Source of the DNA: Komarekiella atlantica HA4396-MV6
GTDB lineage: Bacteria > Cyanobacteriota > Cyanobacteriia > Cyanobacteriales > Nostocaceae
Assembly: GCA_019359395.1 (NCBI GenBank)
Contig: JAHHHK010000019.1
Coordinates: forward strand, 62,001 to 126,000
Reading direction: 5' to 3'
DNA: 64,000 nucleotides
Shown: piece by piece, positions 1 through 64,000 of the stretch
Position numbering within the stretch: position 1 is the first letter of the stretch
Layout: the number at the start of each line of letters is the position of its first letter
The notes under the pieces: model-generated
Seen by the model: only the letters and a program-made list of their open reading frames with translations
What the model was told of the DNA's origin: nothing
The model's database searches: none
Program-made: the position numbers and the translations under genes

Positions 1-1
1 A

Positions 2-514
2 TTGGAAGCAGCATGGTGTTACCAAGGTGATTCAAAAGCAGTTTTGGATAGATTAACAAATGATGAACTTTTGCGCCGCTATGCAATGGGAGAAAGGAAT
101 TTTGTTAACGCTAATTTGAGATGTGCAGTGCTTGCATCAATGAATCTGAGTAAGATTAACCTAAGTTATGCCAAGTTGAGTTCGGCTAATCTCAGTCAAG
201 TTAACCTAACTCAAGCTGATTTAACAGCAGCAGACCTAAATCTAGCTAATTTAAGTAGAGCAGATCTGAGTAAAGCATCTCTAGTGAGAGCAAACCTAAC
301 TAAGGCAGACTTACAACTAGCAAACCTGAAAGGGGCTAACCTCAGTATGGCTAACTTAAGTGAAGTTAACCTGACTGATGCAGACTTGAGAGGAGCTAAT
401 CTAGCGCTAGCAGATTTAAGAGGGGTAAATTTTCAATTTTGTGACTTGAGTGGGGCTAATCTGACAGGTGCTAAGTTTTTTGAAAGGGAATTGGCTTTTG
501 CGAAGCAACGATAA
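2..514 (+). CDS. Pentapeptide-repeat protein, 5' end outside window
   Basis: About 170 residues are visible. From about residue 35 the protein is built of A(N/D)L-centred pentapeptide repeats (for example ANLSQVNLTQADLTAADL), predicted to form a right-handed quadrilateral beta helix. The frame is open to the window edge and its first codon is TTG, so the true start probably lies upstream. The first ~33 residues are not repetitive and could be a linker from an upstream domain. There is no signal peptide or membrane segment in the visible part. Such proteins are abundant in Nostocales and mostly of unknown function. No partner gene is visible, and the next gene on this strand is 466 bp away. 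Confidence 0.85.
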   Translation: MEAAWCYQGDSKAVLDRLTNDELLRRYAMGERNFVNANLRCAVLASMNLSKINLSYAKLSSANLSQVNLTQADLTAADLNLANLSRADLSKASLVRANLTKADLQLANLKGANLSMANLSEVNLTDADLRGANLALADLRGVNFQFCDLSGANLTGAKFFERELAFAKQR

Positions 515-980
515 CTTACAGCAAGAAACTCTTAACAGGCTATATCATTTTCATTGTTCATTGGGAGCGCAGCTGATGATGTCTAGCTTAAAAATAGGGA
601 CTGGAGATTAGGAAAGAAATATTTTCATTCCCTCATTGTGCTCGCATAGCGTGCGCTTTGCGCTCACTCTGTTCATGGAGTCTCTCGCATAAGTCGAGAT
701 TTGTTAAATCGAACTACAGATAAACACAGATAAATCTCGGTGTTTATGCCATTTTGAAAAAAATGCGACAGATAGACCACTGTAGAGACGTTGTATTGCA
801 ACGTCTCTACCAAAGGATTTGTTGCAATCATTAATTGAATTGACCAAATCACGTAATTTCACTATGGTCAATTTGTAAATTGTGTAACTCATGATTTTGT
901 AAAGTTTTGTGATTTGCTGCATAACTTTTGCTTTTGCGATTGAAGTGTAAGTAACACCCACAGTTTTTCTATTTGAGTTA
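515..980. other. Intergenic region upstream of the acyl-modification cluster
   Basis: No supported gene. It holds one 29-bp palindromic repeat (782-810) and an AT-rich stretch just before the FAAL start at 981 that presumably carries the promoter of the cluster. An 85-codon frame on the minus strand (704-961) has no family resemblance and overlaps the palindrome, so it is not called. Confidence 0.6.
782..810. repeat. Dispersed palindromic repeat, copy 1
   Basis: A 29-bp near-perfect inverted repeat with arms starting GTAGAGACGTTG and ending CAACGTCTCTAC. The same sequence recurs at 8356-8384, 24125-24153 and, inside acnB, at 43043-43070. It can form a strong hairpin. This is a small dispersed palindrome of the kind common in Nostoc genomes. 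Confidence 0.9.
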
Positions 981-2846
981 ATGCTAGAGAACCTTATACC
1001 AAGTATCTCCCGGCAACATCTGAATCAATTTCCTACCTTAACTGCTCTTTTACGTCACAGAGCACTATACCAGCCAGATCAAATTGCTTTTATTTTTTTG
1101 CAAGACGAAGAGACAGAATCAGCTCGCTTAACTTATCGAGAGTTAGACCAACAGGCTCAGGCGATCGCTGTTCAATTACAATCAATTAAAGCAAGTAGTG
1201 AGCGCGCATTACTGCTCTACCCACCAGGATTAGACTACATTGCTGCGTTTTTCGGATGTTTATATGCCAATGTAGTGGCTGTTCCGGCTTATCCACCCCG
1301 CCGGAATCAGAAAATGTCTAGGCTGATGGCGATCGTGAGAGATGCTCAGGCTACAGTAGCACTCACTACTACATCTGTGTTGACCAACTTAAAGGATAGA
1401 TTTTCTGAAACTCCAGAATTGTCTTCACTACGTTGGTTAGCAACCGATAATCCCAACGAACAAGCGTTAGACTGGCAAGAACCAAAAGTTAGCAGCGACA
1501 CGCTGGCATTTCTGCAATACACTTCAGGTTCTACAGGAATACCCAAGGGTGTAATGGTTACTCATGGCAACCTGCTACATAATTCAGAATTAATCCATAA
1601 CTCTTTCGAGCATACATCCAAGAGTTGGGGATTAATTTGGTTGCCACCTTACCACGACATGGGGTTGATTGGTGGAGTGCTACAGCCACTTTACGGTGGT
1701 TTTCCGGTAACATTTATGTCACCCGCAGCCTTTCTTCAAAAACCGATTCGTTGGTTAAATGCGATTACTCGTTATAAAGCGACTACCAGCGGCGGCCCCA
1801 ATTTTGCTTATGAATTATGTGTTCAAAAAATTACGCCAGAACAACGAGAAGGCCTTGATTTGAGCAGTTGGGAAGTAGCTTTTAATGGTGCTGAGCCGAT
1901 TCGTCCTGATACACTAGATCGGTTTGCTGCAACTTTCGAGCCTTGTGGTTTCCGCCGAGAAGCATTTTACCCCTGCTATGGGATGGCTGAGACAACACTC
2001 ATCGTCACCGGGGGTTTGAAAAAAGCCGCTCCTGTTGTCTGCTCCGTTAAAAAGGAAGATATTGAGCAAAACCGAGTAGTAGTAGCTACTCCTGAAAAAG
2101 AAGAGGTCAGACAAATTGTCGGTTGCGGACAAGAATTGTCTAACCAAGTTTTGATCGTTGACCCTGAATCCTTAACTCGCTGTGCATCTGGTCAAGTGGG
2201 AGAGATTTGGGTATCAGGTTTGAGTGTGGCTCAAGGCTATTGGAATCGACCAGTAGAAACACAAAAAGCTTTCAATGCTTTCCTTGCTGACACTGGAGAG
2301 GGCCCGTTTCTGCGTACAGGAGACTTAGGCTTTTTACAAGATGGCGAGTTGTTTGTTACCGGACGAATCAAAGATGTGATTATTATCCGGGGTCGCAACC
2401 ATTATCCTCACGATATTGAACTGACAGTAGAACAAAGTAACCTGGTACTAAAACCAAGTTCTGGTGCGGTGTTCACCGTGGAAGTAGAGGGTAAAGAGCG
2501 ATTAGTTATTGTTCAAGAGGTAGAGCGGAATTATCTCCGAAAACTGGATGTGAATAAAGTGGTTGGAGATATTCGTCAAGCGGTGGCGACAGAACATGAA
2601 CAGCAAGTTTATGCTGCGGTACTGGTGAAGACTGGAAGTATTCCCAAAACTTCGAGTGGTAAGATTCAGCGTCATGCTTGTCGAGCTGCTTTCTTGACTG
2701 GAAGTTTGGATGTAGTGGAGGATTGGAGCGAGAATCCTCAGAGCAAAACAAAGTTTGTGCATTTGAATGCTGAAGTTGATTCTCTGTTGCAGCAATTGCA
2801 GACTTCTAAAATTTCAAGTGATACAAAGTCTCTAAAAGTAGATTGA
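981..2846 (+). CDS. Fatty acyl-AMP ligase (FAAL)
   Basis: A 621-residue stand-alone adenylate-forming enzyme. Motifs in order are YTSGSTGIPKGVMVTH (A3, about residue 180), the FAAL-type segment around SGGPNFAYELC, CYGMAET (A5), TGDLGF/TGRIKD (A7/A8) and a C-terminal SGKIQRHACR containing the catalytic Lys. FAALs activate free fatty acids as acyl adenylates and pass them to the phosphopantetheine arm of an ACP rather than to CoA. It is followed by three desaturases and two small ACPs on the same strand, so its acceptor is probably one of those ACPs. It resembles the first 580 residues of the fusion at 13808. The acyl chain length cannot be read from the sequence. Confidence 0.93.
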   Translation: MLENLIPSISRQHLNQFPTLTALLRHRALYQPDQIAFIFLQDEETESARLTYRELDQQAQAIAVQLQSIKASSERALLLYPPGLDYIAAFFGCLYANVVAVPAYPPRRNQKMSRLMAIVRDAQATVALTTTSVLTNLKDRFSETPELSSLRWLATDNPNEQALDWQEPKVSSDTLAFLQYTSGSTGIPKGVMVTHGNLLHNSELIHNSFEHTSKSWGLIWLPPYHDMGLIGGVLQPLYGGFPVTFMSPAAFLQKPIRWLNAITRYKATTSGGPNFAYELCVQKITPEQREGLDLSSWEVAFNGAEPIRPDTLDRFAATFEPCGFRREAFYPCYGMAETTLIVTGGLKKAAPVVCSVKKEDIEQNRVVVATPEKEEVRQIVGCGQELSNQVLIVDPESLTRCASGQVGEIWVSGLSVAQGYWNRPVETQKAFNAFLADTGEGPFLRTGDLGFLQDGELFVTGRIKDVIIIRGRNHYPHDIELTVEQSNLVLKPSSGAVFTVEVEGKERLVIVQEVERNYLRKLDVNKVVGDIRQAVATEHEQQVYAAVLVKTGSIPKTSSGKIQRHACRAAFLTGSLDVVEDWSENPQSKTKFVHLNAEVDSLLQQLQTSKISSDTKSLKVD

Positions 2847-3000
2847 TAAAGAGCGTTGTTGAGTGAAAATATGAATTTGTCTCACGCAGAGACGCAGAGA
2901 ATGAGAGTTTGAATTCTCGCGGGTACTTCACAACAGCTTTACCCAGAGTATCTTCAGTCCATCAAGAGATTTGTAAATCAAAATAATCAGGAAAGACAAA

Positions 3001-3975
3001 ATGTCAATGCAGCTTGATCGTGCCATACCAGCCGAACTGCTGGTAAATCCTAGTGCAAAAAAAAGTATCACCATCAAGAGTGATTACCTGAGAACGCCGC
3101 AGCGGCTTCATGCTTTAGCTCTTTTGTGGATTCCTTTACTGGGTTCAGTAGCCGCACTAGCGATCGCTTTTTACTCAGGGATAGGTGCAGTGGAGATCGG
3201 ATTGTTAGTGAGCATGTATATCTTGACTTTGGTAGGAATTACCGTAGGTTTTCATCGCCACTTTGCACACACTGCCTTTCAGACTAGCACTGCTGTCCGG
3301 GTTATCTTAGCTATCTTGGGATCTATGGCTTGTGAAGGGCCGCTAACTTATTGGGTGAGCAATCATAGACGCCACCACCAATATAGCGATCGCCCCGGAG
3401 ATCCTCATTCACCATTTTTCCAAGAAAGTGAATCCCTAGGCGGGTTACGAGGGCTATGGCATTCACATATCGGTTGGATGTTTAAGCACGAAATCACCAA
3501 CACTTTCTTATTCACTAAAGACCTGCTTCGCGATCCGGTTATTTCTAAGGTCAACCAACTTTATTACGTTTGGGCTTTACTGGGTCTAGCTATACCCACC
3601 ATTTTGGGAGGAATTCTTACAGGAACGATTATGGGTGCAGTATCGGGATTTCTCTGGGGTGGTTGCGTTCGATTATTCCTGATATTTCACTTCACCAGCA
3701 GTATTAACTCCATCACTCATTTATCTGGCAACCGTCCTTTTGATACCAAAGAACATAGTAGAAACAACATTTGGCTAGCTATTCCCACAGGTGGAGAAGC
3801 TTGGCATAACAACCACCACGCTTTTTCAAACTCAGCAATTTTCGGGTTGAAATGGTGGCAAATAGATTTTGGTTTCTACGTGATTTGGGTATTAGAAAAA
3901 GTCGGCTTAGTCTGGGATGTCAAGAAGCCTACAGCTCAGATGATCGAGTCTAAACTCAAGGCTAAAAACAATTAG
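3001..3975 (+). CDS. Fatty acid desaturase 1 (DesC/JamB-like)
   Basis: A 324-residue membrane di-iron desaturase of the acyl-CoA/delta-9 type. Three histidine boxes are intact: HRHFAH (85-90), HRRHH (122-126) and HNNHHA (269-274). Hydrophobic pairs lie at about 40-85 and 190-225. It is first of three paralogues in a row, 45 bp before the next. In cyanobacteria related enzymes either desaturate membrane lipids at delta-9 or, beside a FAAL and a small ACP as in JamABC-type modules, act on acyl-ACP to give alkenes or alkynes. The FAAL/ACP context favours the second role, but regiochemistry cannot be assigned. Confidence 0.93.
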   Translation: MSMQLDRAIPAELLVNPSAKKSITIKSDYLRTPQRLHALALLWIPLLGSVAALAIAFYSGIGAVEIGLLVSMYILTLVGITVGFHRHFAHTAFQTSTAVRVILAILGSMACEGPLTYWVSNHRRHHQYSDRPGDPHSPFFQESESLGGLRGLWHSHIGWMFKHEITNTFLFTKDLLRDPVISKVNQLYYVWALLGLAIPTILGGILTGTIMGAVSGFLWGGCVRLFLIFHFTSSINSITHLSGNRPFDTKEHSRNNIWLAIPTGGEAWHNNHHAFSNSAIFGLKWWQIDFGFYVIWVLEKVGLVWDVKKPTAQMIESKLKAKNN

Positions 3976-4020
3976 TAACTATATCGTTCTCATCTTTCTG
4001 AATGGAGTTAACAACATATC

Positions 4021-4983
4021 ATGACCACTCAAACAGTAAAAGTCTGGCGCAAGAAAAGCAAAACTATAGAGAATCAAAGCCTCCAAAATCTCCAAAGACG
4101 TTTTGCTTTGGGTACTGTATTAGTCCCCACCATAGGTTTTGTTGCTGCTATTGCCCTACTTTGGTTTACAGGTATTAGTTCAGTAGAAATCGGTCTGTTT
4201 GTGGGCATGTACATCGTAACTGTTGGTGCAACTGAAGTGGGTTTTCATCGACACTTTGCCCATAGATCCTTTGAGGCAAAACCGACAGTACGAGCAATCC
4301 TGGCAATCCTGGGGTCGATGGCGGGTCAAGGGCCTGTCATTTACTGGGCAGCTACCCATCGTCACCACCACCAGCACAGCGATCTGCCTGAAGATCCTCA
4401 TTCACCTTACATTCACGAAGGTAAGCAATTAGGTTGGTGGCACGGCTTATGGCATTCTCACATTGGCTGGTTCTTCAGCAGCAAGATGACAAATGCCGTG
4501 TTCTTTGCCAAAGACTTAATTCAAGATCCTCTAATTGTCAAGATTAGTCAGTTGTATTTAGTGTGGATCATCATCGGTCTTGCTATCCCCGCTGTTCTCG
4601 GAGGAATTATCACCTGGACATGGATGGGAGCCTTGAAAGGGTTATTGTGGGGTGGCTTCGTGCGGATGTTTGTAGGACAGCACGCCACTTGGAGTATTGG
4701 CTCAGTGGCTCACATTTGGGGCAACCGTGCTTTTGATACCCGTGAACATAGCAGAAACAATTTCTTACTGACTATACCTACCTTGGGCGGAGGATGGCAC
4801 AACAACCATCATGCCTTTCCTAACTCTGCGCTCGCTGGTTTGGAGTGGTGGCAAATTGATCCAACTGGCTGGACAATTCAAGCGCTAGAAAAGCTGGGCT
4901 TAGCCTGGGATGTGAAAAGACCTACACAACGCTTGATTAATGCCAGAAAAAAGAATCCGTCTGAATCTTCAGTAGATTTGTAA
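4021..4983 (+). CDS. Fatty acid desaturase 2 (DesC/JamB-like)
   Basis: A 320-residue paralogue of the preceding desaturase. Histidine boxes are HRHFAH (76-81), HRHHHQHSD starting at 113, and HNNHHAF starting at 260. It shares the core WHNNHHAFPNSAL and the C-terminal AWDVKRPT-type ending with its neighbours, but its first ~25 residues are different. A stem-loop (5005-5027) lies after its stop, before desaturase 3. Three non-identical copies suggest sequential or position-specific desaturations of one acyl chain rather than gene dosage. This is an inference from context. Confidence 0.92.
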   Translation: MTTQTVKVWRKKSKTIENQSLQNLQRRFALGTVLVPTIGFVAAIALLWFTGISSVEIGLFVGMYIVTVGATEVGFHRHFAHRSFEAKPTVRAILAILGSMAGQGPVIYWAATHRHHHQHSDLPEDPHSPYIHEGKQLGWWHGLWHSHIGWFFSSKMTNAVFFAKDLIQDPLIVKISQLYLVWIIIGLAIPAVLGGIITWTWMGALKGLLWGGFVRMFVGQHATWSIGSVAHIWGNRAFDTREHSRNNFLLTIPTLGGGWHNNHHAFPNSALAGLEWWQIDPTGWTIQALEKLGLAWDVKRPTQRLINARKKNPSESSVDL

Positions 4984-5004
4984 CCTCACAGCTTGCAGCA
5001 ATTT

Positions 5005-5027
5005 AAAGGGCGGGTGAGACGCCCTTT
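5005..5027 (+). terminator. Stem-loop between desaturases 2 and 3
   Basis: Perfect 8-bp arms AAAGGGCG (5005-5012) and CGCCCTTT (5020-5027) with a 7-nt loop. There is no T-run after the stem, so it may be an mRNA-processing or stabilising hairpin within the operon rather than a true terminator. Confidence 0.4.
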
Positions 5028-5064
5028 CCACAAATACAACAAGTAAAAATCAAAAAGGTGAAAA

Positions 5065-6066
5065 ATGGAAGTTTTGAATTCGCAAATACCTGAGATATCT
5101 ATGGTTGCAAGTGCTGACAATTCGTATACAGAAACTCAAGCCAAAGTCAAGAGACAGAAAAAAACTGTCACAAGTAGCTACCTGAAAACTTTACAGCAGA
5201 TTCATGCCCTGACAGTTGGCTTAGTCTCTTGTTTAGGATTTGTGATTGCAGTGGCGCTATTGCTAGCAGGAAATACCCTCAGCCCCATCGAGATTGGAAC
5301 TTATCTAGCGCTGACAGTTATAATTGGCATCGGTACTACAGCCGGATTTCATCGACACTTTACCCATAAAAGCTTTCAAGCAGCAATGCCCGTGCGGGTT
5401 GTCCTTGCCGTCTTGGGATCGATGGCTGCACAGGGGCCGTTAATTTTCTGGGTAGCATTGCATCGATTGCATCATGAACATAGCGATCGCCCTGGCGACC
5501 CTCATTCACCCCATTTTCATGGAAAAGGTTTTTTTGGGATGCTACGAGGGCTATGGCACGCACACTTCGCCTGGACAATCGATTATGACGCTCCCAATGC
5601 AACTTACTACGCCAACGATTTATTGCGAGATAAAATCCTCTCAAAAGTCAGCCAGATGTACTTCCTCTGGGTATTCCTGGGTTTTTTGATTCCCACAGTT
5701 GCGGGGGGTTTCCTTAGAGGTTCTTGGACAGGTGCTTTCTACGGTTTCCTCTGGGGTGGACTGGTAAGACTTTTCTTTTGGCATAACATGGTTTGGTGTA
5801 TTACCTCAGTTGCACACGTCTTTGGTAGTCGTCCCCTGGAAAGCCATGACATGAGTACAAACAACTTTCTGTTAGCTATCCCCACATTAGGCGAATCTTG
5901 GCACAACAATCACCATGCTTTCCCTAACTCAGCAATGGCAGGGTTGAAGTGGTGGCAAATTGACCCAAGTGGCTGGGTAATTCGCGCACTGGAAAACCTG
6001 GGCTTAGTTTGGGATGTTAAGACGCCGACAGCACGCATGATGGAAGCTAAAACCAGAACCGCCTAA
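5065..6066 (+). CDS. Fatty acid desaturase 3 (DesC/JamB-like)
   Basis: A 333-residue third paralogue with boxes HRHFTH (96-101), HRLHHEHSD starting at 133 and HNNHHAF starting at 280. It has a longer, Lys/Gln-rich N-terminus (about 40 residues) than the other two. The second box has Leu-His-His in place of the Arg/His-rich form of copies 1 and 2, so it is the most diverged of the trio in that region. It is predicted to be an integral membrane protein. It sits immediately upstream of the duplicated ACP genes, which supports an acyl-ACP substrate. It could instead be an ordinary lipid desaturase; context is the only discriminator here. Confidence 0.92.
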   Translation: MEVLNSQIPEISMVASADNSYTETQAKVKRQKKTVTSSYLKTLQQIHALTVGLVSCLGFVIAVALLLAGNTLSPIEIGTYLALTVIIGIGTTAGFHRHFTHKSFQAAMPVRVVLAVLGSMAAQGPLIFWVALHRLHHEHSDRPGDPHSPHFHGKGFFGMLRGLWHAHFAWTIDYDAPNATYYANDLLRDKILSKVSQMYFLWVFLGFLIPTVAGGFLRGSWTGAFYGFLWGGLVRLFFWHNMVWCITSVAHVFGSRPLESHDMSTNNFLLAIPTLGESWHNNHHAFPNSAMAGLKWWQIDPSGWVIRALENLGLVWDVKTPTARMMEAKTRTA

Positions 6067-6394
6067 TTCAACTGTTAAGCCGTCGCGTATCTATCCCAAG
6101 TAGAAAGCATAGAAGTTAAATCATGTCTGGTTAATCAAGCTGAATAAAAAAGTTCGTTTGTAGTTAGGGCTTTAGTCCTGACTTTGGGGGCTGAAGTCCC
6201 CACTACAAACTGCTTATTATCGGTGATTTGGCAGACATCATAATTAAATGCGCGATCGCTTAACAAATCTCTCTAAATGCATATTCCCAAATGCATAAAA
6301 CTCAGAAGATTAACTGATTAATAACTAAAGGAAGCAATTCAAATCCTGAATGCAGATTTAGTTCAAAGACAACACCCCAAAGGAGATTTTTACA
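6067..6394. other. Intergenic region before ACP 1
   Basis: No gene. Contains a dispersed inverted-repeat element (6157-6209), one HIP1 site, and the leader of ACP 1 with an AAAGGAG-type ribosome binding site about 12 bases before the ATG at 6395. Confidence 0.6.
6157..6209. repeat. Small inverted-repeat element (TTTGTAGT...ACTACAAA), copy 1
   Basis: A 53-bp element with terminal 8-bp inverted repeats and internal sub-hairpins (AGGGCTTTAGTCCT and GGGGCTGAAGTCCCC). A diverged copy lies at 12721-12767 after the GMC oxidoreductase gene. Both copies sit in intergenic spacers of the same cluster. Confidence 0.75.
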
Positions 6395-6697
6395 ATGGCT
6401 ATCCAACAAGTGTCTACAATTTCACTACCTGACAACGCTACAATAGATGCAGGTAAACAACCCTTAACCAACGCAGAGATTCAAGCATGGTTGATTTCTT
6501 ATCTATCTGAACTACTAGAAATCGACCAATCTGAAATTGATGTCAACGTTCCCTTTGAGCGCTACGGTTTAGACTCCTCAGCTGCCATTGGCTTGACTGG
6601 TGACTTAGAAAATTTGTTGGGATACGAATTAGAACCAACCATCTTGTACGATTACCCAACTATTGAAGTTTTATCTGAGCAGTTAGTGGCAGCCTAA
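6395..6697 (+). CDS. Acyl carrier protein 1
   Basis: A 100-residue stand-alone carrier protein. The phosphopantetheine site is YGLDSSAAIG with Ser61 as the likely attachment residue, followed by the typical helix-III end YDYPTIEVLSEQL. It is not the housekeeping AcpP, being less acidic and having a 25-residue N-terminal extension, and it resembles carrier domains that partner FAALs. It is nearly identical to ACP 2 (three substitutions over the last 90 residues). It probably receives the acyl adenylate made by the FAAL at 981 and presents it to the desaturases and the methyltransferase. Confidence 0.93.
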   Translation: MAIQQVSTISLPDNATIDAGKQPLTNAEIQAWLISYLSELLEIDQSEIDVNVPFERYGLDSSAAIGLTGDLENLLGYELEPTILYDYPTIEVLSEQLVAA

Positions 6698-6765
6698 ACT
6701 AACTCATAAATCGGCATTGCACCAACAAAGGATGAAATTGATGTATTGATCTCTAAAACTCCTCA

Positions 6766-6905
6766 TCCTCTCTGCGCCTCTGTCTTGAAAAGTTTCCTAC
6801 GGTTCGCGTTAGCGTCTCGTAAGAGAGGGAAACCCTCCTTCTCCTGACGGAGACCGGAGGCGAACAGAACTTTTCGCTGCGCCTCTGCGTGAGACAAATT
6901 CATAT
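6766..6905. repeat. Dispersed GCAGAG-type repeat, copy 1
   Basis: A block containing GCGCCTCTGTCTTGAAAAG, GTTAGCGTCTCGTAAGAGAG and CGCCTCTGCGTGAGACAAAT. The same arrangement occurs at 34984-35148, and diverged relatives lie at 37925-38105, 51137-51265 and 56580-57010. It separates the two ACP genes. A minus-strand frame through it encodes the same spurious peptide as the other copy. Confidence 0.8.
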
Positions 6906-6985
6906 TCACAATCAGCAACACCCATAAATCAATCCCAACAATCAGATTCATTAGTAATTATTCTGTCATCAATTGAGGTAACACA

Positions 6986-7291
6986 ATGAACACTCTAACC
7001 ACTCCCTCTACAACTTCACTACCTGACAACGCTACAACAGATGCAGGTAAACAACCACTAACCAACGCAGAGATTCAAACATGGTTAATTTCTTATCTAT
7101 CTGAACTACTAGAAATCGACCAATCTGAAATTGATGTCAACGTTCCTTTTGAGCGCTACGGTTTGGATTCCTCAGCCGCCATTGGTTTAACTGGTGATTT
7201 AGAAAATTTACTGGGATACGAATTAGAACCAACCATCTTGTACGATTATCCGACTATTGAAGTTTTATCTGAGCAATTAGTGGCAGTCTGA
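6986..7291 (+). CDS. Acyl carrier protein 2 (recent duplicate)
   Basis: A 101-residue carrier protein with the same site YGLDSSAAIG (Ser62). From the common SLPDNAT onward it differs from ACP 1 only at about three positions, so the duplication is recent or is kept uniform by gene conversion. The first ~10 residues differ. Its leader contains TGTCATCAATTGAGGTAA (6964-6981), which is repeated exactly before the methyltransferase start (7456-7473), suggesting a shared translation-initiation region. Two carriers could serve two loading enzymes or raise flux. Confidence 0.93.
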   Translation: MNTLTTPSTTSLPDNATTDAGKQPLTNAEIQTWLISYLSELLEIDQSEIDVNVPFERYGLDSSAAIGLTGDLENLLGYELEPTILYDYPTIEVLSEQLVAV

Positions 7292-7477
7292 ACTAACTCA
7301 TACAGCAATTTTAAAATGAATAGACTACATTTTTACCTCACGCAGAGACGCAGAGACGCAGAGAAAGAAGAATGCTCTGATGTTGTAGTCTAAACAAATG
7401 AAAACTGCTGTGAACCATCCCGCTTTCCCAAGAATCAGATTAATTCGCAATATTTTGTCATCAATTGAGGTAATACT

Positions 7478-8350
7478 GTGACCACTTTAACAACTCAGAA
7501 TCCCGGTGCATCAGCAGAGGCAATTCAGCATCACTACGACGTAAGCAATGAGTTTTACAGACTTTGGCTTGATTCTACTAACACTTATTCAGCCGCGCTT
7601 TGGGAAGATAATGACACCCTAGAGTTGGCGCAGATTAGAAAACTTGACTATCATATCAATCAAGCTAGAGCTAGCAATGCTAAACGAGTTTTAGATGTCG
7701 GCTGTGGCTGGGGTTCTACACTCAAACGCTTGGTAGAAGTACATGGTGTTCAGCAAGCTGTAGGTTTAACTTTAAGCAATAGCCAAGCAGAGTGGATTTC
7801 GTCATTCAACCAGCCACAAATTGATGCCAGGGTAGAGAGCTGGTCAGACCATGTTCCCACAGCGCCTTATGATGCAATTATTTCCATTGGTGCATTTGAA
7901 CACTTTGCTCAGTTGAATCTTTCTCAAGATGAGAAAATAGCAGGTTATCGGGCATTCTTCCAACGGTGTCATGAGTGGCTGCAACCAGGGGGATGTATAT
8001 CGCTCCAGAGCATTTCCTATGAGAATTCTCGCCGTGAAGACTTCAGCCAGTTCTATGCTAATGAAATTTTCCCAGAATCAGACTTACCTCGTTTAGCAGA
8101 CATTGCCACAGCAAGTGAGAGACTTTTTGAGGTTGTGGCGCTGAGAAATGACCGCGAACACTATGCACGTACACTGAGAGCTTGGCAAAAGGGGCTGAAA
8201 GCCAACCGCACAGCAGCAGTCAATCTGGTTGGTGAAGAAGTAGTCAGCCGCTATGAAAAATACCTGAAATTTTCGATCATCGGTTTCCATGTAGGGACTA
8301 TGGGACTATTACGAGTTACACTGCGACGCATAGATAATCCTCGTGATTGA
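7478..8350 (+). CDS. CFA-synthase-type SAM methyltransferase
   Basis: A 290-residue member of the cyclopropane-fatty-acid/mycolic acid methyltransferase family. Visible features are the N-terminal HHYDVSNEFYRLWLD segment, the SAM-binding motif VLDVGCGWGS (about 67-76), GLTLSNSQ, and a C-terminal RTLRAWQKGL...LVGEEVV region ending in FHVGTMGLLRVTL. The start is GTG, chosen because a GAGG ribosome site precedes it within the duplicated 18-bp leader. Such enzymes add a methylene or methyl group across a double bond, so it plausibly works on the product of the upstream desaturases. Whether the result is a cyclopropane or a methyl branch cannot be told. Confidence 0.88.
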   Translation: MTTLTTQNPGASAEAIQHHYDVSNEFYRLWLDSTNTYSAALWEDNDTLELAQIRKLDYHINQARASNAKRVLDVGCGWGSTLKRLVEVHGVQQAVGLTLSNSQAEWISSFNQPQIDARVESWSDHVPTAPYDAIISIGAFEHFAQLNLSQDEKIAGYRAFFQRCHEWLQPGGCISLQSISYENSRREDFSQFYANEIFPESDLPRLADIATASERLFEVVALRNDREHYARTLRAWQKGLKANRTAAVNLVGEEVVSRYEKYLKFSIIGFHVGTMGLLRVTLRRIDNPRD

Positions 8351-8355
8351 TTAAA

Positions 8356-8423
8356 GTAGAGACGTTGCAATGCAACGTCTCTACGAAATAATGGGTTTTT
8401 TCGCCCCTGAATCGGTGTTCTAG
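8356..8423. repeat. Dispersed palindrome plus tail, copy 2
   Basis: The GTAGAGACGTTGCA palindrome (8356-8384) is followed by a tail, through GAATCGGTG, that closely matches the sequence after the palindrome at 24125-24153. The repeated unit is therefore about 70 bp and not only the hairpin. It lies between the methyltransferase and the PKS gene. Confidence 0.85.
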
Positions 8424-8457
8424 AAACACGAGCAATTAAATAAGTAGAGATGTTGAA

Positions 8458-10941
8458 ATGGAACCCATAGCTATTATTGGAATTGGCTGTCGGTTTCCCG
8501 GTGCTGAGAACCCAGAGTCATTCTGGGATCTTCTGCGGTCTGGTGGAGACGCCATCACAGAAGTGCCGTCAGACAGATGGGATATCGATACTTTCTATGA
8601 CCCTAATCCAGGTATACCAGGCAAAATGAGCACCCGCTGGGGGGGCTTTCTAAATCAAGTAGATCAATTTGATCCAGGTTTTTTTGGGATTTTGCCACGC
8701 AGAGCCAAGCTAATAGACCCTCAGCATAGATTGGTACTAGAAGTTGCCTGGGAAGCTCTAGAAGATGCTGGAGTAGTACCAGCAAAGCTGGCTGGTAGCA
8801 AGACAGGAGTATTTATTGCTATTAGCCATAATGATTACGACAGAATTATATGCAAGGATATCTCTCGCGTCAATGCTCACCACGGCCCCAGCACCTATCA
8901 TTGCATTGCCGCCAATCGCCTGTCTCATCTGTTAGATCTACGCGGCCCAAGTATGGCTGTAGATACTGCTTGTTCTTCGTCACTGGTTGCGGTACATTTG
9001 GCCTGCCAGAGCTTACGGACTGGAGAATCCCAGATGGCGCTAGTTGGTGGGGTAAGTTTGATTCTATCCCCGGAAGAGACGATCGCTTCTTCTCATGCAC
9101 GTGTCATGGCTCCAGATGGTCGCTGCAAGACTTTTGACGCCAGCACTAATGGTTATGTTAGGGGTGAGGGTTGCGGTGTAGTTGTTCTCAAGCGCCTTGC
9201 TGATGCTGTTAGAGACAAAGATAATATCCTGGCTGTAATTAAAGGCTCAGCAGTTAACCAAAATGGTCTTGGTAATGGACTGACAGCATTCAATGGCCCG
9301 GCTCAGCAAGCAGTAATTTTCCAAGCTCTGGAAAACGCCGAAGTCGCACCTGCCGAAATTAGCTATGTTGAAGTTCACGGTACTGGCACTCCTTTAGGAG
9401 ATCCTATTGAGGCTAATGCTTTAAAAACAGTGCTGATGCGAGATCGTTCACTAAATCAGCCTTGTTGGATTGGCTCGGTTAAGACGAATATCGGCTATCT
9501 GGAATCTGCTTGTGCAATGGCTAGCTTGATTAAGGTGGTTCTCTCACTCAAACATCAAGAAATTCCAGCGCATCTACACCTGGAAAATCTAAATCCCCGC
9601 ATTTCTTTAGCAGGGACTCCGATTTCTATCCCCACTGAGTGTCAACCTTGGTCTGTTGATACAGCACCCCGCCGAGCCGGAATTAGCGCTTTTGGTTTTG
9701 GTGGCACTAATAGCCATTTAATCCTGGAAGAAGCGCCCGTTTTGCCTACGGCAGTTAGTGATAGCAAACGCCCTGTACACCTATTAACTCTATCTGCAAA
9801 AAGTGAAAAAGCATTGCGGGAACTCGCAACCCGTTATGAAACCTATTTGCAGTCTCACACTGAAGTGGCTTTGGAAGATGTTTGTTTTACTGCTAATGTA
9901 GGGCGATCGCATTTTCCCTATCGTCTGGCTGTGGTAACACAGTCTACCACGCAACTGCGTGAGCAACTAAGTGCTTTCGTTGCAGGAAGGGAGACTGTCG
10001 GATTAGCCAGCAGTCAGGGACAAACCCCCAAGAGTCGGAAAATAGCGTTTTTATTCAACGGTCAGGATTCTCAGTATGTCAACATGGGACGGCAATTATA
10101 CGAAACTCAGCCCGTCTTCCGCCAAACTTTAGATCGTTGCGATGAAATTCTGCGTCCCTATTTAGAAAAGTCTCTCCTAGAAGTTCTTTATCCTGTATCT
10201 GATAAAACTTTACATCTAACTAAAAATACTTATAATCAACCAGCTTTATTTGCTTTAGAGTATGCACTAGCTAAATTATGGCAGTCGTGGGGCATAAAAC
10301 CTTCATCTGTCACGGGTTACGGTGTAGGGGAATATGTCGCTGCTTGTGTTGCTGGGGTTTTTAGCTTGGAAGATGGACTGAAGTTGATTACAGCAAGGGC
10401 TGGTTTGATGCACATACCTTTAGCGCAGGTAGCAGCAACAATTCAATCTGCCGTTAATGGTTGCAATGCGTTAGCTACTTTGCCAACCACAGTCAAGGAA
10501 ACGCGATATACATTTAAGCAAATAGCTCAAGCTGTAACTTACTCAACCCCTAATATAGATATAGTTTCCAGTTTTACTGGCAAGCTGGTTACAGATGAGA
10601 TTGCTACCCCTGATTATTGGTTTAACCATTTGCAGCAGTCAGAGAGATTTGCATCTGGCTCTGAGCAAGGTTCTGATATATACCTAGAAATTGAAGAAGT
10701 TGCTCAATACGGCTCGTCAGATAACTTGGAACTACAACTTCCCGGTCTATGTCAAGCACAATCAGATTGGCAACAAATACTTGAGAGTTTACGGGAATTA
10801 TACTTACTCGGTGCATCGGTAGACTGGTCGAACTTTGACCGAGACTATCCATATCGTCGTCTCCAACTGCCGACTTATCCATTCCAGCGTCAGCGTTATT
10901 GGATTGAAGAAACTGACAGTCCTACTGAGCTGTCTCGCTAA
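8458..10941 (+). CDS. Type I polyketide synthase protein, KS plus degenerate AT
   Basis: An 827-residue protein. The KS domain (about 1-425) has the active-site Cys172 in DTACSSSL and His307 in [10 protein letters not shown], but the third catalytic position reads KTNIGYLES with Tyr347 where a His is expected. The following AT region starts with [12 protein letters not shown] (usual GQGSQ) and has GYGVG at 620-624 where GHSxG is expected, so Gly622 replaces the nucleophilic Ser. The segment that normally carries AFHS is absent. The frame then rejoins a normal post-AT linker ending YPFQRQRYW. No KR, DH, ER or ACP domain is present. Chain extension would need a trans-acting AT, or the protein may act as a non-elongating acyltransferase or scaffold. 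Confidence 0.9.
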
Positions 10942-11060
10942 GTCTGCAAACTTTTGATACAAAAATATTTGCGAATAGATAAAATTGCCATTAAGTTCTA
11001 ATTAATAACAATTTTATCTGGTATAAACAAGAGAATAATTACCAGGTGTGTGGGAAATTC

Positions 11061-12683
11061 ATGCTTGATAAAAAGCCCTACGGGCGGCGCAATTTTTTGC
11101 AAAGTGCTGCCTTGTTTTCTGCTGGGTTAATGACTTCATTAGGCACAGCTAATCTAGCTAGAGCTAGTGATGAGTCTGTGGATGCTTTAGTGATTGGGAG
11201 TGGTTTTGGTGGTGCTGTTGCAGCTTTGCGTTTAGGGCAAGCTGGTATCAAAACACTACTGATAGAACGTGGTCGTCGTTGGCCAATTACACCCCAACAA
11301 AACACCTTTGCGACATTTCGGCAACCTGATGGTCGTGCTGCGTGGTTGAGTCCGGTAACTTTTTTTGGCGATCGCGTACCTATCTACACAGGTGTTCTAG
11401 AGACTAAAATCGAAAACGGCGTTGCTGTACTGTGTGGCGCTGGGGTTGGCGGTGGCTCGTTAGTCTACAACGGCTATACTTATCAACCTTCCCGCGAACT
11501 CTTCTATCGTGTCTTTCCTAAAGATATTGACTACGACCAGATGGATACAGTTTATTATCCTCGTGTCCGTTCTGTTCTCAAGCCAGCAATAATTCCTCAA
11601 GATATTTTGGCTAGTAGCTACTACTTGTCAACCCGGCTGTTTCTTAAGCAAGGAGCAGATGCCGGATTACCCAGTCGTTTATTAGATGTAGCCGTAGATT
11701 GGGATGTGATTCGCCAAGAAATCCAAGGAACCAAAGTTCCTGGCGCTATTATTGGCGAACATTGGTACGGTATCAATAGTGGAGCAAAAAATAGTCTAGA
11801 TCGTAACTATTTAGCTCAGGCTGAGCAAACTGGGAATGTAGAGATTCTGCCTTTACATTTAGCAACAACAATCTCGGAAGTTCCTGGACATGGTTATCGA
11901 GTTTCCTGCAACCAAATTAACGAGTATGGAGAAATTATTGCTAGTAAAACTATTACTTGTCGATATCTATTTTTAGCTGCTGGTTCTATGGGAACCTCTG
12001 CGCTTTTAGTTAAAGCCAAGGCTACAGGTACACTACCGCGTTTAAATAACTACATTGGTTTAGAGTGGGGAACCAATGGAGATGCTTTAGCTGGTCGTTC
12101 AGGTTTGCCAAAACCTACCAACCCAGGACAAGGTGGGCCAGGAACTTCAGTTATTGAATACTTCGATAACCCCTTCGGCCCCATCGCCATTCAATTAGCC
12201 CCCACATGGAATGCTCCCGATGGATTCTTGCGAACGGTAAGCTTTGCAATTCCTTCTGTTAAAGGCAAATTTAACTACGATTACACAACAGGTTCAGTCA
12301 AACTTAACTGGCCAGATAGTGGTAACGGTACAGGAGATCCAAAAGTCTTACAACTAACGAAGTTTGCATTCAAATTGCTAGATCGAAAAAATGCAATTTC
12401 CAGTTTCCAACCACAAACAGATGTAGCGCTGGGTAGTCACAGTTATCAAAAAAATCCAGTTAAAAGTGGAGCGATTTTCACTCTGACTGCTCATCCTCTA
12501 GGTGGAGCAGTTTTAGGAAAAGCCTGCGATTTCTACGGTCGAGTTTCTGGTTATCAAAGACTGTATGTAGTTGATAGCGCACTCATCCCCGGCTCGACAG
12601 GTTGCACAAATCCCTCTTTCACCATTGCGGCTTTAGCAGAGCGCTGCTTAGAACGGATTTTGGCAGAAGATATTCTTAAATAA
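11061..12683 (+). CDS. Tat-exported GMC-family oxidoreductase (cholesterol-oxidase-like)
   Basis: About 540 residues from the ATG at 11061; an in-frame GTG lies 15 bases upstream. A twin-arginine signal GRRNFLQSAALFSAGL is followed by an Ala-x-Ala-like site (LARA). An FAD-binding Rossmann motif VIGSGFGGAVAA follows directly, then GAGVGGGSLVYNG and a C-terminal HPLGGAVLG...VVDSALIPGSTGCTNPS region typical of cholesterol oxidase-like GMC enzymes. These flavoenzymes oxidise alcohols using a C-terminal His. Export as a folded flavoprotein puts the reaction in the periplasm. In this cluster it could oxidise a fatty alcohol made by the terminal reductase; this is an inference. Confidence 0.85.
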   Translation: MLDKKPYGRRNFLQSAALFSAGLMTSLGTANLARASDESVDALVIGSGFGGAVAALRLGQAGIKTLLIERGRRWPITPQQNTFATFRQPDGRAAWLSPVTFFGDRVPIYTGVLETKIENGVAVLCGAGVGGGSLVYNGYTYQPSRELFYRVFPKDIDYDQMDTVYYPRVRSVLKPAIIPQDILASSYYLSTRLFLKQGADAGLPSRLLDVAVDWDVIRQEIQGTKVPGAIIGEHWYGINSGAKNSLDRNYLAQAEQTGNVEILPLHLATTISEVPGHGYRVSCNQINEYGEIIASKTITCRYLFLAAGSMGTSALLVKAKATGTLPRLNNYIGLEWGTNGDALAGRSGLPKPTNPGQGGPGTSVIEYFDNPFGPIAIQLAPTWNAPDGFLRTVSFAIPSVKGKFNYDYTTGSVKLNWPDSGNGTGDPKVLQLTKFAFKLLDRKNAISSFQPQTDVALGSHSYQKNPVKSGAIFTLTAHPLGGAVLGKACDFYGRVSGYQRLYVVDSALIPGSTGCTNPSFTIAALAERCLERILAEDILK

Positions 12684-12720
12684 CTGTCCAACACAGCAAT
12701 TTTGATGGGTGAATAAGTTC

Positions 12721-12767
12721 GTAGTAAGGACTTTAGTCCTTGGCTTGAGCGCTGAAGCACTCACTAC
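12721..12767. repeat. Small inverted-repeat element, copy 2
   Basis: GTAGT...ACTAC ends with internal hairpins AAGGACTTTAGTCCTT and GAGCGCTGAAGCACTC. It is a diverged relative of the element at 6157-6209. Confidence 0.65.
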
Positions 12768-12837
12768 AAACCTTGTTTGAAATGTTCTGCTTTCGAGATT
12801 GCCTTTAACTAAACTTATTTAGCAAGAAGCTGCGAAA

Positions 12838-13707
12838 ATGTTAAGAAAACGCTGTAATCAGTTTTTCCAAAGACAATATATGCTGGTGACGACTGTCGCC
12901 ATTTCTTTGACCATAGCAATTACAGCTAGACCAGCTAAGTCTGCTGTTGTCGCTCTCAGTGATGACAATTCGATAGTTGCGTTTGACCCTGATAAATCAG
13001 ATAATCCGGCAAATAATGGTCTAATTTTCTGGACTGTTAATGATGTAAATCAATTATTTCAGAACCAATTTTGGTATCGTATTGGCTCTCAAGGTAGAGA
13101 AAATTCGCTCAATTCGCTCAATTTGATTCGCCTCGAACAATCTCAACCAGCTGATAAGCAACTTTCTGTGGCATACGCCGGCATTGGCTTTGAAATAGCC
13201 CTTGATTTAACGTTGGATGGTGGGGCGCTGGGTAGTGGTAGTTCTAATTTATTTGAAAATATCAGAATTAAAAATACTGGTTCTGATCAGTTAGACTTCC
13301 ATCTCTTTAACTACACTGACTTTGATCTGAATGAAAACGGTCAGCAGGATACAATCAAAATAGGTAGTAATAAAGCTCAACAGTTTGATACATTTACCTG
13401 GGCAACCGAAGTTATTGATCCCGTAGCAAGTTATTATCAGGTGTCTCCTTTTTCTAAAATTTTAGAGGCTTTGGAAGACGATGCTCCTACTACCTTAAAT
13501 AATTTTTCTGGGCCATTGACTGGTGAAAATAGTTACGCTTTCCAGTGGGATTTTGCACTTGAGCCGGAAAAATCCTTCTCAATTAAAAACTACAAATCTA
13601 TTAAACCGGTTCCTGAGCCGACAATTATCCCAGGCTTGATAGTTTTTGGTAGTTTTATGTGGCTGTGGCGATCGCGTCAAGTTCTACGCCGCTCCACTAA
13701 TAGCTGA
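12838..13707 (+). CDS. PEP-CTERM sorted surface protein
   Basis: A 289-residue secreted protein. There is an N-terminal signal (hydrophobic stretch about 16-30, then PAKSA). The middle is polar and beta-rich, without a recognised catalytic motif. The C-terminus is a typical PEP-CTERM tripartite signal: PVPEP, a hydrophobic helix IIPGLIVFGSFMWLW and a basic end RSRQVLRRS. Proteins with this tail are thought to be processed and sorted by an exosortase. It sits between the Tat oxidoreductase and the terminal FAAL-ACP-reductase, so the cluster has two exported proteins. Its function is unknown; binding or display of the product is one possibility. Confidence 0.82.
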   Translation: MLRKRCNQFFQRQYMLVTTVAISLTIAITARPAKSAVVALSDDNSIVAFDPDKSDNPANNGLIFWTVNDVNQLFQNQFWYRIGSQGRENSLNSLNLIRLEQSQPADKQLSVAYAGIGFEIALDLTLDGGALGSGSSNLFENIRIKNTGSDQLDFHLFNYTDFDLNENGQQDTIKIGSNKAQQFDTFTWATEVIDPVASYYQVSPFSKILEALEDDAPTTLNNFSGPLTGENSYAFQWDFALEPEKSFSIKNYKSIKPVPEPTIIPGLIVFGSFMWLWRSRQVLRRSTNS

Positions 13708-13748
13708 TAGTAGCTTGTTTGCCGTGTCTGTAGACGTGTATTAAAACC

Positions 13749-13775
13749 TAGCAGTCAGGCTTAGACTGACTGCTA
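13749..13775 (+). terminator. Stem-loop after the PEP-CTERM gene
   Basis: Perfect 10-bp arms TAGCAGTCAG and CTGACTGCTA with a 7-nt loop, 32 bases before the next start codon. An AT-rich tail follows, not a clean T-run. It may attenuate transcription into the FAAL-ACP-reductase gene. Confidence 0.5.
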
Positions 13776-13807
13776 TTTATGGATTTTCCCACTTTCTACG
13801 AGGTTAT

Positions 13808-16800
13808 ATGAAATTTTCTACTTTAATAGATCTGCTGCATTATCGGTCTTTAGATACACATAATCAAAAAAATTATACTTATCTCCAGGATGGTGAAACA
13901 GAAGCAGGTAGTTTGAATTATCAAGAATTGGAGCTAAAAGCACGAGCGATCGCAGCTGCTCTCCAGTCTCTAAATGCTACTGGCGAACGAGTATTATTAC
14001 TATATCCACCTGGTCTAGAATTTATTGCTGGTTTCTTTGGGTGTTTGTATGCAGGGGCGATCGCAATTCCGGCTTATCCACCCCGGCCGAATCAGTCGCT
14101 TTCTAGACTTCAGGCGATCGTCGCAGATAGTCAGGCAAAACTAGCCCTCACCACCACACCTCTACTAGCATACTTACAAGGTCGCTTTGCTGAAAATCCA
14201 GAATTGGCAAAGATTCACTTACTAGCTACCGATAACATTACCAGTGATTTAAGCGCAGATTGGCAAAAACCCACAGTCAGCGGCGATCATCTCGCTTTTC
14301 TTCAGTACACTTCTGGCTCTACGGGAACACCCAAGGGGGTGATGATTAGTCATGATAATTTGCTGCACAATTTGGCTATAAGTCATCAAGCAGGTGAGTT
14401 TACCTCTGATAGCCACACGGTTACTTGGCTGCCATTTGGTCACAACACAGGATTGCTCACTGGAGTTATACAGCCTCTTTACAGCGATTTTCCTGTGACG
14501 ATCATGTCACCGCTGGACTTTTTACAGAAACCTTGGCGCTGGTTGATGGCAATTACCCGTTACAAAGCAACTCAAAGTCTTGCCCCTAATTTTGCTTATG
14601 ATCTTGCCTGTTTCCAGACTACTGCTGAACAACGGGCAATGCTTGATTTGAGTAGCTGGGAATTGGCTGTCAGCGGTGCTGAGCCTGTGCGTGCAGAAAC
14701 TCTAGATCGATTTGTCGCCACCTTTGAACCCTATGGCTTTCGCCGAGAGGCATTTAATCCGGCTTATGGGATGGCTGAAAACGTGGTGGGGATTTCTTTA
14801 GGTTTCAAAAAACAGCTACCAATTGTCCATAATATTGAGAAGGCTGCACTAGAGCAAAACCGGGTTGTGGTAGAAGTTGGTGAAAGCCGAAGCACTCAGA
14901 AAATTGTTAGTTGCGGTCGCACTTGGTTAGATCAGAAAATACTCATTGTTGACCCTGAATCTTTAACCCCATGTCCAGCCAATCAAGTAGGAGAGATTTG
15001 GGTATCAAGTCCGAGTGTAGCTCAAGGCTATTGGCAGCAACCGGAAGCAACAGAGAAAACCTTTCACGCTTATCTAGATACGGGTGTCGGCCCATTTTTG
15101 CGTAGTGGCGATTTAGGATTTTTGCTTGATGGTGAATTGTTTGTCACAGGTCGTCTTAAAGACTTAATTATTATCCGGGGTCGTAACCATTATCCTCAAG
15201 ATATTGAATTGACTGTAGAAAAAAGTCACCCAGCCCTGCAACCGAGTTGTGGCGCTGCTTTTTCGGTGGAAGCCGAGAGTGAGGAACAACTAGTCATTAC
15301 TCAAGAAATCAAGGAAACTGATTTAGAAAAGTTAGATGTAGATCAGGTGGTTAAAGCCATCCGTCAAGCAGTATTGCAGCAGCATGAGCTACAAGTTTAC
15401 GCTGTATTGCTGCTAAATACTGGCAGTATCCCGAAAACTTCGAGTAACAAAATTCAGCGCCATGCATGTCGGGTGGGATTTTTGGATAGTAGCCTTGATG
15501 TGATAGGTCAGTGGCATTTGACGGAAAGTAAGTTTTATGCGTCGCCACAAGCGGAAATTTCTCACCAACAGGAGTTTGAACAACAGCCTCAAACAGTAGA
15601 AACCATTCAAGCCTGGTTAGTTCATAAGATTTCCCAGCAGCTCAAAATTAATCCACAAGATATAGATGTTCGGGAATCCTTAACCAGCTATGCACTGGAT
15701 TCTGTACAAGCTGTGAATATTTCAGGTGAGTTGGAAAATTGGCTGGGACGGAAATTTTCACCAAGTTTGTTATGGGACTATTCTACGATTGAAAAACTCA
15801 CACAGCATTTAGTTAGTGGGTCTGAGGTGTCTGACCTAGATTCGAGTATGGATTGGAACGCCGAGGTTGTGCTAGATCCGACAATTTGTCTTGGTAATAG
15901 ACAGGTTGAATTAGTAACAGAACCCGCTGCTATTTTCTTAACTGGCGCAACTGGTTTTTTGGGTGCATTTTTAATTCAAGAACTCTTAGACAAGACTCAG
16001 GCAGACATTTATTGTCTAGTGCGTTCTGCCAATGATGAGTCAGGCAAGATGAGGATTCAAAAGAATCTAGAATCTTATGAACTTTGGCATGAAAATTATA
16101 GTTCCAGAATTATCCCAGTTTTGGGTGATATATCTCAATCCCAATTGGGTCTTGAAGATGAACAATTTCAAAAGCTAGCCAGTCAGATTGATACTATCTA
16201 TCACGGTGCAGCTTTATTGAACTATGTGTTTCCCTACGAACGATTTAAGCCGATCAACGTTTTGGGAACTCAAGAAGTACTAAGATTAGCTAGTCAAGTT
16301 AAGGTTAAGCCAGTTCATTACATTTCTAGCGTTGCAGTTTTTGAGTCATCTGCTTATGACCAAAAAGTAGTAACCGAATCCGATCAACTCGCTCATAGTG
16401 AGGGGATGTACTTAGGTTACTCCCAGAGTAAATGGGTAGCAGAAAAACTAGTGATGATGGCGCGTGACCGAGGGCTGCCAGTTTGCATTTACAGACCTCC
16501 TTTTATTTCTGGGCATAGTCAAACAGGCGTTTGGAATACGGATGATATTATCTGCCGGATGATTAAAACCTGTATTGAGATGGGCAGTATAGCAGACTTA
16601 GACCAAAAGTTAGACTTATCTTCTGTGGACTATGTTAGCCAAGCAATTGTCTATTTATCGAGACAAAAAGAGTCTTTGGGTAAAGCTTTTCACTTGAGTA
16701 ATCCGCAACCAATTAACTGGAAAAAGTTCGGGGATTTGCTGCGGTCTTTTGGTTATAAAATTGAGCAGCTTTCCTATGAAGATTGGCAAGCACAGTTAGA

Positions 16801-17053
16801 AAATAATGTGCGATCGCCTGAAAATCCTTTATATCCCCTGCTGCCTTTCTTTGTTAAAAAATGGACTGAAAAACAACTCACCATTACTGAAATATATCAG
16901 CAATCTAGAAGAATGCAGATTAATTGTCAAGAAACACTTACCGCACTTGCAAACACTGACATTGTATGTCCTCCCGTGGATAGTAATTTGCTGAATACCT
17001 ATCTTTCCTACTTCAAACGTAGTGAGTTTTTAACAGTAAACAGTAATCAGTAA
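13808..17053 (+). CDS. FAAL-ACP-thioester reductase fusion
   Basis: A 1081-residue three-domain enzyme. Residues 1 to about 585 are a FAAL (YTSGSTGTPKGVMISH, LAPNFAYDLA, AYGMAEN, SNKIQRHACR). Residues about 595-675 are a carrier domain with YALDSVQ and Ser632 as the phosphopantetheine site. Residues about 700-1075 are a thioester reductase of the NAD_binding_4/male-sterility type, with GATGFLG (713-719), YISSVAVF and YSQSK (Tyr871, Lys875). The order activation-carrier-reductase matches that of carboxylic acid reductases, so it can be read as a self-contained enzyme turning an acid into an aldehyde or alcohol. It may instead release a chain built by the upstream proteins. It ends the operon and its 3' end runs into the tandem array. 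Confidence 0.92.
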   Translation: MKFSTLIDLLHYRSLDTHNQKNYTYLQDGETEAGSLNYQELELKARAIAAALQSLNATGERVLLLYPPGLEFIAGFFGCLYAGAIAIPAYPPRPNQSLSRLQAIVADSQAKLALTTTPLLAYLQGRFAENPELAKIHLLATDNITSDLSADWQKPTVSGDHLAFLQYTSGSTGTPKGVMISHDNLLHNLAISHQAGEFTSDSHTVTWLPFGHNTGLLTGVIQPLYSDFPVTIMSPLDFLQKPWRWLMAITRYKATQSLAPNFAYDLACFQTTAEQRAMLDLSSWELAVSGAEPVRAETLDRFVATFEPYGFRREAFNPAYGMAENVVGISLGFKKQLPIVHNIEKAALEQNRVVVEVGESRSTQKIVSCGRTWLDQKILIVDPESLTPCPANQVGEIWVSSPSVAQGYWQQPEATEKTFHAYLDTGVGPFLRSGDLGFLLDGELFVTGRLKDLIIIRGRNHYPQDIELTVEKSHPALQPSCGAAFSVEAESEEQLVITQEIKETDLEKLDVDQVVKAIRQAVLQQHELQVYAVLLLNTGSIPKTSSNKIQRHACRVGFLDSSLDVIGQWHLTESKFYASPQAEISHQQEFEQQPQTVETIQAWLVHKISQQLKINPQDIDVRESLTSYALDSVQAVNISGELENWLGRKFSPSLLWDYSTIEKLTQHLVSGSEVSDLDSSMDWNAEVVLDPTICLGNRQVELVTEPAAIFLTGATGFLGAFLIQELLDKTQADIYCLVRSANDESGKMRIQKNLESYELWHENYSSRIIPVLGDISQSQLGLEDEQFQKLASQIDTIYHGAALLNYVFPYERFKPINVLGTQEVLRLASQVKVKPVHYISSVAVFESSAYDQKVVTESDQLAHSEGMYLGYSQSKWVAEKLVMMARDRGLPVCIYRPPFISGHSQTGVWNTDDIICRMIKTCIEMGSIADLDQKLDLSSVDYVSQAIVYLSRQKESLGKAFHLSNPQPINWKKFGDLLRSFGYKIEQLSYEDWQAQLENNVRSPENPLYPLLPFFVKKWTEKQLTITEIYQQSRRMQINCQETLTALANTDIVCPPVDSNLLNTYLSYFKRSEFLTVNSNQ

Positions 17054-17645
17054 ACAGTAATCAGTTTTTGTCTGACCACTGTTTACTGTTGACTCTTGAC
17101 TGTTCACTGTTTGAAAGTAATCAGTTTTTGTCTGACCACTGTTTACTGTTTACTGTTTACTGTTCACTGTTTGGAAGTAATCAGTTTTTGTCTGACCACT
17201 GTTTACTGTTGACTCTTGACTGTTCACTGTTTGAAAGTAATCAGTTTTTGTCTGACCACTGTTTACTGTTGACTCTTGACTGTTCACTGTTTGAAAGTAA
17301 TCAGTTTTTGTCTGACCACTGTTTACTGTTGACTCTTGACTGTTCACTGTTTGAAAGTAATCAGTTTTTGTCTGACCACTGTTTACTGTTTACTGTTCAC
17401 TGTTTGAAAGTAATCAGTTTTTGTCTGACCACTGTTTACTGTTGACTCTTGACTGTTCACTGTTTGAAAGTAATCAGTTTTTGTCTGACCACTGTTTACT
17501 GTTTACTGTTCACTGTTTGAAAGTAATCAGTTTTTGTCTGACCACTGTTTACTGTTTACTCTTTACTGTTCACTGTTTGAAAGTAATCAGTTTTTGTCTG
17601 ACCACTGTTTACTGTTTACTCTTTACTGTTCACTGTTTGGAAGTA
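17054..17645. repeat. Tandem array of 60/53-bp units made of heptamers
   Basis: Ten copies of a unit beginning TCAGTTTTTGTCTGACCACT start at 17061, 17121, 17181, 17241, 17301, 17361, 17414, 17474, 17527 and 17587. Unit lengths are 60 bp, or 53 bp in two cases, a difference of exactly one 7-mer. The second half of each unit is a run of 7-bp steps (CTGTTTA, CTGTTGA, CTCTTGA, CTGTTCA). Both long open frames across it (17068-17445 plus strand and 17150-17347 minus strand) are artefacts of this periodicity. It directly follows the stop of the FAAL-ACP-reductase gene. Confidence 0.95.
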
Positions 17646-17724
17646 AACTTATGGCTAATAGCTCAAGTCGTCTAAAAACGACTAGTAAAGCATCTGACGT
17701 TTTTTTCAATTAGGAGTTTACGGC

Positions 17725-18123
17725 ATGTTACCTGGGACTAGTTTGATAACTGTTTTAGCTTTAATTGTTTACTTTGGTATTACAGTCAATGTGTCTAGAA
17801 CTAGAGTAAAATTTAAGATTTTGGCTCCTCAGATATCAGGCAACCCTTACTTCGAGCGATCGCTGCGTATCCAGCAAAATACTGTAGAGCAACTAATCCT
17901 ATTTTTGCCTAGCCTCTGGTTATTCTCTTCATTTGTATCCCCAGTCTGGGCAAATGTAATTGGCGCAGTTTGGATCATAAGTCGCATTGTATATGCTTTT
18001 GGTTACTATCAAGCTCCTGAAAAACGGACTGTTGGTTTTGCGATTAGTGCCCTGATGATCCTAATACTGCTTTTAGGTTCTTTAGTAGGGATAATTCTAA
18101 CCCTAGTGAAAACTGGATTCTAG
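17725..18123 (+). CDS. MAPEG-family membrane protein
   Basis: A 132-residue integral membrane protein with four hydrophobic segments (about 6-20, 53-75, 77-92 and 102-128). It contains the family signature FERSLRIQQNTVEQ (about 44-57). MAPEG proteins are microsomal-type glutathione transferases and peroxidases acting on lipophilic electrophiles or lipid peroxides. A GAG-type ribosome site precedes the ATG. Glutathione peroxidase, peroxiredoxin-glutaredoxin and glutathione S-transferase genes lie downstream in the same 8 kb, which supports a glutathione-linked role. Confidence 0.88.
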   Translation: MLPGTSLITVLALIVYFGITVNVSRTRVKFKILAPQISGNPYFERSLRIQQNTVEQLILFLPSLWLFSSFVSPVWANVIGAVWIISRIVYAFGYYQAPEKRTVGFAISALMILILLLGSLVGIILTLVKTGF

Positions 18124-19076
18124 CGTAATTCGTAATATTTCGGCTACTTCTCTACGAGAGGCTGCGCCAACGACTACGCGGTAGTTGAGCGTAGCCGAAA
18201 CTCAGCACAAGTTCACTCTGGGGCTACGCCCCGCTCATTGGTGTCAACTTAGGCTCAAACGATTACCCCAAAGGCATTTACCCCACCCCTTAATCTCTTC
18301 CCCTTGCTAAGGCTACGGTGTACACACAAGTCGGAAAAATCTCATCACCAAAGATTTGCAGTATTGCAATAACGGCGAACGCATTTGCTACTTCGGCGCT
18401 CGCATTTGCTATTTCGGCGAACTAATTTGCTATTTTGGCGATCACATTTGCTATTTCGGCGCTCGCATTTGCTATTTCGGCGCTCGCATTTGCTATTTCG
18501 GCGAACTCATTTGCTACTTCGGCGAACTCATTTGCTACTTCGGCGAACTCATTTGCTACTTCGGCGAACTCATTTGCTACTTCGGCGAACTCATTTGCTA
18601 CTTCGGCGAACGCATTTGTTGTACACCGTAGCCTTGCTAAGGGAAGGGGCGGTTTTGTCTAAAGCCAAAACCCAAAACTGGGGTGAGGTGACGCGGCTCG
18701 TGATGGGAAGTGAGTGAATTTAAGATTAGGTCTTGACAAGGGTTTCGCGTTAAATTGATACCAATGCGCCCTACTACGCTCTAAGCGTAGCTATGCCGCA
18801 GATTTTACGTAACTCGTAATCGGCTATCTTTTTTGTAAAAGTTGTCCTTTGCCGCCATAAGCTTGTACAATATTTTTTTGGGCGTTCTCCTCCATACAAC
18901 TTCTCCATAGATTTAGTTGCTATGCAGCGGCTCAATAATTGTTGAAATTGGAGATGAGAACAAAATTGGATTAGCTACCGCCAAAAAGCTGGTTCATCAA
19001 AGAGATTTGAGAAAACATGCAGCCGATATAGGGTTGTATCACTCATAATTAAGTTGATTGTCCACCAAAACGTTGT
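18124..19076. other. Repeat-rich intergenic region
   Basis: No supported gene over about 950 bp. It contains a 21-bp tandem array bracketed by inverted repeats (18311-18633) and short hairpin-rich sequence near 18140-18230 (for example GGGGCTACGCCCC). The last ~350 bp before the J-domain gene show no clear feature beyond AT-rich promoter-like sequence. Confidence 0.6.
18311..18633. repeat. 21-bp tandem array bracketed by a 13-bp inverted repeat
   Basis: Eleven full 21-bp units and a partial twelfth (18381-18620), core CATTTGCTACTTCGGCG, with the five units from 18507 almost identical. Because 21 is a multiple of three, all plus-strand frames stay open, giving false ORFs such as 18356-18631. 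The block is framed by GGCTACGGTGTAC (18311-18323) and its exact reverse complement GTACACCGTAGCC (18621-18633). Confidence 0.93.
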
Positions 19077-19823
19077 ATGAGCGAGCTGGAGCGGTACTAT
19101 AGAGTCTTGGAATTGGAGCCTGGGGCAACGCTTGAAGAAGTGAACCAGGCTTATAAGGATTTGGTTTTTGTTTGGCATCCCGATCGCATTCCCAAAGAAA
19201 ATCTGCGCTTACATCAGAAAGCACAAGACAAGCTCAAAGCAATTAATGAAGCTCGTGATAAATTGCGATCGCAAAAAGTCAAACATCACATCGCGCCTAG
19301 CTCACCGCCACCGCAAAGGCAGAAAAAAGCTGAGCACAGAACCGAATACAGAACCGAGTACAGAACCGAGTACAGAACAGAGCACAGAACCGAGCACAGA
19401 ACCGAGCACAGAACTGAGCACAGAACTGAGCAACCAACCGAGCCACCAGCAAAACGAAACCCAGACTTGAGTGGCAAAGACTACAGTCGAGCAAATTTGA
19501 GCAACAAGGACTTATCTGGCAGAAATCTGAGTTATGCCAACTTGAGTGGTGCTAATCTCAGCGATACTTTTATGCACAAAGTCAACCTTAGAGGAGCGGA
19601 TTTGTCTGAAGCAAATTTGTTTCGAGCAAATTTGCTTTTAGCCGATCTCAGGGAAGCAAATTTGCGTGCTGCTAATTTGATTGGAGCAGATCTAAGTGGG
19701 GCCGACTTGCGAGGAGCCGACTTTACAGGAGCGCGGATTCGCTCAGGCGATCGCTTACTGGTTAAACTGATTGGTGCTAACTTGACTGGGGCTATCATGC
19801 CTGATGGTACGATTCATCAGTAG
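19077..19823 (+). CDS. J-domain protein with RTE-repeat linker and pentapeptide domain
   Basis: A 248-residue protein in three parts. Residues 1-66 are a J domain (YYRVLELEPGATLEEVNQAY and the HPD motif in VWHPDRIP), which would stimulate an Hsp70 ATPase. Residues about 86-121 are a low-complexity linker of the tetrapeptide RTE(Y/H), encoded by nine 12-bp DNA units. Residues about 130-245 are pentapeptide repeats (ANLSNKDLSGRNLSYANL and so on). There is no signal peptide, so it is cytoplasmic. The fusion suggests a J-protein targeting or displaying a beta-helix platform. An Hsp70-like gene occurs at 33316 but is not adjacent. Confidence 0.88.
   Translation: MSELERYYRVLELEPGATLEEVNQAYKDLVFVWHPDRIPKENLRLHQKAQDKLKAINEARDKLRSQKVKHHIAPSSPPPQRQKKAEHRTEYRTEYRTEYRTEHRTEHRTEHRTEHRTEQPTEPPAKRNPDLSGKDYSRANLSNKDLSGRNLSYANLSGANLSDTFMHKVNLRGADLSEANLFRANLLLADLREANLRAANLIGADLSGADLRGADFTGARIRSGDRLLVKLIGANLTGAIMPDGTIHQ
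19332..19439 (+). repeat. In-gene 12-bp tandem repeat
   Basis: Nine units of GAGCACAGAACC with one or two changes each code for the RTE(Y/H) linker of the J-domain protein. Unit number probably varies between strains by slippage without breaking the frame. Confidence 0.9.
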
Positions 19824-19924
19824 TGAAAAATAAGACTAACAAACTTGATTTCTCCAAGCAAACCGAGTTTGTAGTACCTGCAATATGGGAAACTTGGCAA
19901 TATTCCCTATAAATCAGATTCAAG

Positions 19925-20410
19925 ATGAGTAGCACAATTTCTGACATTGCAGTCAAAACCATCAACGGCGAAGATAAGCAGCTAAACGAGTACATCGGAA
20001 AAGTACTCTTAATTGTGAATGTGGCTTCCTACTGCGGTTATACTTCCCAATATCATGGACTAGAAAAGTTGAACCAAGAGTATAGGGAAGCAGGGTTACG
20101 TATTTTGGGGTTTCCCTGCAACGATTTTGGAGCACAGGAACCAGGAAGCAATCCAGAAATTGTAAAATTCTGCACGAGTAACTATAGCGTTACTTTTGAA
20201 CTGTTTGATAAAGTTCATGCCAAAGGTTCGCAACTCCATCCACTTTATGCTCGACTCACCAGCGCAGTTGAACCAACGGAACCTGTTGCTTGGAATTTTG
20301 AAAAGTTTTTAATCAATAAGCAAGGTGAAGTGGTAGCTCGATTTAAAAGTAGTGTTCAGCCATATTCACCAGAAATAATTACCATAATTGAGCAAGAATT
20401 AGCAAAATAG
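19925..20410 (+). CDS. Glutathione peroxidase family protein
   Basis: A 161-residue cytoplasmic thioredoxin-fold enzyme. Motifs are NVASYCGYT with peroxidatic Cys37, FPCNDFGAQEPG with the catalytic Gln, and AWNFEKFLI with the Trp and Asn of the tetrad. The usual Lys before the Cys is Tyr here. Bacterial members commonly use thioredoxin or NADPH-derived electrons rather than glutathione to reduce lipid hydroperoxides. A strong stem-loop follows the stop (20420-20458). Confidence 0.93.
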   Translation: MSSTISDIAVKTINGEDKQLNEYIGKVLLIVNVASYCGYTSQYHGLEKLNQEYREAGLRILGFPCNDFGAQEPGSNPEIVKFCTSNYSVTFELFDKVHAKGSQLHPLYARLTSAVEPTEPVAWNFEKFLINKQGEVVARFKSSVQPYSPEIITIIEQELAK

Positions 20411-20419
20411 ATAATAGTC

Positions 20420-20458
20420 AATAGTCAATATTTAAAAACTCTTATAATATTGACTATT
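20420..20458 (+). terminator. Stem-loop after glutathione peroxidase gene
   Basis: Perfect 13-bp arms AATAGTCAATATT and AATATTGACTATT around a 13-nt loop, 9 bases after the stop codon. The following sequence has a short TTTT run, consistent with an intrinsic terminator, although the stem is AT-rich. Confidence 0.6.
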
Positions 20459-20784
20459 AGTTTTGGATTATTAAGTTTAACTCTACTCAGCTACTTAATT
20501 AAAACAGTTATCAAAGTTTGAGTTAAAATCTAAATCCCCATCTCAAAGTTCCTGCTTTTAGAAGTGGGTAATCTAACTCTCAACTGAAAGACTGTGAACT
20601 AAACTTCTTGCATAAATGCTTAACTTGTCATGTTGAGCGGAGCGAAACATCTCGGAGATTCTTCTCTGCACTATGTTTCAGTCAGAATGACACTAATAGT
20701 TTTCTGACTTTTGCAAGAGGTCTACTGATTGGGTGAAAATATTGATTCCAGAAAGCAGTTTAATTTATTTGTGTCTAAATTGTC
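20459..20784. other. Intergenic region with a MITE-like element
   Basis: No gene. Most of the right half is the MITE-like copy at 20602-20724. The left part is AT-rich without a recognisable signal. Confidence 0.6.
20602..20724. mobile_element. MITE-like element, copy A
   Basis: About 123 bp with inverted ends (CTTCTTGCATAAATGC on the left and TTTTGCAAGAGGTCTA on the right). A second copy in opposite orientation lies at 30159-30283. The core includes TGTCATGTTGAGCGGAGCG and a partly complementary GTCAGAATGACA. It has no coding capacity, so it would depend on a transposase elsewhere. Confidence 0.75.
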
Positions 20785-21609
20785 ATGAACATTGCAATCA
20801 TTGGTTGTGGTTATGTTGGTTATGTGGTTGCTCAATATTGGCAGCAAAATATGGATTTTGTGATTAGCGCTACGACAACTTCCCCTGAGCGTGTCCCAGC
20901 ACTACAACCACTTGCCCAACGAGTTATAGTTACCCAAGGGAATGACCGAGATGGTCTAAAATCATTATTGCATAATCAAGATGTTGTACTTTTGAGTATT
21001 GGCGCAAAAGGTGGAGATACGTATGAAGAAACTTATCTACAAACTGCCAAAACTTTAGCTTCAGTTTTACAGCAAGCTCCCAGCGTTAGACAGTTAATAT
21101 ATACAGGGAGTTATGCAGTTTACGGTGATCGAAATGGTGTGTGGGTAGATGAAGAAACACCACTTGCACCTGCTAATATTAATGCCCAAATTCTGCGTAA
21201 AACCGAAGAAGTTTTGTTATCAGCATCTAATGAAAATCTCCGCGTTTGTATCTTGCGCTTAGGAGGAATTTATGGCCCTAGTAGAGAATTGATAAAAATA
21301 TTTAGTAGATATCCTGGTGCAACCCGTCCTGGTAACGGCGAAGATGTCACGAATTGGATTCATCTAGATGATATTGTTGGTGCAATAGAATTTGCCCGTC
21401 GCAACCGCTTGCAAGGGGTCTATAATTTAGTAGATGATGCACATCTCCCTAGCAGAGAATTGCTAGATACTCTGTTTGATAAACACAATTTACCTAAAGT
21501 TATATGGGATGCTTCTGTTAAAAGCGACCGTCCATATAATGTCTGGGTATCTAATCAGAAGATCAAAGATGCCGGATACCAATTTATCCATCCACAAATA
21601 ATTTTTTAG
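20785..21609 (+). CDS. NAD(P)-binding SDR/epimerase-type protein
   Basis: A 274-residue Rossmann-fold protein opening with MNIAIIGCGYVGYVVAQYW (GxGxxG). It follows the atypical/extended SDR pattern: LIYTGSYAVYGD near residue 110-120, LGGIYGPSRELI, and NWIHLDDIVGAIEFA. The usual YxxxK is not obvious. Relatives are annotated as NAD-dependent epimerase/dehydratase or YeeZ-like. The substrate is unknown. It is 22 bases from the next gene, so the two are probably cotranscribed. Confidence 0.8.
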   Translation: MNIAIIGCGYVGYVVAQYWQQNMDFVISATTTSPERVPALQPLAQRVIVTQGNDRDGLKSLLHNQDVVLLSIGAKGGDTYEETYLQTAKTLASVLQQAPSVRQLIYTGSYAVYGDRNGVWVDEETPLAPANINAQILRKTEEVLLSASNENLRVCILRLGGIYGPSRELIKIFSRYPGATRPGNGEDVTNWIHLDDIVGAIEFARRNRLQGVYNLVDDAHLPSRELLDTLFDKHNLPKVIWDASVKSDRPYNVWVSNQKIKDAGYQFIHPQIIF

Positions 21610-21631
21610 CAGATATCAAGAGCTTGGAATT

Positions 21632-22552
21632 ATGCAACCATCTGCTGTAACTAACACATTCATGACAGCATCTCCCACCCAGTTTTACACTTGGCAGAAT
21701 TATCGCTGTGCTTACGAACATCAACCAACTAATTCAACGCCTGAAGGTATTCCTTTGCTGTTAATTCATCCGATTGGCGTTGGATTATCACGGCAATTTT
21801 GGCGGCGATTTTGTCACGAATGGTATAACACAGGTCATCAAAATCCAATTTACAATCCTGATTTATTGGGATGCGGTGAAAGTGATATGCCTCATGTGGC
21901 TTACATTCCTAGTGATTGGGCAAGACAACTGCAATACTTTTTACAAACAGTAGTGCAAAAACCTGTAATTGTGGTAGTGCAAGGTGCTTTATTGCCAGTT
22001 GCAATTGAATTAATCCAAAAAGAACCAAATTTAATCACTGGACTGATACTTACTGGGCCGCCAGCTTGGGCTGTGATTACCAAACAATCACCAGAATGGC
22101 AGCAAAAACTGCTTTGGAATATCTTAGATTCGCCTTTTGGGAATGCTTTTTATCGCTATGCACGCACGCCAAAGTTTTTAACTTCTTTCTCGACTCGCCA
22201 ACTCTTCGCTTCAGACGATGCCGTCGATGCAGAGTGGTTGAATGCTTTAGTCGCAGGTGCAGAAAATCCTGAGAATCGCCATGCAGTATTTTCTTTTTTA
22301 GCAGGATTTTGGCGGCAGAATTATAGTAGCGCGATCGCCTCAATTAGGCAACCCACACTGGTAGTTGTCGGAGAAACAGCATCGAGTATCAGCCAAGAAG
22401 GTAAAAAAGAAACACCAGATGAACGCCTAGCTGACTACCTCGCCTGTTTGCCTCAAAGTCGTGGAATTAAAATGAATGGGCGCAACGTCCTACCATACGA
22501 ATCTACCGCTGAATTTGTCGCAGCGATCGCCCCATTTATCAATGAATGCTAA
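21632..22552 (+). CDS. Alpha/beta-hydrolase-fold protein lacking catalytic residues
   Basis: A 306-residue protein with the fold markers LLLIHPIGVGLSRQFW (oxyanion region), NPDLLGCGESDMP and IRQPTLVVVGE. At the nucleophile elbow the sequence is VIVVVQGALLPVAIEL, so Gly118 takes the place of the usual Ser/Asp/Cys. Near the C-terminus, where a catalytic His is expected (GHxPxxE-like), it reads GRNVLPYE. It is therefore probably not a classical hydrolase and may be a binding or assembly protein. An in-frame ATG at 21662 is a possible alternative start. Confidence 0.8.
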   Translation: MQPSAVTNTFMTASPTQFYTWQNYRCAYEHQPTNSTPEGIPLLLIHPIGVGLSRQFWRRFCHEWYNTGHQNPIYNPDLLGCGESDMPHVAYIPSDWARQLQYFLQTVVQKPVIVVVQGALLPVAIELIQKEPNLITGLILTGPPAWAVITKQSPEWQQKLLWNILDSPFGNAFYRYARTPKFLTSFSTRQLFASDDAVDAEWLNALVAGAENPENRHAVFSFLAGFWRQNYSSAIASIRQPTLVVVGETASSISQEGKKETPDERLADYLACLPQSRGIKMNGRNVLPYESTAEFVAAIAPFINEC

Positions 22553-22627
22553 CTGATTGACAGTTAGATTAGACCAATCCCCCCATCATGGGTTATTAGT
22601 GGATTGATTACTTCAAGAGGCAAAATT

Positions 22628-23362
22628 ATGTTTTCCAATCGCCGAGGACAAAGAATTCCCAAAGTCACCTTCCGTACTCGTCAAAATAACCAGTGGGTAG
22701 ATGTGACAACCGATGAACTGTTTTCTGGTAAAACAGTCGCGGTTTTCTCCTTACCAGGCGCTTTTACTCCCACTTGTTCATCAACTCATCTCCCTGGTTA
22801 CAACGAGTTGGCTAGGGTTTTCAAAGAAAACGGTGTAGATGACATTGTGTGTATTTCTGTCAATGATGCCTTTGTGATGAACGAATGGGCAAAGGATCAA
22901 GAGTCAGAACATGTTAAACTAATACCCGATGGCAATGGTGAATTTACCGAAGGCATGGGAATGCTGGTAGATAAATCAGACTTGGGGTTTGGTAAGCGAT
23001 CGTGGCGTTATTCTATGCTGGTGAAAGATGGTGTAATTGACAACATGTTTATTGAGCCAGACGAGCCAGGAGACCCTTTTAAAGTGTCGGATGCCGAGAC
23101 GATGCTCAGATATATCAACCCCCAAGCAGTGAAGCCCGAAGTCGTTTCCCTGTTTGCAAAAGTGGGTTGTCCCTTCTGTGCCCGCGCCAAGGGGATGCTC
23201 AAAGAAAATGGCATAGACTACGAAGAAATCACCCTGGGTAAGGATATTACCACACGCTCTTTACGGGCAGTTACAGGTGCGACAACAGTTCCCCAAGTAT
23301 TTATCGATGGTAAATTAATCGGGGGTTCTGAGGCGTTAGAAGCCTACTTTGCGGCTAGGTAG
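22628..23362 (+). CDS. Peroxiredoxin-glutaredoxin fusion
   Basis: A 244-residue hybrid from the ATG at 22628, which matches the usual start of this family; an upstream in-frame codon at 22604 would add 8 residues. Residues about 1-165 are a Prx5/PrxII-type peroxiredoxin with [19 protein letters not shown] (peroxidatic Cys50). Residues about 172-244 are a glutaredoxin with [10 protein letters not shown] (Cys181 and Cys184) and [14 protein letters not shown]. The fused glutaredoxin delivers glutathione electrons directly to the peroxidase, giving a self-contained peroxide reductase. It fits the surrounding redox genes. Confidence 0.95.
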
Positions 23363-23369
23363 GTTTTAA

Positions 23370-23562
23370 ATCAGTCAACAGTAAACGGTAAACAGTTATC
23401 AGTCAAGATAATTGGGTTGAAGGGAAGCCACTAAGGGGGCGAGTACTTCCAACTGAAAACTAATAACCCAAAGCCGATGGCAGGTACTATCTGACAGGTT
23501 TAAATCCCCCACCATACGCCGTCAGAACTGATAACTGTTTACTGTTTACTGTTTACTGATTT
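23370..23562. mobile_element. MITE-like ~190-bp element, copy 1
   Basis: Ends are made of CAGTAAACAGT-type heptamers facing ACTGTTTACTG heptamers. The core (AGTTATCAGTCAAGATAATT, then CACTTCCAACTGAAAACT-like sequence, AAGCCGAT, TGGTTTAAATCCC-like sequence and ACCATAC) recurs at 31095-31272. This conserved core between inverted heptamer runs sets it apart from the plain heptamer arrays. Confidence 0.75.
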
Positions 23563-23567
23563 AAGAA

Positions 23568-23801
23568 TTACCTGGGATGAATGTGGCGTCTAGGTGCTAA
23601 ACCTGGATTGACGATAGCTGCTAAATCCTCTTCAGACAATTTATCAATCTCAGTTTGTAGTTCTTCGACAGTAAATTCATAGCCACGCTCTTTAGCAATT
23701 TTGACGAAAGCTTCCGGGTCATCTGTGGCTTTGAGTCTTTCCTTTAATGCTTGGTCTTGTTTTACGGCTTTAAAAAGTTGGGCAGCATTGTGCTGTGTCA
23801 T
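23568..23801 (-). CDS. Nif11-domain small protein
   Basis: A 77-residue protein with the Nif11 pattern: QLFKAVKQDQALKERLKA, DPEAFVKIAKERGYEFT, VEELQTEIDKLSEEDLAAI. Nif11 proteins include leader regions of ribosomally made peptides, but here the tail VNPGLAPRRHIHPR lacks a Gly-Gly cleavage site and a Cys/Ser-rich core. No maturation enzyme or transporter lies nearby. It is more likely a stand-alone Nif11 protein of unknown role than a natural-product precursor. Confidence 0.85.
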   Translation of the reverse strand: MTQHNAAQLFKAVKQDQALKERLKATDDPEAFVKIAKERGYEFTVEELQTEIDKLSEEDLAAIVNPGLAPRRHIHPR

Positions 23802-24124
23802 GACAGTCCATCTCCTGTTTTAAACATATAGATTTGAATGTCGTAATTAGACTCCTGTGGTTTTACCAAATGCACTGGAGGAGCTTTTAATTAAGCTTGT
23901 ATATTTCAATCTTAAAATCAAAAAGAAAAATGTATTGATTTTGACAAAAAAATATATGTTTAGGCTATTACAACTATTTTGTGATATTCAGCCCTAAATT
24001 TGAAGGCTGGTAGTGCTTAACCGAAAAATATTGTGGTGGTTCTTATACCTGATCCCTAGAGCATCGATTCAGTAATCGCAAAAACCCGATTGATTTTGGC
24101 TAAAACGACTAATTTCCGTTGACT

Positions 24125-24205
24125 GTAGAGACGTTGCATTGCAGCGTCTCTACGAAATAATCGGTTTTTTTCGCCTTGATCTTGAATACTGAATCGGTGT
24201 TTTAG
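24125..24205. repeat. Dispersed palindrome plus tail, copy 3
   Basis: GTAGAGACGTTGCA palindrome (24125-24153) followed by ACGAAATAATCGG, TTTTTTCGCC and GAATCGGTGTTTTAG, closely matching 8356-8423 apart from an insertion of about 12 bases. Confidence 0.85.
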
Positions 24206-24255
24206 TCCCCGATCCCCAATGCTTGACTCTCAAGCAAATGGCATGTTAATCTCAA

Positions 24256-24273
24256 TCAGACCAATCGGTCTGA
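24256..24273. promoter_or_regulatory. Probable TetR-family operator
   Basis: TCAGACCAATCGGTCTGA has perfect 7-bp arms and lies 9 bases before the TetR start codon. The AGACC-N4-GGTCT core resembles operators of NemR-like TetR repressors. Its position argues for autorepression and possibly for control of the downstream GST gene. Confidence 0.75.
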
Positions 24274-24282
24274 AATGTTTTA

Positions 24283-24870
24283 ATGTCTAAAGGCGAAGAA
24301 ACAAAAACTAAAATTCTCCAACAAGCGGCGGAACTTTTTAACCAACAAGGTTATGCAGGCTCGTCCATGTCAGATATTATGCGTGTCACCGGATTGCAGA
24401 AAGGAGGAATTTACAATCACTTCCACAGCAAAGACGAGCTAGCATTACAGGCTTTTGATTTTGCGATCGCTTGTGTTAGTAGACACTATAGATCTGTACT
24501 GCGAAGCAAGCATCATGCGATTGAGCGTCTTCAAGCAATTATTAGCGTATTTAGTGGTTTTGTAGACAACCCACCAATTCCGGGAGGCTGTCCCTTGCTA
24601 AACACTGCTATTGAAAGTGATGATGCTCATCCTGCGTTACGCGATCGCACTCAACAAGTGATGAACTCTTGGCTAAATCTAATTCGTCGAATTATTGAAA
24701 CAGGAATTGAAAAGGGTGAAATTCGCCCTGAAGTAAATGCTGATGAAATCGCAACCATTATAACTGCAACTTTAGAAGGAGCAATTATGATGAGCAAACT
24801 CTACGGAGATTCTATTCACATGCAAAGAGCAGTGAATCATCTAAATCAATACATAAAAAGTCATCTTTAA
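24283..24870 (+). CDS. TetR/AcrR-family transcriptional regulator
   Basis: A 195-residue regulator. The N-terminal helix-turn-helix spans about 8-55 (TKTKILQQAAELFNQQGY, MSDIMRVTGLQKGGIYNHF). The ligand domain contains GGCPLLNTAIESDD, with a Cys at a position where NemR/AcuR-like repressors often have a reactive or ligand-contacting residue. A clear palindrome sits just before its start codon. With the adjacent glutathione S-transferase it suggests an electrophile- or aldehyde-responsive module. The inducer is not known. Confidence 0.93.
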   Translation: MSKGEETKTKILQQAAELFNQQGYAGSSMSDIMRVTGLQKGGIYNHFHSKDELALQAFDFAIACVSRHYRSVLRSKHHAIERLQAIISVFSGFVDNPPIPGGCPLLNTAIESDDAHPALRDRTQQVMNSWLNLIRRIIETGIEKGEIRPEVNADEIATIITATLEGAIMMSKLYGDSIHMQRAVNHLNQYIKSHL

Positions 24871-24952
24871 CAGTTATCAGTAAACAGTAATCAGTAATCA
24901 GTTTGTTTCTGACCATCGTTCACTGTTTACTCTTTACTGTTCACTGATTTAA
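24868..24952. repeat. Heptamer repeats between the TetR and GST genes
   Basis: CAGTAAACAGTAATCAGT-type and TTCACTG/TTTACTG 7-mers facing each other across TCTGACCATCG. This resembles one unit of the 17061 array. The TetR stop codon borders it. Confidence 0.8.
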
Positions 24953-24996
24953 ATCTGTGGCACAAATCAAAGTATGAACTTTTTCAGGAATCTTAT

Positions 24997-25671
24997 ATGC
25001 TCAAATTCTACTACAATCCCCTCTCGCCTAATGCTCGCCGTGTGTGGATTACTTTACTAGAAAAGGAAATTCCCTTTGAATCAGTTTTACTCAACTTAGA
25101 TGGTGATCAGTTGCAACCAGAGTTTTTGACAATTAATCCTTTTCATCACATTCCGGTTGTGGTGGATAACGGGTTTCAAATTGTAGAATCTTTGGCAATT
25201 ATGGACTATTTAGAAAGTAAATATCCTACACCTGCAATGCTACCTACTGAACCTCAAGCATTAGCAACAGTGCGGATGGTGCAAATGGTGACTGCAAATG
25301 AATTATTTCCGCAAGTGATTGCACTAATTTATGAAAATGAAGACTCACCGCAATTTGCACAGGCAAAGCAGAATATAGATAAAGTATTGCAGTTTTTTAC
25401 ACAAGCGCTAGGCGATCGCTCTTTTTTTGGCAGTCAGCAGTTAACCTTGGCTGATATCGTTGCTGGAATAGCCATCCATTCATTACCTCTTTTAGGTTTT
25501 CATCTCAGTAATTACCCCAAACTAAATCAATGGTCTGAGCGCTTGATGCAACGCCCAGTGTGGCAGAAAACTAAATTGAGCGCTGAAGACTTTGAAGCAT
25601 TTAAGCGACGAGTCAGAATTTTGGTGAAGTTGCGTAGGCGTGAGATGAACAAAGCAAATCAAGCAAAGTAG
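24997..25671 (+). CDS. Glutathione S-transferase
   Basis: A 224-residue soluble GST. The N-terminal thioredoxin fold has YYNPLSPNARRVWITLLEKEIPFE with a Ser/Asn active-site region, HHIPVVVDNG with the cis-Pro, and ESLAIMDYLESKYP with the glutathione-binding Glu-Ser pair. An all-helical C-terminal domain follows, with LTLADIVAGIAIHSL. It ends in a basic tail (RRVRILVKLRRREMNKANQAK region). It lies 126 bp downstream of the TetR gene and is the likely regulated target. Confidence 0.93.
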   Translation: MLKFYYNPLSPNARRVWITLLEKEIPFESVLLNLDGDQLQPEFLTINPFHHIPVVVDNGFQIVESLAIMDYLESKYPTPAMLPTEPQALATVRMVQMVTANELFPQVIALIYENEDSPQFAQAKQNIDKVLQFFTQALGDRSFFGSQQLTLADIVAGIAIHSLPLLGFHLSNYPKLNQWSERLMQRPVWQKTKLSAEDFEAFKRRVRILVKLRRREMNKANQAK

Positions 25672-25790
25672 CTAAAACCAAGTTGCTTTTCAAAAAGCCA
25701 CGCCAGATGTCATCTGGGTAAATTTGCTAGAGTGAACACACCAGGATTTTTCAGTCAAATCTCTGATTACGCCAGCAGACGAGGCTACCC

Positions 25791-27263
25791 ATGCTTACAA
25801 GTACGCTAATTCTCTCGAATCAACTTCCCACCCTACAATATTCCTCCACCCCAGAGCGTTTCGATGAAACCTGGGAAGCCCCTCTGGCTACCCTCCTAGG
25901 ACTAGGACGCGCCGCCGGTGCTGACTTCATCGAGTTATTCTTAGAGCGTCGCAACTACATCAGTTGTCTTGCAGAAGACGACGCCATCACTAGTATTTCA
26001 CCAAGTCTAGCTACAGGTGCAGGCGTCAGAGTCTTTCGCGGCAAAGCCGACTGCTACGTTAGCACCAATGACCTTTCATTTTCTGGTTTAAAAGCAGCCT
26101 TAGAAAAAGGTCTTTCTATCCTGGGATTACAATTACCTGCTCCTAACGCTTTCATCCCAGAAATCAACCTAGAATTATTGAGAGACTACGCCACCAAAAG
26201 AGGCAAAGATGGCTGGCTGACGCTGTGTAGCTCCATCCGAGAAATGGGAGAAGTCCTCCTTGATGGTACCGCCCAGCTAAAGCGAAAAGCTAGCCATGTA
26301 CAATCACGCCGCGCTACTTATTTCCGGGATTGGCAAGAAGTTTTAGTCGCCGCCAGCGATGGTACTTTTGCTCGTGATATTCGCCTTACCCAGTCAGTAG
26401 GATTTAACCTTTTGTCTGCTGATGGTGCTAATCGCTCCTCCATCGGTGAACGTGCTGGTAACACTAGCGATGCTAACTTCTTAAGAACTTGGGATTATCA
26501 ACAAGCCGCCGAGCAAATAGCCGAATCCGCTGGGAAAATGCTCTATGCAGATTACGTAGAATCAGGCACTTACCCCATCATTATGGCCAATCACTTTGGC
26601 GGCGTCATCTTCCACGAAGCCTGTGGACACTTACTGGAAACCACTCAAATTGAACGCAATACTACCCCCTTTGCCGACAAAAAAGGCGAAAAAATTGCCC
26701 ACGAAAGTTTAACAGCCTGGGATGAAGGACGTGCTGAAAATGCCTTTGGGACAATTGACATGGATGACGAAGGTATGCCTGCTCAAAGAACCCTATTAAT
26801 TGAAAAAGGTGTTCTCAAAAACTTTTTAGCAGATAGAGCAGGTTCCTCACGCACCGGACACCCCAGAACAGGAAGTGGACGCCGTCAGAATTACACCTAT
26901 GCCGCTGCTAGCCGGATGCGTAACACCTACATTGATTCTGGTGAATATAGCATTGAAGATTTATTTGCCTCTATTGACAAAGGCATTTACTGCAAAAAGA
27001 TGGGCGGCGGTAGTGTTGGCGCAACAGGCCAATTTAACTTTAGTGTCGATGAAGCTTATTTAATTGAAAATGGCAAAATCACTAAGCCGCTAAAGGGAGC
27101 TATCCTTATCGGTGAAGCCAAGGAAATTATGAACAAAATTTCCATGTGTTCTCAAGATTTGGAAATCGCACCCGGTTTTTGTGGCTCCATCAGTGGCAGT
27201 ATTTACACCACAGTCGGACAACCCCACATTAAAGTTGATTCGATTACCGTAGGTGGACGCTAG
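25791..27263 (+). CDS. tldD: TldD-like metalloprotease subunit
   Basis: A 490-residue protein of the TldD/PmbA family. The metal-binding HExxxH reads HEACGH within [15 protein letters not shown], which marks it as the catalytic TldD rather than TldE. Other family features are GAGVRVFRG near residue 82, [24 protein letters not shown], and [23 protein letters not shown] near the end. TldD/TldE form a heterodimer that degrades unfolded peptides and trims modified peptides. The partner gene follows after one inserted gene. A non-conserved N-terminal stretch of about 30 residues precedes the domain. Confidence 0.95.
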
Positions 27264-27300
27264 AGAATTTTAGATTTTGGATTTTGGATTTTGGATTGTG
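27264..27300. repeat. Heptamer repeat GGATTTT at the left edge of the inserted gene
   Basis: Runs of TTTTGGATTTTGGATTTTGG directly after the tldD stop. The sequence reads into the start of the four-helix-bundle ORF. The complementary heptamers occur at its 3' end. Confidence 0.85.
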
Positions 27301-27678
27301 AATGAACAGCAGTTTAAAACTAGAACAAAGCAGCTTGCATTGCGAGTTATTCATCTAGTCGAGGTGCTGCCACCAACTAAAACTGCTGATGTCATTGGCA
27401 AGCAGCTGTTGCGTTCGGCTACTTCTGTGGGTGCTAATTATCGAGCAGCTTGTAGATCTAAATCAACAGCTGATTTGATTGCTAAACTCGGCATCGTGGA
27501 AGAAGAAGCGGATGAAACGCTTTATTGGTTAGAGCTTCTTGTTGAATCAGGATTAATGACAGCAGAAAAACTAAAAAGCCTAATGCAAGAAACTACCGAA
27601 ATTCTTGCCATGACCGTAGCGTCAATCAAAACACTACGAGAAAAATACAATTTCCAAAATCCAAAATCCAAAACCTAA
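27298..27678 (+). CDS. Four-helix-bundle protein (S23/IVP type)
   Basis: About 126 residues from the GTG at 27298. A longer frame starts at TTG 27277, but its first residues are encoded by the heptamer repeat. Family features are KTRTKQLALRVIHLVEVLP, GKQLLRSATSVGANYRAACRSKS, and the amphipathic EEADETLYWLELLVESG. These proteins were first found encoded in 23S rRNA intervening sequences and are now seen widely as small stand-alone helical bundles of unclear function. It separates tldD from pmbA, and its last residues (NFQNPKSKT) are encoded by inverted heptamers, which suggests insertion as a cassette. Confidence 0.9.
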   Translation: MNEQQFKTRTKQLALRVIHLVEVLPPTKTADVIGKQLLRSATSVGANYRAACRSKSTADLIAKLGIVEEEADETLYWLELLVESGLMTAEKLKSLMQETTEILAMTVASIKTLREKYNFQNPKSKT

Positions 27679-27733
27679 CATCTAAAATTTACTCGTTTTC
27701 AATCCAAAATCTAAAATCTAAAATCAAAAATTG
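27648..27733. repeat. Heptamer repeat CCAAAAT at the right edge of the inserted gene
   Basis: CCAAAATCCAAAATCCAAAA then CCAAAATCTAAAATCTAAAA; these are the reverse complement of the repeat at 27264-27300. It encodes the C-terminus of the four-helix-bundle ORF and reaches the pmbA leader. Confidence 0.85.
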
Positions 27734-27736
27734 ACT

Positions 27737-29077
27737 ATGCCGAATATCAATGATATTGCCAGTTATGCCAAGGACAATGCTAATAAACTTGGCATCAAAA
27801 AATTCGACATTTATGGCTCAACAATAGACGAAACTAGTGTACAAGTAGATCAAGGTGAGCCAAAACAAGTCAAAGCCTCAAATCGCTCTGGTGTTACTGT
27901 CCGTGTCTGGAATGAAGACAATACAATGGGTGTCACCAGCACCACAGATGTAGATCCCAATGGACTGGAGTTAGCTTTAAAAACTGCTTATGAAGCCAGT
28001 TTCTTTGGTGTTAAAGAAAATGTCCCTGATTTTAGTCCAGAGGCTACTATTCCCATCGCAAATAAAGCTGAAGACAAAGCACCCCAAGCACCTGTTGCTG
28101 AATTGATTGAAAAACTGCTGGTTGCTGAAAAAGAATTACTGGCAGTTCATCCAGCAATTAAAGGTGTGCCTTATAATGGCTTGGCGCAAAGAGATATTGA
28201 CAGGTTCTATCTCAACAGCGACGGCGCAGCCAGAATTGAATCTCACTCCTTAGCATCAGTTTATCTTTACAGCAAAACTGAAGAAGAAGGAAAAAAACCA
28301 CGCAGTGCAGGCGCTTTTAGAATCAACCGGAGTTTCAATCATTTAGACATTAATGGTTGTATTAAAGAAACTGCTGATAAAACTATCAGTCACTTGAACT
28401 ATGAAAAAATCAAGACTGGTAAATATAGAGTTGTTTTCTCGCCGGAAGCTTTCTTAAGTCTGTTGGGTGGTTTTTCTAACTTGTTCAATGCTCAAAGTAT
28501 TCTGGACAACCAAAGCCTGTCTAATCCTGATGATTTAGGTAAGCAAATTGCTTCCCCTCTGCTTTCGGTTTATGATGATGCATTACATCCAGCGAACGTA
28601 GGCGCAGAAACTTTTGATGGTGAAGGAACTCCCACTCGTCAGATTTCACTAATTGAAAATGGCGTTTTAACAGGCTTTCTTCACAGTGCTGGAACTGCTA
28701 AAAGAATGAATGCTCAGCCAACAGGTAATGCAAGTATTGGCGCAAAAGTCAATGTTAGTCCAAATTTTTATCACGTTTTCTCAGCAGCAACTCCTGAGCA
28801 GGAACTTAGTCTAGAAACTTCTGAGAATGTGATTTTTATCGATGATTTACAAGCTCTCCATGCTGGAGTTAAGTCTTTACAAGGCTCGTTTTCTTTGCCG
28901 TTTGATGGGTGGCTAGTCAACAAGGGTGTTAAAACAAGTATTGAGTCAGCAACAGTTGCGGGCGATTTCTTGGAACTCTTGAAGTCAATTATTTATATCG
29001 AGAAAGAGGCGGAGTTGACTCCAGGAGGCGTTTGTCCAAAAATCTGGGTAGATGAATTATCCATTACTGGAGAGTAA
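27737..29077 (+). CDS. pmbA: PmbA/TldE-like subunit
   Basis: About 446 residues from the ATG at 27737; an upstream TTG at 27731 would add two residues. It belongs to the TldD/PmbA family but has no HExxxH, as expected for the non-catalytic TldE partner. Visible markers are GVTVRVWNEDNTMGVTST near the start, VVFSPEAFLSLLGGF, FDGEGTPTRQISLIENGVL and the C-terminal PFDGWLVNKGVKTSIESATVAGDF. It should pair with the product of 25791-27263. Their usual adjacency is interrupted only by the four-helix-bundle gene. Confidence 0.93.
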   Translation: MPNINDIASYAKDNANKLGIKKFDIYGSTIDETSVQVDQGEPKQVKASNRSGVTVRVWNEDNTMGVTSTTDVDPNGLELALKTAYEASFFGVKENVPDFSPEATIPIANKAEDKAPQAPVAELIEKLLVAEKELLAVHPAIKGVPYNGLAQRDIDRFYLNSDGAARIESHSLASVYLYSKTEEEGKKPRSAGAFRINRSFNHLDINGCIKETADKTISHLNYEKIKTGKYRVVFSPEAFLSLLGGFSNLFNAQSILDNQSLSNPDDLGKQIASPLLSVYDDALHPANVGAETFDGEGTPTRQISLIENGVLTGFLHSAGTAKRMNAQPTGNASIGAKVNVSPNFYHVFSAATPEQELSLETSENVIFIDDLQALHAGVKSLQGSFSLPFDGWLVNKGVKTSIESATVAGDFLELLKSIIYIEKEAELTPGGVCPKIWVDELSITGE

Positions 29078-29123
29078 AACCTCGGAGTTAGGAGTTTTCA
29101 TTTTAAAACTGATAACTCTTAAC

Positions 29124-29564
29124 TCATTCTTCTCCTCCAACACCAAGATTAATGTCAAAGCCATCAGCACCATTTAGATTAGTACCAATCATCACAGCAC
29201 CATCTACTTGAGCATTATGCAGATTAGCATCACTTAAGTTGGCGTTAGTCAGATTAGCATTCTCAAAGGTAGTACCACTGGCAAAAGTGTCTGTGAGGTT
29301 AGCAGACTTCAAATTTGCACCAGTTAAATCTGCACCTTCTAAGTTAGCGCCTTCAAGATTAGCACCCTGTAAATTAGCCTTTCTCAAATCAACGCCTATT
29401 AAGTGAGCACCTTTCAGGTTCACACCTGTTAAATCACATCCAAAACATTCTCTAGTTTCTAGCAAGCGCCGGAGGGGGGTAGTGTTTTCAGCTTTTACGG
29501 GAATGGGAGCAGTTAAAGCTACTGTGCTGAGTAAAGCTGCTGCTGTGAGAAATATCGCTTTCAT
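29124..29564 (-). CDS. Secreted pentapeptide-repeat protein
   Basis: About 146 residues. The start is set at the internal Met whose ATG follows GGAGG with 8-base spacing; the longer frame starting at 29579 would overlap this ribosome site. A signal peptide (MKAIFLTAAALLSTVALTAP, cleavage near VKA-E) precedes a short linker with two Cys in RECFGCDLTG. About 85 residues of pentapeptide repeats follow (ANLQGANLEGANLEGADL). It is predicted to be periplasmic. The Cys-x-x-Cys may form a disulphide. Function unknown. Confidence 0.88.
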   Translation of the reverse strand: MKAIFLTAAALLSTVALTAPIPVKAENTTPLRRLLETRECFGCDLTGVNLKGAHLIGVDLRKANLQGANLEGANLEGADLTGANLKSANLTDTFASGTTFENANLTNANLSDANLHNAQVDGAVMIGTNLNGADGFDINLGVGGEE

Positions 29565-29963
29565 TTTATGTACCTCCATGACTTCCAGAAGTTGTTGAAT
29601 AACTAACTTTTACAGTACCTATTCTCTGCAAATCTCAGAATCCTGTCCTCATGCGAGCGAAGTAATTTAAATTATCTATGAGACTACGTATTCTTTGTTG
29701 AGCTAGTCCGATAGGACTAAAATCAGATATGTATAAGAAAGCCTTTTAAGTTGAATCAAAAATTTAAATTAAAATTTCAAACTTAATTCTGTTGTGCGAT
29801 ATGCCCAAATCCTGTATTAGTCTGGCAAAATTAAACCTGAATGCATATCAAAAACTCGAAACTACTTTCTTTTAACGTAGACATGGAGCATTTTACAGAA
29901 AAACACGTCAATTAATGAAAGAAGCATTATATGGGGAATTAAAATCGAATGCCCCCTTTTGAA

Positions 29964-30298
29964 GCAGGGCTGTTTCATTCCCCAAAAGACCTTAATTTAC
30001 AAGCGTATCAGTCAAAAAAATCAGGTTGCTAAACAATCTAATTGGGTCGAAAACCAGGCGTTCGCACTGAAATTTATTGTTTGAGACAGTAATTTTTTGA
30101 TTACCAACTCACTAAAATTTCTGGTTGATACTCTTGACAAAATCCTGATCTAAGCGAATAGACCTCTTGCAAAAGTCAGAAAACTATTAGTGTCATTCTG
30201 ACCAGAACGTAGTGGAGGGAAGAATCTCCGAGATGTTTCGCTCCGCTCAACATGACAATTTAAGCATTTATGCAAGAGGTCTAATGAAACAGCCCTGC
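29964..30298. mobile_element. Insertion-sequence remnant bounded by a 16-bp inverted repeat
   Basis: GCAGGGCTGTTTCATT at 29964-29979 is matched exactly in reverse complement by AATGAAACAGCCCTGC at 30283-30298. The outer flanks also pair loosely. The interior has no ORF, so if this was an insertion sequence the transposase is gone. Confidence 0.5.
30159..30283. mobile_element. MITE-like element, copy B
   Basis: About 125 bp with ends TAGACCTCTTGCA and TGCAAGAGGTCTA, in reverse orientation to copy A at 20602-20724. The element starts and ends with TA, consistent with TA target-site duplication as in IS630/mariner-type elements; this last point is an inference. Confidence 0.75.
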
Positions 30299-30429
30299 CC
30301 CTTAAAAGGGAGTTGGGGGATCTGAAACTACGGGAAATTGAGTGTTTGAGCTGAAGTTGACACCAATGGGCAATGCCGTGCCCCTACGGGTATACTAGGA
30401 AACGCTATATTATCACTGCAACTTTTGAT

Positions 30430-30936
30430 CTAATCTAAATTTTGACGAATATTTATTATGTAAAAGTAGCCATCTTTGAATAAACAATTATTTCCTATAG
30501 CTTTGATTTCAAGATATAATAACCCTTTATATAGATTTATATTTATATTATCGAATACTGTTACTTCACTTAAAGTATTAACATTGATAAACTTTTGGTT
30601 AACTAAACGTGCAGATGTTGATAAGTTATCTATCGTCAAAAGCTTAACTTGAAATACTCCTTTTAAATATAACCTTATATTTATATGTTTTATGTTAATG
30701 TAATTCTTCCACTTTTGGACTGAGAAAGCATTAAAATAAGTATTAAATCTAATGCTTCCACCTTTTTTTAGCTCAACAATATTTTGTTCGTAATTAAGCA
30801 CAGAATTATAGTTTAATCTTACAAATAGTTTTTCTACACTACTATAAATATCTGATGGTAAGATAATATTTTGCAGTGTAATAGTAGCTGTAGTATATTG
30901 ATTGTCAACTATTGGTTGTGCTAAAACATCTAACAT
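30430..30936 (-). CDS. Truncated glycosyltransferase N-terminal-like protein
   Basis: A 168-residue AT-rich ORF. The segment GGSIRFNTYFNAFSVQKWKNY, followed by beta-strand-like INIRLYLKGVFQVKLL, resembles the N-terminal beta-sandwich of GlfT2-type glycosyltransferases. In those proteins a GT-A catalytic domain follows after a stretch like LYLEIKA...DGYFYI. Here the frame stops right after that point and no GT-A sequence is seen downstream. It could be a gene remnant left by rearrangement next to the mobile-element debris, or a free-standing lectin-like domain. Base composition differs from neighbouring genes, suggesting transfer. Confidence 0.55.
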   Translation of the reverse strand: MLDVLAQPIVDNQYTTATITLQNIILPSDIYSSVEKLFVRLNYNSVLNYEQNIVELKKGGSIRFNTYFNAFSVQKWKNYINIKHINIRLYLKGVFQVKLLTIDNLSTSARLVNQKFINVNTLSEVTVFDNININLYKGLLYLEIKAIGNNCLFKDGYFYIINIRQNLD

Positions 30937-31622
30937 TCTGACTCAGTAGAAAATTTTAAAGGTTGAAAAGATATGACTTAGCTCAAAAATTTAACTTGTT
31001 AGACTTTTTTAACTTGTTAGACTTTTGAACTCGTCTGTCTAAAGAGTGATTAATTTAGCTCAAAAAAGCTTATTTAAGTAAAATAGACTACATTTAACAG
31101 TAAACAGTAAACGGTAAACAGTTATCAGTCAAGATAATTTGGTTTAAGGGGTGCTCACTTCCAACTGAAAACTCATAACTCAAAGCCGATTGGTGGCAAG
31201 CGCTATCTGGCTGGTTTAAATCCCTCACCATACCCCTTGATTACTGTTTACTGTTTACTGTTTACTGATTCAATTGTGAGCGGTTGAGTTAAAAATAGTT
31301 AAGTGAAGCTTGCTTATTGTTGGTTTTAAATTATTATCTAGACTGTGGTGTAAAGCGCAACTATAACCGTTGCCATTTTGGGTTTTAACTATATTTGTAA
31401 AATCCGATCGCTATTCTGAGTTAATATTGATTAATCGCAAATCAAAGATCGGCGTCATTCTAGGAATCAGAACAACTCCGATTTTTTAGTATGCAAAAAA
31501 TAAAGATGCACTTTTTGGCACACCCCTCATTGCGATAAAAAGTGTTTAGCTTTACATATCTTCCCGAATTTTTTACAAAACTGATGTAACTTTGTTCTAC
31601 ATTAGCCAGAATTTTGAATTGC
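30937..31622. other. Intergenic region with a MITE-like element
   Basis: About 685 bp without a gene. It contains the second copy of the ~190-bp heptamer-ended element (31095-31272). The rest is AT-rich and shows nothing recognisable. Confidence 0.6.
31095..31272. mobile_element. MITE-like ~190-bp element, copy 2
   Basis: Same ends and core as 23370-23562, including AGTTATCAGTCAAGATAATT and a TGGTTTAAATCCCTCACCAT segment. Internal differences are small indels. Same orientation as copy 1. Confidence 0.75.
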
Positions 31623-31841
31623 TTAAGCCTTGGATGTCGGTTTCAAAAATAGCCACGCCACAAAGAATGTCGCCGCTGTAAATAGTTGCGTTAAATCCAA
31701 AGCAGATAGATAGCCATCGGCAAATGAAGCAATACTGCGGTCAGTAATGCCAAATACCCAAGATGAGAGGCCAAACAGCCAAATTCCATTCTTGAGATTT
31801 CCGACAAATTCCTTAGAGTCTGATGGTTCTTGGTCGTTCAT
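31623..31841 (-). CDS. Small conserved-type membrane protein, unknown function
   Basis: A 72-residue protein with a charged N-terminus (MNDQEPSDSKEFVGNLKNG) and two hydrophobic stretches (IWLFGLSSWVFGI, about 20-32, and LFTAATFFVAWLFL, about 53-66). It ends KPTSKA. The layout is that of a two-helix inner or thylakoid membrane protein. I do not recognise a family. It stands alone. Confidence 0.5.
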   Translation of the reverse strand: MNDQEPSDSKEFVGNLKNGIWLFGLSSWVFGITDRSIASFADGYLSALDLTQLFTAATFFVAWLFLKPTSKA

Positions 31842-32309
31842 AATCTTCTGCTCAGTTTGTGAAGAATCTGGTGATTGATTAGTAAAAACTTTTTTAACTC
31901 CTGACGCTGAATTTACTTTATATTAATAAATATTTCAGGTGCTTGACTTCCCTACTTGTAGGTACATCTCCTAATCTTGACATTCCTCCTTTGGTTAAGT
32001 CACCTTGGATGCACTGCGATGGCTTGAGTTGTGAGCTTATCAGCCTGGAATTTAAATATTTTCATTACTAAATCATTAAAAAACCATATAAACATTTATA
32101 GATGTATTACAAAAAATACTCCATAAGGCAGATGTATTTTAATGGCAGCTTAATACTAAAGAGAACGCGCCTATGGCTATTGACTACAAAAGGATGCGTA
32201 TCAGGTATTTATATCCTGAAAATTTCGGACTTCATTCTTTAGATACTCATGACTCAGTTGCACAATTTACTTAAATCTAAAGAAGGGCAATAGTTGATAA
32301 ACTTAGTTA
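31842..32309. other. Intergenic region upstream of uvsE
   Basis: About 470 bp of AT-rich sequence between divergent genes, which must contain both promoters. No repeat or motif is recognised. Confidence 0.5.
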
Positions 32310-33251
32310 ATGACTGCAATTCATCTTCAAAATCTAGTTAATGCACAGCAGTGCCCAGAAAGCACTTTGCCCGACTTAGGGCTAGTTTGCATCACTTTTG
32401 ATAAACAGGTGCGCTTTCGGACAATGACGCGCACACGCTACTTAAAACTCTCCTTAAGTGAGCGTGAAAGTGCCTTAAGAGAACTATATGGACACAACTT
32501 ACAGCGTTTGCATGATGCTCTGTGCTTTTGTCAGGAGAACGGAATTCGGCTGTATCGCATCTCCTCTGGTTTGTTTCCTTTGAGTGACATGGAAGACGAA
32601 ATCGGCGCAAACATTTTAGAGGAAATGAGCGCTAACTTAGGCGAAATTGGTCAGCAAGCTCAAGCATTAGGCATTAGAATGGTGTTGCACCCAGACCAAT
32701 ATGTAGTGTTGAGTTCTGATTCTGCCGAAGTGGTGCAAGCAAGTATCAAAATTTTAGAACGACATGCCCGCACATTTGACTTACTGAGTTTACCGCGATC
32801 GCCTTGGTCATTGATGAATATTCATGGTGGCAAATCTCAACGCACCGAACAACTAGCAAGAGTAATTTCAGAATTACCACAAGCAATTAAAAGCCGTTTA
32901 ACTTTAGAGAATGATGAATACGCTTACAGTGCCAGCGAAATTTTAGCAGTGTGTCAGCAAGCTGGTATACCGATGGTATTCGATGCCCATCACCATATTT
33001 GCCACGAAAACTTAGACAGCTACGATCATCCGAGTGTAGCAGAAATGTTTTACGCAGCGCGAGAAACTTGGGCAAATCCAGATTGGCAGTTAGTGCATAT
33101 TTCTAATGGTGAAGTCGCTTTCAACGACAGAAAACACAGTGATTTGATTACTGCTATGCCCAATGTCTACCATGAAGCACCGTGGATAGAAGTCGAAGCC
33201 AAACACAAAGAAGAAGCGATCGCTCATTTGCGCTCTTGGTGGCTTATATAG
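32310..33251 (+). CDS. uvsE: UV DNA damage endonuclease (UvdE/UvsE)
   Basis: A 313-residue TIM-barrel enzyme. Characteristic segments are LGLVCITFDKQVRFRTMTR at the start, YRISSGLFPL, RMVLHPDQYVVLSS, LMNIHGGKSQR, LTLENDEYAY and PMVFDAHHHICHE, which supply the His/Glu/Asp residues binding the metal cluster. It nicks DNA 5' to cyclobutane dimers and 6-4 photoproducts, starting an excision repair pathway independent of UvrABC. Length fits the family (about 300). The next gene starts 64 bases later. Confidence 0.94.
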   Translation: MTAIHLQNLVNAQQCPESTLPDLGLVCITFDKQVRFRTMTRTRYLKLSLSERESALRELYGHNLQRLHDALCFCQENGIRLYRISSGLFPLSDMEDEIGANILEEMSANLGEIGQQAQALGIRMVLHPDQYVVLSSDSAEVVQASIKILERHARTFDLLSLPRSPWSLMNIHGGKSQRTEQLARVISELPQAIKSRLTLENDEYAYSASEILAVCQQAGIPMVFDAHHHICHENLDSYDHPSVAEMFYAARETWANPDWQLVHISNGEVAFNDRKHSDLITAMPNVYHEAPWIEVEAKHKEEAIAHLRSWWLI

Positions 33252-33315
33252 AATAATCACAATTGGCACTCTTTACCCTAATGTTTGTATCTTGGCGCGA
33301 AATCATCAATAATAT

Positions 33316-34914
33316 ATGGCGATCGCAATCGATTTTGGTACTAGCAACACAGTTATTACTCGTTGGAATCCCGTCACCCAGCAGCCAGAAACCCTAAATC
33401 TACCTGGGTTATCAATTCAACAAAGTTTAAATCCGCCATTGATTCCCAGCTTAGTTTATGTTGAAGAAGCAACACAGGGTAAAATCTTAGTAGGGCAACA
33501 AGTACGCGATCGCGGTTTTGACCTCAAAGGCGAAGCACGATTTTTTCGCAGCTTCAAACGGGGAATCGGAGCAGATATCCAAGGATTCTTACCTGAACTA
33601 GATGGAGAAGTCATCACCTTTGAACAGGTAGGGCAATGGTTTCTCACCAAGGTAATCGAACAACTAATACCCCTGCAAGGTGGGTTAGATTCTTTGGTAT
33701 TAACAGTCCCCGTAGACAGCTTTGAAGCTTATCGTCATTGGTTGGGAAAAGTTTGTCAATCTCTCCCCGTCGAACAAGTGCGGATGCTAGATGAACCCAC
33801 AGCCGCAGCTTTGGGTTATGGCTTAGCAAATCAAGAAATTCTTTTAGTAATTGACTTTGGTGGCGGTACTTTGGATTTATCCCTTGTACAGTTGGCTCAA
33901 GGTGTGCAAGCAGGCACAAAACCCCTAGGATTTATTCTCAAGTGGGGCAATAAATCTTTGGCTGAAGACTCCAAGCAAAAGGTAAAAACTGCGCGTGTAC
34001 TAGCAAAAGCTGGGCAAAATTTAGGCGGTACTGATATTGATAATTGGTTAGTAGATTACTTTGCTAAAACTCAAGGATTAGCGGTAAGTCCCCTGACAAC
34101 ACGACTCGCAGAAAAGGTAAAAATTCAACTATCAACTCAAAACCAAGCCAGTGAAGTTTATTTTGACGATGAGACATTTGAAAGCTACGAACTGGAACTA
34201 AACCGTGATACCCTAGAAAATATCCTCAAAGAACACGCATTTTTTGAGTTACTAGATGAGTCGATGACGACATTATTGCAGCAAGCAAGACGCCAGGGAA
34301 TAGAACTTGCAGATATTAATGCAGTGTTGTTAGTTGGTGGGACTGTGCAATTACCAGCAGTGCAGACATGGGTAAAACAGTATTTTCAGCCAGAGAAAAT
34401 TCGTTGCGAACGTCCTTTTGAAGCGATCGCCCAAGGTGCATTACAGTTAGCTCAAGGCATAGAAATTAAAGACTTTCTCTACCATAGTTACGGTGTCCGT
34501 TACTGGGATCGCCGCAAAGGGCATCACAAATGGCATCCGATTATTCAAGCTGGACAAGCATACCCCATGAGTCAGCCAATGGAATTAGTTTTAGGCGCGT
34601 CTTTGGAAAATCAACCCAGTATTGAACTAATTATGGGAGAATTGGGAGCAGATACAGGTAACACCGAAGTTTATTTTGATGGCGATCGCTTAATTACTCG
34701 CCGTTCTGATAATGGTGAAACCACCGTTAAGCCCTTAAACGATCAAGAAGGTGCTAGAACAATAGCCCAGCTTACACCAACTGGATATCCAGGAAGCGAT
34801 CGGATTAAAATCCTCTTTAAGGTTGATGAACAACGCTTTTTGCGAATTACCGTTGAGGACTTATTGACAAATAACACACTGTTGGAAAATCAACTTGTAG
34901 CACAGTTGAGTTAA
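33316..34914 (+). CDS. Hsp70-family ATPase, DnaK-like
   Basis: A 532-residue protein with Hsp70/actin-type nucleotide-binding motifs: IAIDFGTSNTVITRWN (phosphate 1), EPTAAALGYG, LLVIDFGGGTLDLSL (phosphate 2) and VLLVGGTVQLPAVQ (adenosine). The C-terminal ~140 residues are shorter than the DnaK substrate domain plus lid, so it is a divergent Hsp70 and not the main DnaK. Such cyanobacterial paralogues are mostly uncharacterised. The start codon overlaps a HIP1 site. It could partner a J-domain protein such as that at 19077, although nothing here links them. Confidence 0.88.
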   Translation: MAIAIDFGTSNTVITRWNPVTQQPETLNLPGLSIQQSLNPPLIPSLVYVEEATQGKILVGQQVRDRGFDLKGEARFFRSFKRGIGADIQGFLPELDGEVITFEQVGQWFLTKVIEQLIPLQGGLDSLVLTVPVDSFEAYRHWLGKVCQSLPVEQVRMLDEPTAAALGYGLANQEILLVIDFGGGTLDLSLVQLAQGVQAGTKPLGFILKWGNKSLAEDSKQKVKTARVLAKAGQNLGGTDIDNWLVDYFAKTQGLAVSPLTTRLAEKVKIQLSTQNQASEVYFDDETFESYELELNRDTLENILKEHAFFELLDESMTTLLQQARRQGIELADINAVLLVGGTVQLPAVQTWVKQYFQPEKIRCERPFEAIAQGALQLAQGIEIKDFLYHSYGVRYWDRRKGHHKWHPIIQAGQAYPMSQPMELVLGASLENQPSIELIMGELGADTGNTEVYFDGDRLITRRSDNGETTVKPLNDQEGARTIAQLTPTGYPGSDRIKILFKVDEQRFLRITVEDLLTNNTLLENQLVAQLS

Positions 34915-34983
34915 ATTCGCGAGATTGTTCATTTGCTCAGACAAAATCTCTGGCGTTTTTGAGTAGAAATATGAATTGGTATC

Positions 34984-35148
34984 ACGCAGAGGCGCAGAGT
35001 CGCAGAGGGTAAGAGTTGAGAATACACAAACTCCTACTCTCCGCGCCTCTGTCTTGAAAAGTTTCCTGCGGTTCGCGTTAGCGTCTCGTAAGAGAGGGAA
35101 ACCCTCTTTCAGAACTTTTCGCTGCGTCTCTGCGTGAGATAAATTCAT
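34984..35148. repeat. Dispersed GCAGAG-type repeat, copy 2
   Basis: Contains the same blocks as 6766-6905 (GCGCCTCTGTCTTGAAAAG, GTTAGCGTCTCGTAAGAGAG, CTCTGCGTGAGATAAATTCA). It lies between the convergent Hsp70-like and ABC permease genes and may help end transcription from both sides. Confidence 0.8.
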
Positions 35149-35173
35149 ACCCAGACTCACCAACACCAAACCC

Positions 35174-36058
35174 CTACTCCTCACTCCAAGTTCGCAACTG
35201 CAAATACACTAGTACCATCGTCACTGCTAACAGCACTGTCGCGCCGGCTGCTGCATAGCCAAAATCAAATTGACCAAAAGCTTCTTGGTAAATGTAGTAA
35301 ACCAGTAAATTAGTCGAATTCAGCGGCCCACCGCCAGTAATCACATAAACTTGCTCAAAACTCCGCAATGTAAAAATCGCAGTGGTGACAATTGCAAATA
35401 TGATAGTCGGTTGCAATCCGGGCAGGGTAATATGCCAGAATTGTTGCCAAGCGTTTGCCCCATCCAAATCTGCTGCTTCGTAACGACTGGGAGGAATTGC
35501 TTGCAACCCCGCTAAGAATACCACCATATTGAAACCCAGTTGTTTCCAAATGCTTAATAATATCAGTACTGGCATTGCCCAAAATATGTCTCCAAGCCAG
35601 GGTATTGCCGGAATGCCAAAAACAGCTAAAAGTCCGTTAGCTGGGCCCGATGTTTGAAACAGCCAGCGAAATCCTAAACCAGCCGCCACAAGCGAAATAA
35701 TTGAAGGTAAAAAATAGGCACTTCGCAATATTCCCCGCAAGGCTAGGGAGCGATTTAGTAGTACTGCTAGTCCCAAGGGAATAACTAAGCTGGGAATAAC
35801 GGTGGCAACTGTAAAATAAGAAGTGTTACCAAGAACTTGCCAGAAATCGGGGTTGAGTAGCAAACGCCAGTAGTTTTTTATGCCTATCCAATAAGTACCT
35901 GATGAGGTGAAACTACCAGCGGTGAAACTAAGGTAAAACAAATAGGCGATCGGCCAAATAATAAAGACGCCTAGTAAAATTAGTGCTGGTGTGAGAAAAA
36001 TCCAGGCTGCCACAGTATCATTATCCAGCAGTTGCATAGGCGATCGGTTTTTTTTCAT
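35174..36058 (-). CDS. Sugar-type ABC transporter permease (MalF/UgpA family), orphan
   Basis: A 294-residue inner-membrane permease with six predicted helices. The first is TPALILLGVFIIWPIAYLFYL. The EAA loop that docks the ATPase reads EAADLDGANAWQQFWHITLPGL (about 205-226). The family takes up sugars or glycerol phosphate together with a second permease, a binding protein and an ATPase, none of which is near. The neighbours are an Hsp70-like gene (convergent) and a pilin-like gene (divergent, 62-bp gap). Its partners are probably encoded elsewhere, as is common in cyanobacteria. Confidence 0.92.
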   Translation of the reverse strand: MKKNRSPMQLLDNDTVAAWIFLTPALILLGVFIIWPIAYLFYLSFTAGSFTSSGTYWIGIKNYWRLLLNPDFWQVLGNTSYFTVATVIPSLVIPLGLAVLLNRSLALRGILRSAYFLPSIISLVAAGLGFRWLFQTSGPANGLLAVFGIPAIPWLGDIFWAMPVLILLSIWKQLGFNMVVFLAGLQAIPPSRYEAADLDGANAWQQFWHITLPGLQPTIIFAIVTTAIFTLRSFEQVYVITGGGPLNSTNLLVYYIYQEAFGQFDFGYAAAGATVLLAVTMVLVYLQLRTWSEE

Positions 36059-36120
36059 GGCAATGGTGGCTAGTGTAGGGTTGTTATTCGTAGAAGTACT
36101 GTTAAGATCCTGTCAATCTA

Positions 36121-37074
36121 ATGACTCTTACGCAAATGCTTAAATTCGCATACTTGGGCAAACTTCAAATCGCTAGCAAATTACTTAGCTTTAGCGTATT
36201 TATAATACTACTGATGAAACTCGAACCAACTGTAGTTGCTCAGCCTGCCACAGCACCAACGCCAACGCCATCTCAACCAACTAAGCAGACAAACCCGATT
36301 GTCCAAAAATTATCGGGGCAATGGCAAACTCAAGAGTCTTCATCGCTTCAAAGACTAACCTTCATTTTCACACCAGAAGGCAAATTATTTATCTTATTGC
36401 CCAATCCTAATACTCTTGTTGCCGCCGAAGTTAAATATCGCATCAACCCGACGCCACAACCTATGCATCTAGATGTCACAATTCCCAGTAATCAGCAACC
36501 AGTATTGACAATTTTTGAATTTACTGCTGATGGTCAGATGCGATTGCAATTAGATGAAACCAATCCGGGAAAACCTAGACCCACAGCTTTTTCTCCAAAA
36601 GCATCGCTATTCAAAAAAGTTTCCGATGCTACTACATTGCCTGATAATATCCAACTTATCGACCCAAAAACAGGAAATCAAGCAACCAATCAGCAAGAAG
36701 TTGAAGGTAAACAAATTATTGATACTATAAACCGCGGACAACAGGCCTACTATCTGGAATACCAAAAGTTTGGTACAACTATTGAGCAACTAGGTCTTGA
36801 TATTAAGCCAGAAACCGAGAATTACCGTTATCGAATACTATCCCAAGACAAGCAAACCCAAAGTGTAATCAGCACAGCTGTTGCCAAAAAGCCTGAGTTA
36901 AGAAGCTATACGGGCATTACATTTGTCAGAAAAATTAAAGGTGAAACTCTCACAAGTACGGCTATTTGTGAAACTGATAAACCCTCAGCTAAACCGCCAC
37001 TTCCGCCAACGCTTCCTTCCAATAATTTTCAGCAAGTTAAATGTCCAGTAGGCTCGCATTTATTAGTAAGATAG
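36121..37074 (+). CDS. Type IV pilin-like G/H domain protein
   Basis: A 317-residue protein. The N-terminal hydrophobic stretch (about 21-40, LLSFSVFIILLMKL) and following VAQPA look like a signal peptide or anchor. A Pro/Thr-rich linker and a beta-rich domain (about 60-165) come next. The C-terminal part (about 200-317), starting IIDTINRGQQAYYLEYQKFG...LGLDIKPETENYRY, matches the globular part of cyanobacterial pilin-GH proteins, but the class III pilin N-terminal helix is missing. It may be a minor pilus-related or periplasmic protein. purN starts 7 bases after its stop, so they share a transcript. Confidence 0.75.
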   Translation: MTLTQMLKFAYLGKLQIASKLLSFSVFIILLMKLEPTVVAQPATAPTPTPSQPTKQTNPIVQKLSGQWQTQESSSLQRLTFIFTPEGKLFILLPNPNTLVAAEVKYRINPTPQPMHLDVTIPSNQQPVLTIFEFTADGQMRLQLDETNPGKPRPTAFSPKASLFKKVSDATTLPDNIQLIDPKTGNQATNQQEVEGKQIIDTINRGQQAYYLEYQKFGTTIEQLGLDIKPETENYRYRILSQDKQTQSVISTAVAKKPELRSYTGITFVRKIKGETLTSTAICETDKPSAKPPLPPTLPSNNFQQVKCPVGSHLLVR

Positions 37075-37081
37075 AAGTTTT

Positions 37082-37756
37082 ATGAGTAATAATTTCCCAG
37101 TAAATGCTGATACTGCTTGCCTGATTTCTCCCAACATCTCTAGCAACCAATTTACACAAAGCGCTCCTTTGAAATTGGGGATTATGGCTTCTGGGAATGG
37201 TAGCAATTTTGAGGTGGTTGCTCAAGCTATTGAAGATGGACAGTTAAACGCTCAAATTCAAGTTTTGATTTATAATAATCCCTCGGCTAAAGCAGCGGTA
37301 AGGGCAGCAAACAGAGGTGTAGAGGCTGTTTTATTAAATCACCGCAACTACAAAAGCCGGGAAGAGTTTGACGAGCAAATTGTCCAGACATTGCAGAAAT
37401 ATGATGTTGAATGGGTGATTATGGCCGGCTGGATGCGACTGGTGACAGAAGTGTTAATCGATGCTTTTCCCAACAAGATTATTAATATCCACCCTAGTTT
37501 GTTGCCTAGTTTTAAAGGAGTTCATGCTGTCGAACAAGCTTTGGCATCTGGGGTAAAAATTACTGGCTGTACAGCGCATATAGCTTGTTTAGAGGTGGAC
37601 AGTGGCCCAATATTAATGCAAGCAGCAGTGCCAGTACTACCAGACGATACACCAGAAACACTCCACGCCAGGATTCAAATTCAGGAACATCGAATTTTAC
37701 CACAGGCGATCGCACTAGCAGCTTACTCGTCAAAAACTACACTTAATCGAACGTAG
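37082..37756 (+). CDS. purN: Phosphoribosylglycinamide formyltransferase
   Basis: A 224-residue folate-dependent GAR transformylase for step 3 of purine synthesis. Motifs are LGIMASGNGSNFEVVAQAI (phosphate loop), WVIMAGWMRLV, IINIHPSLLPSFKG (catalytic Asn and His) and CTAHIACLEVDSGPILMQA (catalytic Asp). The first ~35 residues are an extension compared with typical 190-residue bacterial PurN. An internal Met (GIMASG) is too deep to be the start. Confidence 0.95.
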   Translation: MSNNFPVNADTACLISPNISSNQFTQSAPLKLGIMASGNGSNFEVVAQAIEDGQLNAQIQVLIYNNPSAKAAVRAANRGVEAVLLNHRNYKSREEFDEQIVQTLQKYDVEWVIMAGWMRLVTEVLIDAFPNKIINIHPSLLPSFKGVHAVEQALASGVKITGCTAHIACLEVDSGPILMQAAVPVLPDDTPETLHARIQIQEHRILPQAIALAAYSSKTTLNRT

Positions 37757-37924
37757 AAATACATAAGCCAGACTTTACAGGCATTAAACATTTAGAAGAC
37801 TACAGTTAATGATTGCAACATCTCTACTATCTGTCGCATTTTTTTCAAAATGTTATAACCCCGAAAAAGCAACCCTTTCAAGGTGGATCAACATTTTGCT
37901 CAAAAAATCTCTTTTTAATCTCTT

Positions 37925-38105
37925 CTCTCTGTGTTCTCCGCGCCCTCTGCGGTTCAAGAGTCATTTATTTAACCACAGCGAGAAGTCTGAGCGGAGGTTT
38001 CCGACGCTCCTACGTCGCTAACGCTGCGCTATCCGTTGGCGCAGCCCGCCGCAGGCATCAGAACTTCTCAAGACAGAGGCACAGAGGACACAGAGAGAAG
38101 AGATA
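37925..38105. repeat. Dispersed GCAGAG-type repeat, diverged copy
   Basis: Contains CTCCGCGCCCTCTGCGGTTC, GCTAACGCTGCGCTATCCG, CAGAACTTCTCAAGACAGAG and AGAGGACACAGAGAGAAGAG, a mosaic of the same short blocks as the copies at 6766, 34984 and 56580. Confidence 0.65.
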
Positions 38106-38274
38106 GGTTTTACGAGTCACCTTGAAAGACTTGTAGATGTTGAAGCTGTAGTTACAAATACTGATGATTGGATAAGTAAAACTAAAGTCATATTATCTAT
38201 AATTAATAATTAATTATAAATACTTCTTAAATAATAAGTAAGCTAGAAGTTTTATTAACTAAAACTTCTTTTGA

Positions 38275-38400
38275 AGTTACAAATAAACAAGTTCTAGTGA
38301 ATACAGCTTATTCTGTAGTTACAAATGAACAAGTTTTAGTTAACACAGCTTATTCTGTAGCTATAAATGCTTCTTTTGTAGTTGACACAGCTTTTTCTGT
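38275..38400. repeat. Three 42-bp tandem units
   Basis: Units start at 38275, 38317 and 38359, each AGTTACAAAT...ACAGCTTATTCTGT with increasing divergence. One frame stays open through all three (period 14 codons) but has no start codon. Confidence 0.8.
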
Positions 38401-38438
38401 AATTATAAGTATGCCAACTTAAACATCAAACAATAGTA

Positions 38439-38517
38439 GGGTGTGTTGTCGTGCAGCGCAACGCACTATCTTGATATAGTCTATCAGGTGCGTTAAGTCT
38501 TCCGCCACAACACACCC
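38439..38517. repeat. 79-bp inverted-repeat element
   Basis: Ends GGGTGTGTTGT (38439-38449) and ACAACACACCC (38507-38517) are exact reverse complements, with inner complementary GCGCAACGCAC and GGTGCGTTA segments. It has the form of a small dispersed hairpin element. Confidence 0.75.
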
Positions 38518-38694
38518 CATATCCAAATACTACTCCTAAACTGTATTGTCCCTATTTGATATTCTCCAAATAAATTAAGAAAATTTACTAGCAACTATTT
38601 AATACATAATACAATTAATTGTGGATTTTGCTGAGCCAAAATGTAGTTGCAGCAGGGCATAGTAATTTTAGAAACCTCACATGGAAGTAAATTT

Positions 38695-39090
38695 ATGCCT
38701 CAGAGAAAACGCGCATCCCGCGTTCTAGAAAATGCTGAGTTAAGATTCGCTGGACTCAAAGCAATAAATACTAATTTGGATCTTGGGGATGCTTACAACT
38801 TAACAAACTTGACACAATTAATTGAACAGGTACGCACCAAGTTAGAAAGTTATAACACTATTCTCAGCATGGCTGACTCTTCCAAATTAGAACTTGAAGA
38901 GTTAGAACAAATGTTGAGCACGTTCTCTGAGAAGATGCTTATGGGGATTGCTTTTAAATACGGCAAAGATAGCCGCGAATATGAGATGGCTGGTGGAGTT
39001 CGCAGAAGTGAGAGTCTCCGTAAAAGTAGGGCAACTCGTTTAAAAACTGCTGCACAGAAAGTATCCAGTCAGAGCGCTCAAACCACGTAA
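38695..39090 (+). CDS. Conserved-type cytoplasmic protein of unknown function
   Basis: About 131 residues from the ATG at 38695, which follows a GGAAG ribosome site; the frame extends 16 codons further up to a TTG at 38647 without support. It is largely helical, with a likely coiled coil at about 50-85 (TQLIEQVRTKLESYNTIL, LELEELEQMLSTFSEKML) and a basic Ser/Arg-rich tail (RRSESLRKSRATRLKTAAQK). There are no membrane segments. I do not recognise the family. Confidence 0.6.
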   Translation: MPQRKRASRVLENAELRFAGLKAINTNLDLGDAYNLTNLTQLIEQVRTKLESYNTILSMADSSKLELEELEQMLSTFSEKMLMGIAFKYGKDSREYEMAGGVRRSESLRKSRATRLKTAAQKVSSQSAQTT

Positions 39091-39134
39091 TTTATTCTAT
39101 GGTTGATAGTGTGCGATGCCTGTCTTGAAAAGTT

Positions 39135-39731
39135 TTAACTTTTAACTTTCGACAATTGCCACATTTTCCACAGATAGCTGGAAATCCAATTTGTCACAAT
39201 ATGAGCAACAATCGGTACTAATAAGTTACCAGTAATCAAGGCACTATATCCTAGTAGTATCCCAACAATGGATGCCCAAATCACATAAGGCCATTGTTGG
39301 GAACCACTGAGGTGTAAGACGCCAAAGCAAAGACTCGATACTATGACAGCCGTAATATCTGAACCTAAAGCTGGCAGTATCACGCCCCGAAATAACAATT
39401 CTTCGCTCAAACCTGGTAGTAATCCTAGCCAAATTAAATCTGGTAAAGCTAAGGGTTTAAGTACTAGTTCTAAATAATAATCTGCACTTTTACGGTAGGG
39501 AGGAGAAAAGCGGTAAGCTAAGCCACTTAACGCAGTGATGATAATTCCCAACCCCACGCCTAGCAGCAACTCCTTTTCATCCCATTTCCAGGAAAATAAA
39601 GAAAAGTTGCCAAAGTATAACGATAGCTTGGCGACTATCAACAAAATGATTGCAGTCGCTCCCATCGCTCCAAGTACTTGGAAGCGCGTCAGGTATGGAA
39701 TTTCTGGCTCTTGCTTTTGTTGTTCAACCAC
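39135..39731 (-). CDS. CPBP-family intramembrane metalloprotease
   Basis: A 198-residue membrane protein with five or so hydrophobic segments. CAAX/bacteriocin-processing protease motifs are present: EELLFRG (motif 1, Glu-Glu and Arg), FGVLHLSG (motif 2, Phe-x3-His) and HIVTN near the C-terminus (motif 3). In bacteria these act as membrane proteases or self-immunity proteins. No bacteriocin gene is adjacent. It is convergent with the preceding plus-strand gene. Confidence 0.92.
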   Translation of the reverse strand: MVEQQKQEPEIPYLTRFQVLGAMGATAIILLIVAKLSLYFGNFSLFSWKWDEKELLLGVGLGIIITALSGLAYRFSPPYRKSADYYLELVLKPLALPDLIWLGLLPGLSEELLFRGVILPALGSDITAVIVSSLCFGVLHLSGSQQWPYVIWASIVGILLGYSALITGNLLVPIVAHIVTNWISSYLWKMWQLSKVKS

Positions 39732-39792
39732 GATTTTTTGGGGGAATAGGGCAGAGGAGAGAATAATTAATGACTTTTGACCCTTGACTCTT

Positions 39793-39870
39793 GACTCTTG
39801 TACAGACGCGATTAATCGCGTCTCTACTCTTGACTCTTGTACAGACGCGATTAATTGCGTCTCTACTCTT
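39793..39870. repeat. Two 39-bp units with a 20-bp palindrome
   Basis: Units at 39793-39831 and 39832-39870. The first contains the perfect palindrome AGACGCGATTAATCGCGTCT (39804-39823); the second has one base change. The units are joined by TTGACTC-type heptamers. Confidence 0.85.
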
Positions 39871-39880
39871 GACTTACGAA

Positions 39881-40927
39881 TTAGACAAAGCCACTTGAAC
39901 TGAGGGCAGATAGATTAATGCCTGCTTTGTGTGCGACTAATACACCCACTGCTTCTAAATATGAGTTTACCTGTATGGATTTGATCCCCAATGGCTGGGG
40001 AGGAACTTGTATTTGAGTTTTATTTTCTTCCACTGTAATTATTTGGCATCGCTTCTGGTTTAAACTGAGTAAGGCACTACCACCACAAGCAGTTGCAGGT
40101 ACGATCGCAGCATCTACATGATCTGCCCAAATATCTGCTTGTGAAGATGCAACTAACCCTTTATTTACTATAAATTGTGGGGCGCGACTCAAGCCGACAA
40201 GGACGCTCGGTAAGAAGGTATAGCCTAATTCTTCGGCAGCCGAACGAGGTGATAAATCTGGTTCTGGGGGTACGCTTGCAAGGGCAGGAGAATGGGCGCA
40301 AGGTATTTGAAAGGTTCGCACTAGCAAGTGGCTAATTACGGCTTCTGCACCCGCTAAAGGATCGACACCTTTAGCTTGGCGGTAGTTTTGTACTGCCTCT
40401 TCATCCATATCATCGGGGAAACGGGCAACAACTGCGATCGCTTCTGCCCCTACTTTCTTAACTAAGATTTCAGCTGCCCTTAACAAGCTGTCTGGGTTGC
40501 CAATTGTCCCCCAACTAGCTCCCGATGGGGCTGTGCGTAATTCTACATTTAACGGGGTATCTGTGATTACATAATCTGTTACTGACAATCCCAGAGTTGC
40601 CCTGGCTGCATCTGCCGCTTGCAGGTGTCGCAGCCGCAATTCTGGCTCAATACCTTGGTCTAAAAGCAAACCTACTTTATTGGCATATACAGGTTGTAAT
40701 CCCCAGCATCCCGCAGCAAATTTGTCAAGCCCATAACCTTCAACATAAAAAGCATTGGGAAGATTCCAGTACAAACTAGCGCCATTGAGGACATTGGGGT
40801 GAGTGATCAGGCGATCGCAAACTTGTGCTATAACTCTGGCAACAGGCAAAGCATCACCAGCATAACCACCAATCGCAGCCCCAACGCCAGTTGGTACAAT
40901 TAAAATCACAGTATATGGACGTTGCAT
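39881..40927 (-). CDS. DUF3326-type protein of unknown function
   Basis: A 348-residue cytoplasmic protein opening ILIVPTGVGAAIGGYAGDALP and containing HPNVLNGASLYWNLPNAFYVEG, EGYGLDKFAAGCW and VPATACGGSALLSL. This pattern matches the DUF3326 family kept in cyanobacteria and plastid-bearing eukaryotes. No function is established to my knowledge. The glycine-rich N-terminus hints at nucleotide or cofactor binding. The next minus-strand gene upstream (41060) is separated by heptamer repeats. Confidence 0.85.
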   Translation of the reverse strand: MQRPYTVILIVPTGVGAAIGGYAGDALPVARVIAQVCDRLITHPNVLNGASLYWNLPNAFYVEGYGLDKFAAGCWGLQPVYANKVGLLLDQGIEPELRLRHLQAADAARATLGLSVTDYVITDTPLNVELRTAPSGASWGTIGNPDSLLRAAEILVKKVGAEAIAVVARFPDDMDEEAVQNYRQAKGVDPLAGAEAVISHLLVRTFQIPCAHSPALASVPPEPDLSPRSAAEELGYTFLPSVLVGLSRAPQFIVNKGLVASSQADIWADHVDAAIVPATACGGSALLSLNQKRCQIITVEENKTQIQVPPQPLGIKSIQVNSYLEAVGVLVAHKAGINLSALSSSGFV

Positions 40928-40930
40928 ATT

Positions 40931-41060
40931 AAATCAGTCAACAGTGAACAGTAAACAGTAAACAGTAGATTATTGGTCTTGGAAGACGCGATAAATCGCG
41001 CCTATATATCAGGGTTTTGGGCTTATCTGAACTGTATTGACTGATAACTGATAACTGAAC
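40931..41060. repeat. Heptamer-ended spacer element
   Basis: CAGTGAACAGTAAACAGTAA on the left and GACTGATAACTGATAACTGA on the right face each other around a unique ~70-bp centre with GACGCGATAAATCGCG. It looks like a third, unrelated-core relative of the elements at 23370 and 31095. Confidence 0.65.
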
Positions 41061-41242
41061 TACTCAGCACTGGCTGTGGTGACAACGGCTTCAACAGTGG
41101 CTTTTTGCTGTGCAACATCCACAGAGGTAATTGCCCAACGTAGGGGTTCACCTTGTTTTTGTAACTCTGCTTCAATTACTTGTTGTAATTCTGTCGGAGT
41201 TTCTTGAAGGTCAATTTCTGCGGTAATAAAATGAGTTGTCAT
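41060..41242 (-). CDS. Small conserved-type protein, unknown function
   Basis: A 60-residue soluble acidic protein: MTTHFITAEIDLQETPTELQ then helix VIEAELQKQGEPL and strands RWAITSVDVAQQKATVEAVV. The beta-alpha-beta-beta pattern and lack of low complexity suggest a real gene. Family not recognised. It is bounded on both sides by heptamer repeats. Confidence 0.6.
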   Translation of the reverse strand: MTTHFITAEIDLQETPTELQQVIEAELQKQGEPLRWAITSVDVAQQKATVEAVVTTASAE

Positions 41243-41375
41243 TGTAGTAAAGCCTGGTGATTTGTCGTTTCTAGAATAGCTGATATCAGGTGCTAATAAA
41301 CACTATGTTATTTATCAGTTTTAGTGATATCTGTTACCAGTTACTAATTATCAAGAGTAAACTTTCTATTGATAA

Positions 41376-41415
41376 GTGTTCACTGATAACTGTTTCCTGA
41401 TAACTGTTTACTGAT
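41376..41415. repeat. Heptamer repeats 3' of the ferredoxin gene
   Basis: Alternating TTCACTG, ATAACTG and TTTACTG 7-mers immediately after the ferredoxin stop codon. Confidence 0.75.
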
Positions 41416-41417
41416 TA

Positions 41418-41735
41418 TTAGTCTTTACCAAATTGCAACTGATAAACTATTTCTTCTTTTTCTGTCTCAACTTTTAAATCAGAAAGAGGTTTGGCGATAC
41501 AAAGCAATACGTAACCTTGTTTTTGCAAATCTATACTAACGCCCATGCCTTCGGTTTGATCTACAGTTCCCTCGGCTATTTGTCCAGCGCAAGTTGTGCA
41601 AACACCCGCATGACAGGAACTCGGCAAGTCTAAACCAGCGGCATCGGCAACTGATAAGATGGTTTCATCTTCAGGAACCTGCAAAGTATGAATTTTGCCT
41701 TGGTGGTGGATTTCCACAGTGTAAGTTTTGGGCAT
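41418..41735 (-). CDS. 2Fe-2S plant-type ferredoxin
   Basis: A 105-residue ferredoxin. Cluster ligands are Cys41, Cys46 and Cys49 in SSCHAGVCTTCAG and Cys79 in YVLLCIAKP, the classical C-x4-C-x2-C-x29-C spacing. DLPSSCHAGVC differs from the photosynthetic PetF consensus (DLPYSCRAG), so it is probably a paralogue with a dedicated partner. It carries electrons in the cytoplasm. It is transcribed divergently from acnB, with a 326-bp gap. Confidence 0.95.
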   Translation of the reverse strand: MPKTYTVEIHHQGKIHTLQVPEDETILSVADAAGLDLPSSCHAGVCTTCAGQIAEGTVDQTEGMGVSIDLQKQGYVLLCIAKPLSDLKVETEKEEIVYQLQFGKD

Positions 41736-42061
41736 ATATAATAGAAGCGTGACGAAATAAGAACTTTGAGTGGCGGTTTCCGCCGGGTGGAAGTTCAGTA
41801 GACAAGCGAATTATATTATCTAATAAACAGGCACGTGACCAAGTTAAAAAATGGAAAAAGAGAATTATTTGCAAACAGCTTTATCAGGAAAAATAGCTAT
41901 ACAGTGATAATTATAAGTCCTTGCCAAACAAAAACTTAAAGTAAGGAGACTCACTTCCTGTGAATTCTACCTGTAAAGATTTGTGAGGTTGAATGCTCCT
42001 AAAACTTAGGAAGTGATTATAAACACTTAAAAAATGTTTGGCTGAATATTTGGAGTTCAGA
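41736..42061. other. Divergent promoter region of ferredoxin and acnB
   Basis: About 325 bp with a short hairpin-like GTGGCGGTTTCCGCC near 41771 and AT-rich flanks. Nothing else is recognised. Confidence 0.5.
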
Positions 42062-44746
42062 ATGCTGGAATCATATCGTAAACACGTTGCCGAAAGAGCA
42101 GCACTGGGAATTCCCCCTTTACCTTTGGATGCAAAGCAAACGTCAGAGTTGTGTGAATTACTGAAAAATCCGCCAAAGAGTGAAGCAGATACATTATTGC
42201 ATTTATTGCGCGATCGCATTCCCCCTGGTGTTGATGCAGCAGCTTACGTCAAAGCTGGGTTTCTCACCGCCATTGCCAAAAAAGAAATCACCAGCCCCTT
42301 GATTTCGCGCATAGAAGCGGTGGAATTGTTAGGGACAATGGTAGGTGGCTATAATGTGCAATCTTTAATCGATTTGCTGCAATTCCCCACTGTATCCGTT
42401 TCCGACTCTTCCGAAACACCGCTGGTGATGGGGGGACAAGGAAAGGAACCCATCGCCGCTTATGCCGCCAACGCTTTAAGCAAAATTTTGTTGGTGTACG
42501 ACGCCTACCACGATGTCTTAGAATTATCTAAAACCAATCCCTTCGCCAAGCGGGTAATTGACTCTTGGGCAGAAGCCGAGTGGTTTACCCGGCGTCCCAC
42601 ACTACCAGAAGCTATCACCGTTACTGTCTTCAAAGTTCCTGGCGAAACCAACACCGACGATTTATCCCCCGCCCAAAGCGCCACCACACGCCCGGATATT
42701 CCCTTGCACGCCTTAGTAATGCTAGAGTCACGGCAACCGGGAAGTTTAGCAACAATTGCCGAGTTAAAGAAAAAAGGGCATCCTGTAGCTTACGTAGGGG
42801 ATGTAGTTGGTACAGGTTCCTCGCGCAAATCTGCCATTAACTCTGTGTTGTGGCATCTGGGAAATGATATACCTTTTGTGCCGAACAAACGCGCTGGGGG
42901 GTATATTTTAGGTGGTGCGATCGCGCCAATCTTCTTTAACACAGCTGAAGATGCAGGTGCTTTGCCCATTCAATGCGATGTCACCAAACTAGAAACTGGT
43001 ATGGTGATTACCATCCATCCCTACAAAGGCGAAATCACCACTGTAGAGACGTTGCATGCAACGTCTCTACATGGAACGTCTAGCGAAGTTATTTCTACCT
43101 TCACCCTCAAACCCGATACCATTCTCGATGAAGTCCGTGCAGGTGGACGTATCCCCCTACTTATTGGGCGTACCCTCACCGATAAAACTCGTCAAGCACT
43201 TGGTTTAGAACCCAGCACCGTTTTCATCCGTCCTCAACAACCCTCCGACACAGGTAAAGGTTATACCCAAGCACAGAAAATGGTTGGTAAAGCCTGCGGA
43301 TTACCTGGTGTACGTCCTGGTACATCTTGTGAACCCATGATGACCACCGTCGGTTCTCAAGATACCACAGGCCCAATGACCCGCGACGAATTAAAAGAAC
43401 TCGCCTGTCTTGGCTTTAGTGCAGATTTGGTGATGCAGAGTTTTTGTCACACAGCCGCTTATCCCAAACCAGTTGACATCCAAACTCAGCAAGAACTACC
43501 CGACTTTTTCGCCTCCCGTGGCGGTGTCGCTTTGCGTCCTGGTGATGGGATTATTCACTCTTGGCTCAACCGAATGCTGCTACCCGATACTGTCGGAACA
43601 GGCGGAGACTCTCACACTCGCTTCCCTTTAGGTATTTCCTTCCCCGCAGGTTCCGGGTTAGTAGCCTTTGCGGGTGCTTTGGGTGTAATGCCTTTGGATA
43701 TGCCAGAATCGGTATTGGTCAAATTTAAAGGTGAATTGCAACCCGGTATCACCTTGCGAGATGTTGTAAATGCCATTCCCTACGTAGCAATTCAAAAAGG
43801 TTTGCTGACAGTAGAGAAGCAAAATAAGAAAAACGTCTTCTCTGGAAAGATTCTAGAGATGGAAGGCTTACCAAATTTGAAAGTTGAACAAGCTTTTGAA
43901 CTTACTGACGCTAGTGCCGAACGTTCCTGTGCAGGCTGTACAATTAAGCTGAGTGTAGAGACAGTTGCCGAATATCTGCGTTCTAATGTAGTGCTGCTGA
44001 AGAATATGGCAGCCAGAGGTTACAAAGATGCGCGTACTATCCTGCGCCGCGTCGCCAAAATGGAAGAATGGTTAGCCAATCCCGTGCTAATAGAAGCTGA
44101 TGCAAATGCAGAGTATGCCGAAATTATCGAAATTGATTTGAACGAAATCAAAGAACCAATTGTAGCGGCTCCTAATGATCCTGATAATGTAAAATTATTA
44201 TCGGACGTTGCTAATGATGCTGTGCAAGAAGTATTTGTCGGTTCTTGTATGACGAATATCGGTCATTATCGGGCAACAGCTAAAGTTTTAGAAGGTGCAG
44301 GCGAAGTAAAAACTCGCTTGTGGGTTTGTCCACCAACTCGCATGGATGAACACCAACTTAAAGAAGAAGGTGTGTACGATATTTTTGATGCTGCAAAAGC
44401 GCGGACAGAAATGCCAGGATGCAGTTTATGTATGGGTAATCAGGCGCGAGTTGCTGATGGAACAACGGTATTTTCTACCTCTACCCGCAACTTCAATAAT
44501 CGCATGGGTAAAGATGCGCGAGTGTATCTTGGTTCAGCAGAATTAGCAGCAGTTTGTGCGCTGTTAGGACGCATTCCCACAGTACAGGAATATATGGATA
44601 TTGTGGCGAATAAGATTCATCCTTTTGCCGATGATTTGTATCGGTATTTAAACTTTGATCAAATTGTTGGCTTTGAGGATGAAGGGCGCGTGATTCCGTT
44701 GGAAGATATGCCAAGGCTTGAGGACATTTTAGGTATGCCAGCTTAA
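42062..44746 (+). CDS. acnB: Bifunctional aconitate hydratase B
   Basis: About 894 residues from the ATG at 42062 ([20 protein letters not shown]), the usual start, with GGAG 8 bases upstream. The longer TTG start at 42038 is unlikely. The order is AcnB type: N-terminal HEAT-like domain, swivel domain ([20 protein letters not shown]), then the catalytic core with [33 protein letters not shown] and [12 protein letters not shown] supplies two cluster ligands. It isomerises citrate and isocitrate. Oddly, a 28-bp palindromic repeat lies in frame at 43043-43070 and gives an extra stretch of about 13 residues ([13 protein letters not shown]) in the swivel domain. Confidence 0.96.
43043..43070. repeat. 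Dispersed palindrome inside acnB, copy 4
   Basis: A perfect 28-bp palindrome with half-site GTAGAGACGTTGCA, matching the intergenic copies at 782, 8356 and 24125. It is translated in frame as part of AcnB. Confidence 0.92.
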
Positions 44747-44750
44747 CTAG

Positions 44751-44779
44751 ATTCCCGACTTCTGTTAGAAGTCGGGAAT
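44751..44779 (+). terminator. acnB 3' stem-loop
   Basis: Perfect 13-bp arms ATTCCCGACTTCT and AGAAGTCGGGAAT with a 3-nt loop, 4 bases after the stop. The right arm is then repeated: 14-bp units GAAGTCGGGAATCT occur three times in tandem at 44768-44809. There is no T-run, so it may terminate bidirectionally with the convergent CsbD gene. Confidence 0.7.
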
Positions 44780-44817
44780 CTGAAGTCGGGAATCTGAAGT
44801 CGGGAATCTGAACAAGC

Positions 44818-45000
44818 CTATTCTAAAGACTTTTTAACATCATCTTTGATGTTTTCAACAGTGTGGCGAATTTGGGATTCGGCTTGCTTAGCTTGACCTT
44901 CAGCTTTGTCATTAGGGTTGCCAGTAACTTCGCCTACTATCTCTTGTACCTTGCCTTCAATATTTTTAGCAACAGCTTTTGCTCTATCTTCAATACTCAT
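44818..45000 (-). CDS. CsbD-family stress protein
   Basis: A 60-residue hydrophilic helical protein, MSIEDRAKAVAKNIEGKVQE then IVGEVTGNPNDKAEGQAKQAES, the CsbD signature. Members are induced by general stress in many bacteria; the mechanism is unknown. A GGAGCT ribosome site precedes the ATG. It opens a group of stress-type genes that continues at 45916 and 46254. Confidence 0.93.
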   Translation of the reverse strand: MSIEDRAKAVAKNIEGKVQEIVGEVTGNPNDKAEGQAKQAESQIRHTVENIKDDVKKSLE

Positions 45001-45915
45001 CTTTAGCTCCTAGGTTTATTGATTTATTTGGTCAGTATTGCTTAGTAAGTTATGCAATGTTCTTATACTATATTTGTGCAATGTTTAATTCTTCTATCTG
45101 GAGTTATTTTTATGAAAAAATTTTTTGTCCGTTGTATATAGCTTTTTAAAAGATTGGTTCATCTTGGAGAATTTAACAAAGTAGCCAAAAGATATAAGCC
45201 AATGGTTCCATAGCTATATCTTTTGATAAATGCCTTTCAGCCTACAGGTAGACTCTGTATAGAGAATATATTGATAAATTACTTACTATTGTCAGAGGTT
45301 GTTAAAAACTATATAGATTAACTTAATCTTTTAGTATATATCCAAAGAAAAAATTCCATAAATAGTATTAGGCTTTAATTATTAACGCTTATCTTAAGTA
45401 AGATTTAAGTTTTTGACTAGTAATAATATAGTAGATTCCTTGATTTACCAATGGTTGTTTATGTGAAGTTAAAGTAAGCAACTATTAGCTTGATAGTGGA
45501 AATAAACTAATTTATCAACCAAATTTTATCTAAGTAATGATAATAGTAAATTTATATTTTACATAGGTGCATCAATATGCGATCGCAATATTTATATTAA
45601 TGCCATCTTTGGATGCTACGATGGTGCAAGCACGCGCCTGGCGTAGGCGATCGCATACTTTGAAGACCCTTATCTCAGTTAAATTGTGTCTTTTCAGATT
45701 TGATCCAAACTAATCCCGTAGTAGAAAGTTTTTGCCAGATTTCAAAGGTGGCGTTCCGGGATTTGGATAAAGTCGAACCTATAGATTCAAATAATATCTA
45801 AAGATTTTCGATATTAGTTCGCTAGATAGATCAAGAATTTTGTAACTTAATTTTAATATGAAATAGTCAAAAGCAAGTAAAACCGCATTTTTGCAGAGAA
45901 AAGGAGACATTTGTT
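45001..45915. other. Long AT-rich intergenic region
   Basis: About 915 bp between the divergent CsbD and GlsB-type genes with no ORF support. A small block near 45575-45657 contains two HIP1 sites. It is long enough for a non-coding RNA or a complex stress promoter, but no specific motif is recognised. Confidence 0.5.
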
Positions 45916-46194
45916 ATGGGTAACATCATTGCTTGGTTAGTTTTAGGGTTGATTGCAGGTGCGTTAGCCAAATTCTTTTATCCAGGACAACAAGGTGGCG
46001 GTATCTTATCTACTATCGTGTTAGGAATTCTCGGAGCGGTAGTTGGGGGTTATCTAGGACAAGTATTGTTAGGAAGTGGTTCGGCAGCAGCAGCATCCGT
46101 AGGCGCTTTATCACTCGGAAGTATTTTATTTGCCGTTCTTGGTGCAATGCTATTGATCTTCCTTTGGGGTTTACTAACTCGTAGAGCTGTGTAA
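45916..46194 (+). CDS. GlsB/YeaQ/YmgE-family membrane protein
   Basis: A 92-residue protein with three hydrophobic helices: MGNIIAWLVLGLIAGALAKF, then TIVLGILGAVVGGYLGQVLL after the typical PGQQGGG loop, and GSILFAVLGAMLLIFLWGLL. This is the transglycosylase-associated/GlsB family linked to envelope and general stress. AAGGAG lies 13 bases before the ATG. The next gene follows after 59 bases and is probably cotranscribed. Confidence 0.92.
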   Translation: MGNIIAWLVLGLIAGALAKFFYPGQQGGGILSTIVLGILGAVVGGYLGQVLLGSGSAAAASVGALSLGSILFAVLGAMLLIFLWGLLTRRAV

Positions 46195-46253
46195 TTTTAT
46201 GAGACTCAGCTAATATCATTGTAAAACATTGCTAGTCGCAAGAAACAGATAAA

Positions 46254-47198
46254 ATGACATTAGAAAAAGAGCGAAGATCTGTTGGCGTTTTTGCTAAACG
46301 TTCAGATGCAGAACTTGCACTTCGGGAATTAAAAGCTGCTAATTTTCCAATGCATAAGGTTTCTGTAATTGCGCGAAATGCACAAGAGCAAAGTGATATT
46401 GCTGGTATTGAAGTCAAAGAAAATACTGGCAATATAGCTGAGGAGGGTGCTACTGCTGGAGCAATTACGGGGGGTGCATTAGGTGGTCTGACTGGCTTAC
46501 TACTTGGTTTAGGTCTTTTGGCAATTCCTGGAGTAGGGCCAATCGTCCTAGCTGGAGCCGAAGCAACAGCGATCGCTACGGCTTTAGCTGGTGGTGCGAT
46601 CGGTGCAACCGCAGGTAGTTTAACTGGTGCGCTGTTGGGTTTAGGAGTTCCTGAAGCCCAAGCGCAGGCCTATAGCGACCTAGTATCCAAAGGTTACTAT
46701 TTAGTAATAGTAACAGCTACAGAAGCAGAGATTCGTATTGCCAGAAAGATGTTCCATTATCGTGGCATTCAAAAATGGGACGTTTATAATATGGTTTTAC
46801 CTCCAAGTGGTCGATACAAGTACGGAATTGGTGCTTTTTCTACGCGACAAGACGTCGAAAAAGCACTCACTGAACTGAGGATAGCTGGCTTTCCGATGAG
46901 TCACATCACAGTGATTGCTAAAGATATCAGCACTCTGGCTGGACTTGCTGAAGTATATATCAGCAGTTCCAAAGATAACTTTGTTGCATTACAAATTCCC
47001 GACGATTTAGCTAAATACTATGAAAATCGAGTAACCAAGGGTGATTACCTAGTGTTGCTGAATGGTACTGATATTCATATAGCAGCTGCAAAAACCATTT
47101 TAGAGAATCATAGAATCCAACATTTTCGCATCTATAGCCAACCCGTAGTTAATGCAGATAAAAACGATTACCAGGTTCTTAATAACAAAACTTACTGA
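46254..47198 (+). CDS. General-stress-type protein with two GSP17M-like modules
   Basis: A 314-residue protein. Residues 1-45 (RRSVGVFAKRSDAELALREL...ANFPMHKVSVIAR) and about 190-235 (YGIGAFSTRQDVEKALTELR...FPMSHITVIAKD) are two copies of the same alpha/beta module, like the YflT/GSP17M domain. Between them is a Gly/Ala-rich hydrophobic stretch (about 65-140) that may insert in a membrane or form a glycine-zipper. No catalytic motif is seen. It follows the GlsB-type gene and precedes a sensor kinase, so a stress role is likely but not shown. Confidence 0.75.
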   Translation: MTLEKERRSVGVFAKRSDAELALRELKAANFPMHKVSVIARNAQEQSDIAGIEVKENTGNIAEEGATAGAITGGALGGLTGLLLGLGLLAIPGVGPIVLAGAEATAIATALAGGAIGATAGSLTGALLGLGVPEAQAQAYSDLVSKGYYLVIVTATEAEIRIARKMFHYRGIQKWDVYNMVLPPSGRYKYGIGAFSTRQDVEKALTELRIAGFPMSHITVIAKDISTLAGLAEVYISSSKDNFVALQIPDDLAKYYENRVTKGDYLVLLNGTDIHIAAAKTILENHRIQHFRIYSQPVVNADKNDYQVLNNKTY

Positions 47199-47378
47199 AA
47201 AAATCTTAAGTTATCAGGGTTAAAGGTTTTTATTTTCCTTTTGCCGTTGATATTTTATCCTTAACTAATAAGTATATTCGCTGTCGAACAAGATTCTCGA
47301 CTTATTAGAGAAGTCAGGAATCTAAGGAATGTCATCATACTATCTATAGAGAGATAGCGTAAATAATTACCTTAGATA

Positions 47379-50300
47379 ATGTTAAACAGTTTGAAGATTG
47401 GAACCAAAATTGGAGCAGGTTTTGCCTTGAGCCTGGCAATTCTGACTACAATTGGCCTAATCTCTTACCAAAGCACTAATGAACTAATTGAATCTTCGCG
47501 CCGGGAAAAACATACCTACCAGGTTCTCAATCAGCTAGATCAGTTTAGCTCTCAGTTAATCAATGCTGAAACTGGACAACGCGGTTACATCATCACTGGC
47601 GAACTGCGCTATCTGGAACCTTACAGCACTGCTATAGAAAGATTGGATCAACAAATTAAAGAGCTTCAGAAATTAACAGAAGATAATCCTAATCAACAAA
47701 ATCGGCTTTATAGATTACAGCCATTGATAAATAATAGGATGGCTGTAATGAAAAATGTGATTGAGTTACGGCAAAGTCAAGGCTTGGAACCTGCTCAGAA
47801 GGCTATCATAACAGATAGTGGCAAGCAGTTGATGGATGAGATTCGGAAACTGTTGGAGGCAATGAAAAATGAGGAAAATGTACTGCTGAAGCAGCGTTCG
47901 CAAAAAGCACAAGCAGCTACCAAGCAAACTGTCGCTAGCATTGTCTATGGTATTCCCTCATCTTTTTTAATCTTAGCTTTAGTAGGATTTTTCCTAAGCC
48001 GGCATATCTCAAAACCGTTGAAACAAGTTTCTGATTTAGCGGAAAATATTCGGGATGGTGATTTGTCGGTAAGTTTACCACACAGCGATCGCCAGGATGA
48101 AATTGGCGTATTAACGCGAATTTTCAACCAGATGATTATTAATCTGCAAAACACAACTAAAAAAAATGAGGAGCAAAGATGGCTCAAATCTAATTTGGCT
48201 GAATTTACCCAAATGCTTCAGGGTCAGCGAAATCTAGAAAATGTGTCTCGGTTGATATTGTCGAATCTTGCACCACTAATTGGAGCACCGCAGGGCGTTT
48301 TTTACATGATGGACTCGGTAGACAACCAACCTGTGCTGAAGTTGTTGAGTAGCTATGCTTATAAAGAGCGCAAAAATGTTGCAAATCAGTTTCACTTAGG
48401 TGAAGGGTTGGTCGGGCAGTGTGCCCTAGAAAAACAAAGAATCCTCCTGACTCAAGTTCCGAGTGATTATATTCGCATCAGTTCTGGTTTGGGAGAAAGT
48501 TTGCCGCTCAATATTATTGTGTTACCTATAGTGTTTGAGATGCAGGTAAAAGCCGTAATTGAACTTGCCTCTTTTCAACCTTTTAGCGAGTTGCATTTAA
48601 CATTCTTGGAGCAATTTTGTGAAATTTTGGGTGTGTTTTTGAATAATATCGCTGCCAGTCAACAAACTCAGCAACTACTTCAAGAGTCAGTAACTTTAAC
48701 ACAGGAATTGCAAACCCAGCAAGAAGAATTACAGCAAAGCAATCAACGTTTAGAAGAACAAGCACAAGATTTAGAAGAATCAAGATTTCTCCTGAAGCAA
48801 TCTAACGAAGAATTGCAGCAGTTGAATGAGGAGCTAGAAGAAAAAGCAGAATTATTAGAGGTGCAAAACCGAGAAGTTGCCCGCAAAAATCAGGAAGTTG
48901 AACAGTCGAGAAAGTCTTTGGAAGATAAAGCCGAGCAACTGGCATTGTCTTCAAAATATAAATCGGAATTTCTAGCGAATATGTCCCACGAGTTACGGAC
49001 GCCGCTTAATAGCTTGCTGATTTTAGCACGACTTTTGTCAGACAACTCTGGAGGCAATTTATCAGAAAAACAAGTAGAATATAGTCGGACAATCTACTCT
49101 GCTGGCACGGATCTGCTGGAGTTGATTAATGATATTTTAGATTTGGCAAAAATTGAGTCAGGCACTTTGTCGGTAGATATTTCACGAATATACTTGACAG
49201 ATTTGCAGAGTTCTCTAGAACATACTTTCCGTCAAGTTGCCCAGAATAAAGGACTCAGTTTTGCAATTGAATTAGACGACAGCTTACCAGAGGCAATCTC
49301 TAACGACCCGAAACGCCTGCAACAAGTGCTGAAAAACCTATTGGCTAACGCTTTGAAATTTACCGAACAGGGAGGCGTGAAACTACAGATTAGCATGGTT
49401 GCGGAGGTGGCACAACTTGATGGCAGCAAACACAGCAGTCCGATGATTGCTTTTGCAGTCAGCGATACGGGTATTGGTATTCCAATCGAGAAGCAGAAGA
49501 TCATTTTTGAGGCATTTCAGCAAGCAGATGGCACAACCAGCCGCAAGTTTGGGGGAACTGGCTTAGGTTTGTCGATTAGCCGCGAGCTTGCTCAGCTGTT
49601 GGGAGGGAGAATTGAGCTAGTTAGCCAACCAGGCGAGGGAAGTACCTTTACTCTCTATCTACCGCAGACTTATTTAGGAACTGGGGAAACTACTCAGGAG
49701 CAAGACACAAGAGAGGTTCTTTCTTTGCAACCTGCAAAATCTCAAATACAGGAAGCTAACCCCCGGCCTTCTCTACATCAACCCATAACATCTGAGGTTC
49801 CGCTCACCACAGTAAGCCAACCTTCGGACTTACCTTTATCAGCGAAGCAAATCCCCAATCTACCTAATGAAGTCGCAGATGATCGGGATACAATTCAAAG
49901 CGGCGATCGCATTTTACTCGTAATCGAGGATGACGATAAATTTGCTCGCATCTTACTAGAAATGGCACGTGAACAGGGCTTTAAAGTGATCGTTGCTTTG
50001 CATAGTAAACAAGGCTTAATGCTAGCTCAACAATTTAAGCCCGATGCGATTACGCTAGATATTCACATGCCACAGATGGACGGTTGGTCGGTACTGGATC
50101 GTTTAAAACGCGATCCAGACACCAGACACATACCAGTACACATCCTTTCTGGTGATGACAGACAGCAACGGGGATTACAGCTAGGAGCGATTACCTACCT
50201 GCAAAAACCTGTCTCTCCAGAAGATTTAACTCAGGTATTGACTGAAATTAAAGGCTTTATTGAGCGTAAGGTAAAAAATCTTTTAATAATTGAAGATGAC

Positions 50301-51077
50301 CCTGTACAAGCCCAAAGTATCATCGAATTAATCGGCAATGGCGATGTCCAGAGTACGGCAGTGGGTACGGGAGCAGAAGCACTCTCAATCTTGCGATCAA
50401 ATCGCTTTGATTGTATCGTCCTAGATTTAGGTTTGCCCGATATGAGCGGGTTTGAACTGATTGAGCAAATTAAGCAAGAATCCAGCTTTTTGAAACTGCC
50501 AATTATTATCTACACTGGCAAAGAACTAAATCGACAAGAAGAAAGCCAACTCAGGGGACTGGCAGAAACAATTATCATTAAGAATGTGCGATCGCCAGAA
50601 CGATTGTTAGATGAAACTGCCTTATTCTTGCATCGAGTGCAAGCACATTTACCCCCGCCTAAACGTCAGATATTAGAGCAACTGCGCCAAACCGATCCAG
50701 TTCTAGCTAATCGGAAAATTTTGATTGTAGATGATGACTTGCGTAATATTTTTGCCCTTACCAGTTTCTTAGAAAGCTATCAAATGGAGGTGCTGTTTGC
50801 TGAAAATGGCAGAGATGGTATTGAGATGCTGCAAGCTAATGCCGATATTAGTATAGTTTTAATGGATGTGATGATGCCAGAAATGGATGGTTATGAAACA
50901 ACTCGCGCCATCCGCCAGCAACAACAGTTCCGCTCACTACCAATTATTGCTTTAACTGCAAAAGCCATGCCAGGCGATCGCGAAAAATGCATCGAAGCTG
51001 GAGCCTCTGATTACATTACCAAACCTGTGGATACTGAACAACTGCTTTCATTATTGCGGGTTTGGTTGTATCGGTAG
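47379..51077 (+). CDS. Hybrid sensor histidine kinase, CHASE3-HAMP-GAF-HK-REC-REC-REC
   Basis: A 1232-residue inner-membrane kinase. Order: transmembrane helix (about 10-30), CHASE3-like periplasmic domain (about 35-180, with AETGQRGYIITGE), second helix (about 185-207), HAMP, GAF (about 280-420), long coiled coil (about 425-525), HisKA with FLANMSHELRTPLN (phosphorylated His537), HATPase (NLLANALKF, DTGIGIP, FGGTGLGLSIS), then three receivers with Asp894, Asp1016 and Asp1163. All three have a conserved Lys, although REC2 reads IIIKN. There is no HPt or output domain, so phosphate must pass to a separate protein. It lies just after the stress-protein genes. Confidence 0.95.
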   Translation: MLNSLKIGTKIGAGFALSLAILTTIGLISYQSTNELIESSRREKHTYQVLNQLDQFSSQLINAETGQRGYIITGELRYLEPYSTAIERLDQQIKELQKLTEDNPNQQNRLYRLQPLINNRMAVMKNVIELRQSQGLEPAQKAIITDSGKQLMDEIRKLLEAMKNEENVLLKQRSQKAQAATKQTVASIVYGIPSSFLILALVGFFLSRHISKPLKQVSDLAENIRDGDLSVSLPHSDRQDEIGVLTRIFNQMIINLQNTTKKNEEQRWLKSNLAEFTQMLQGQRNLENVSRLILSNLAPLIGAPQGVFYMMDSVDNQPVLKLLSSYAYKERKNVANQFHLGEGLVGQCALEKQRILLTQVPSDYIRISSGLGESLPLNIIVLPIVFEMQVKAVIELASFQPFSELHLTFLEQFCEILGVFLNNIAASQQTQQLLQESVTLTQELQTQQEELQQSNQRLEEQAQDLEESRFLLKQSNEELQQLNEELEEKAELLEVQNREVARKNQEVEQSRKSLEDKAEQLALSSKYKSEFLANMSHELRTPLNSLLILARLLSDNSGGNLSEKQVEYSRTIYSAGTDLLELINDILDLAKIESGTLSVDISRIYLTDLQSSLEHTFRQVAQNKGLSFAIELDDSLPEAISNDPKRLQQVLKNLLANALKFTEQGGVKLQISMVAEVAQLDGSKHSSPMIAFAVSDTGIGIPIEKQKIIFEAFQQADGTTSRKFGGTGLGLSISRELAQLLGGRIELVSQPGEGSTFTLYLPQTYLGTGETTQEQDTREVLSLQPAKSQIQEANPRPSLHQPITSEVPLTTVSQPSDLPLSAKQIPNLPNEVADDRDTIQSGDRILLVIEDDDKFARILLEMAREQGFKVIVALHSKQGLMLAQQFKPDAITLDIHMPQMDGWSVLDRLKRDPDTRHIPVHILSGDDRQQRGLQLGAITYLQKPVSPEDLTQVLTEIKGFIERKVKNLLIIEDDPVQAQSIIELIGNGDVQSTAVGTGAEALSILRSNRFDCIVLDLGLPDMSGFELIEQIKQESSFLKLPIIIYTGKELNRQEESQLRGLAETIIIKNVRSPERLLDETALFLHRVQAHLPPPKRQILEQLRQTDPVLANRKILIVDDDLRNIFALTSFLESYQMEVLFAENGRDGIEMLQANADISIVLMDVMMPEMDGYETTRAIRQQQQFRSLPIIALTAKAMPGDREKCIEAGASDYITKPVDTEQLLSLLRVWLYR

Positions 51078-51136
51078 AATTTGTCATTTGTCATTTGTCA
51101 TTAGACATCTTGCAAAAATCCTAGTTTTTTATTAGA

Positions 51137-51265
51137 ACCACAGATGTAGACGCGCAGCGGCTTCCCGCAGGGTACACTGATAAACACAGCGAAAAGTTCT
51201 GCGGGAGGGTTTCCCTCCGCAGGAAACTTTTCAAGACAGATAAATTATCGCCGTTCATCTGTGGT
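51137..51265. repeat. Inverted-repeat element with GCAGAG-family blocks
   Basis: Ends ACCACAGATG (51137-51146) and CATCTGTGGT (51256-51265) are exact reverse complements. The inside carries a strong hairpin, GCGGGAGGGTTTCCCTCCGC, and GAAACTTTTCAAGACAG. It separates the convergent kinase and minus-strand operon. Confidence 0.8.
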
Positions 51266-51296
51266 TTAATTTTCATAAAATTGACCTTATTTCGAG

Positions 51297-52478
51297 TTAA
51301 GACTTTTTAGTCTTTTTGCGTGCGGCGTCGCGCACTTGTTGATTTAGCAAATAGCCAAAGCCGGCTGCTTCTATACGATGCACAAACTCTTCGCGGGTAT
51401 GGGAGAGTGCTTTGGCAGTGGCATCCAGATTCCAGTTGTATTTAGCTAGCTTGCTGAGTAAATAAGCACGGCGAGTTTGGGCTTCTGAGAGACGATAGAT
51501 TTTGAGGTACTCTATTTCTCCAGTTTCCCGCGCGATCGCTTCCCCGATATAATTTTCGTATTTGGGTTGCAGATTAGTCATAAATCGTTGCAGCACAAAG
51601 GGCCCAGCCGTATAAACTCTTTGGGAATGCAGTTCGCGTTGTAGTAGTCCTTCCGCCATGAACCCCTGAAATGATGCCCAATCTGATCGCATTTTGGCGA
51701 TCGCTCCTCTCAAATCTGCCAAACTATTAATCTTAGACTCATCTACAGATACATCCATTGGCAAGGTCGTATCGTAAAGCAAGCCGTACTGGTAAATCAA
51801 GTCACTGTAAAAATCCTCTAGCAAACTAGTGTGCAAAGCCCGATAATCATCTGGCGTGGGAACCACAAAAGCAGAGGCTAAAGCTTCAGCAACAAATACT
51901 AATACTCCAACTTGTTGACTATGGATCTCAAACACCCGCAAAGCATCTTCCAATCCCGCAATATAACGCCCACTCACAGCAGTTTCATAGCGCGAACCCA
52001 GTCCGTGAGATAGGGCATACCGAGAATACTCACTCCAAGCAATATCGGGGCCAGAGAAAAACAACGACAAAAAACCTTCCATTGCCAAGTGTAGTGGTAA
52101 AAACCTGAGTTGATTAACTGATTCTCGCTTAGCCATGCGATGCATCAACCGCACACTTGCACAACCGCAGTCCAAACGCTTACCATCAGGCTTAACTATC
52201 TGTCCGCCAAAACTTGCCACCGGACTACCATCATCACTCCAAGACATTACCAGCCCGTGAGGTACATAAGAAAAGTACTTCATACCTGGTTTTGTAATCT
52301 CACCTTCTAGGGAGACAACTGTAATATCTTCGTCATAAGAACGGCGCAGCAAGCGCAAGTCACCATGCACTTGATGCCGCAGTAGTGGCACAATGCGGAC
52401 TGCTCCCCGGACTTGGGAAGGTGCAATTTCTAAACCTTTCAGAGATATGTCTGTTAATAATTTGCTTTTGAGTGCCAT
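51297..52478 (-). CDS. Uncharacterised protein with C-terminal Fis-like HTH, partner of vWA protein
   Basis: A 393-residue cytoplasmic protein. The N-terminal ~130 residues are beta-rich (VRIVPLLRHQVHGDLRLLRR, VVSLEGEITKPGMKYFSYVP) and include the Cys-rich LDCGCASVRL. The middle is helical. The C-terminal ~55 residues contain a Fis-like helix-turn-helix (YNWNLDATAKALSHTREEFV) and a basic end RDAARKKTKKS. No enzyme motif is recognised. The N-terminus faintly recalls ARPP-type domains, but I cannot confirm this. It lies downstream of the vWA gene on the same strand, across a 21-bp repeat array, so the two probably act together. Confidence 0.6.
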   Translation of the reverse strand: MALKSKLLTDISLKGLEIAPSQVRGAVRIVPLLRHQVHGDLRLLRRSYDEDITVVSLEGEITKPGMKYFSYVPHGLVMSWSDDGSPVASFGGQIVKPDGKRLDCGCASVRLMHRMAKRESVNQLRFLPLHLAMEGFLSLFFSGPDIAWSEYSRYALSHGLGSRYETAVSGRYIAGLEDALRVFEIHSQQVGVLVFVAEALASAFVVPTPDDYRALHTSLLEDFYSDLIYQYGLLYDTTLPMDVSVDESKINSLADLRGAIAKMRSDWASFQGFMAEGLLQRELHSQRVYTAGPFVLQRFMTNLQPKYENYIGEAIARETGEIEYLKIYRLSEAQTRRAYLLSKLAKYNWNLDATAKALSHTREEFVHRIEAAGFGYLLNQQVRDAARKKTKKS

Positions 52479-52509
52479 ATTTAATAGTCAAAATATAAGT
52501 TTTAGCCTC

Positions 52510-52761
52510 AAAGGCTCAACCGCCACGCTCAAAGGCTCAACCGCCATGCTCAAAGGCTCAACCGCCATGCTCAAAGGCTCAACCGCCATGCTCAAAGGCT
52601 CAACCGCCATGCTCAGAGGCTCAACCGCCATGCTCAAAGGCTCAACCGCCATGCTCAAAGGCTCAACCGTCATGCTCAAAGGTTCAGCCGTCATGCTCAA
52701 AGGTTCAGCCGTCATGCTCAGAGGCTCAACCGTCATGCTCAAAGGCTCAGCCGTCATGTTT
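52510..52761. repeat. 21-bp tandem array between the vWA gene and its partner
   Basis: Twelve units of 21 bp (core AAAGGCTCAACCGCCATG) start every 21 bases from 52510 to 52741. The last units near the vWA gene are variants (GGTTCAGCCGTC). On the minus strand each unit carries an ATG and reads M(A/T)(A/V)EPLS. That frame runs from 52757, 10 nt inside the end of the vWA gene, to a stop at 52488, nine bases before the partner start. Confidence 0.95.
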
Positions 52762-54243
52762 CAAGAGCTCTCCTGCTTCCCCTGCTCCCTGCCCCCTTCC
52801 CCCTACCCCCTTCCCCCCACCTCCCCCTAACATCTGCTGCACTCGTTCCGCCAAATATGCTTCTAATTCCGACAAGGGAGCAGAACCTTCAGCAAAACGG
52901 GCAAAGCCTAGCATTGTTGGTAAATCTTCCGCGTTTCTCAGTCCTACAGTGGGGATAGTGGGGCTAAGATTACGTAGCGAAAAATCTTCAGAATTAAAGA
53001 CAGGATTACAGTGAACAATTGAGGTTCGCCGCATCGTGTCTAACTTGGTGCGGTATACTCGTAACACTTCTGCTGCACCGTTGGGCGGATAATTCTCGCA
53101 ACCGTCAGATACAATTACTACCAACTCCGCACCCGATCCTAAAGCGGCTAGCAATGGTGTCGCTAAGTCAGTTTGTCCACGGGGACGCACTTGCAGCGCA
53201 TCTTCCACAGGTATTGTCCAAAAAGCTCGGTATTCTTTTGATGCAGCTTGCAATAAATAGTGAGTAGCCAAAGCCACACCCAAAGGACGGCGGCGCTTTT
53301 CGCCAGAACCAAAACTGGAGTAGCTACAATCTAAGACAGCCGCAACTCTTCCTAACTTTAAAGGTGCTTTTTTTAACGTTAACCGCGCTGATCGCTCCAA
53401 GGCTTGGTTTAAAGTATCCCATTGCTGTTGTCTAGTTTCCAATGGCAATGACAAGATATATAATGCCAATTTAGTTAAGGGAAGACTACCTAAATTCAGG
53501 TCAATTTCAATCTCGGTACGTTCTGCTGCACCTTGGAAACGCAACTTTTCGCCCAAAGTCATCTGCTGTTGAATGCGGGATAAAAAGATATCACGGGGAA
53601 CTTTGTGCTTAACTGCAAATCCTTCTGCAATGGTGAAAGGCAACTGATAAATCGCTTCGGCGCTGTAGTGCGCTTGGCGAAACTGCTCAAATAACTCAGT
53701 TGAGTAGATATTTTGTTTCCAATTGCGAAAGAGAAAAGTACTCAATTCACCATGAAGTTTGAGGTGAGCGTGAGTTGCGATCGCTCGCACTTTAGCGCGA
53801 TACTTTACAGCATGGAAACTTATATCATTCCGCATACTTAAATAATCGCGGGCGATCGCTCTACTGCGACGGTTGTTAATTTTTCGTTGACGCAACTGTT
53901 GCAAAACTCCCCAAGCTCGTTGTGGTGGCAAGGTGTTAAGTGCATGGGCAATCAATGCACCTTCCTCTTGGCGATGTTCTGGGAGTGTGTCCCGCCCCGT
54001 CGCCAGTAGCTTGAGGATAATCTGTGCTTGGTTGAAGTGGTTGATACCTGCTGCTAGAGAACGAGCATACAGCAGGCGGTAATTACCGAGAATATAATCA
54101 TGCAAAAAGTCAATTGATACGCGTTGACCGTAAGCATCATCATAAAATTCACGCTGTCCCGTGCAGGCTAGGCAAGCATTGATAAACATCACCAAATCTT
54201 CTCGCGTTACCTGTTCGATACGGTTGGTATAGTTAGTAACCAT
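52747..54243 (-). CDS. vWA-domain protein with TROVE-like architecture
   Basis: A 498-residue protein. Residues 1 to about 300 are helical and HEAT-like (LVMFINACLACTGQREFYDD, ARSLAAGINHFNQAQIILKL, RKINNRRSRAIARDYLS). The C-terminal vWA domain (about 305-470) has a full MIDAS: DCSYSS, TDLATPL, and VSDGCEN. The order helical-then-vWA and the size match TROVE/Ro60-type RNA-binding proteins, though I cannot prove RNA binding. The last ~27 residues (GGGGGKGVGGRG and on) come from a C-rich low-complexity tract, and the stop codon falls inside the 21-bp array, so the natural C-terminus has probably been replaced. It is the first gene of a two-gene operon. Confidence 0.75.
   Translation of the reverse strand: MVTNYTNRIEQVTREDLVMFINACLACTGQREFYDDAYGQRVSIDFLHDYILGNYRLLYARSLAAGINHFNQAQIILKLLATGRDTLPEHRQEEGALIAHALNTLPPQRAWGVLQQLRQRKINNRRSRAIARDYLSMRNDISFHAVKYRAKVRAIATHAHLKLHGELSTFLFRNWKQNIYSTELFEQFRQAHYSAEAIYQLPFTIAEGFAVKHKVPRDIFLSRIQQQMTLGEKLRFQGAAERTEIEIDLNLGSLPLTKLALYILSLPLETRQQQWDTLNQALERSARLTLKKAPLKLGRVAAVLDCSYSSFGSGEKRRRPLGVALATHYLLQAASKEYRAFWTIPVEDALQVRPRGQTDLATPLLAALGSGAELVVIVSDGCENYPPNGAAEVLRVYRTKLDTMRRTSIVHCNPVFNSEDFSLRNLSPTIPTVGLRNAEDLPTMLGFARFAEGSAPLSELEAYLAERVQQMLGGGGGKGVGGRGQGAGEAGELLKHDG
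52770..52830. repeat. C-rich low-complexity tract at the vWA 3' end
   Basis: CCCCTGCTCCCTGCCCCCTT then CCCCCTACCCCCTTCCCCCC. This pyrimidine-rich motif encodes the Gly-rich tail of the vWA protein. Confidence 0.8.
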
Positions 54244-54336
54244 AGAAGAAATTAAAAATTAAATTTTTTGCAAAAACCCACAGACTTTAGCCCTCATCAT
54301 TACTCACATCTCTCAAATCTGCCGCTTCCTTGCTAT

Positions 54337-54458
54337 CCCGCCTTGGAATTTATTCCTAGGCTAATAGATAAAGTCCGTTTCAACGGACTCAATTGAGTTA
54401 CATGGAGTCAGTTTTAACTGACTTGTGCTATTAGCCTGCGATTCAAATCGCAGGCGGG
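54337..54458. repeat. Nested-hairpin repeat element
   Basis: Outer arms CCCGCC...CTAATAG and CTATTAG...GGCGGG enclose the hairpins AAGTCCGTTTCAACGGACT, GAGTCAGTTTTAACTGACTT and GCCTGCGATTCAAATCGCAG. It has four stem-loops in about 120 bp, the form of a compact mobile or structured element. Confidence 0.8.
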
Positions 54459-54607
54459 CTATGGGTTTTACTTAGTTCCTGTAGATGCAACTTCTGTTAG
54501 GCATTTTTTTGAAGAGGGTGCTGTTCGGGGAAAGGCGGCACAACTAGCTAGGACGATTTAACAGATCGGGTTCGGAAGTTGTACCATAGTCCCGCGAACA
54601 GCAAGAC

Positions 54608-54650
54608 TGGGAATTAGGGACTGGGGACTGGGAACTGGGGATTGGGGATA
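54608..54650. repeat. GGGACTG heptamer repeat
   Basis: Consecutive GGGACTG/GGAACTG/GGGATTG 7-mers; the same family recurs at 58190-58252. Confidence 0.85.
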
Positions 54651-54780
54651 TTCTATTTATGGGATTATCCTACAACCCTGACACGCCTGGTTGTTGCAAT
54701 CTTTGCGTAATTTTATTAGAAAAAGAGCGATATAAAACTAAAGTAAAACATCTCTGCTTTAAATGAGCAAGGAGTATTCT

Positions 54781-56502
54781 ATGAATTATTTCTTGAGTAC
54801 TTGGCTGCCAAACAGACTTCATCGCCAGAGCTTGGTGAGTGCGAGTGTGTTAGTTTCTCTAATGACATTACCATTCTTTGTAAACAGTTTAGGAATAGTA
54901 AGTGCATCAGCACAGACGCAAACAGTCCAAAAGCGCACAGACGAGGCATTACGTCTGTACCAAGTAGGCGAACAGCAGTATAATCAAGGTCAATTAAGCC
55001 TAGCATTAGAGACGTTTCAACGAGCTTTAGTTATTTATCGAGAAATTGGCGATCGCTCCAAGGAAGCAAAGATATTTAATAATATTGGGGAAGTTTATAA
55101 CGATATCGGTCAGTACCCCAAAGCCTTAGAGTTTTACCAGCAAGCTTTAGCCATTACTAAACAAATCAGCGACAAAGAGGGAGAAGTTGCAACACTTAAA
55201 GGCTTTGGAGAAGTTTACTCTAGCCAGAGTCAGTACCCCAAAGCCTTAGAGTTTTACCAGCAAGCTTTAGCCATTACTAAACAAATCGGCGACAAGAAAC
55301 AGGAAAGTCAGACCCTCAATGATATTGGGGAAGTTTACAACAACATCGCTCAGTACCCCAAAGCCTTAGAGTTTTACCAGCAAGCTTTAGCCATTACTAA
55401 ACAAATCGGCGACAAGAAACAGGAAAGTCAGACCCTCAACGTTATTGGAGAATTTTACTCTAGTCAAAATCAGTACGCCAAAGCTTTAGATTTCTACCAA
55501 CAAGCTTTAGGCATTGCCAAACAAATCGGCGACAAGAAAGGAGAAGGTCAAACCCTCAATGCTATTGGGGCAGTTTACAAAAATCTCACTCAGTATGCCA
55601 TAGCATTAGAGTTTTTCGAGCAAGCAAATAATATTGCCAAACAAATCGGCGACAAGAAAGAGGAAGGTGCAAACCTTAGAAGCCTTGGGTCAGTCTACTC
55701 TAGCCAGCGTCAATATACCAAAACCTTAGAGTTTTACCAGCAAGCCTTAGCCATTTACCAACAAATCGGTAGCAAAGCCGAGGAAGGTTCGACTTTCAAC
55801 AGTATTGCAGTCGTTTACTCCATTCAAGGTAAGTACCCCAAAGCTTTAGAGTTCCACCAGCAAGCCTTAGCCACTTACCAACAAATCGGCAGCAAAGCAA
55901 TGGAAGGTACAAGTCTTGCGAGAATGGGGGGACTTTATAACAGCCAGCGTCAGCACAAAAAAGCCTTAGAGCTTTTCCAACAAGCCTTAGCTATTTACCA
56001 ACAAATCGGCAGCAAGGCTGAGGAAGCCTCTACTCTCAACGGTATTGGGTCAGTTTATTATGGACAGAAGCAATACAAAAAAGCCCTAGAGTTTATTGAG
56101 CAAGCTTTAGCAATTAACAAACAAATTGGCAGCAAAGCGGGGGAAGGTACAACTTTTAATAACATGGGGGCATTTTACTACAGCCAGAGTCAGTATCCCA
56201 AAGCTTTAGAATTCTTTGGGCAAGCTTTAGCCATTTACCAACAAATCGCCAACAAGTCAGGAGAAGGTATAAGCCTCAACAGTATTGGGTCGGTTTACTA
56301 TAAACAGCGTCAGTACAAAAAAGCCTTAGAGTTTTATGGACAAGCTCTAGCCATTTATCAACAAACTGGCTCCGTTCGCAGTGAATGCGTAACCCTGAAA
56401 AACATTGGGGCAATCTACCGTAACTATAATCAAAATCCCAAATCCATAAACTTGTATCGGCAAGCTTTAGGAACTTGCAAACAAATTGGCATTGAGCTTT
56501 GA
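54781..56502 (+). CDS. Secreted TPR protein built of 40-residue repeats
   Basis: About 573 residues. The start is placed at the second ATG, because AAGGAG lies 7 bases before it and overlaps the upstream ATG at 54763. An N-terminal signal (about 18-45, LVSASVLVSLMTLPFFVNSL, then ASAQ) directs it to the periplasm or outside. The rest is about 13 TPR units of exactly 40 residues (consensus NIGEVYN...QYPKALEFYQQALAI), from about residue 63 to the end. TPR solenoids mediate protein-protein contact. There is no CHAT or kinase domain and no partner is adjacent. The DNA repeat is very regular, so repeat number likely varies. Confidence 0.92.
   Translation: MNYFLSTWLPNRLHRQSLVSASVLVSLMTLPFFVNSLGIVSASAQTQTVQKRTDEALRLYQVGEQQYNQGQLSLALETFQRALVIYREIGDRSKEAKIFNNIGEVYNDIGQYPKALEFYQQALAITKQISDKEGEVATLKGFGEVYSSQSQYPKALEFYQQALAITKQIGDKKQESQTLNDIGEVYNNIAQYPKALEFYQQALAITKQIGDKKQESQTLNVIGEFYSSQNQYAKALDFYQQALGIAKQIGDKKGEGQTLNAIGAVYKNLTQYAIALEFFEQANNIAKQIGDKKEEGANLRSLGSVYSSQRQYTKTLEFYQQALAIYQQIGSKAEEGSTFNSIAVVYSIQGKYPKALEFHQQALATYQQIGSKAMEGTSLARMGGLYNSQRQHKKALELFQQALAIYQQIGSKAEEASTLNGIGSVYYGQKQYKKALEFIEQALAINKQIGSKAGEGTTFNNMGAFYYSQSQYPKALEFFGQALAIYQQIANKSGEGISLNSIGSVYYKQRQYKKALEFYGQALAIYQQTGSVRSECVTLKNIGAIYRNYNQNPKSINLYRQALGTCKQIGIEL
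55111..56480 (+). repeat. In-gene 120-bp repeat units
   Basis: CAGTACCCCAAAGCCTTAGA or a close variant recurs every 120 bases from 55111 to 56431 without any spacing change. Units at 55111, 55231 and 55351 are almost identical over 80 bases or more. Confidence 0.92.
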
Positions 56503-57319
56503 TTCTGAGATTACTCCTTTTCCACTGAAGATTACCCATAAGACTTACGCAATAAACCCTCTCAAACTCTCATTTCTCCGTAACCCCTGCGTCCTCTGCG
56601 GTAGCCTGCCTTGAAAAGTTGAGCCACTGCGTTGGACGGGTTTCCCGGCTTGTAGCAAGTGGCGTTCCTAGGTTGGGAAACCCCGTTCGCATGATTGCGT
56701 CTCACGCCACTTGCTCCACTTGGGGAGACCCCAAGACCGCAGTGGCTCCCCTTCTCTACGAGACGCTACTTCGCGTTGGGAAAAGTTCTGATGCCTTTTT
56801 TGCGGAACGCTGCACAAACGGCGGGGTGCGCCGTAAGCGTACCCCTACGGGGAAGCAAGCTACGCAAAGCGTCTCGTAGAGAAGCCATGCCCAAAGGGCT
56901 TTACGCTCCTTCGCTGGCGCACCCTGCGGGATCTTGCTACAGACTTCTCTTTGCCTACAGAATTTTTCGCTGCGGCAAGCCGCTCCGCGTCTACGTTTTT
57001 CCGTCACCTGTAGACAAGTAGGCTAGAGATTTTGCGCTTCCCGCTTTAATTGATAAATTTATAGTGGCAGAACCTTGTCTGCTCTGTAAAAATACATCTG
57101 TTGTTAAAAAACTGAACAGGGATTGCAACACAGATGAATTCTGACTTACTCTGGAAAAGCCACTATGCCAGTTTGACGCTACTTGCTACAATAGAAAACC
57201 CCTAAAGCTTTGATGGTTAGAAGTCGCTACTCAGACTTCTTTTCGGACGTAACTGACTTCCCAGCATCAGCACCCTGCCGATAAAGTTCAACAAAACACT
57301 CCTTGTATAGCCTAAAACG
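56503..57319. other. Intergenic region with a long GCAGAG-family repeat mosaic
   Basis: About 815 bp. From 56580 to 57010 it is a mosaic of dispersed repeat blocks, and the several overlapping short frames there are not genes. The last ~300 bp hold the promoter of the gene at 57320; nothing specific is recognised. Confidence 0.6.
56580..57010. repeat. Long GCAGAG-family repeat mosaic
   Basis: Contains GTCCTCTGCGGTAGCCTGCC, CTTGAAAAGTTGAG, TCTACGAGACGCTACTTCGC, AAGCGTCTCGTAGAGAAG and other hairpin-prone blocks in both orientations. Related to the blocks at 6766, 34984, 37925 and 51137. Confidence 0.7.
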
Positions 57320-58189
57320 ATGAAAGCATCTGCTAATTTCGACTTTGAAGACGAAAAATTTAATGCACCGCCTTCTCAAGTCATCCCCTGGTGTCAGATG
57401 ATTAATCCTCGGTATGGCACAGATGGCATTCAGCCTCACGGTTTAGCGATTAAGCTAGATAATGCCCACGCTGTTGGCTTTCAACCAGATGACAATTGGC
57501 AACAGGTGGAGCATGAATTTAGCTCTGGAGTCGAAACTGTCTTTATTACTAGTACTCCCCAATTAGTCATAGTGCGTCGGGGGCCATTGTCTGTAAAAGA
57601 CCGGGAAACTGGTCTAAAACTGGGTACGCTGAAAGAAAATTATGATGCTTTTTTAGCAGATAAACTTAAATTTAAAACCTTTACTCGCTATCTAATCTTT
57701 TTAGTGGGCGAAAATAAAAAGTTTTTACATGAGTCACCACTACAATTAACTCTTAATGGCGCAGCAGGAGCAAGTTTCAGCAAAACATACTGCGAATTTC
57801 AACAAGGCAAAGTCGTTAGTGGGTTCGTTGCTGAACTAGAAAAAGCTTATGCTGTATACCGCAAGCAACCTTTAACACCAAAAGGCCCGCTATTCCATGC
57901 TCACGGGATTTTTTCTCCAATAATTGAGTGTGAAGAAAGAGGCATTGAACCAAATACGGTTCTAGTTGCTTCAACTGTGGATTACAAACATCCCACAGTT
58001 GGGACGTTAACACAATACCTGATTGCTTCAGATTCGCTTGAGTCTGCAATGATTTGCAAGACTTTTGAAGAACACAAAGATTTTGGTAAGGAAGCTGTAA
58101 AACTAGAAACACCCAAGATGGCGATGGCTGGGGTTTCTAGCTCTTACGTTTACGCGGATGAAGATGATTTTGCTTATCCGCCGTATTAG
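57320..58189 (+). CDS. DUF5895-like protein, unknown function
   Basis: A 289-residue cytoplasmic protein. It opens FDFEDEKFNAPPSQVIPWCQ and contains INPRYGTDGIQPHGLAIKLD, a TRYLIFLVGENKKFLHESPL segment and an acidic, Tyr-rich tail (YADEDDFAYPPY). The pattern fits a cyanobacterial family annotated as DUF5895, often near mobile DNA; I am moderately sure of this. There are no catalytic motifs, signal peptide or membrane segments. It is followed by GGGACTG heptamers. Confidence 0.65.
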   Translation: MKASANFDFEDEKFNAPPSQVIPWCQMINPRYGTDGIQPHGLAIKLDNAHAVGFQPDDNWQQVEHEFSSGVETVFITSTPQLVIVRRGPLSVKDRETGLKLGTLKENYDAFLADKLKFKTFTRYLIFLVGENKKFLHESPLQLTLNGAAGASFSKTYCEFQQGKVVSGFVAELEKAYAVYRKQPLTPKGPLFHAHGIFSPIIECEERGIEPNTVLVASTVDYKHPTVGTLTQYLIASDSLESAMICKTFEEHKDFGKEAVKLETPKMAMAGVSSSYVYADEDDFAYPPY

Positions 58190-58252
58190 GGGCTGGGGGC
58201 TGGGGACTAGGGACTAGGGACTGGGGACTGGGGACTGGGGACTGGAGAGTGG
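58190..58252. repeat. GGGACTG heptamer repeat
   Basis: About eight consecutive 7-mers of GGGGACT/GGGACTA type directly after the stop of the DUF5895-like gene, same family as 54608-54650. Confidence 0.88.
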
Positions 58253-58293
58253 GGATAAGGTAAATAAATAATCAATTCCCAATTCCCTATTCC

Positions 58294-59544
58294 CTATTCT
58301 CTAATCAGTAAATAATATAGTGAACCATTACCGCCTGTGACACCAGCGCGATCGCCTGCTAGTTTACCAGATCCCATGAAGTAATCTACTCTTCCTGGCC
58401 CTTTAATAGCGCTGCCTGTATCCTGATCTAGTACAAAACGGCTGACAGTACGACGCTCTAGTTTGCCAACACTGGTAGGGTAGGGAAATGAGTTGTAAAT
58501 CAGCGCTAATGCCCCTGGAGGCATGAGAGACTTATCTGTAGCAATAGAACGCTCTGCTGTCACTGGTACATGAATACTGCCCGTAGCTGGTCTATCGGCT
58601 GTTTCTTGGAAAAAGACAAACCGTTCCCAGCGTGGCAGATAATTATTCAACTCTTGCGGCTGTTTTTGGAAATAACTAATCAGCCGTGGTAATGTCAATC
58701 CTTCCAGTGGCAGTTTGCCATCTTTTGCTAGTTCTTTGCCAATACTAGTCCAGGGGTAATCTGTTCCACCTGCATACCCAACTGATGTTTTTGTACCATT
58801 AGTTAACTTAATTTGAGCAGAACCTTGGATGTGTACCATGTATGCATCAAGGCGATCGCGAAACCAAAGCATTTCTAAACCACGCAATTGGCTTTTATTC
58901 CCTAGCAAACCATCCTTTCCTTCCAAATCAATGCGTTTTGGGTGGGGTTTAGCCCATTGGTTGAAGTCTGGTGGTAGGCGATAAAGGGGATACTTATATG
59001 CTGAGGTTTTGACTCGGCTAGCAGTATAAACAGGCTCGTAATATGCAGTGAATTTAACAGTACCCTTGCCATCGTTGCCCACGGATTTGTAAAAAACAAA
59101 CTCCCGACGGACAGCGGCTTGTAGTTGTGCTGGTGACTTAGAACTAACAACTAGTTGGCGGAAACGTAGCAAACTCCGACGGACGCGATCAAGAGTAATC
59201 TCCTGAATGGGATAATTTTGATACGCTGCGATCGCCTCTTTTTTTGCCAAATAACGCAAACTGTTGTCAATGGAAGCCAATAGCGCTTTGCGATCGCCCC
59301 CTTTACCTCTTTGACCCAAAATTTGCTCATCCCAACCCAAACAAGCGTGCCGAGGCGTACAACTTCCCAGATCGATTGGTTCTAGTGGCGGTACTTGAGG
59401 AGTCGTTGGGACTGGCGGTAGCAGGATATCAGGAGTCGTTGGTACTGGCAGTGGTAAGTTAGGAACTTGAGCAACAGCTGACCAGAGTGGATTTATAAGA
59501 GCAATTCCCATCAAGGAAAGCAAAGCAAGGGTTTTTCTCATCAT
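58294..59544 (-). CDS. mltA: Membrane-bound lytic murein transglycosylase A
   Basis: A 416-residue exported enzyme. An N-terminal signal (about 1-25, LALLSLMGIALINPLWSAVA) is followed by a Pro-rich linker. The MltA domain has VKFTAYYEPVYTASR, a middle barrel (LEMLWFRDRLDAYMVHIQGS), and the 3D domain ending FVLDQDTGSAIKGPGRVDYF with the catalytic Asp region. It cleaves the glycan strands of peptidoglycan to 1,6-anhydromuramic products. The small gene at 59545 ends directly before its start, so the two are translationally coupled. Confidence 0.94.
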   Translation of the reverse strand: MMRKTLALLSLMGIALINPLWSAVAQVPNLPLPVPTTPDILLPPVPTTPQVPPLEPIDLGSCTPRHACLGWDEQILGQRGKGGDRKALLASIDNSLRYLAKKEAIAAYQNYPIQEITLDRVRRSLLRFRQLVVSSKSPAQLQAAVRREFVFYKSVGNDGKGTVKFTAYYEPVYTASRVKTSAYKYPLYRLPPDFNQWAKPHPKRIDLEGKDGLLGNKSQLRGLEMLWFRDRLDAYMVHIQGSAQIKLTNGTKTSVGYAGGTDYPWTSIGKELAKDGKLPLEGLTLPRLISYFQKQPQELNNYLPRWERFVFFQETADRPATGSIHVPVTAERSIATDKSLMPPGALALIYNSFPYPTSVGKLERRTVSRFVLDQDTGSAIKGPGRVDYFMGSGKLAGDRAGVTGGNGSLYYLLIRE

Positions 59545-59799
59545 TTAGTTGAATCTTTCAACACTAGAACTAAAAACGGGTTCTACTCGGATTGCTACAA
59601 TCCGAGATGGGCGTACTACCATATACTCCCCTTGAATATTCTTGATCGGCACGCTAATAAAATCATGAGAAGCAGACTTGGGCACAAGTTCGCCACTATA
59701 CCACTTCTGAAATTCTTGAATAGTCGAAAAACGTACTTCTTCCCTGTGACCGCTTTCCAGTAGGAGGTGTACGGCATATTCATTAGGAGTTCTAGGCAT
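59545..59799 (-). CDS. Small conserved-type protein coupled to mltA
   Basis: An 84-residue soluble protein: MPRTPNEYAVHLLLESGHRE, then FSTIQEFQKWYSGEL, FISVPIKNIQGEYMVVRPSR and a final strand. There is no signal peptide. Its TAA stop is followed at once by the mltA ATG, so it is upstream in the same operon. Function not recognised. Confidence 0.7.
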   Translation of the reverse strand: MPRTPNEYAVHLLLESGHREEVRFSTIQEFQKWYSGELVPKSASHDFISVPIKNIQGEYMVVRPSRIVAIRVEPVFSSSVERFN

Positions 59800-60365
59800 A
59801 AGGTTGAATCATTTGAAAAACATCCAACCCATTGTTAACCACGTAACCCCCGAATGAAAAGGGTAAGCATACGGGAGCAGGGAAAGCTTTTCACCAGAGG
59901 CGTGATTTGAAATTAGTAATCCATTACTCTAACTCTTAACTTTTACCTTCACTTTAGACGGTCAATGCTTTAACCAGTTCCCAGCGATTTCTTCAAGAAA
60001 ATTTTTTACCACAGAAACATTGCATTGGTAGGGAGTGCTTGAGCGCTCAATTCAGCACTAAAGTGCTGACAACCAACTTGGCAGACTTAATTTGGCAAAC
60101 CATTCATCCCACAAATTAATTAGATTAAGTGTTACATTTTTATAAGCTAATTTTTTATTGATTAACATAATGTTGTATAGTAGCACTTTCTAAATAAAGC
60201 TGGTATCTAAGCTTGTGCAATATCATCTATGACCTGTAAGAAAACAGTTAATCAATAGTTAAATAATATTAATTTTTTGATATAAACTAACTAGTTTAGG
60301 CAACAGCCAAGCTGATTGAGATTATTCCTGAGAGTACAATTATTTCCTTAACTATAAATTTAGTG
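59800..60365. other. Divergent intergenic region
   Basis: About 565 bp. It contains a hairpin-rich patch near 60030-60085 (GTGCTTGAGCGC, CAGCACTAAAGTGCTG). The rest is AT-rich and must include the promoters of the small gene upstream of mltA and of the PhnD-like gene. Confidence 0.5.
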
Positions 60366-61208
60366 ATGCCTTTGCGATTTTCACGTCGTTTATTTCTTTT
60401 ACAACTGTTAAGTTTGACATTAGCTGGATGCCAATCAACACCATCTTTTGAAGGCGTATTAACTATTGGTGTTATCAACTATGGTGGCAGCCAAGAGATT
60501 ATTAACCAATATGCTAAGTTCAATCGTTATTTAGGTGAAAAAACAAAGGCATACATTCAGCTAGAGCCTGTTTTTAACGAAAATAAGGCGATTGAGAATC
60601 TTGAGGCTCGTGCTTGGTCATTGGTCTTTGCACCACCAGGGTTAGCGGCTATTGCGATCGCCCGGTATCAATATGTTCCGCTTTTTCCTTTACTGGGTGT
60701 GAGTAATTTACGCTCAATCTTGGTTGTTCGTAAAGACAATCCAATTCAGGATTTAAAACAATTACAGGGTCAAATAGTTGCTTTAGGTCAACCAGGTTCA
60801 GCAACAGGATATTATCTACCTCTTTATAATCTTTATGGTTTGACATTAGCTGAGGTACTATTTGCACCCACACCCAAAACAGTTTTAGAGTTTGTGACTC
60901 AAGGAAAGGCAACTGCTGGGGCTGTTTCGATCGCAGAATTTAATGAAGCAGGTCAGACCGATTTACGCACACTCTATACAGACCCTCACTATGTTCCATC
61001 TGGTGTGGTTTTGATTGGGCCTAATATCGAACGCAACCGCCAAGAGTATATCCGCCAAGTTATGAGCGAGTTCCCCTCAGTTTTGGCCGAAGAAATAGGG
61101 TATATACCTAATGGGAAAGTCCCAGATTATCGGTACATGATTACCGTAGTTGAACGAGTGAAATTGATTTCTTCCCAGTTACAAAATAAGCCTGCACGCT
61201 TATTTTGA
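60366..61208 (+). CDS. PhnD-like periplasmic binding lipoprotein
   Basis: About 280 residues from the ATG at 60366; a GTG just before it could also serve. A lipoprotein signal (FLLQLLSLTLAGCQS) has the lipobox LAGC. The mature part is a phosphate/phosphonate-type binding protein of the PhnD family: IGVINYGGSQEIINQYAKF, LVFAPPGLAAIAI, LVVRKDNPIQDLKQLQGQIV and ALGQPGSATGYYLPL. No cognate permease or ATPase is present, so it may feed a distant transporter or act as a sensor. The ligand is unknown. Confidence 0.85.
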   Translation: MPLRFSRRLFLLQLLSLTLAGCQSTPSFEGVLTIGVINYGGSQEIINQYAKFNRYLGEKTKAYIQLEPVFNENKAIENLEARAWSLVFAPPGLAAIAIARYQYVPLFPLLGVSNLRSILVVRKDNPIQDLKQLQGQIVALGQPGSATGYYLPLYNLYGLTLAEVLFAPTPKTVLEFVTQGKATAGAVSIAEFNEAGQTDLRTLYTDPHYVPSGVVLIGPNIERNRQEYIRQVMSEFPSVLAEEIGYIPNGKVPDYRYMITVVERVKLISSQLQNKPARLF

Positions 61209-61471
61209 GTTAATTTATAGCCCAATAGTAAAATTTACGAGGTATATGAGATTAGCAGAGTCAGTCTAACTAAATGAGGATTGGAAGTATATACGGTACT
61301 CTAAAAAAGTAACCTTAAAGACACAAAGGGCGATACTTCCTTGGAAAGACGCAATCACACTAGTGCCTCTTTAGGATGTAAAAGTTGAAAGCCCACACTC
61401 CACGCGAATTTGGTAGCGAGATCAGCTATGACAAACGAGCGTGGAACAGTTACATAGGAGTTTGGACGGTT

Positions 61472-62275
61472 ATGAATAGTTCGTTGATCCGACCTTTAGC
61501 TGTCGTGACGGGAGCCTCTAACGGCATCGGTTACGAACTAGCTAAACAGTTTGCTCAAAACGGCTTTGATCTCCTAGTCACAGCCACCGGATCGAGTATC
61601 AATGAAGCTGCTCAAACTTTTGAGGAACTAGGTGTCAAGGTTGAGACAGTACAGGCTGATCTCGCTAACTATGGGGGTGTCGAGACGCTCTACAATAAGA
61701 TTAAGGCGACTAGGCGTCCAGTGGATGCGATCGCCATTAACGCAGGTGTCGGCGTCGGCGGCGAATTTGCTCGTGAAACCGACCTGAAGGATGAACTCAA
61801 TCTGATCAACCTAAATGTTGTGTCATCTGTACATCTCGGCAAACGAGTAGTGAAGGACATGGTTGAGCGCGGCAAAGGTCGAATTCTCTTTACATCGTCA
61901 ATCGCCGCTTTGATGCCTGGCCCATTCGAGACAGTCTACGCGGCCTCTAAGGCATTTGTGCAATCCTTTGCGGAGGGATTACGCAACGAGTTGAAGGACA
62001 CAGGTGTCACCGTCACCACGCTTATGCCCGGGCCGACTGATACCAACTTCTTCCACCGTGCGGGTATGGACGACACCAAGGTAGGCGCGAGTCAAAAAGA
62101 TGACCCAGGTGAGGTCGCTAAGCAAGGTTTCGACGCCTTGATGGCAGGTAAGGATCACATCATCGCGGGTTCGCTCAAGACGAAACTTCAAGGTACTGTA
62201 AGCAAAATTTTGCCTGATACTATCAATGCTGAACAGCACCGCCGACTCACTGAGCCGGGGTCAGCCAATAAGTAA
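61472..62275 (+). CDS. Short-chain dehydrogenase/reductase
   Basis: About 267 residues from the ATG at 61472. The open frame runs back to a TTG at 61385, but those 29 residues are not typical of SDRs. Classical SDR motifs: VVTGASNGIGYELA (TGxxxGxG), NAGVG, a catalytic Ser in ILFTSSIAA, YAASK (Tyr and Lys), and MPGPTDTNF. It reduces or oxidises an unknown alcohol/ketone using NAD(P). Codon use looks more G+C-rich than its neighbours, suggesting transfer with the next gene. Confidence 0.9.
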   Translation: MNSSLIRPLAVVTGASNGIGYELAKQFAQNGFDLLVTATGSSINEAAQTFEELGVKVETVQADLANYGGVETLYNKIKATRRPVDAIAINAGVGVGGEFARETDLKDELNLINLNVVSSVHLGKRVVKDMVERGKGRILFTSSIAALMPGPFETVYAASKAFVQSFAEGLRNELKDTGVTVTTLMPGPTDTNFFHRAGMDDTKVGASQKDDPGEVAKQGFDALMAGKDHIIAGSLKTKLQGTVSKILPDTINAEQHRRLTEPGSANK

Positions 62276-62404
62276 TTTACGTATAGTAATCAAGGCAAGG
62301 CCGTTTCTCTACGAGAGGCGATACTAACGCCAATGCGATCGCGCAGTCGATAATCTTACACATTTAGGATGGTTCTGAGGAGTCAGAGTCGTAACGGAGG
62401 ATTC

Positions 62405-63247
62405 ATGCAAATTCATCATCTCAATTGTGGTTGCATGTGCCCGATTGGCGGGGCACTCTTCGATGGCTTCAGTCGCGGCCCAACGGCTCACCTTGTTTGC
62501 CACTGTCTGCTAGTCGAGACAAACCGGGGACTTGTTCTAATTGATACTGGCTTTGGACTGCGCGATATCAACTTGCCTTACTCCCGACTCAGCCCGTTCT
62601 TCATTCATTTCAATCGCATTCAGTTTGATCAGAAATACACGGCACTCACTCAAATTGAGCAGCTCGGATTTTCCCCGCAAGACGTGCGTCATATTGTACT
62701 AACTCATCTCGATTTTGATCATGCTGGTGGTCTAGAGGATTTTCCTGAAGCAACCGTGCATGTAATGCAGACTGAGATTGAAACTGCACAAGACCGACAC
62801 GGCTTCATTGCCAGAGGGCGCTATCGTCCAGAACAGTGGGACGAGGTTAAGCACTGGAAGCACTATTCAAAAGGAGGTGAACCTTGGTTTGGCTTTGAAG
62901 CAGTACGTGACCTCGACGGACTACCGCCAGAAATCCTCCTCATCCCGCTTGCCGGTCACACGCGGGGTCATGCAGGTATCGCTATTGAAACGCCGGAAGG
63001 CTGGCTTCTACATGCTGGCGATGCTTACTTTTATCGACATGAGATGGGATCTGCCAAACCGCACTGTACACCTGGTCTACGTGCTTACCAGTGGATGATG
63101 GAGGTAGACCGCAAGGCTCGGTTGCTCAATCAAGACCGACTACGTGCATTATCGCGCGATCGCAGTCAGGATGTGCGCCTCTTTTGTAGTCACGACGCTA
63201 TGGAGTTTAAAGCGTTCGCTGACCAATCTAGTGGCTTTCAAAACTAG
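62405..63247 (+). CDS. Metallo-beta-lactamase-fold hydrolase, lactonase-like
   Basis: About 280 residues from the ATG at 62405, which follows GGAGG with 3-base spacing; the frame extends back to 62369. The metal site reads LTHLDFDHAGGL, so the second position of HxHxDH is Asp. LAGHTRGHAG and LLHAGDAYF supply further metal ligands. Overall it resembles the N-acyl-homoserine lactonase branch of the fold. It lies 129 bp after the SDR on the same strand. The substrate is unknown. Confidence 0.85.
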   Translation: MQIHHLNCGCMCPIGGALFDGFSRGPTAHLVCHCLLVETNRGLVLIDTGFGLRDINLPYSRLSPFFIHFNRIQFDQKYTALTQIEQLGFSPQDVRHIVLTHLDFDHAGGLEDFPEATVHVMQTEIETAQDRHGFIARGRYRPEQWDEVKHWKHYSKGGEPWFGFEAVRDLDGLPPEILLIPLAGHTRGHAGIAIETPEGWLLHAGDAYFYRHEMGSAKPHCTPGLRAYQWMMEVDRKARLLNQDRLRALSRDRSQDVRLFCSHDAMEFKAFADQSSGFQN

Positions 63248-63547
63248 AAATTTCATCATTTATGAAGGTTATGCCAGTCAAATCAATGCTGGAACCAGAA
63301 CTTATTCATGCTGCTGAGCCTTCAGTGCCATATACTGAAACTCAACGCAGAAATACTCATGCTCGTAACTAAGTCTCTATGTATAAGATTCGCTAGCAAA
63401 GTCTCGTAACCCCTTTACTAGTTGCAACAGACAAGGAAAGCACCTGTCTGATGTAGTTTTGTGCAACTGAGTGACAAATTTTTTGGGGTTGCGAGGTTTC
63501 TTTTATGCCAATTAATGCCAGCGAATTGATAAAAGAGGAAACCAGTT
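63248..63547. other. Intergenic region
   Basis: About 300 bp. A 36-codon frame at 63262-63372 has no ribosome site and no resemblance to known peptides. A good AGAGGA ribosome site lies just before 63548. Confidence 0.45.
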
Positions 63548-63750
63548 ATGAGTCTAGCGGTTATAGTTCATTTTGCAGATTTCCATTTCGACTATTACAG
63601 CATTATTCTCCACAGAACCAAGCCGCAAGTGTTAATGCTAGCTAACGAAAATGGCTGGTCTTTGCCGTGGTTTGTGCTCCTGCTGACTATTCGGGTTTTT
63701 GCGGTCAATATTATACGCCCAGTAAATAACAGTACGTACAAAATATATTC
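63548..63750 (+). pseudogene. Truncated gene fragment, unknown
   Basis: An ATG with a well-placed AGAGGA site opens a frame whose first ~45 residues (SLAVIVHFADFHFDYYSIIL, PQVLMLANENGWSLP) look like a real N-terminal domain, perhaps of a phosphotransferase- or Nudix-type protein. From about 63700 the sequence loses that character, and the open frame continues to 63946 only by running antisense through the 3' end of the minus-strand gene. I read this as a gene cut short by rearrangement. Confidence 0.35.
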
Positions 63751-63752
63751 TC

Positions 63753-64000
63753 TCAACTCACTGAAATCACCACGCCCACACTTTCATTCGCCAACCTATC
63801 CACCGCACACACAGCATAAGTTCCCGGTTGGACAGTGGCAAAGGTTGTGCCAGCAGATAAAACTCGCTGAAGCGTCCAAGTATCTCCACTTTGGCGATAA
63901 AGCGTCCAGGAACGAATCGGTTGATTATCACCAGGTTGCCAACTAAGTTTGCGGTTGTTGACTTGCAGTCCTGTGGGAGGGGATGGCGGTGTTGTGTTCT
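63753..64000 (-). CDS. C-terminal part of a protein with an FN3-like end, runs off the window
   Basis: An open minus-strand frame enters at the window edge and stops at 63753. Its 81 residues include PPTGLQVNNRKLSWQPGDNQ, SWTLYRQSGDTWTLQRVL and PGTYAVCAVDRLANESVGVV, a fibronectin-III-like beta domain. In cyanobacteria such a tail is typical of secreted glycoside-hydrolase-like (GHL10/family 10-like) proteins, but the catalytic part is outside the window, so this is a suggestion only. Confidence 0.65.
   Translation of the reverse strand, partial: NTTPPSPPTGLQVNNRKLSWQPGDNQPIRSWTLYRQSGDTWTLQRVLSAGTTFATVQPGTYAVCAVDRLANESVGVVISVS

Follow-up and report, generated by a model that had tools for sequence, protein, structure and literature searches.

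INTRODUCTION

In a biosynthetic gene cluster, a 'KS-AT' gene normally stands for one C2 extension per module. The ketosynthase (KS) is recognised by a Cys-His-His triad, a cis-acting acyltransferase (AT) by the serine of its GHSxG motif and the histidine of its AFHS motif, and a KSQ loading didomain by the replacement of the KS Cys by Gln. Among solved structures, the closest in sequence to the protein described here (850.9 bits) is the cis-AT KS-AT didomain of CurL (4mz0). The mycobacterial mycolate system has a further arrangement, made up of FadD32, CMAS and Pks13.

Departures from the one-module-one-extension rule have been described. KS0 domains, as defined in PMC4661987, have lost the His of HGTGT and are expected to pass chains on, and PMC12081711 describes pepstatin PepC as having a truncated AT. 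Papers on the noc system report that the genes run from nocL to nocQ, with NocP termed a simple PKS (PMC5333925), that NocP and NocQ carry matching docking domains (PMC12184294), that NocO chlorinates a dodecanoyl chain on NocM (PMC12101540), and that C12:0 is the substrate of the fatty acyl-AMP ligase (FAAL), NocG being the protein that joins two acyl chains in nocuolin (both in PMC11837247). In PMC9557163, chlorosphaerolactylate B is synthesised from 12-bromododecanoic acid; this precursor and the C12:0 substrate indicate that the acid of the lactylate is not extended. The literature covered on inactive or truncated ATs, non-elongating KSs and related clusters, most of it outside the subscription journals, describes no trimmed ATs for these cyanobacterial clusters.

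RESULTS AND DISCUSSION

A KS-AT protein with an excised AT segment

The window analysed here, a stretch of 64,000 nucleotides from Komarekiella atlantica HA4396-MV6, contains on its + strand a frame (8458–10941) that opens with ATG and runs for 827 codons with zero internal stops (Table 1). A sequence-only reading of this DNA had noted a KS-AT protein with Cys172 and His307 in place, NIGY for NIGH, GYGVG for GHSxG, GQDSQ for GQGSQ, the AFHS region missing, and an uninterrupted frame with a normal post-AT linker. All of this was confirmed. Scripted motif positions placed the start of DTACSSS at residue 169, HGTGT at 307, NIGY at 344, GQDSQ at 535 and GYGVG at 620, and a phmmer alignment with CurL paired NIGY with NIGH, GQDSQ with GQGSQ and GYGVG with GHSVG. 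The KS triad therefore reads Cys172, His307, Tyr347 in place of Cys-His-His, the AT has neither the GHSxG serine nor the AFHS histidine, and the presence of Cys172 sets the protein apart from KSQ loading didomains. Judged from these residues, neither extension nor malonyl loading would be expected of it, as the reading had proposed.

Table 1. Features of the window, in window coordinates
Feature	Position	Strand	Basis or comment
Fatty acyl-AMP ligase (FAAL), proposed to load ACP1 and ACP2	981–2846	+	Pfam/NCBIfam
Three fatty-acid desaturases	3001–3975, 4021–4983, 5065–6066	+	PF00487
Two near-identical ACPs	6395–6697, 6986–7291	+	Translation and similarity to ACPs of related clusters
CMAS-type SAM methyltransferase	7478–8350	+	PF02353
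KS-linker-AT remnant protein, 827 aa	8458–10941	+	ORF; Pfam/NCBIfam; orthologues in 5/5 genomes of the genus
KS domain, residues 1–426	8458–9735	+	Pfam ketoacyl-synt N and C; pairwise dN/dS 0.04–0.11
Cys172 codon (KS nucleophile, retained)	8971–8973	+	Cys in 46/46 trimmed rows
His307 codon (HGTGT His, retained)	9376–9378	+	
Tyr347 codon (replacing the NIGH His)	9496–9498	+	CurL alignment; Tyr in 5/5 orthologues
AT remnant, residues 527–790	10036–10827	+	Partial Pfam Acyl_transf_1; relaxed dN/dS 0.19–0.42
Gly622 codon (replacing the AT serine; GYGVG)	10321–10323	+	Motif position; CurL alignment
Excision site, residues 653–690	10414–10527	+	Length relative to canonical relatives; low model confidence at 653–678
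Post-AT linker (YPFQRQRYW), retained; no ACP after it within the protein	10828–10938	+	
GMC oxidoreductase	11046–12683	+	PF05199/PF00732; twin-arginine-like N-terminus by eye
Protein without family match	starts 12838	+	PEP-CTERM-like C-terminus by eye
FAAL-ACP-thioester reductase; may provide the acceptor ACP and release the chain	13808–17053	+	Intact in 2/5 genomes

The loss of AFHS is an internal excision that leaves parts of the AT on both flanks. Residues 654 to 685 of the protein span CurL residues 713 to 795, and the segment bounded by the alignment columns of residues 652 and 690 is 38 residues long, as against 83–98 in 126 of 134 distinct FHS-bearing relatives (49–79 in the other eight); some 50 residues net, AFHS included, have thus been lost, and no FHS motif is left. 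Pfam Acyl_transf_1 matched over profile positions 2–121 of 319 only (residues 531–652); besides the KS and AT families and a weak thiolase match, Pfam found nothing further in the protein. An AlphaFold2 model built from 53 sequences (its own or from the loci studied) had a mean pLDDT of 85.3 and a pTM of 0.85. Low confidence (pLDDT <50) centred on the excision site (653–678) and also affected residues 730–737, 748–756 and 821–827. The top solved structure returned by Foldseek was again CurL (TMq 0.88 over 881 columns), and the order of domains (KS, linker, AT, post-AT linker) and the predicted overall fold are those of a cis-AT protein with a shortened AT. The protein thus resembles CurL in retaining the KS-AT and post-AT linkers, and differs from it in lacking the AT serine and the AFHS segment and in having Tyr for the NIGH His.

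It shares with KS0 domains a retained KS Cys, the loss of one catalytic His and the lack of a working AT; unlike them, it keeps the HGTGT His (in 5/5 orthologues), has the NxGH His replaced and carries a recognisable cis-AT remnant. The NCBIfam Pks13 model (NF040607) was the second-best match, at 600.8 bits against a cut-off of 2100. As in mycobacteria, a FAAL, a CMAS-type methyltransferase and a KS-AT occur in one cluster; unlike Pks13, this KS-AT has no fused thioesterase or ACP and its AT is dead.

Gene neighbourhood and orthologues

The genes of the cluster (FAAL, desaturases, ACPs, methyltransferase, KS-AT, GMC oxidoreductase, the 12838 gene and the FAAL-ACP-thioester reductase) all lie on the + strand. 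Pfam and NCBIfam scans of nine cluster proteins revealed no ketoreductase (KR), dehydratase (DH) or second KS. The ACP-reductase half of the last gene shares 59% identity with another ACP-reductase frame (∼500 codons; C71:221851–223335), which the genome encodes separately, near other KS genes. Two tandem arrays lie beside the cluster, at 17056–17646 (60-base unit, 10.1 copies) and 18373–18618 (21-base unit, 11.7 copies).

An orthologue (91–100% identity) was found in each of the five genomes of the genus examined, this one included; the other four are apparently Komarekiella delphini-convector, aff. Roholtiella LEGE 12411, Nostoc sp. B(2019) and Nostoc sp. MG11. When 84,980 species were scanned, the 80 best matches listed included no others above 61% identity, and the best match in a plasmid collection was 57% identical. 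All five orthologues have NIGY, GY[GA]VG and no AFHS; the AT motif is GYGVG in three of the other four and GYAVG in one, and the GQGSQ motif drifts between GQDSQ, GQNSE, DQSSE and GQGSE. Since NIGY, the serine-less AT and the missing AFHS recur in four other genomes, they reflect neither chance nor sequencing error. The sequence-only reading had held that orthologues with canonical motifs or broken frames would mark a lone decaying gene; instead, all five frames are intact and carry the changes.

The whole cluster is present in two of the five genomes. At locus L041 (genome G002) the FAAL-ACP-reductase is absent and there is a single ACP; at L126 the same gene is a 122-codon remnant. At L042, in Nostoc sp. 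B(2019), the FAAL is down to 137 aligned bases, an ACP fragment remains, the locus has no desaturase, methyltransferase, GMC or reductase gene, and the KS-AT frame is intact; neither the methyltransferase nor a full reductase was found elsewhere in that genome. A universal acceptor role for the FAAL-ACP-reductase was rejected, as the gene is intact in 2/5 genomes. The L042 region (4819–9157), in which deletion of the lipid cluster has left an intact KS-AT as an orphan, is a natural experiment on KS conservation.

Constraint on the KS and on the AT remnant

Pairwise dN/dS values for the KS (0.04–0.11 over the five orthologues, and 0.04–0.06 among the four genomes that have the cluster core) place the frame under selection, as the reading had supposed. 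They are much like those of the FAAL, desaturases, CMAS, GMC and reductase genes (0.01–0.10); those for the 12838 gene were 0.10–0.21, and the whole AT remnant was relaxed. Lineage-unique changes, taken as plain counts over five sequences without a fitted model, came to 5 non-synonymous and 55 synonymous in the KS, summed over the four cluster-core lineages, against 6 and 11 in L042 (two-sided Fisher test, P = 0.012). For the AT remnant the counts were 22:32 in the four lineages and 7:7 in L042 (P = 0.56), and in the four cluster-core lineages the KS differed from the AT remnant (P = 5 × 10–5). The KS is less constrained in the cluster-less L042, which suggests that its constraint is tied to the presence of the other cluster genes.

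Besides H347Y, six KS changes are fixed in the five orthologues (S79L, E82R, A230T, S272G, P278F and G353A), all seven being states absent from 48 other alignment rows of which at least 85% share one residue. Lone decay was rejected for the cluster-core genomes, given intact orthologues and low KS dN/dS; decay of the orphan KS-AT in L042 is a possibility.

Recurrent trimming of the AT among relatives

We read 181 distinct KS-AT sequences of near-full coverage, which fell into 46 trimmed rows (no FHS and a short segment), 134 canonical rows with FHS and one leftover (L111, no FHS, full length). All the trimmed rows have Cys at position 172. At position 307, 35 have His and 11 have Gln; at position 347, 41 have His and five, all of this genus, have Tyr; at position 622, four have the AT serine, which the other 42 lack. 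In the 134 canonical rows Cys172 and His307 are invariant, and His347 and Ser622 are each present in 133. One KS His is therefore missing from 16/46 trimmed rows versus 1/134 canonical ones, the exception being the L063 14251 frame, which has NIGN for NIGH with its AT serine and FHS intact. Both histidines persist in 30/46 trimmed rows, so trimming alone need not mean that condensation is lost; such copies, including L074, a KS-AT0-KR-ACP protein, may condense using malonyl supplied in trans. Tyr347 as a common variant was rejected (5/181 distinct rows, every one in this genus), and the Cys-His-Tyr triad was seen in this genus only.

The missing segment is much alike in every case, starting near where the RGRLM helix ends and stopping just short of the 'ITYSQP' stretch (alignment of 31 displayed rows, 27 of them trimmed), and trimmed copies retain 3–60 residues between the reference columns. 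Trimmed copies, each confirmed by sequence, turned up among the matches with E-values of 1e-260 or better in at least 26 of the 217 genomes scanned in the family; this is a lower bound, since no more than four candidates were scored per genome. Outside the family, carriers include Aliterella and sulphur bacteria (L058, L065, L099). The L099 protein (14863–19266) has, after its trimmed-AT KS, a second linker and a near-complete AT.

A single origin of trimming was rejected in two KS trees, both, like all trees here, from quick searches. The first held 78 rows, 33 labelled altered (two of which, L077_7180 and L090_14799, still have AFHS) and 45 of 123 others; the altered label needed 10 changes, at least six forced by starred branches (single origin, p-AU 0.00012). 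The second held 91 rows, the 46 strictly trimmed and 45 of the 134 canonical ones; trimming needed 12 changes, at least five of them forced (single origin, p-AU 3.5 × 10–6). In this tree the 16 rows without one KS His required three changes; Gln arose on two occasions, and placing all 11 Gln rows in a single clade was rejected (p-AU 0.0035). A clade uniting the orthologues of the window protein with the HAVGT paralogues (L002/L118) was not rejected (p-AU 0.90), nor was the same clade with the QGTGT clade of L017, L020 and L023 added (p-AU 0.68). A tree of the AT remnant only, with weak signal, forced one change, and an independent-pairs test of AT change with KS His loss, based on four pairs, was not significant. 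Trimming thus recurred, the window family and its same-genome paralogue may share one loss, and of the changes only Tyr347 is peculiar to the genus.

Related clusters with QGTGT ketosynthases

In L120–L122 His307 is replaced by Gln (QGTGT), NIGH is intact and the AT is trimmed and serine-less. The gene order is FAAL, ACP, one or two halogenase-like genes, a KS-AT-ACP protein and a TubC_N-C-A-KR-PCP-TE synthetase (domains checked in L120); in L120 and L122 a further gene of 539 codons separates FAAL from ACP. An acidic tail (...FEI, ...IEIEI) is found at the end of several ACP-bearing trimmed proteins and partner ACPs, which precede TubC_N proteins. The halogenase-like proteins had no match in Pfam, NCBIfam or the PDB. 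A similar protein lies beside FAAL, ACP and PKS/NRPS genes in Planktothrix; from this parallel, the gene order and published cluster descriptions, we take these proteins to be of the CylC type. The cluster descriptions behind the label are those in PMC8406957, PMC5333925 and PMC12101540.

By gene order and domains, L120–L122 fit lactylate clusters of the nocL–Q type. If they are such clusters, the unextended acid of the lactylates means that their trimmed KS-AT must hand the chain on unchanged. In common with these proteins, taken from gene order to be of the NocP/ClyE type, the window protein joins a KS to a trimmed AT that has no serine, and is encoded after a FAAL and free-standing ACP. They have QGTGT, NIGH, a C-terminal ACP (checked in L120), an acidic tail and a TubC_N NRPS partner, whereas the window protein has His307 and Tyr347, no ACP, no acidic tail and no adjoining TubC_N NRPS, and lies outside their clade.

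A non-elongating ketosynthase as the favoured reading

The reading that we consider rather probable, by analogy with the lactylate-type trimmed KS-ATs, is that the window protein is a non-elongating ketosynthase working as an acyl carrier station or shuttle. The FAAL would load a fatty acid onto the free-standing ACPs, where the desaturases and the CMAS-type methyltransferase would modify it. From there the chain would move to Cys172 and be passed, with no malonyl extension, to whichever carrier or enzyme comes next; in the two genomes where the FAAL-ACP-reductase gene is intact, this may be the ACP that it encodes. With the AT no longer needed, its serine and some of its fold would have disappeared, and what remains would serve as a structural spacer. 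We infer the transfer, its direction and its acceptor from what was kept and lost: the loading parts and one joining residue are gone and the chain-carrying Cys remains, so that the protein probably passes a fatty chain on unlengthened. Several facts count against a shuttle, namely an intact KS in three genomes without an intact candidate acceptor, the retention of His307, the 30/46 trimmed rows with both histidines and, for the analogy, the position of the protein outside the L120–L122 clade and its lack of a C-terminal ACP and acidic tail. Of what the sequence-only reading had suggested, selection for a non-canonical role is supported and acyl transfer is favoured; a purely structural scaffold is disfavoured by Cys172 in 46/46 distinct trimmed homologues.

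The retained His307 is also what would be expected if the KS still condensed, with Tyr347 partly replacing His and a separate AT such as FabD supplying malonyl-ACP. The genome has a 294-codon AT-like frame elsewhere (C8:133415–133783), taken for FabD by size, and the trimmed homologues with both histidines, the KR in L074 and the truncated AT described for PepC are compatible with such elongation in trans. We nevertheless regard it as unlikely, since the NIGH His is nearly invariant in canonical rows, neither KR nor DH was found among the scanned cluster proteins, and H347Y is accompanied by six further fixed KS changes. A KS acting as an O- or N-acyltransferase, with a hydroxyl or amine taking up the released chain in ester or amide form, would suit L041, where neither a reductase nor a second ACP is present and the KS is the last gene at the locus expected to handle acyl-ACP; with Pfam showing KS and AT families and a weak thiolase match only, this seems quite improbable.

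The gene content also recalls FadD32, CMAS and Pks13, and the Pks13 profile match, though under its cut-off, points the same way; two FAAL-supplied acyl chains would then be condensed and reductively released, much as NocG joins two chains in nocuolin. The second FAAL, however, is that of the FAAL-ACP-reductase, which is not intact in three of the five genomes where the KS frame is, and such a mycolate-like or nocuolin-like condensation is very improbable. The same missing pieces, the drifting AT motifs and the weaker KS constraint in the orphan copy could be read as a cluster being lost across the genus with the KS on its way out; against five intact frames and the low KS dN/dS of the four cluster-core genomes, we give this next to no credence.

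More tentatively, and with considerable doubt, the Cys-His-Tyr KS might be a dedicated acyl-transfer or ester-forming release enzyme in a new cyanobacterial pathway to cyclopropane or methyl-branched unsaturated lipids, amid a recurrent shedding of one and the same AT segment that turns KS-ATs into carriers. If, as is probable, the module adds nothing, product predictions made from 'KS-AT' would be wrong. The modules from which evolution has repeatedly removed one AT segment while leaving the KS Cys are natural candidates for ready-trimmed acyl shuttles, and the Cys-His-Tyr KS provides a natural test of the role of each catalytic histidine.

A second cluster in the same genome

The HAVGT paralogue (L002/L118) lies in a cluster with the order FAAL, desaturase, ACP, halogenase-like gene, KS-AT, ACP and TubC_N protein. 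Beyond these lie genes that resemble an SDR, an MGDG synthase, a GMC oxidoreductase and a mutase; ACP, TubC_N and MGDG_synth were called by Pfam, the FAAL, desaturase and upstream ACP by similarity to those of the window, and the rest by eye. The TubC_N protein that follows the trimmed KS-AT and ACP (L118 7221–9095; L045 14610–16466) has ∼620 aa with TubC_N at its N-terminus. The L118 copy had no other Pfam match and no NCBIfam match, and the protein possibly represents a new enzyme family. At L118 (G000:C62, 1235–16838), a second FAAL-desaturase-ACP-halogenase-like-KS-AT cluster of the genome studied here, the MGDG-synthase-like glycosyltransferase is accompanied by SDR, GMC oxidoreductase and UDP-galactopyranose-mutase-like genes (by eye), and from this gene content the cluster looks like a chlorinated glycolipid pathway.
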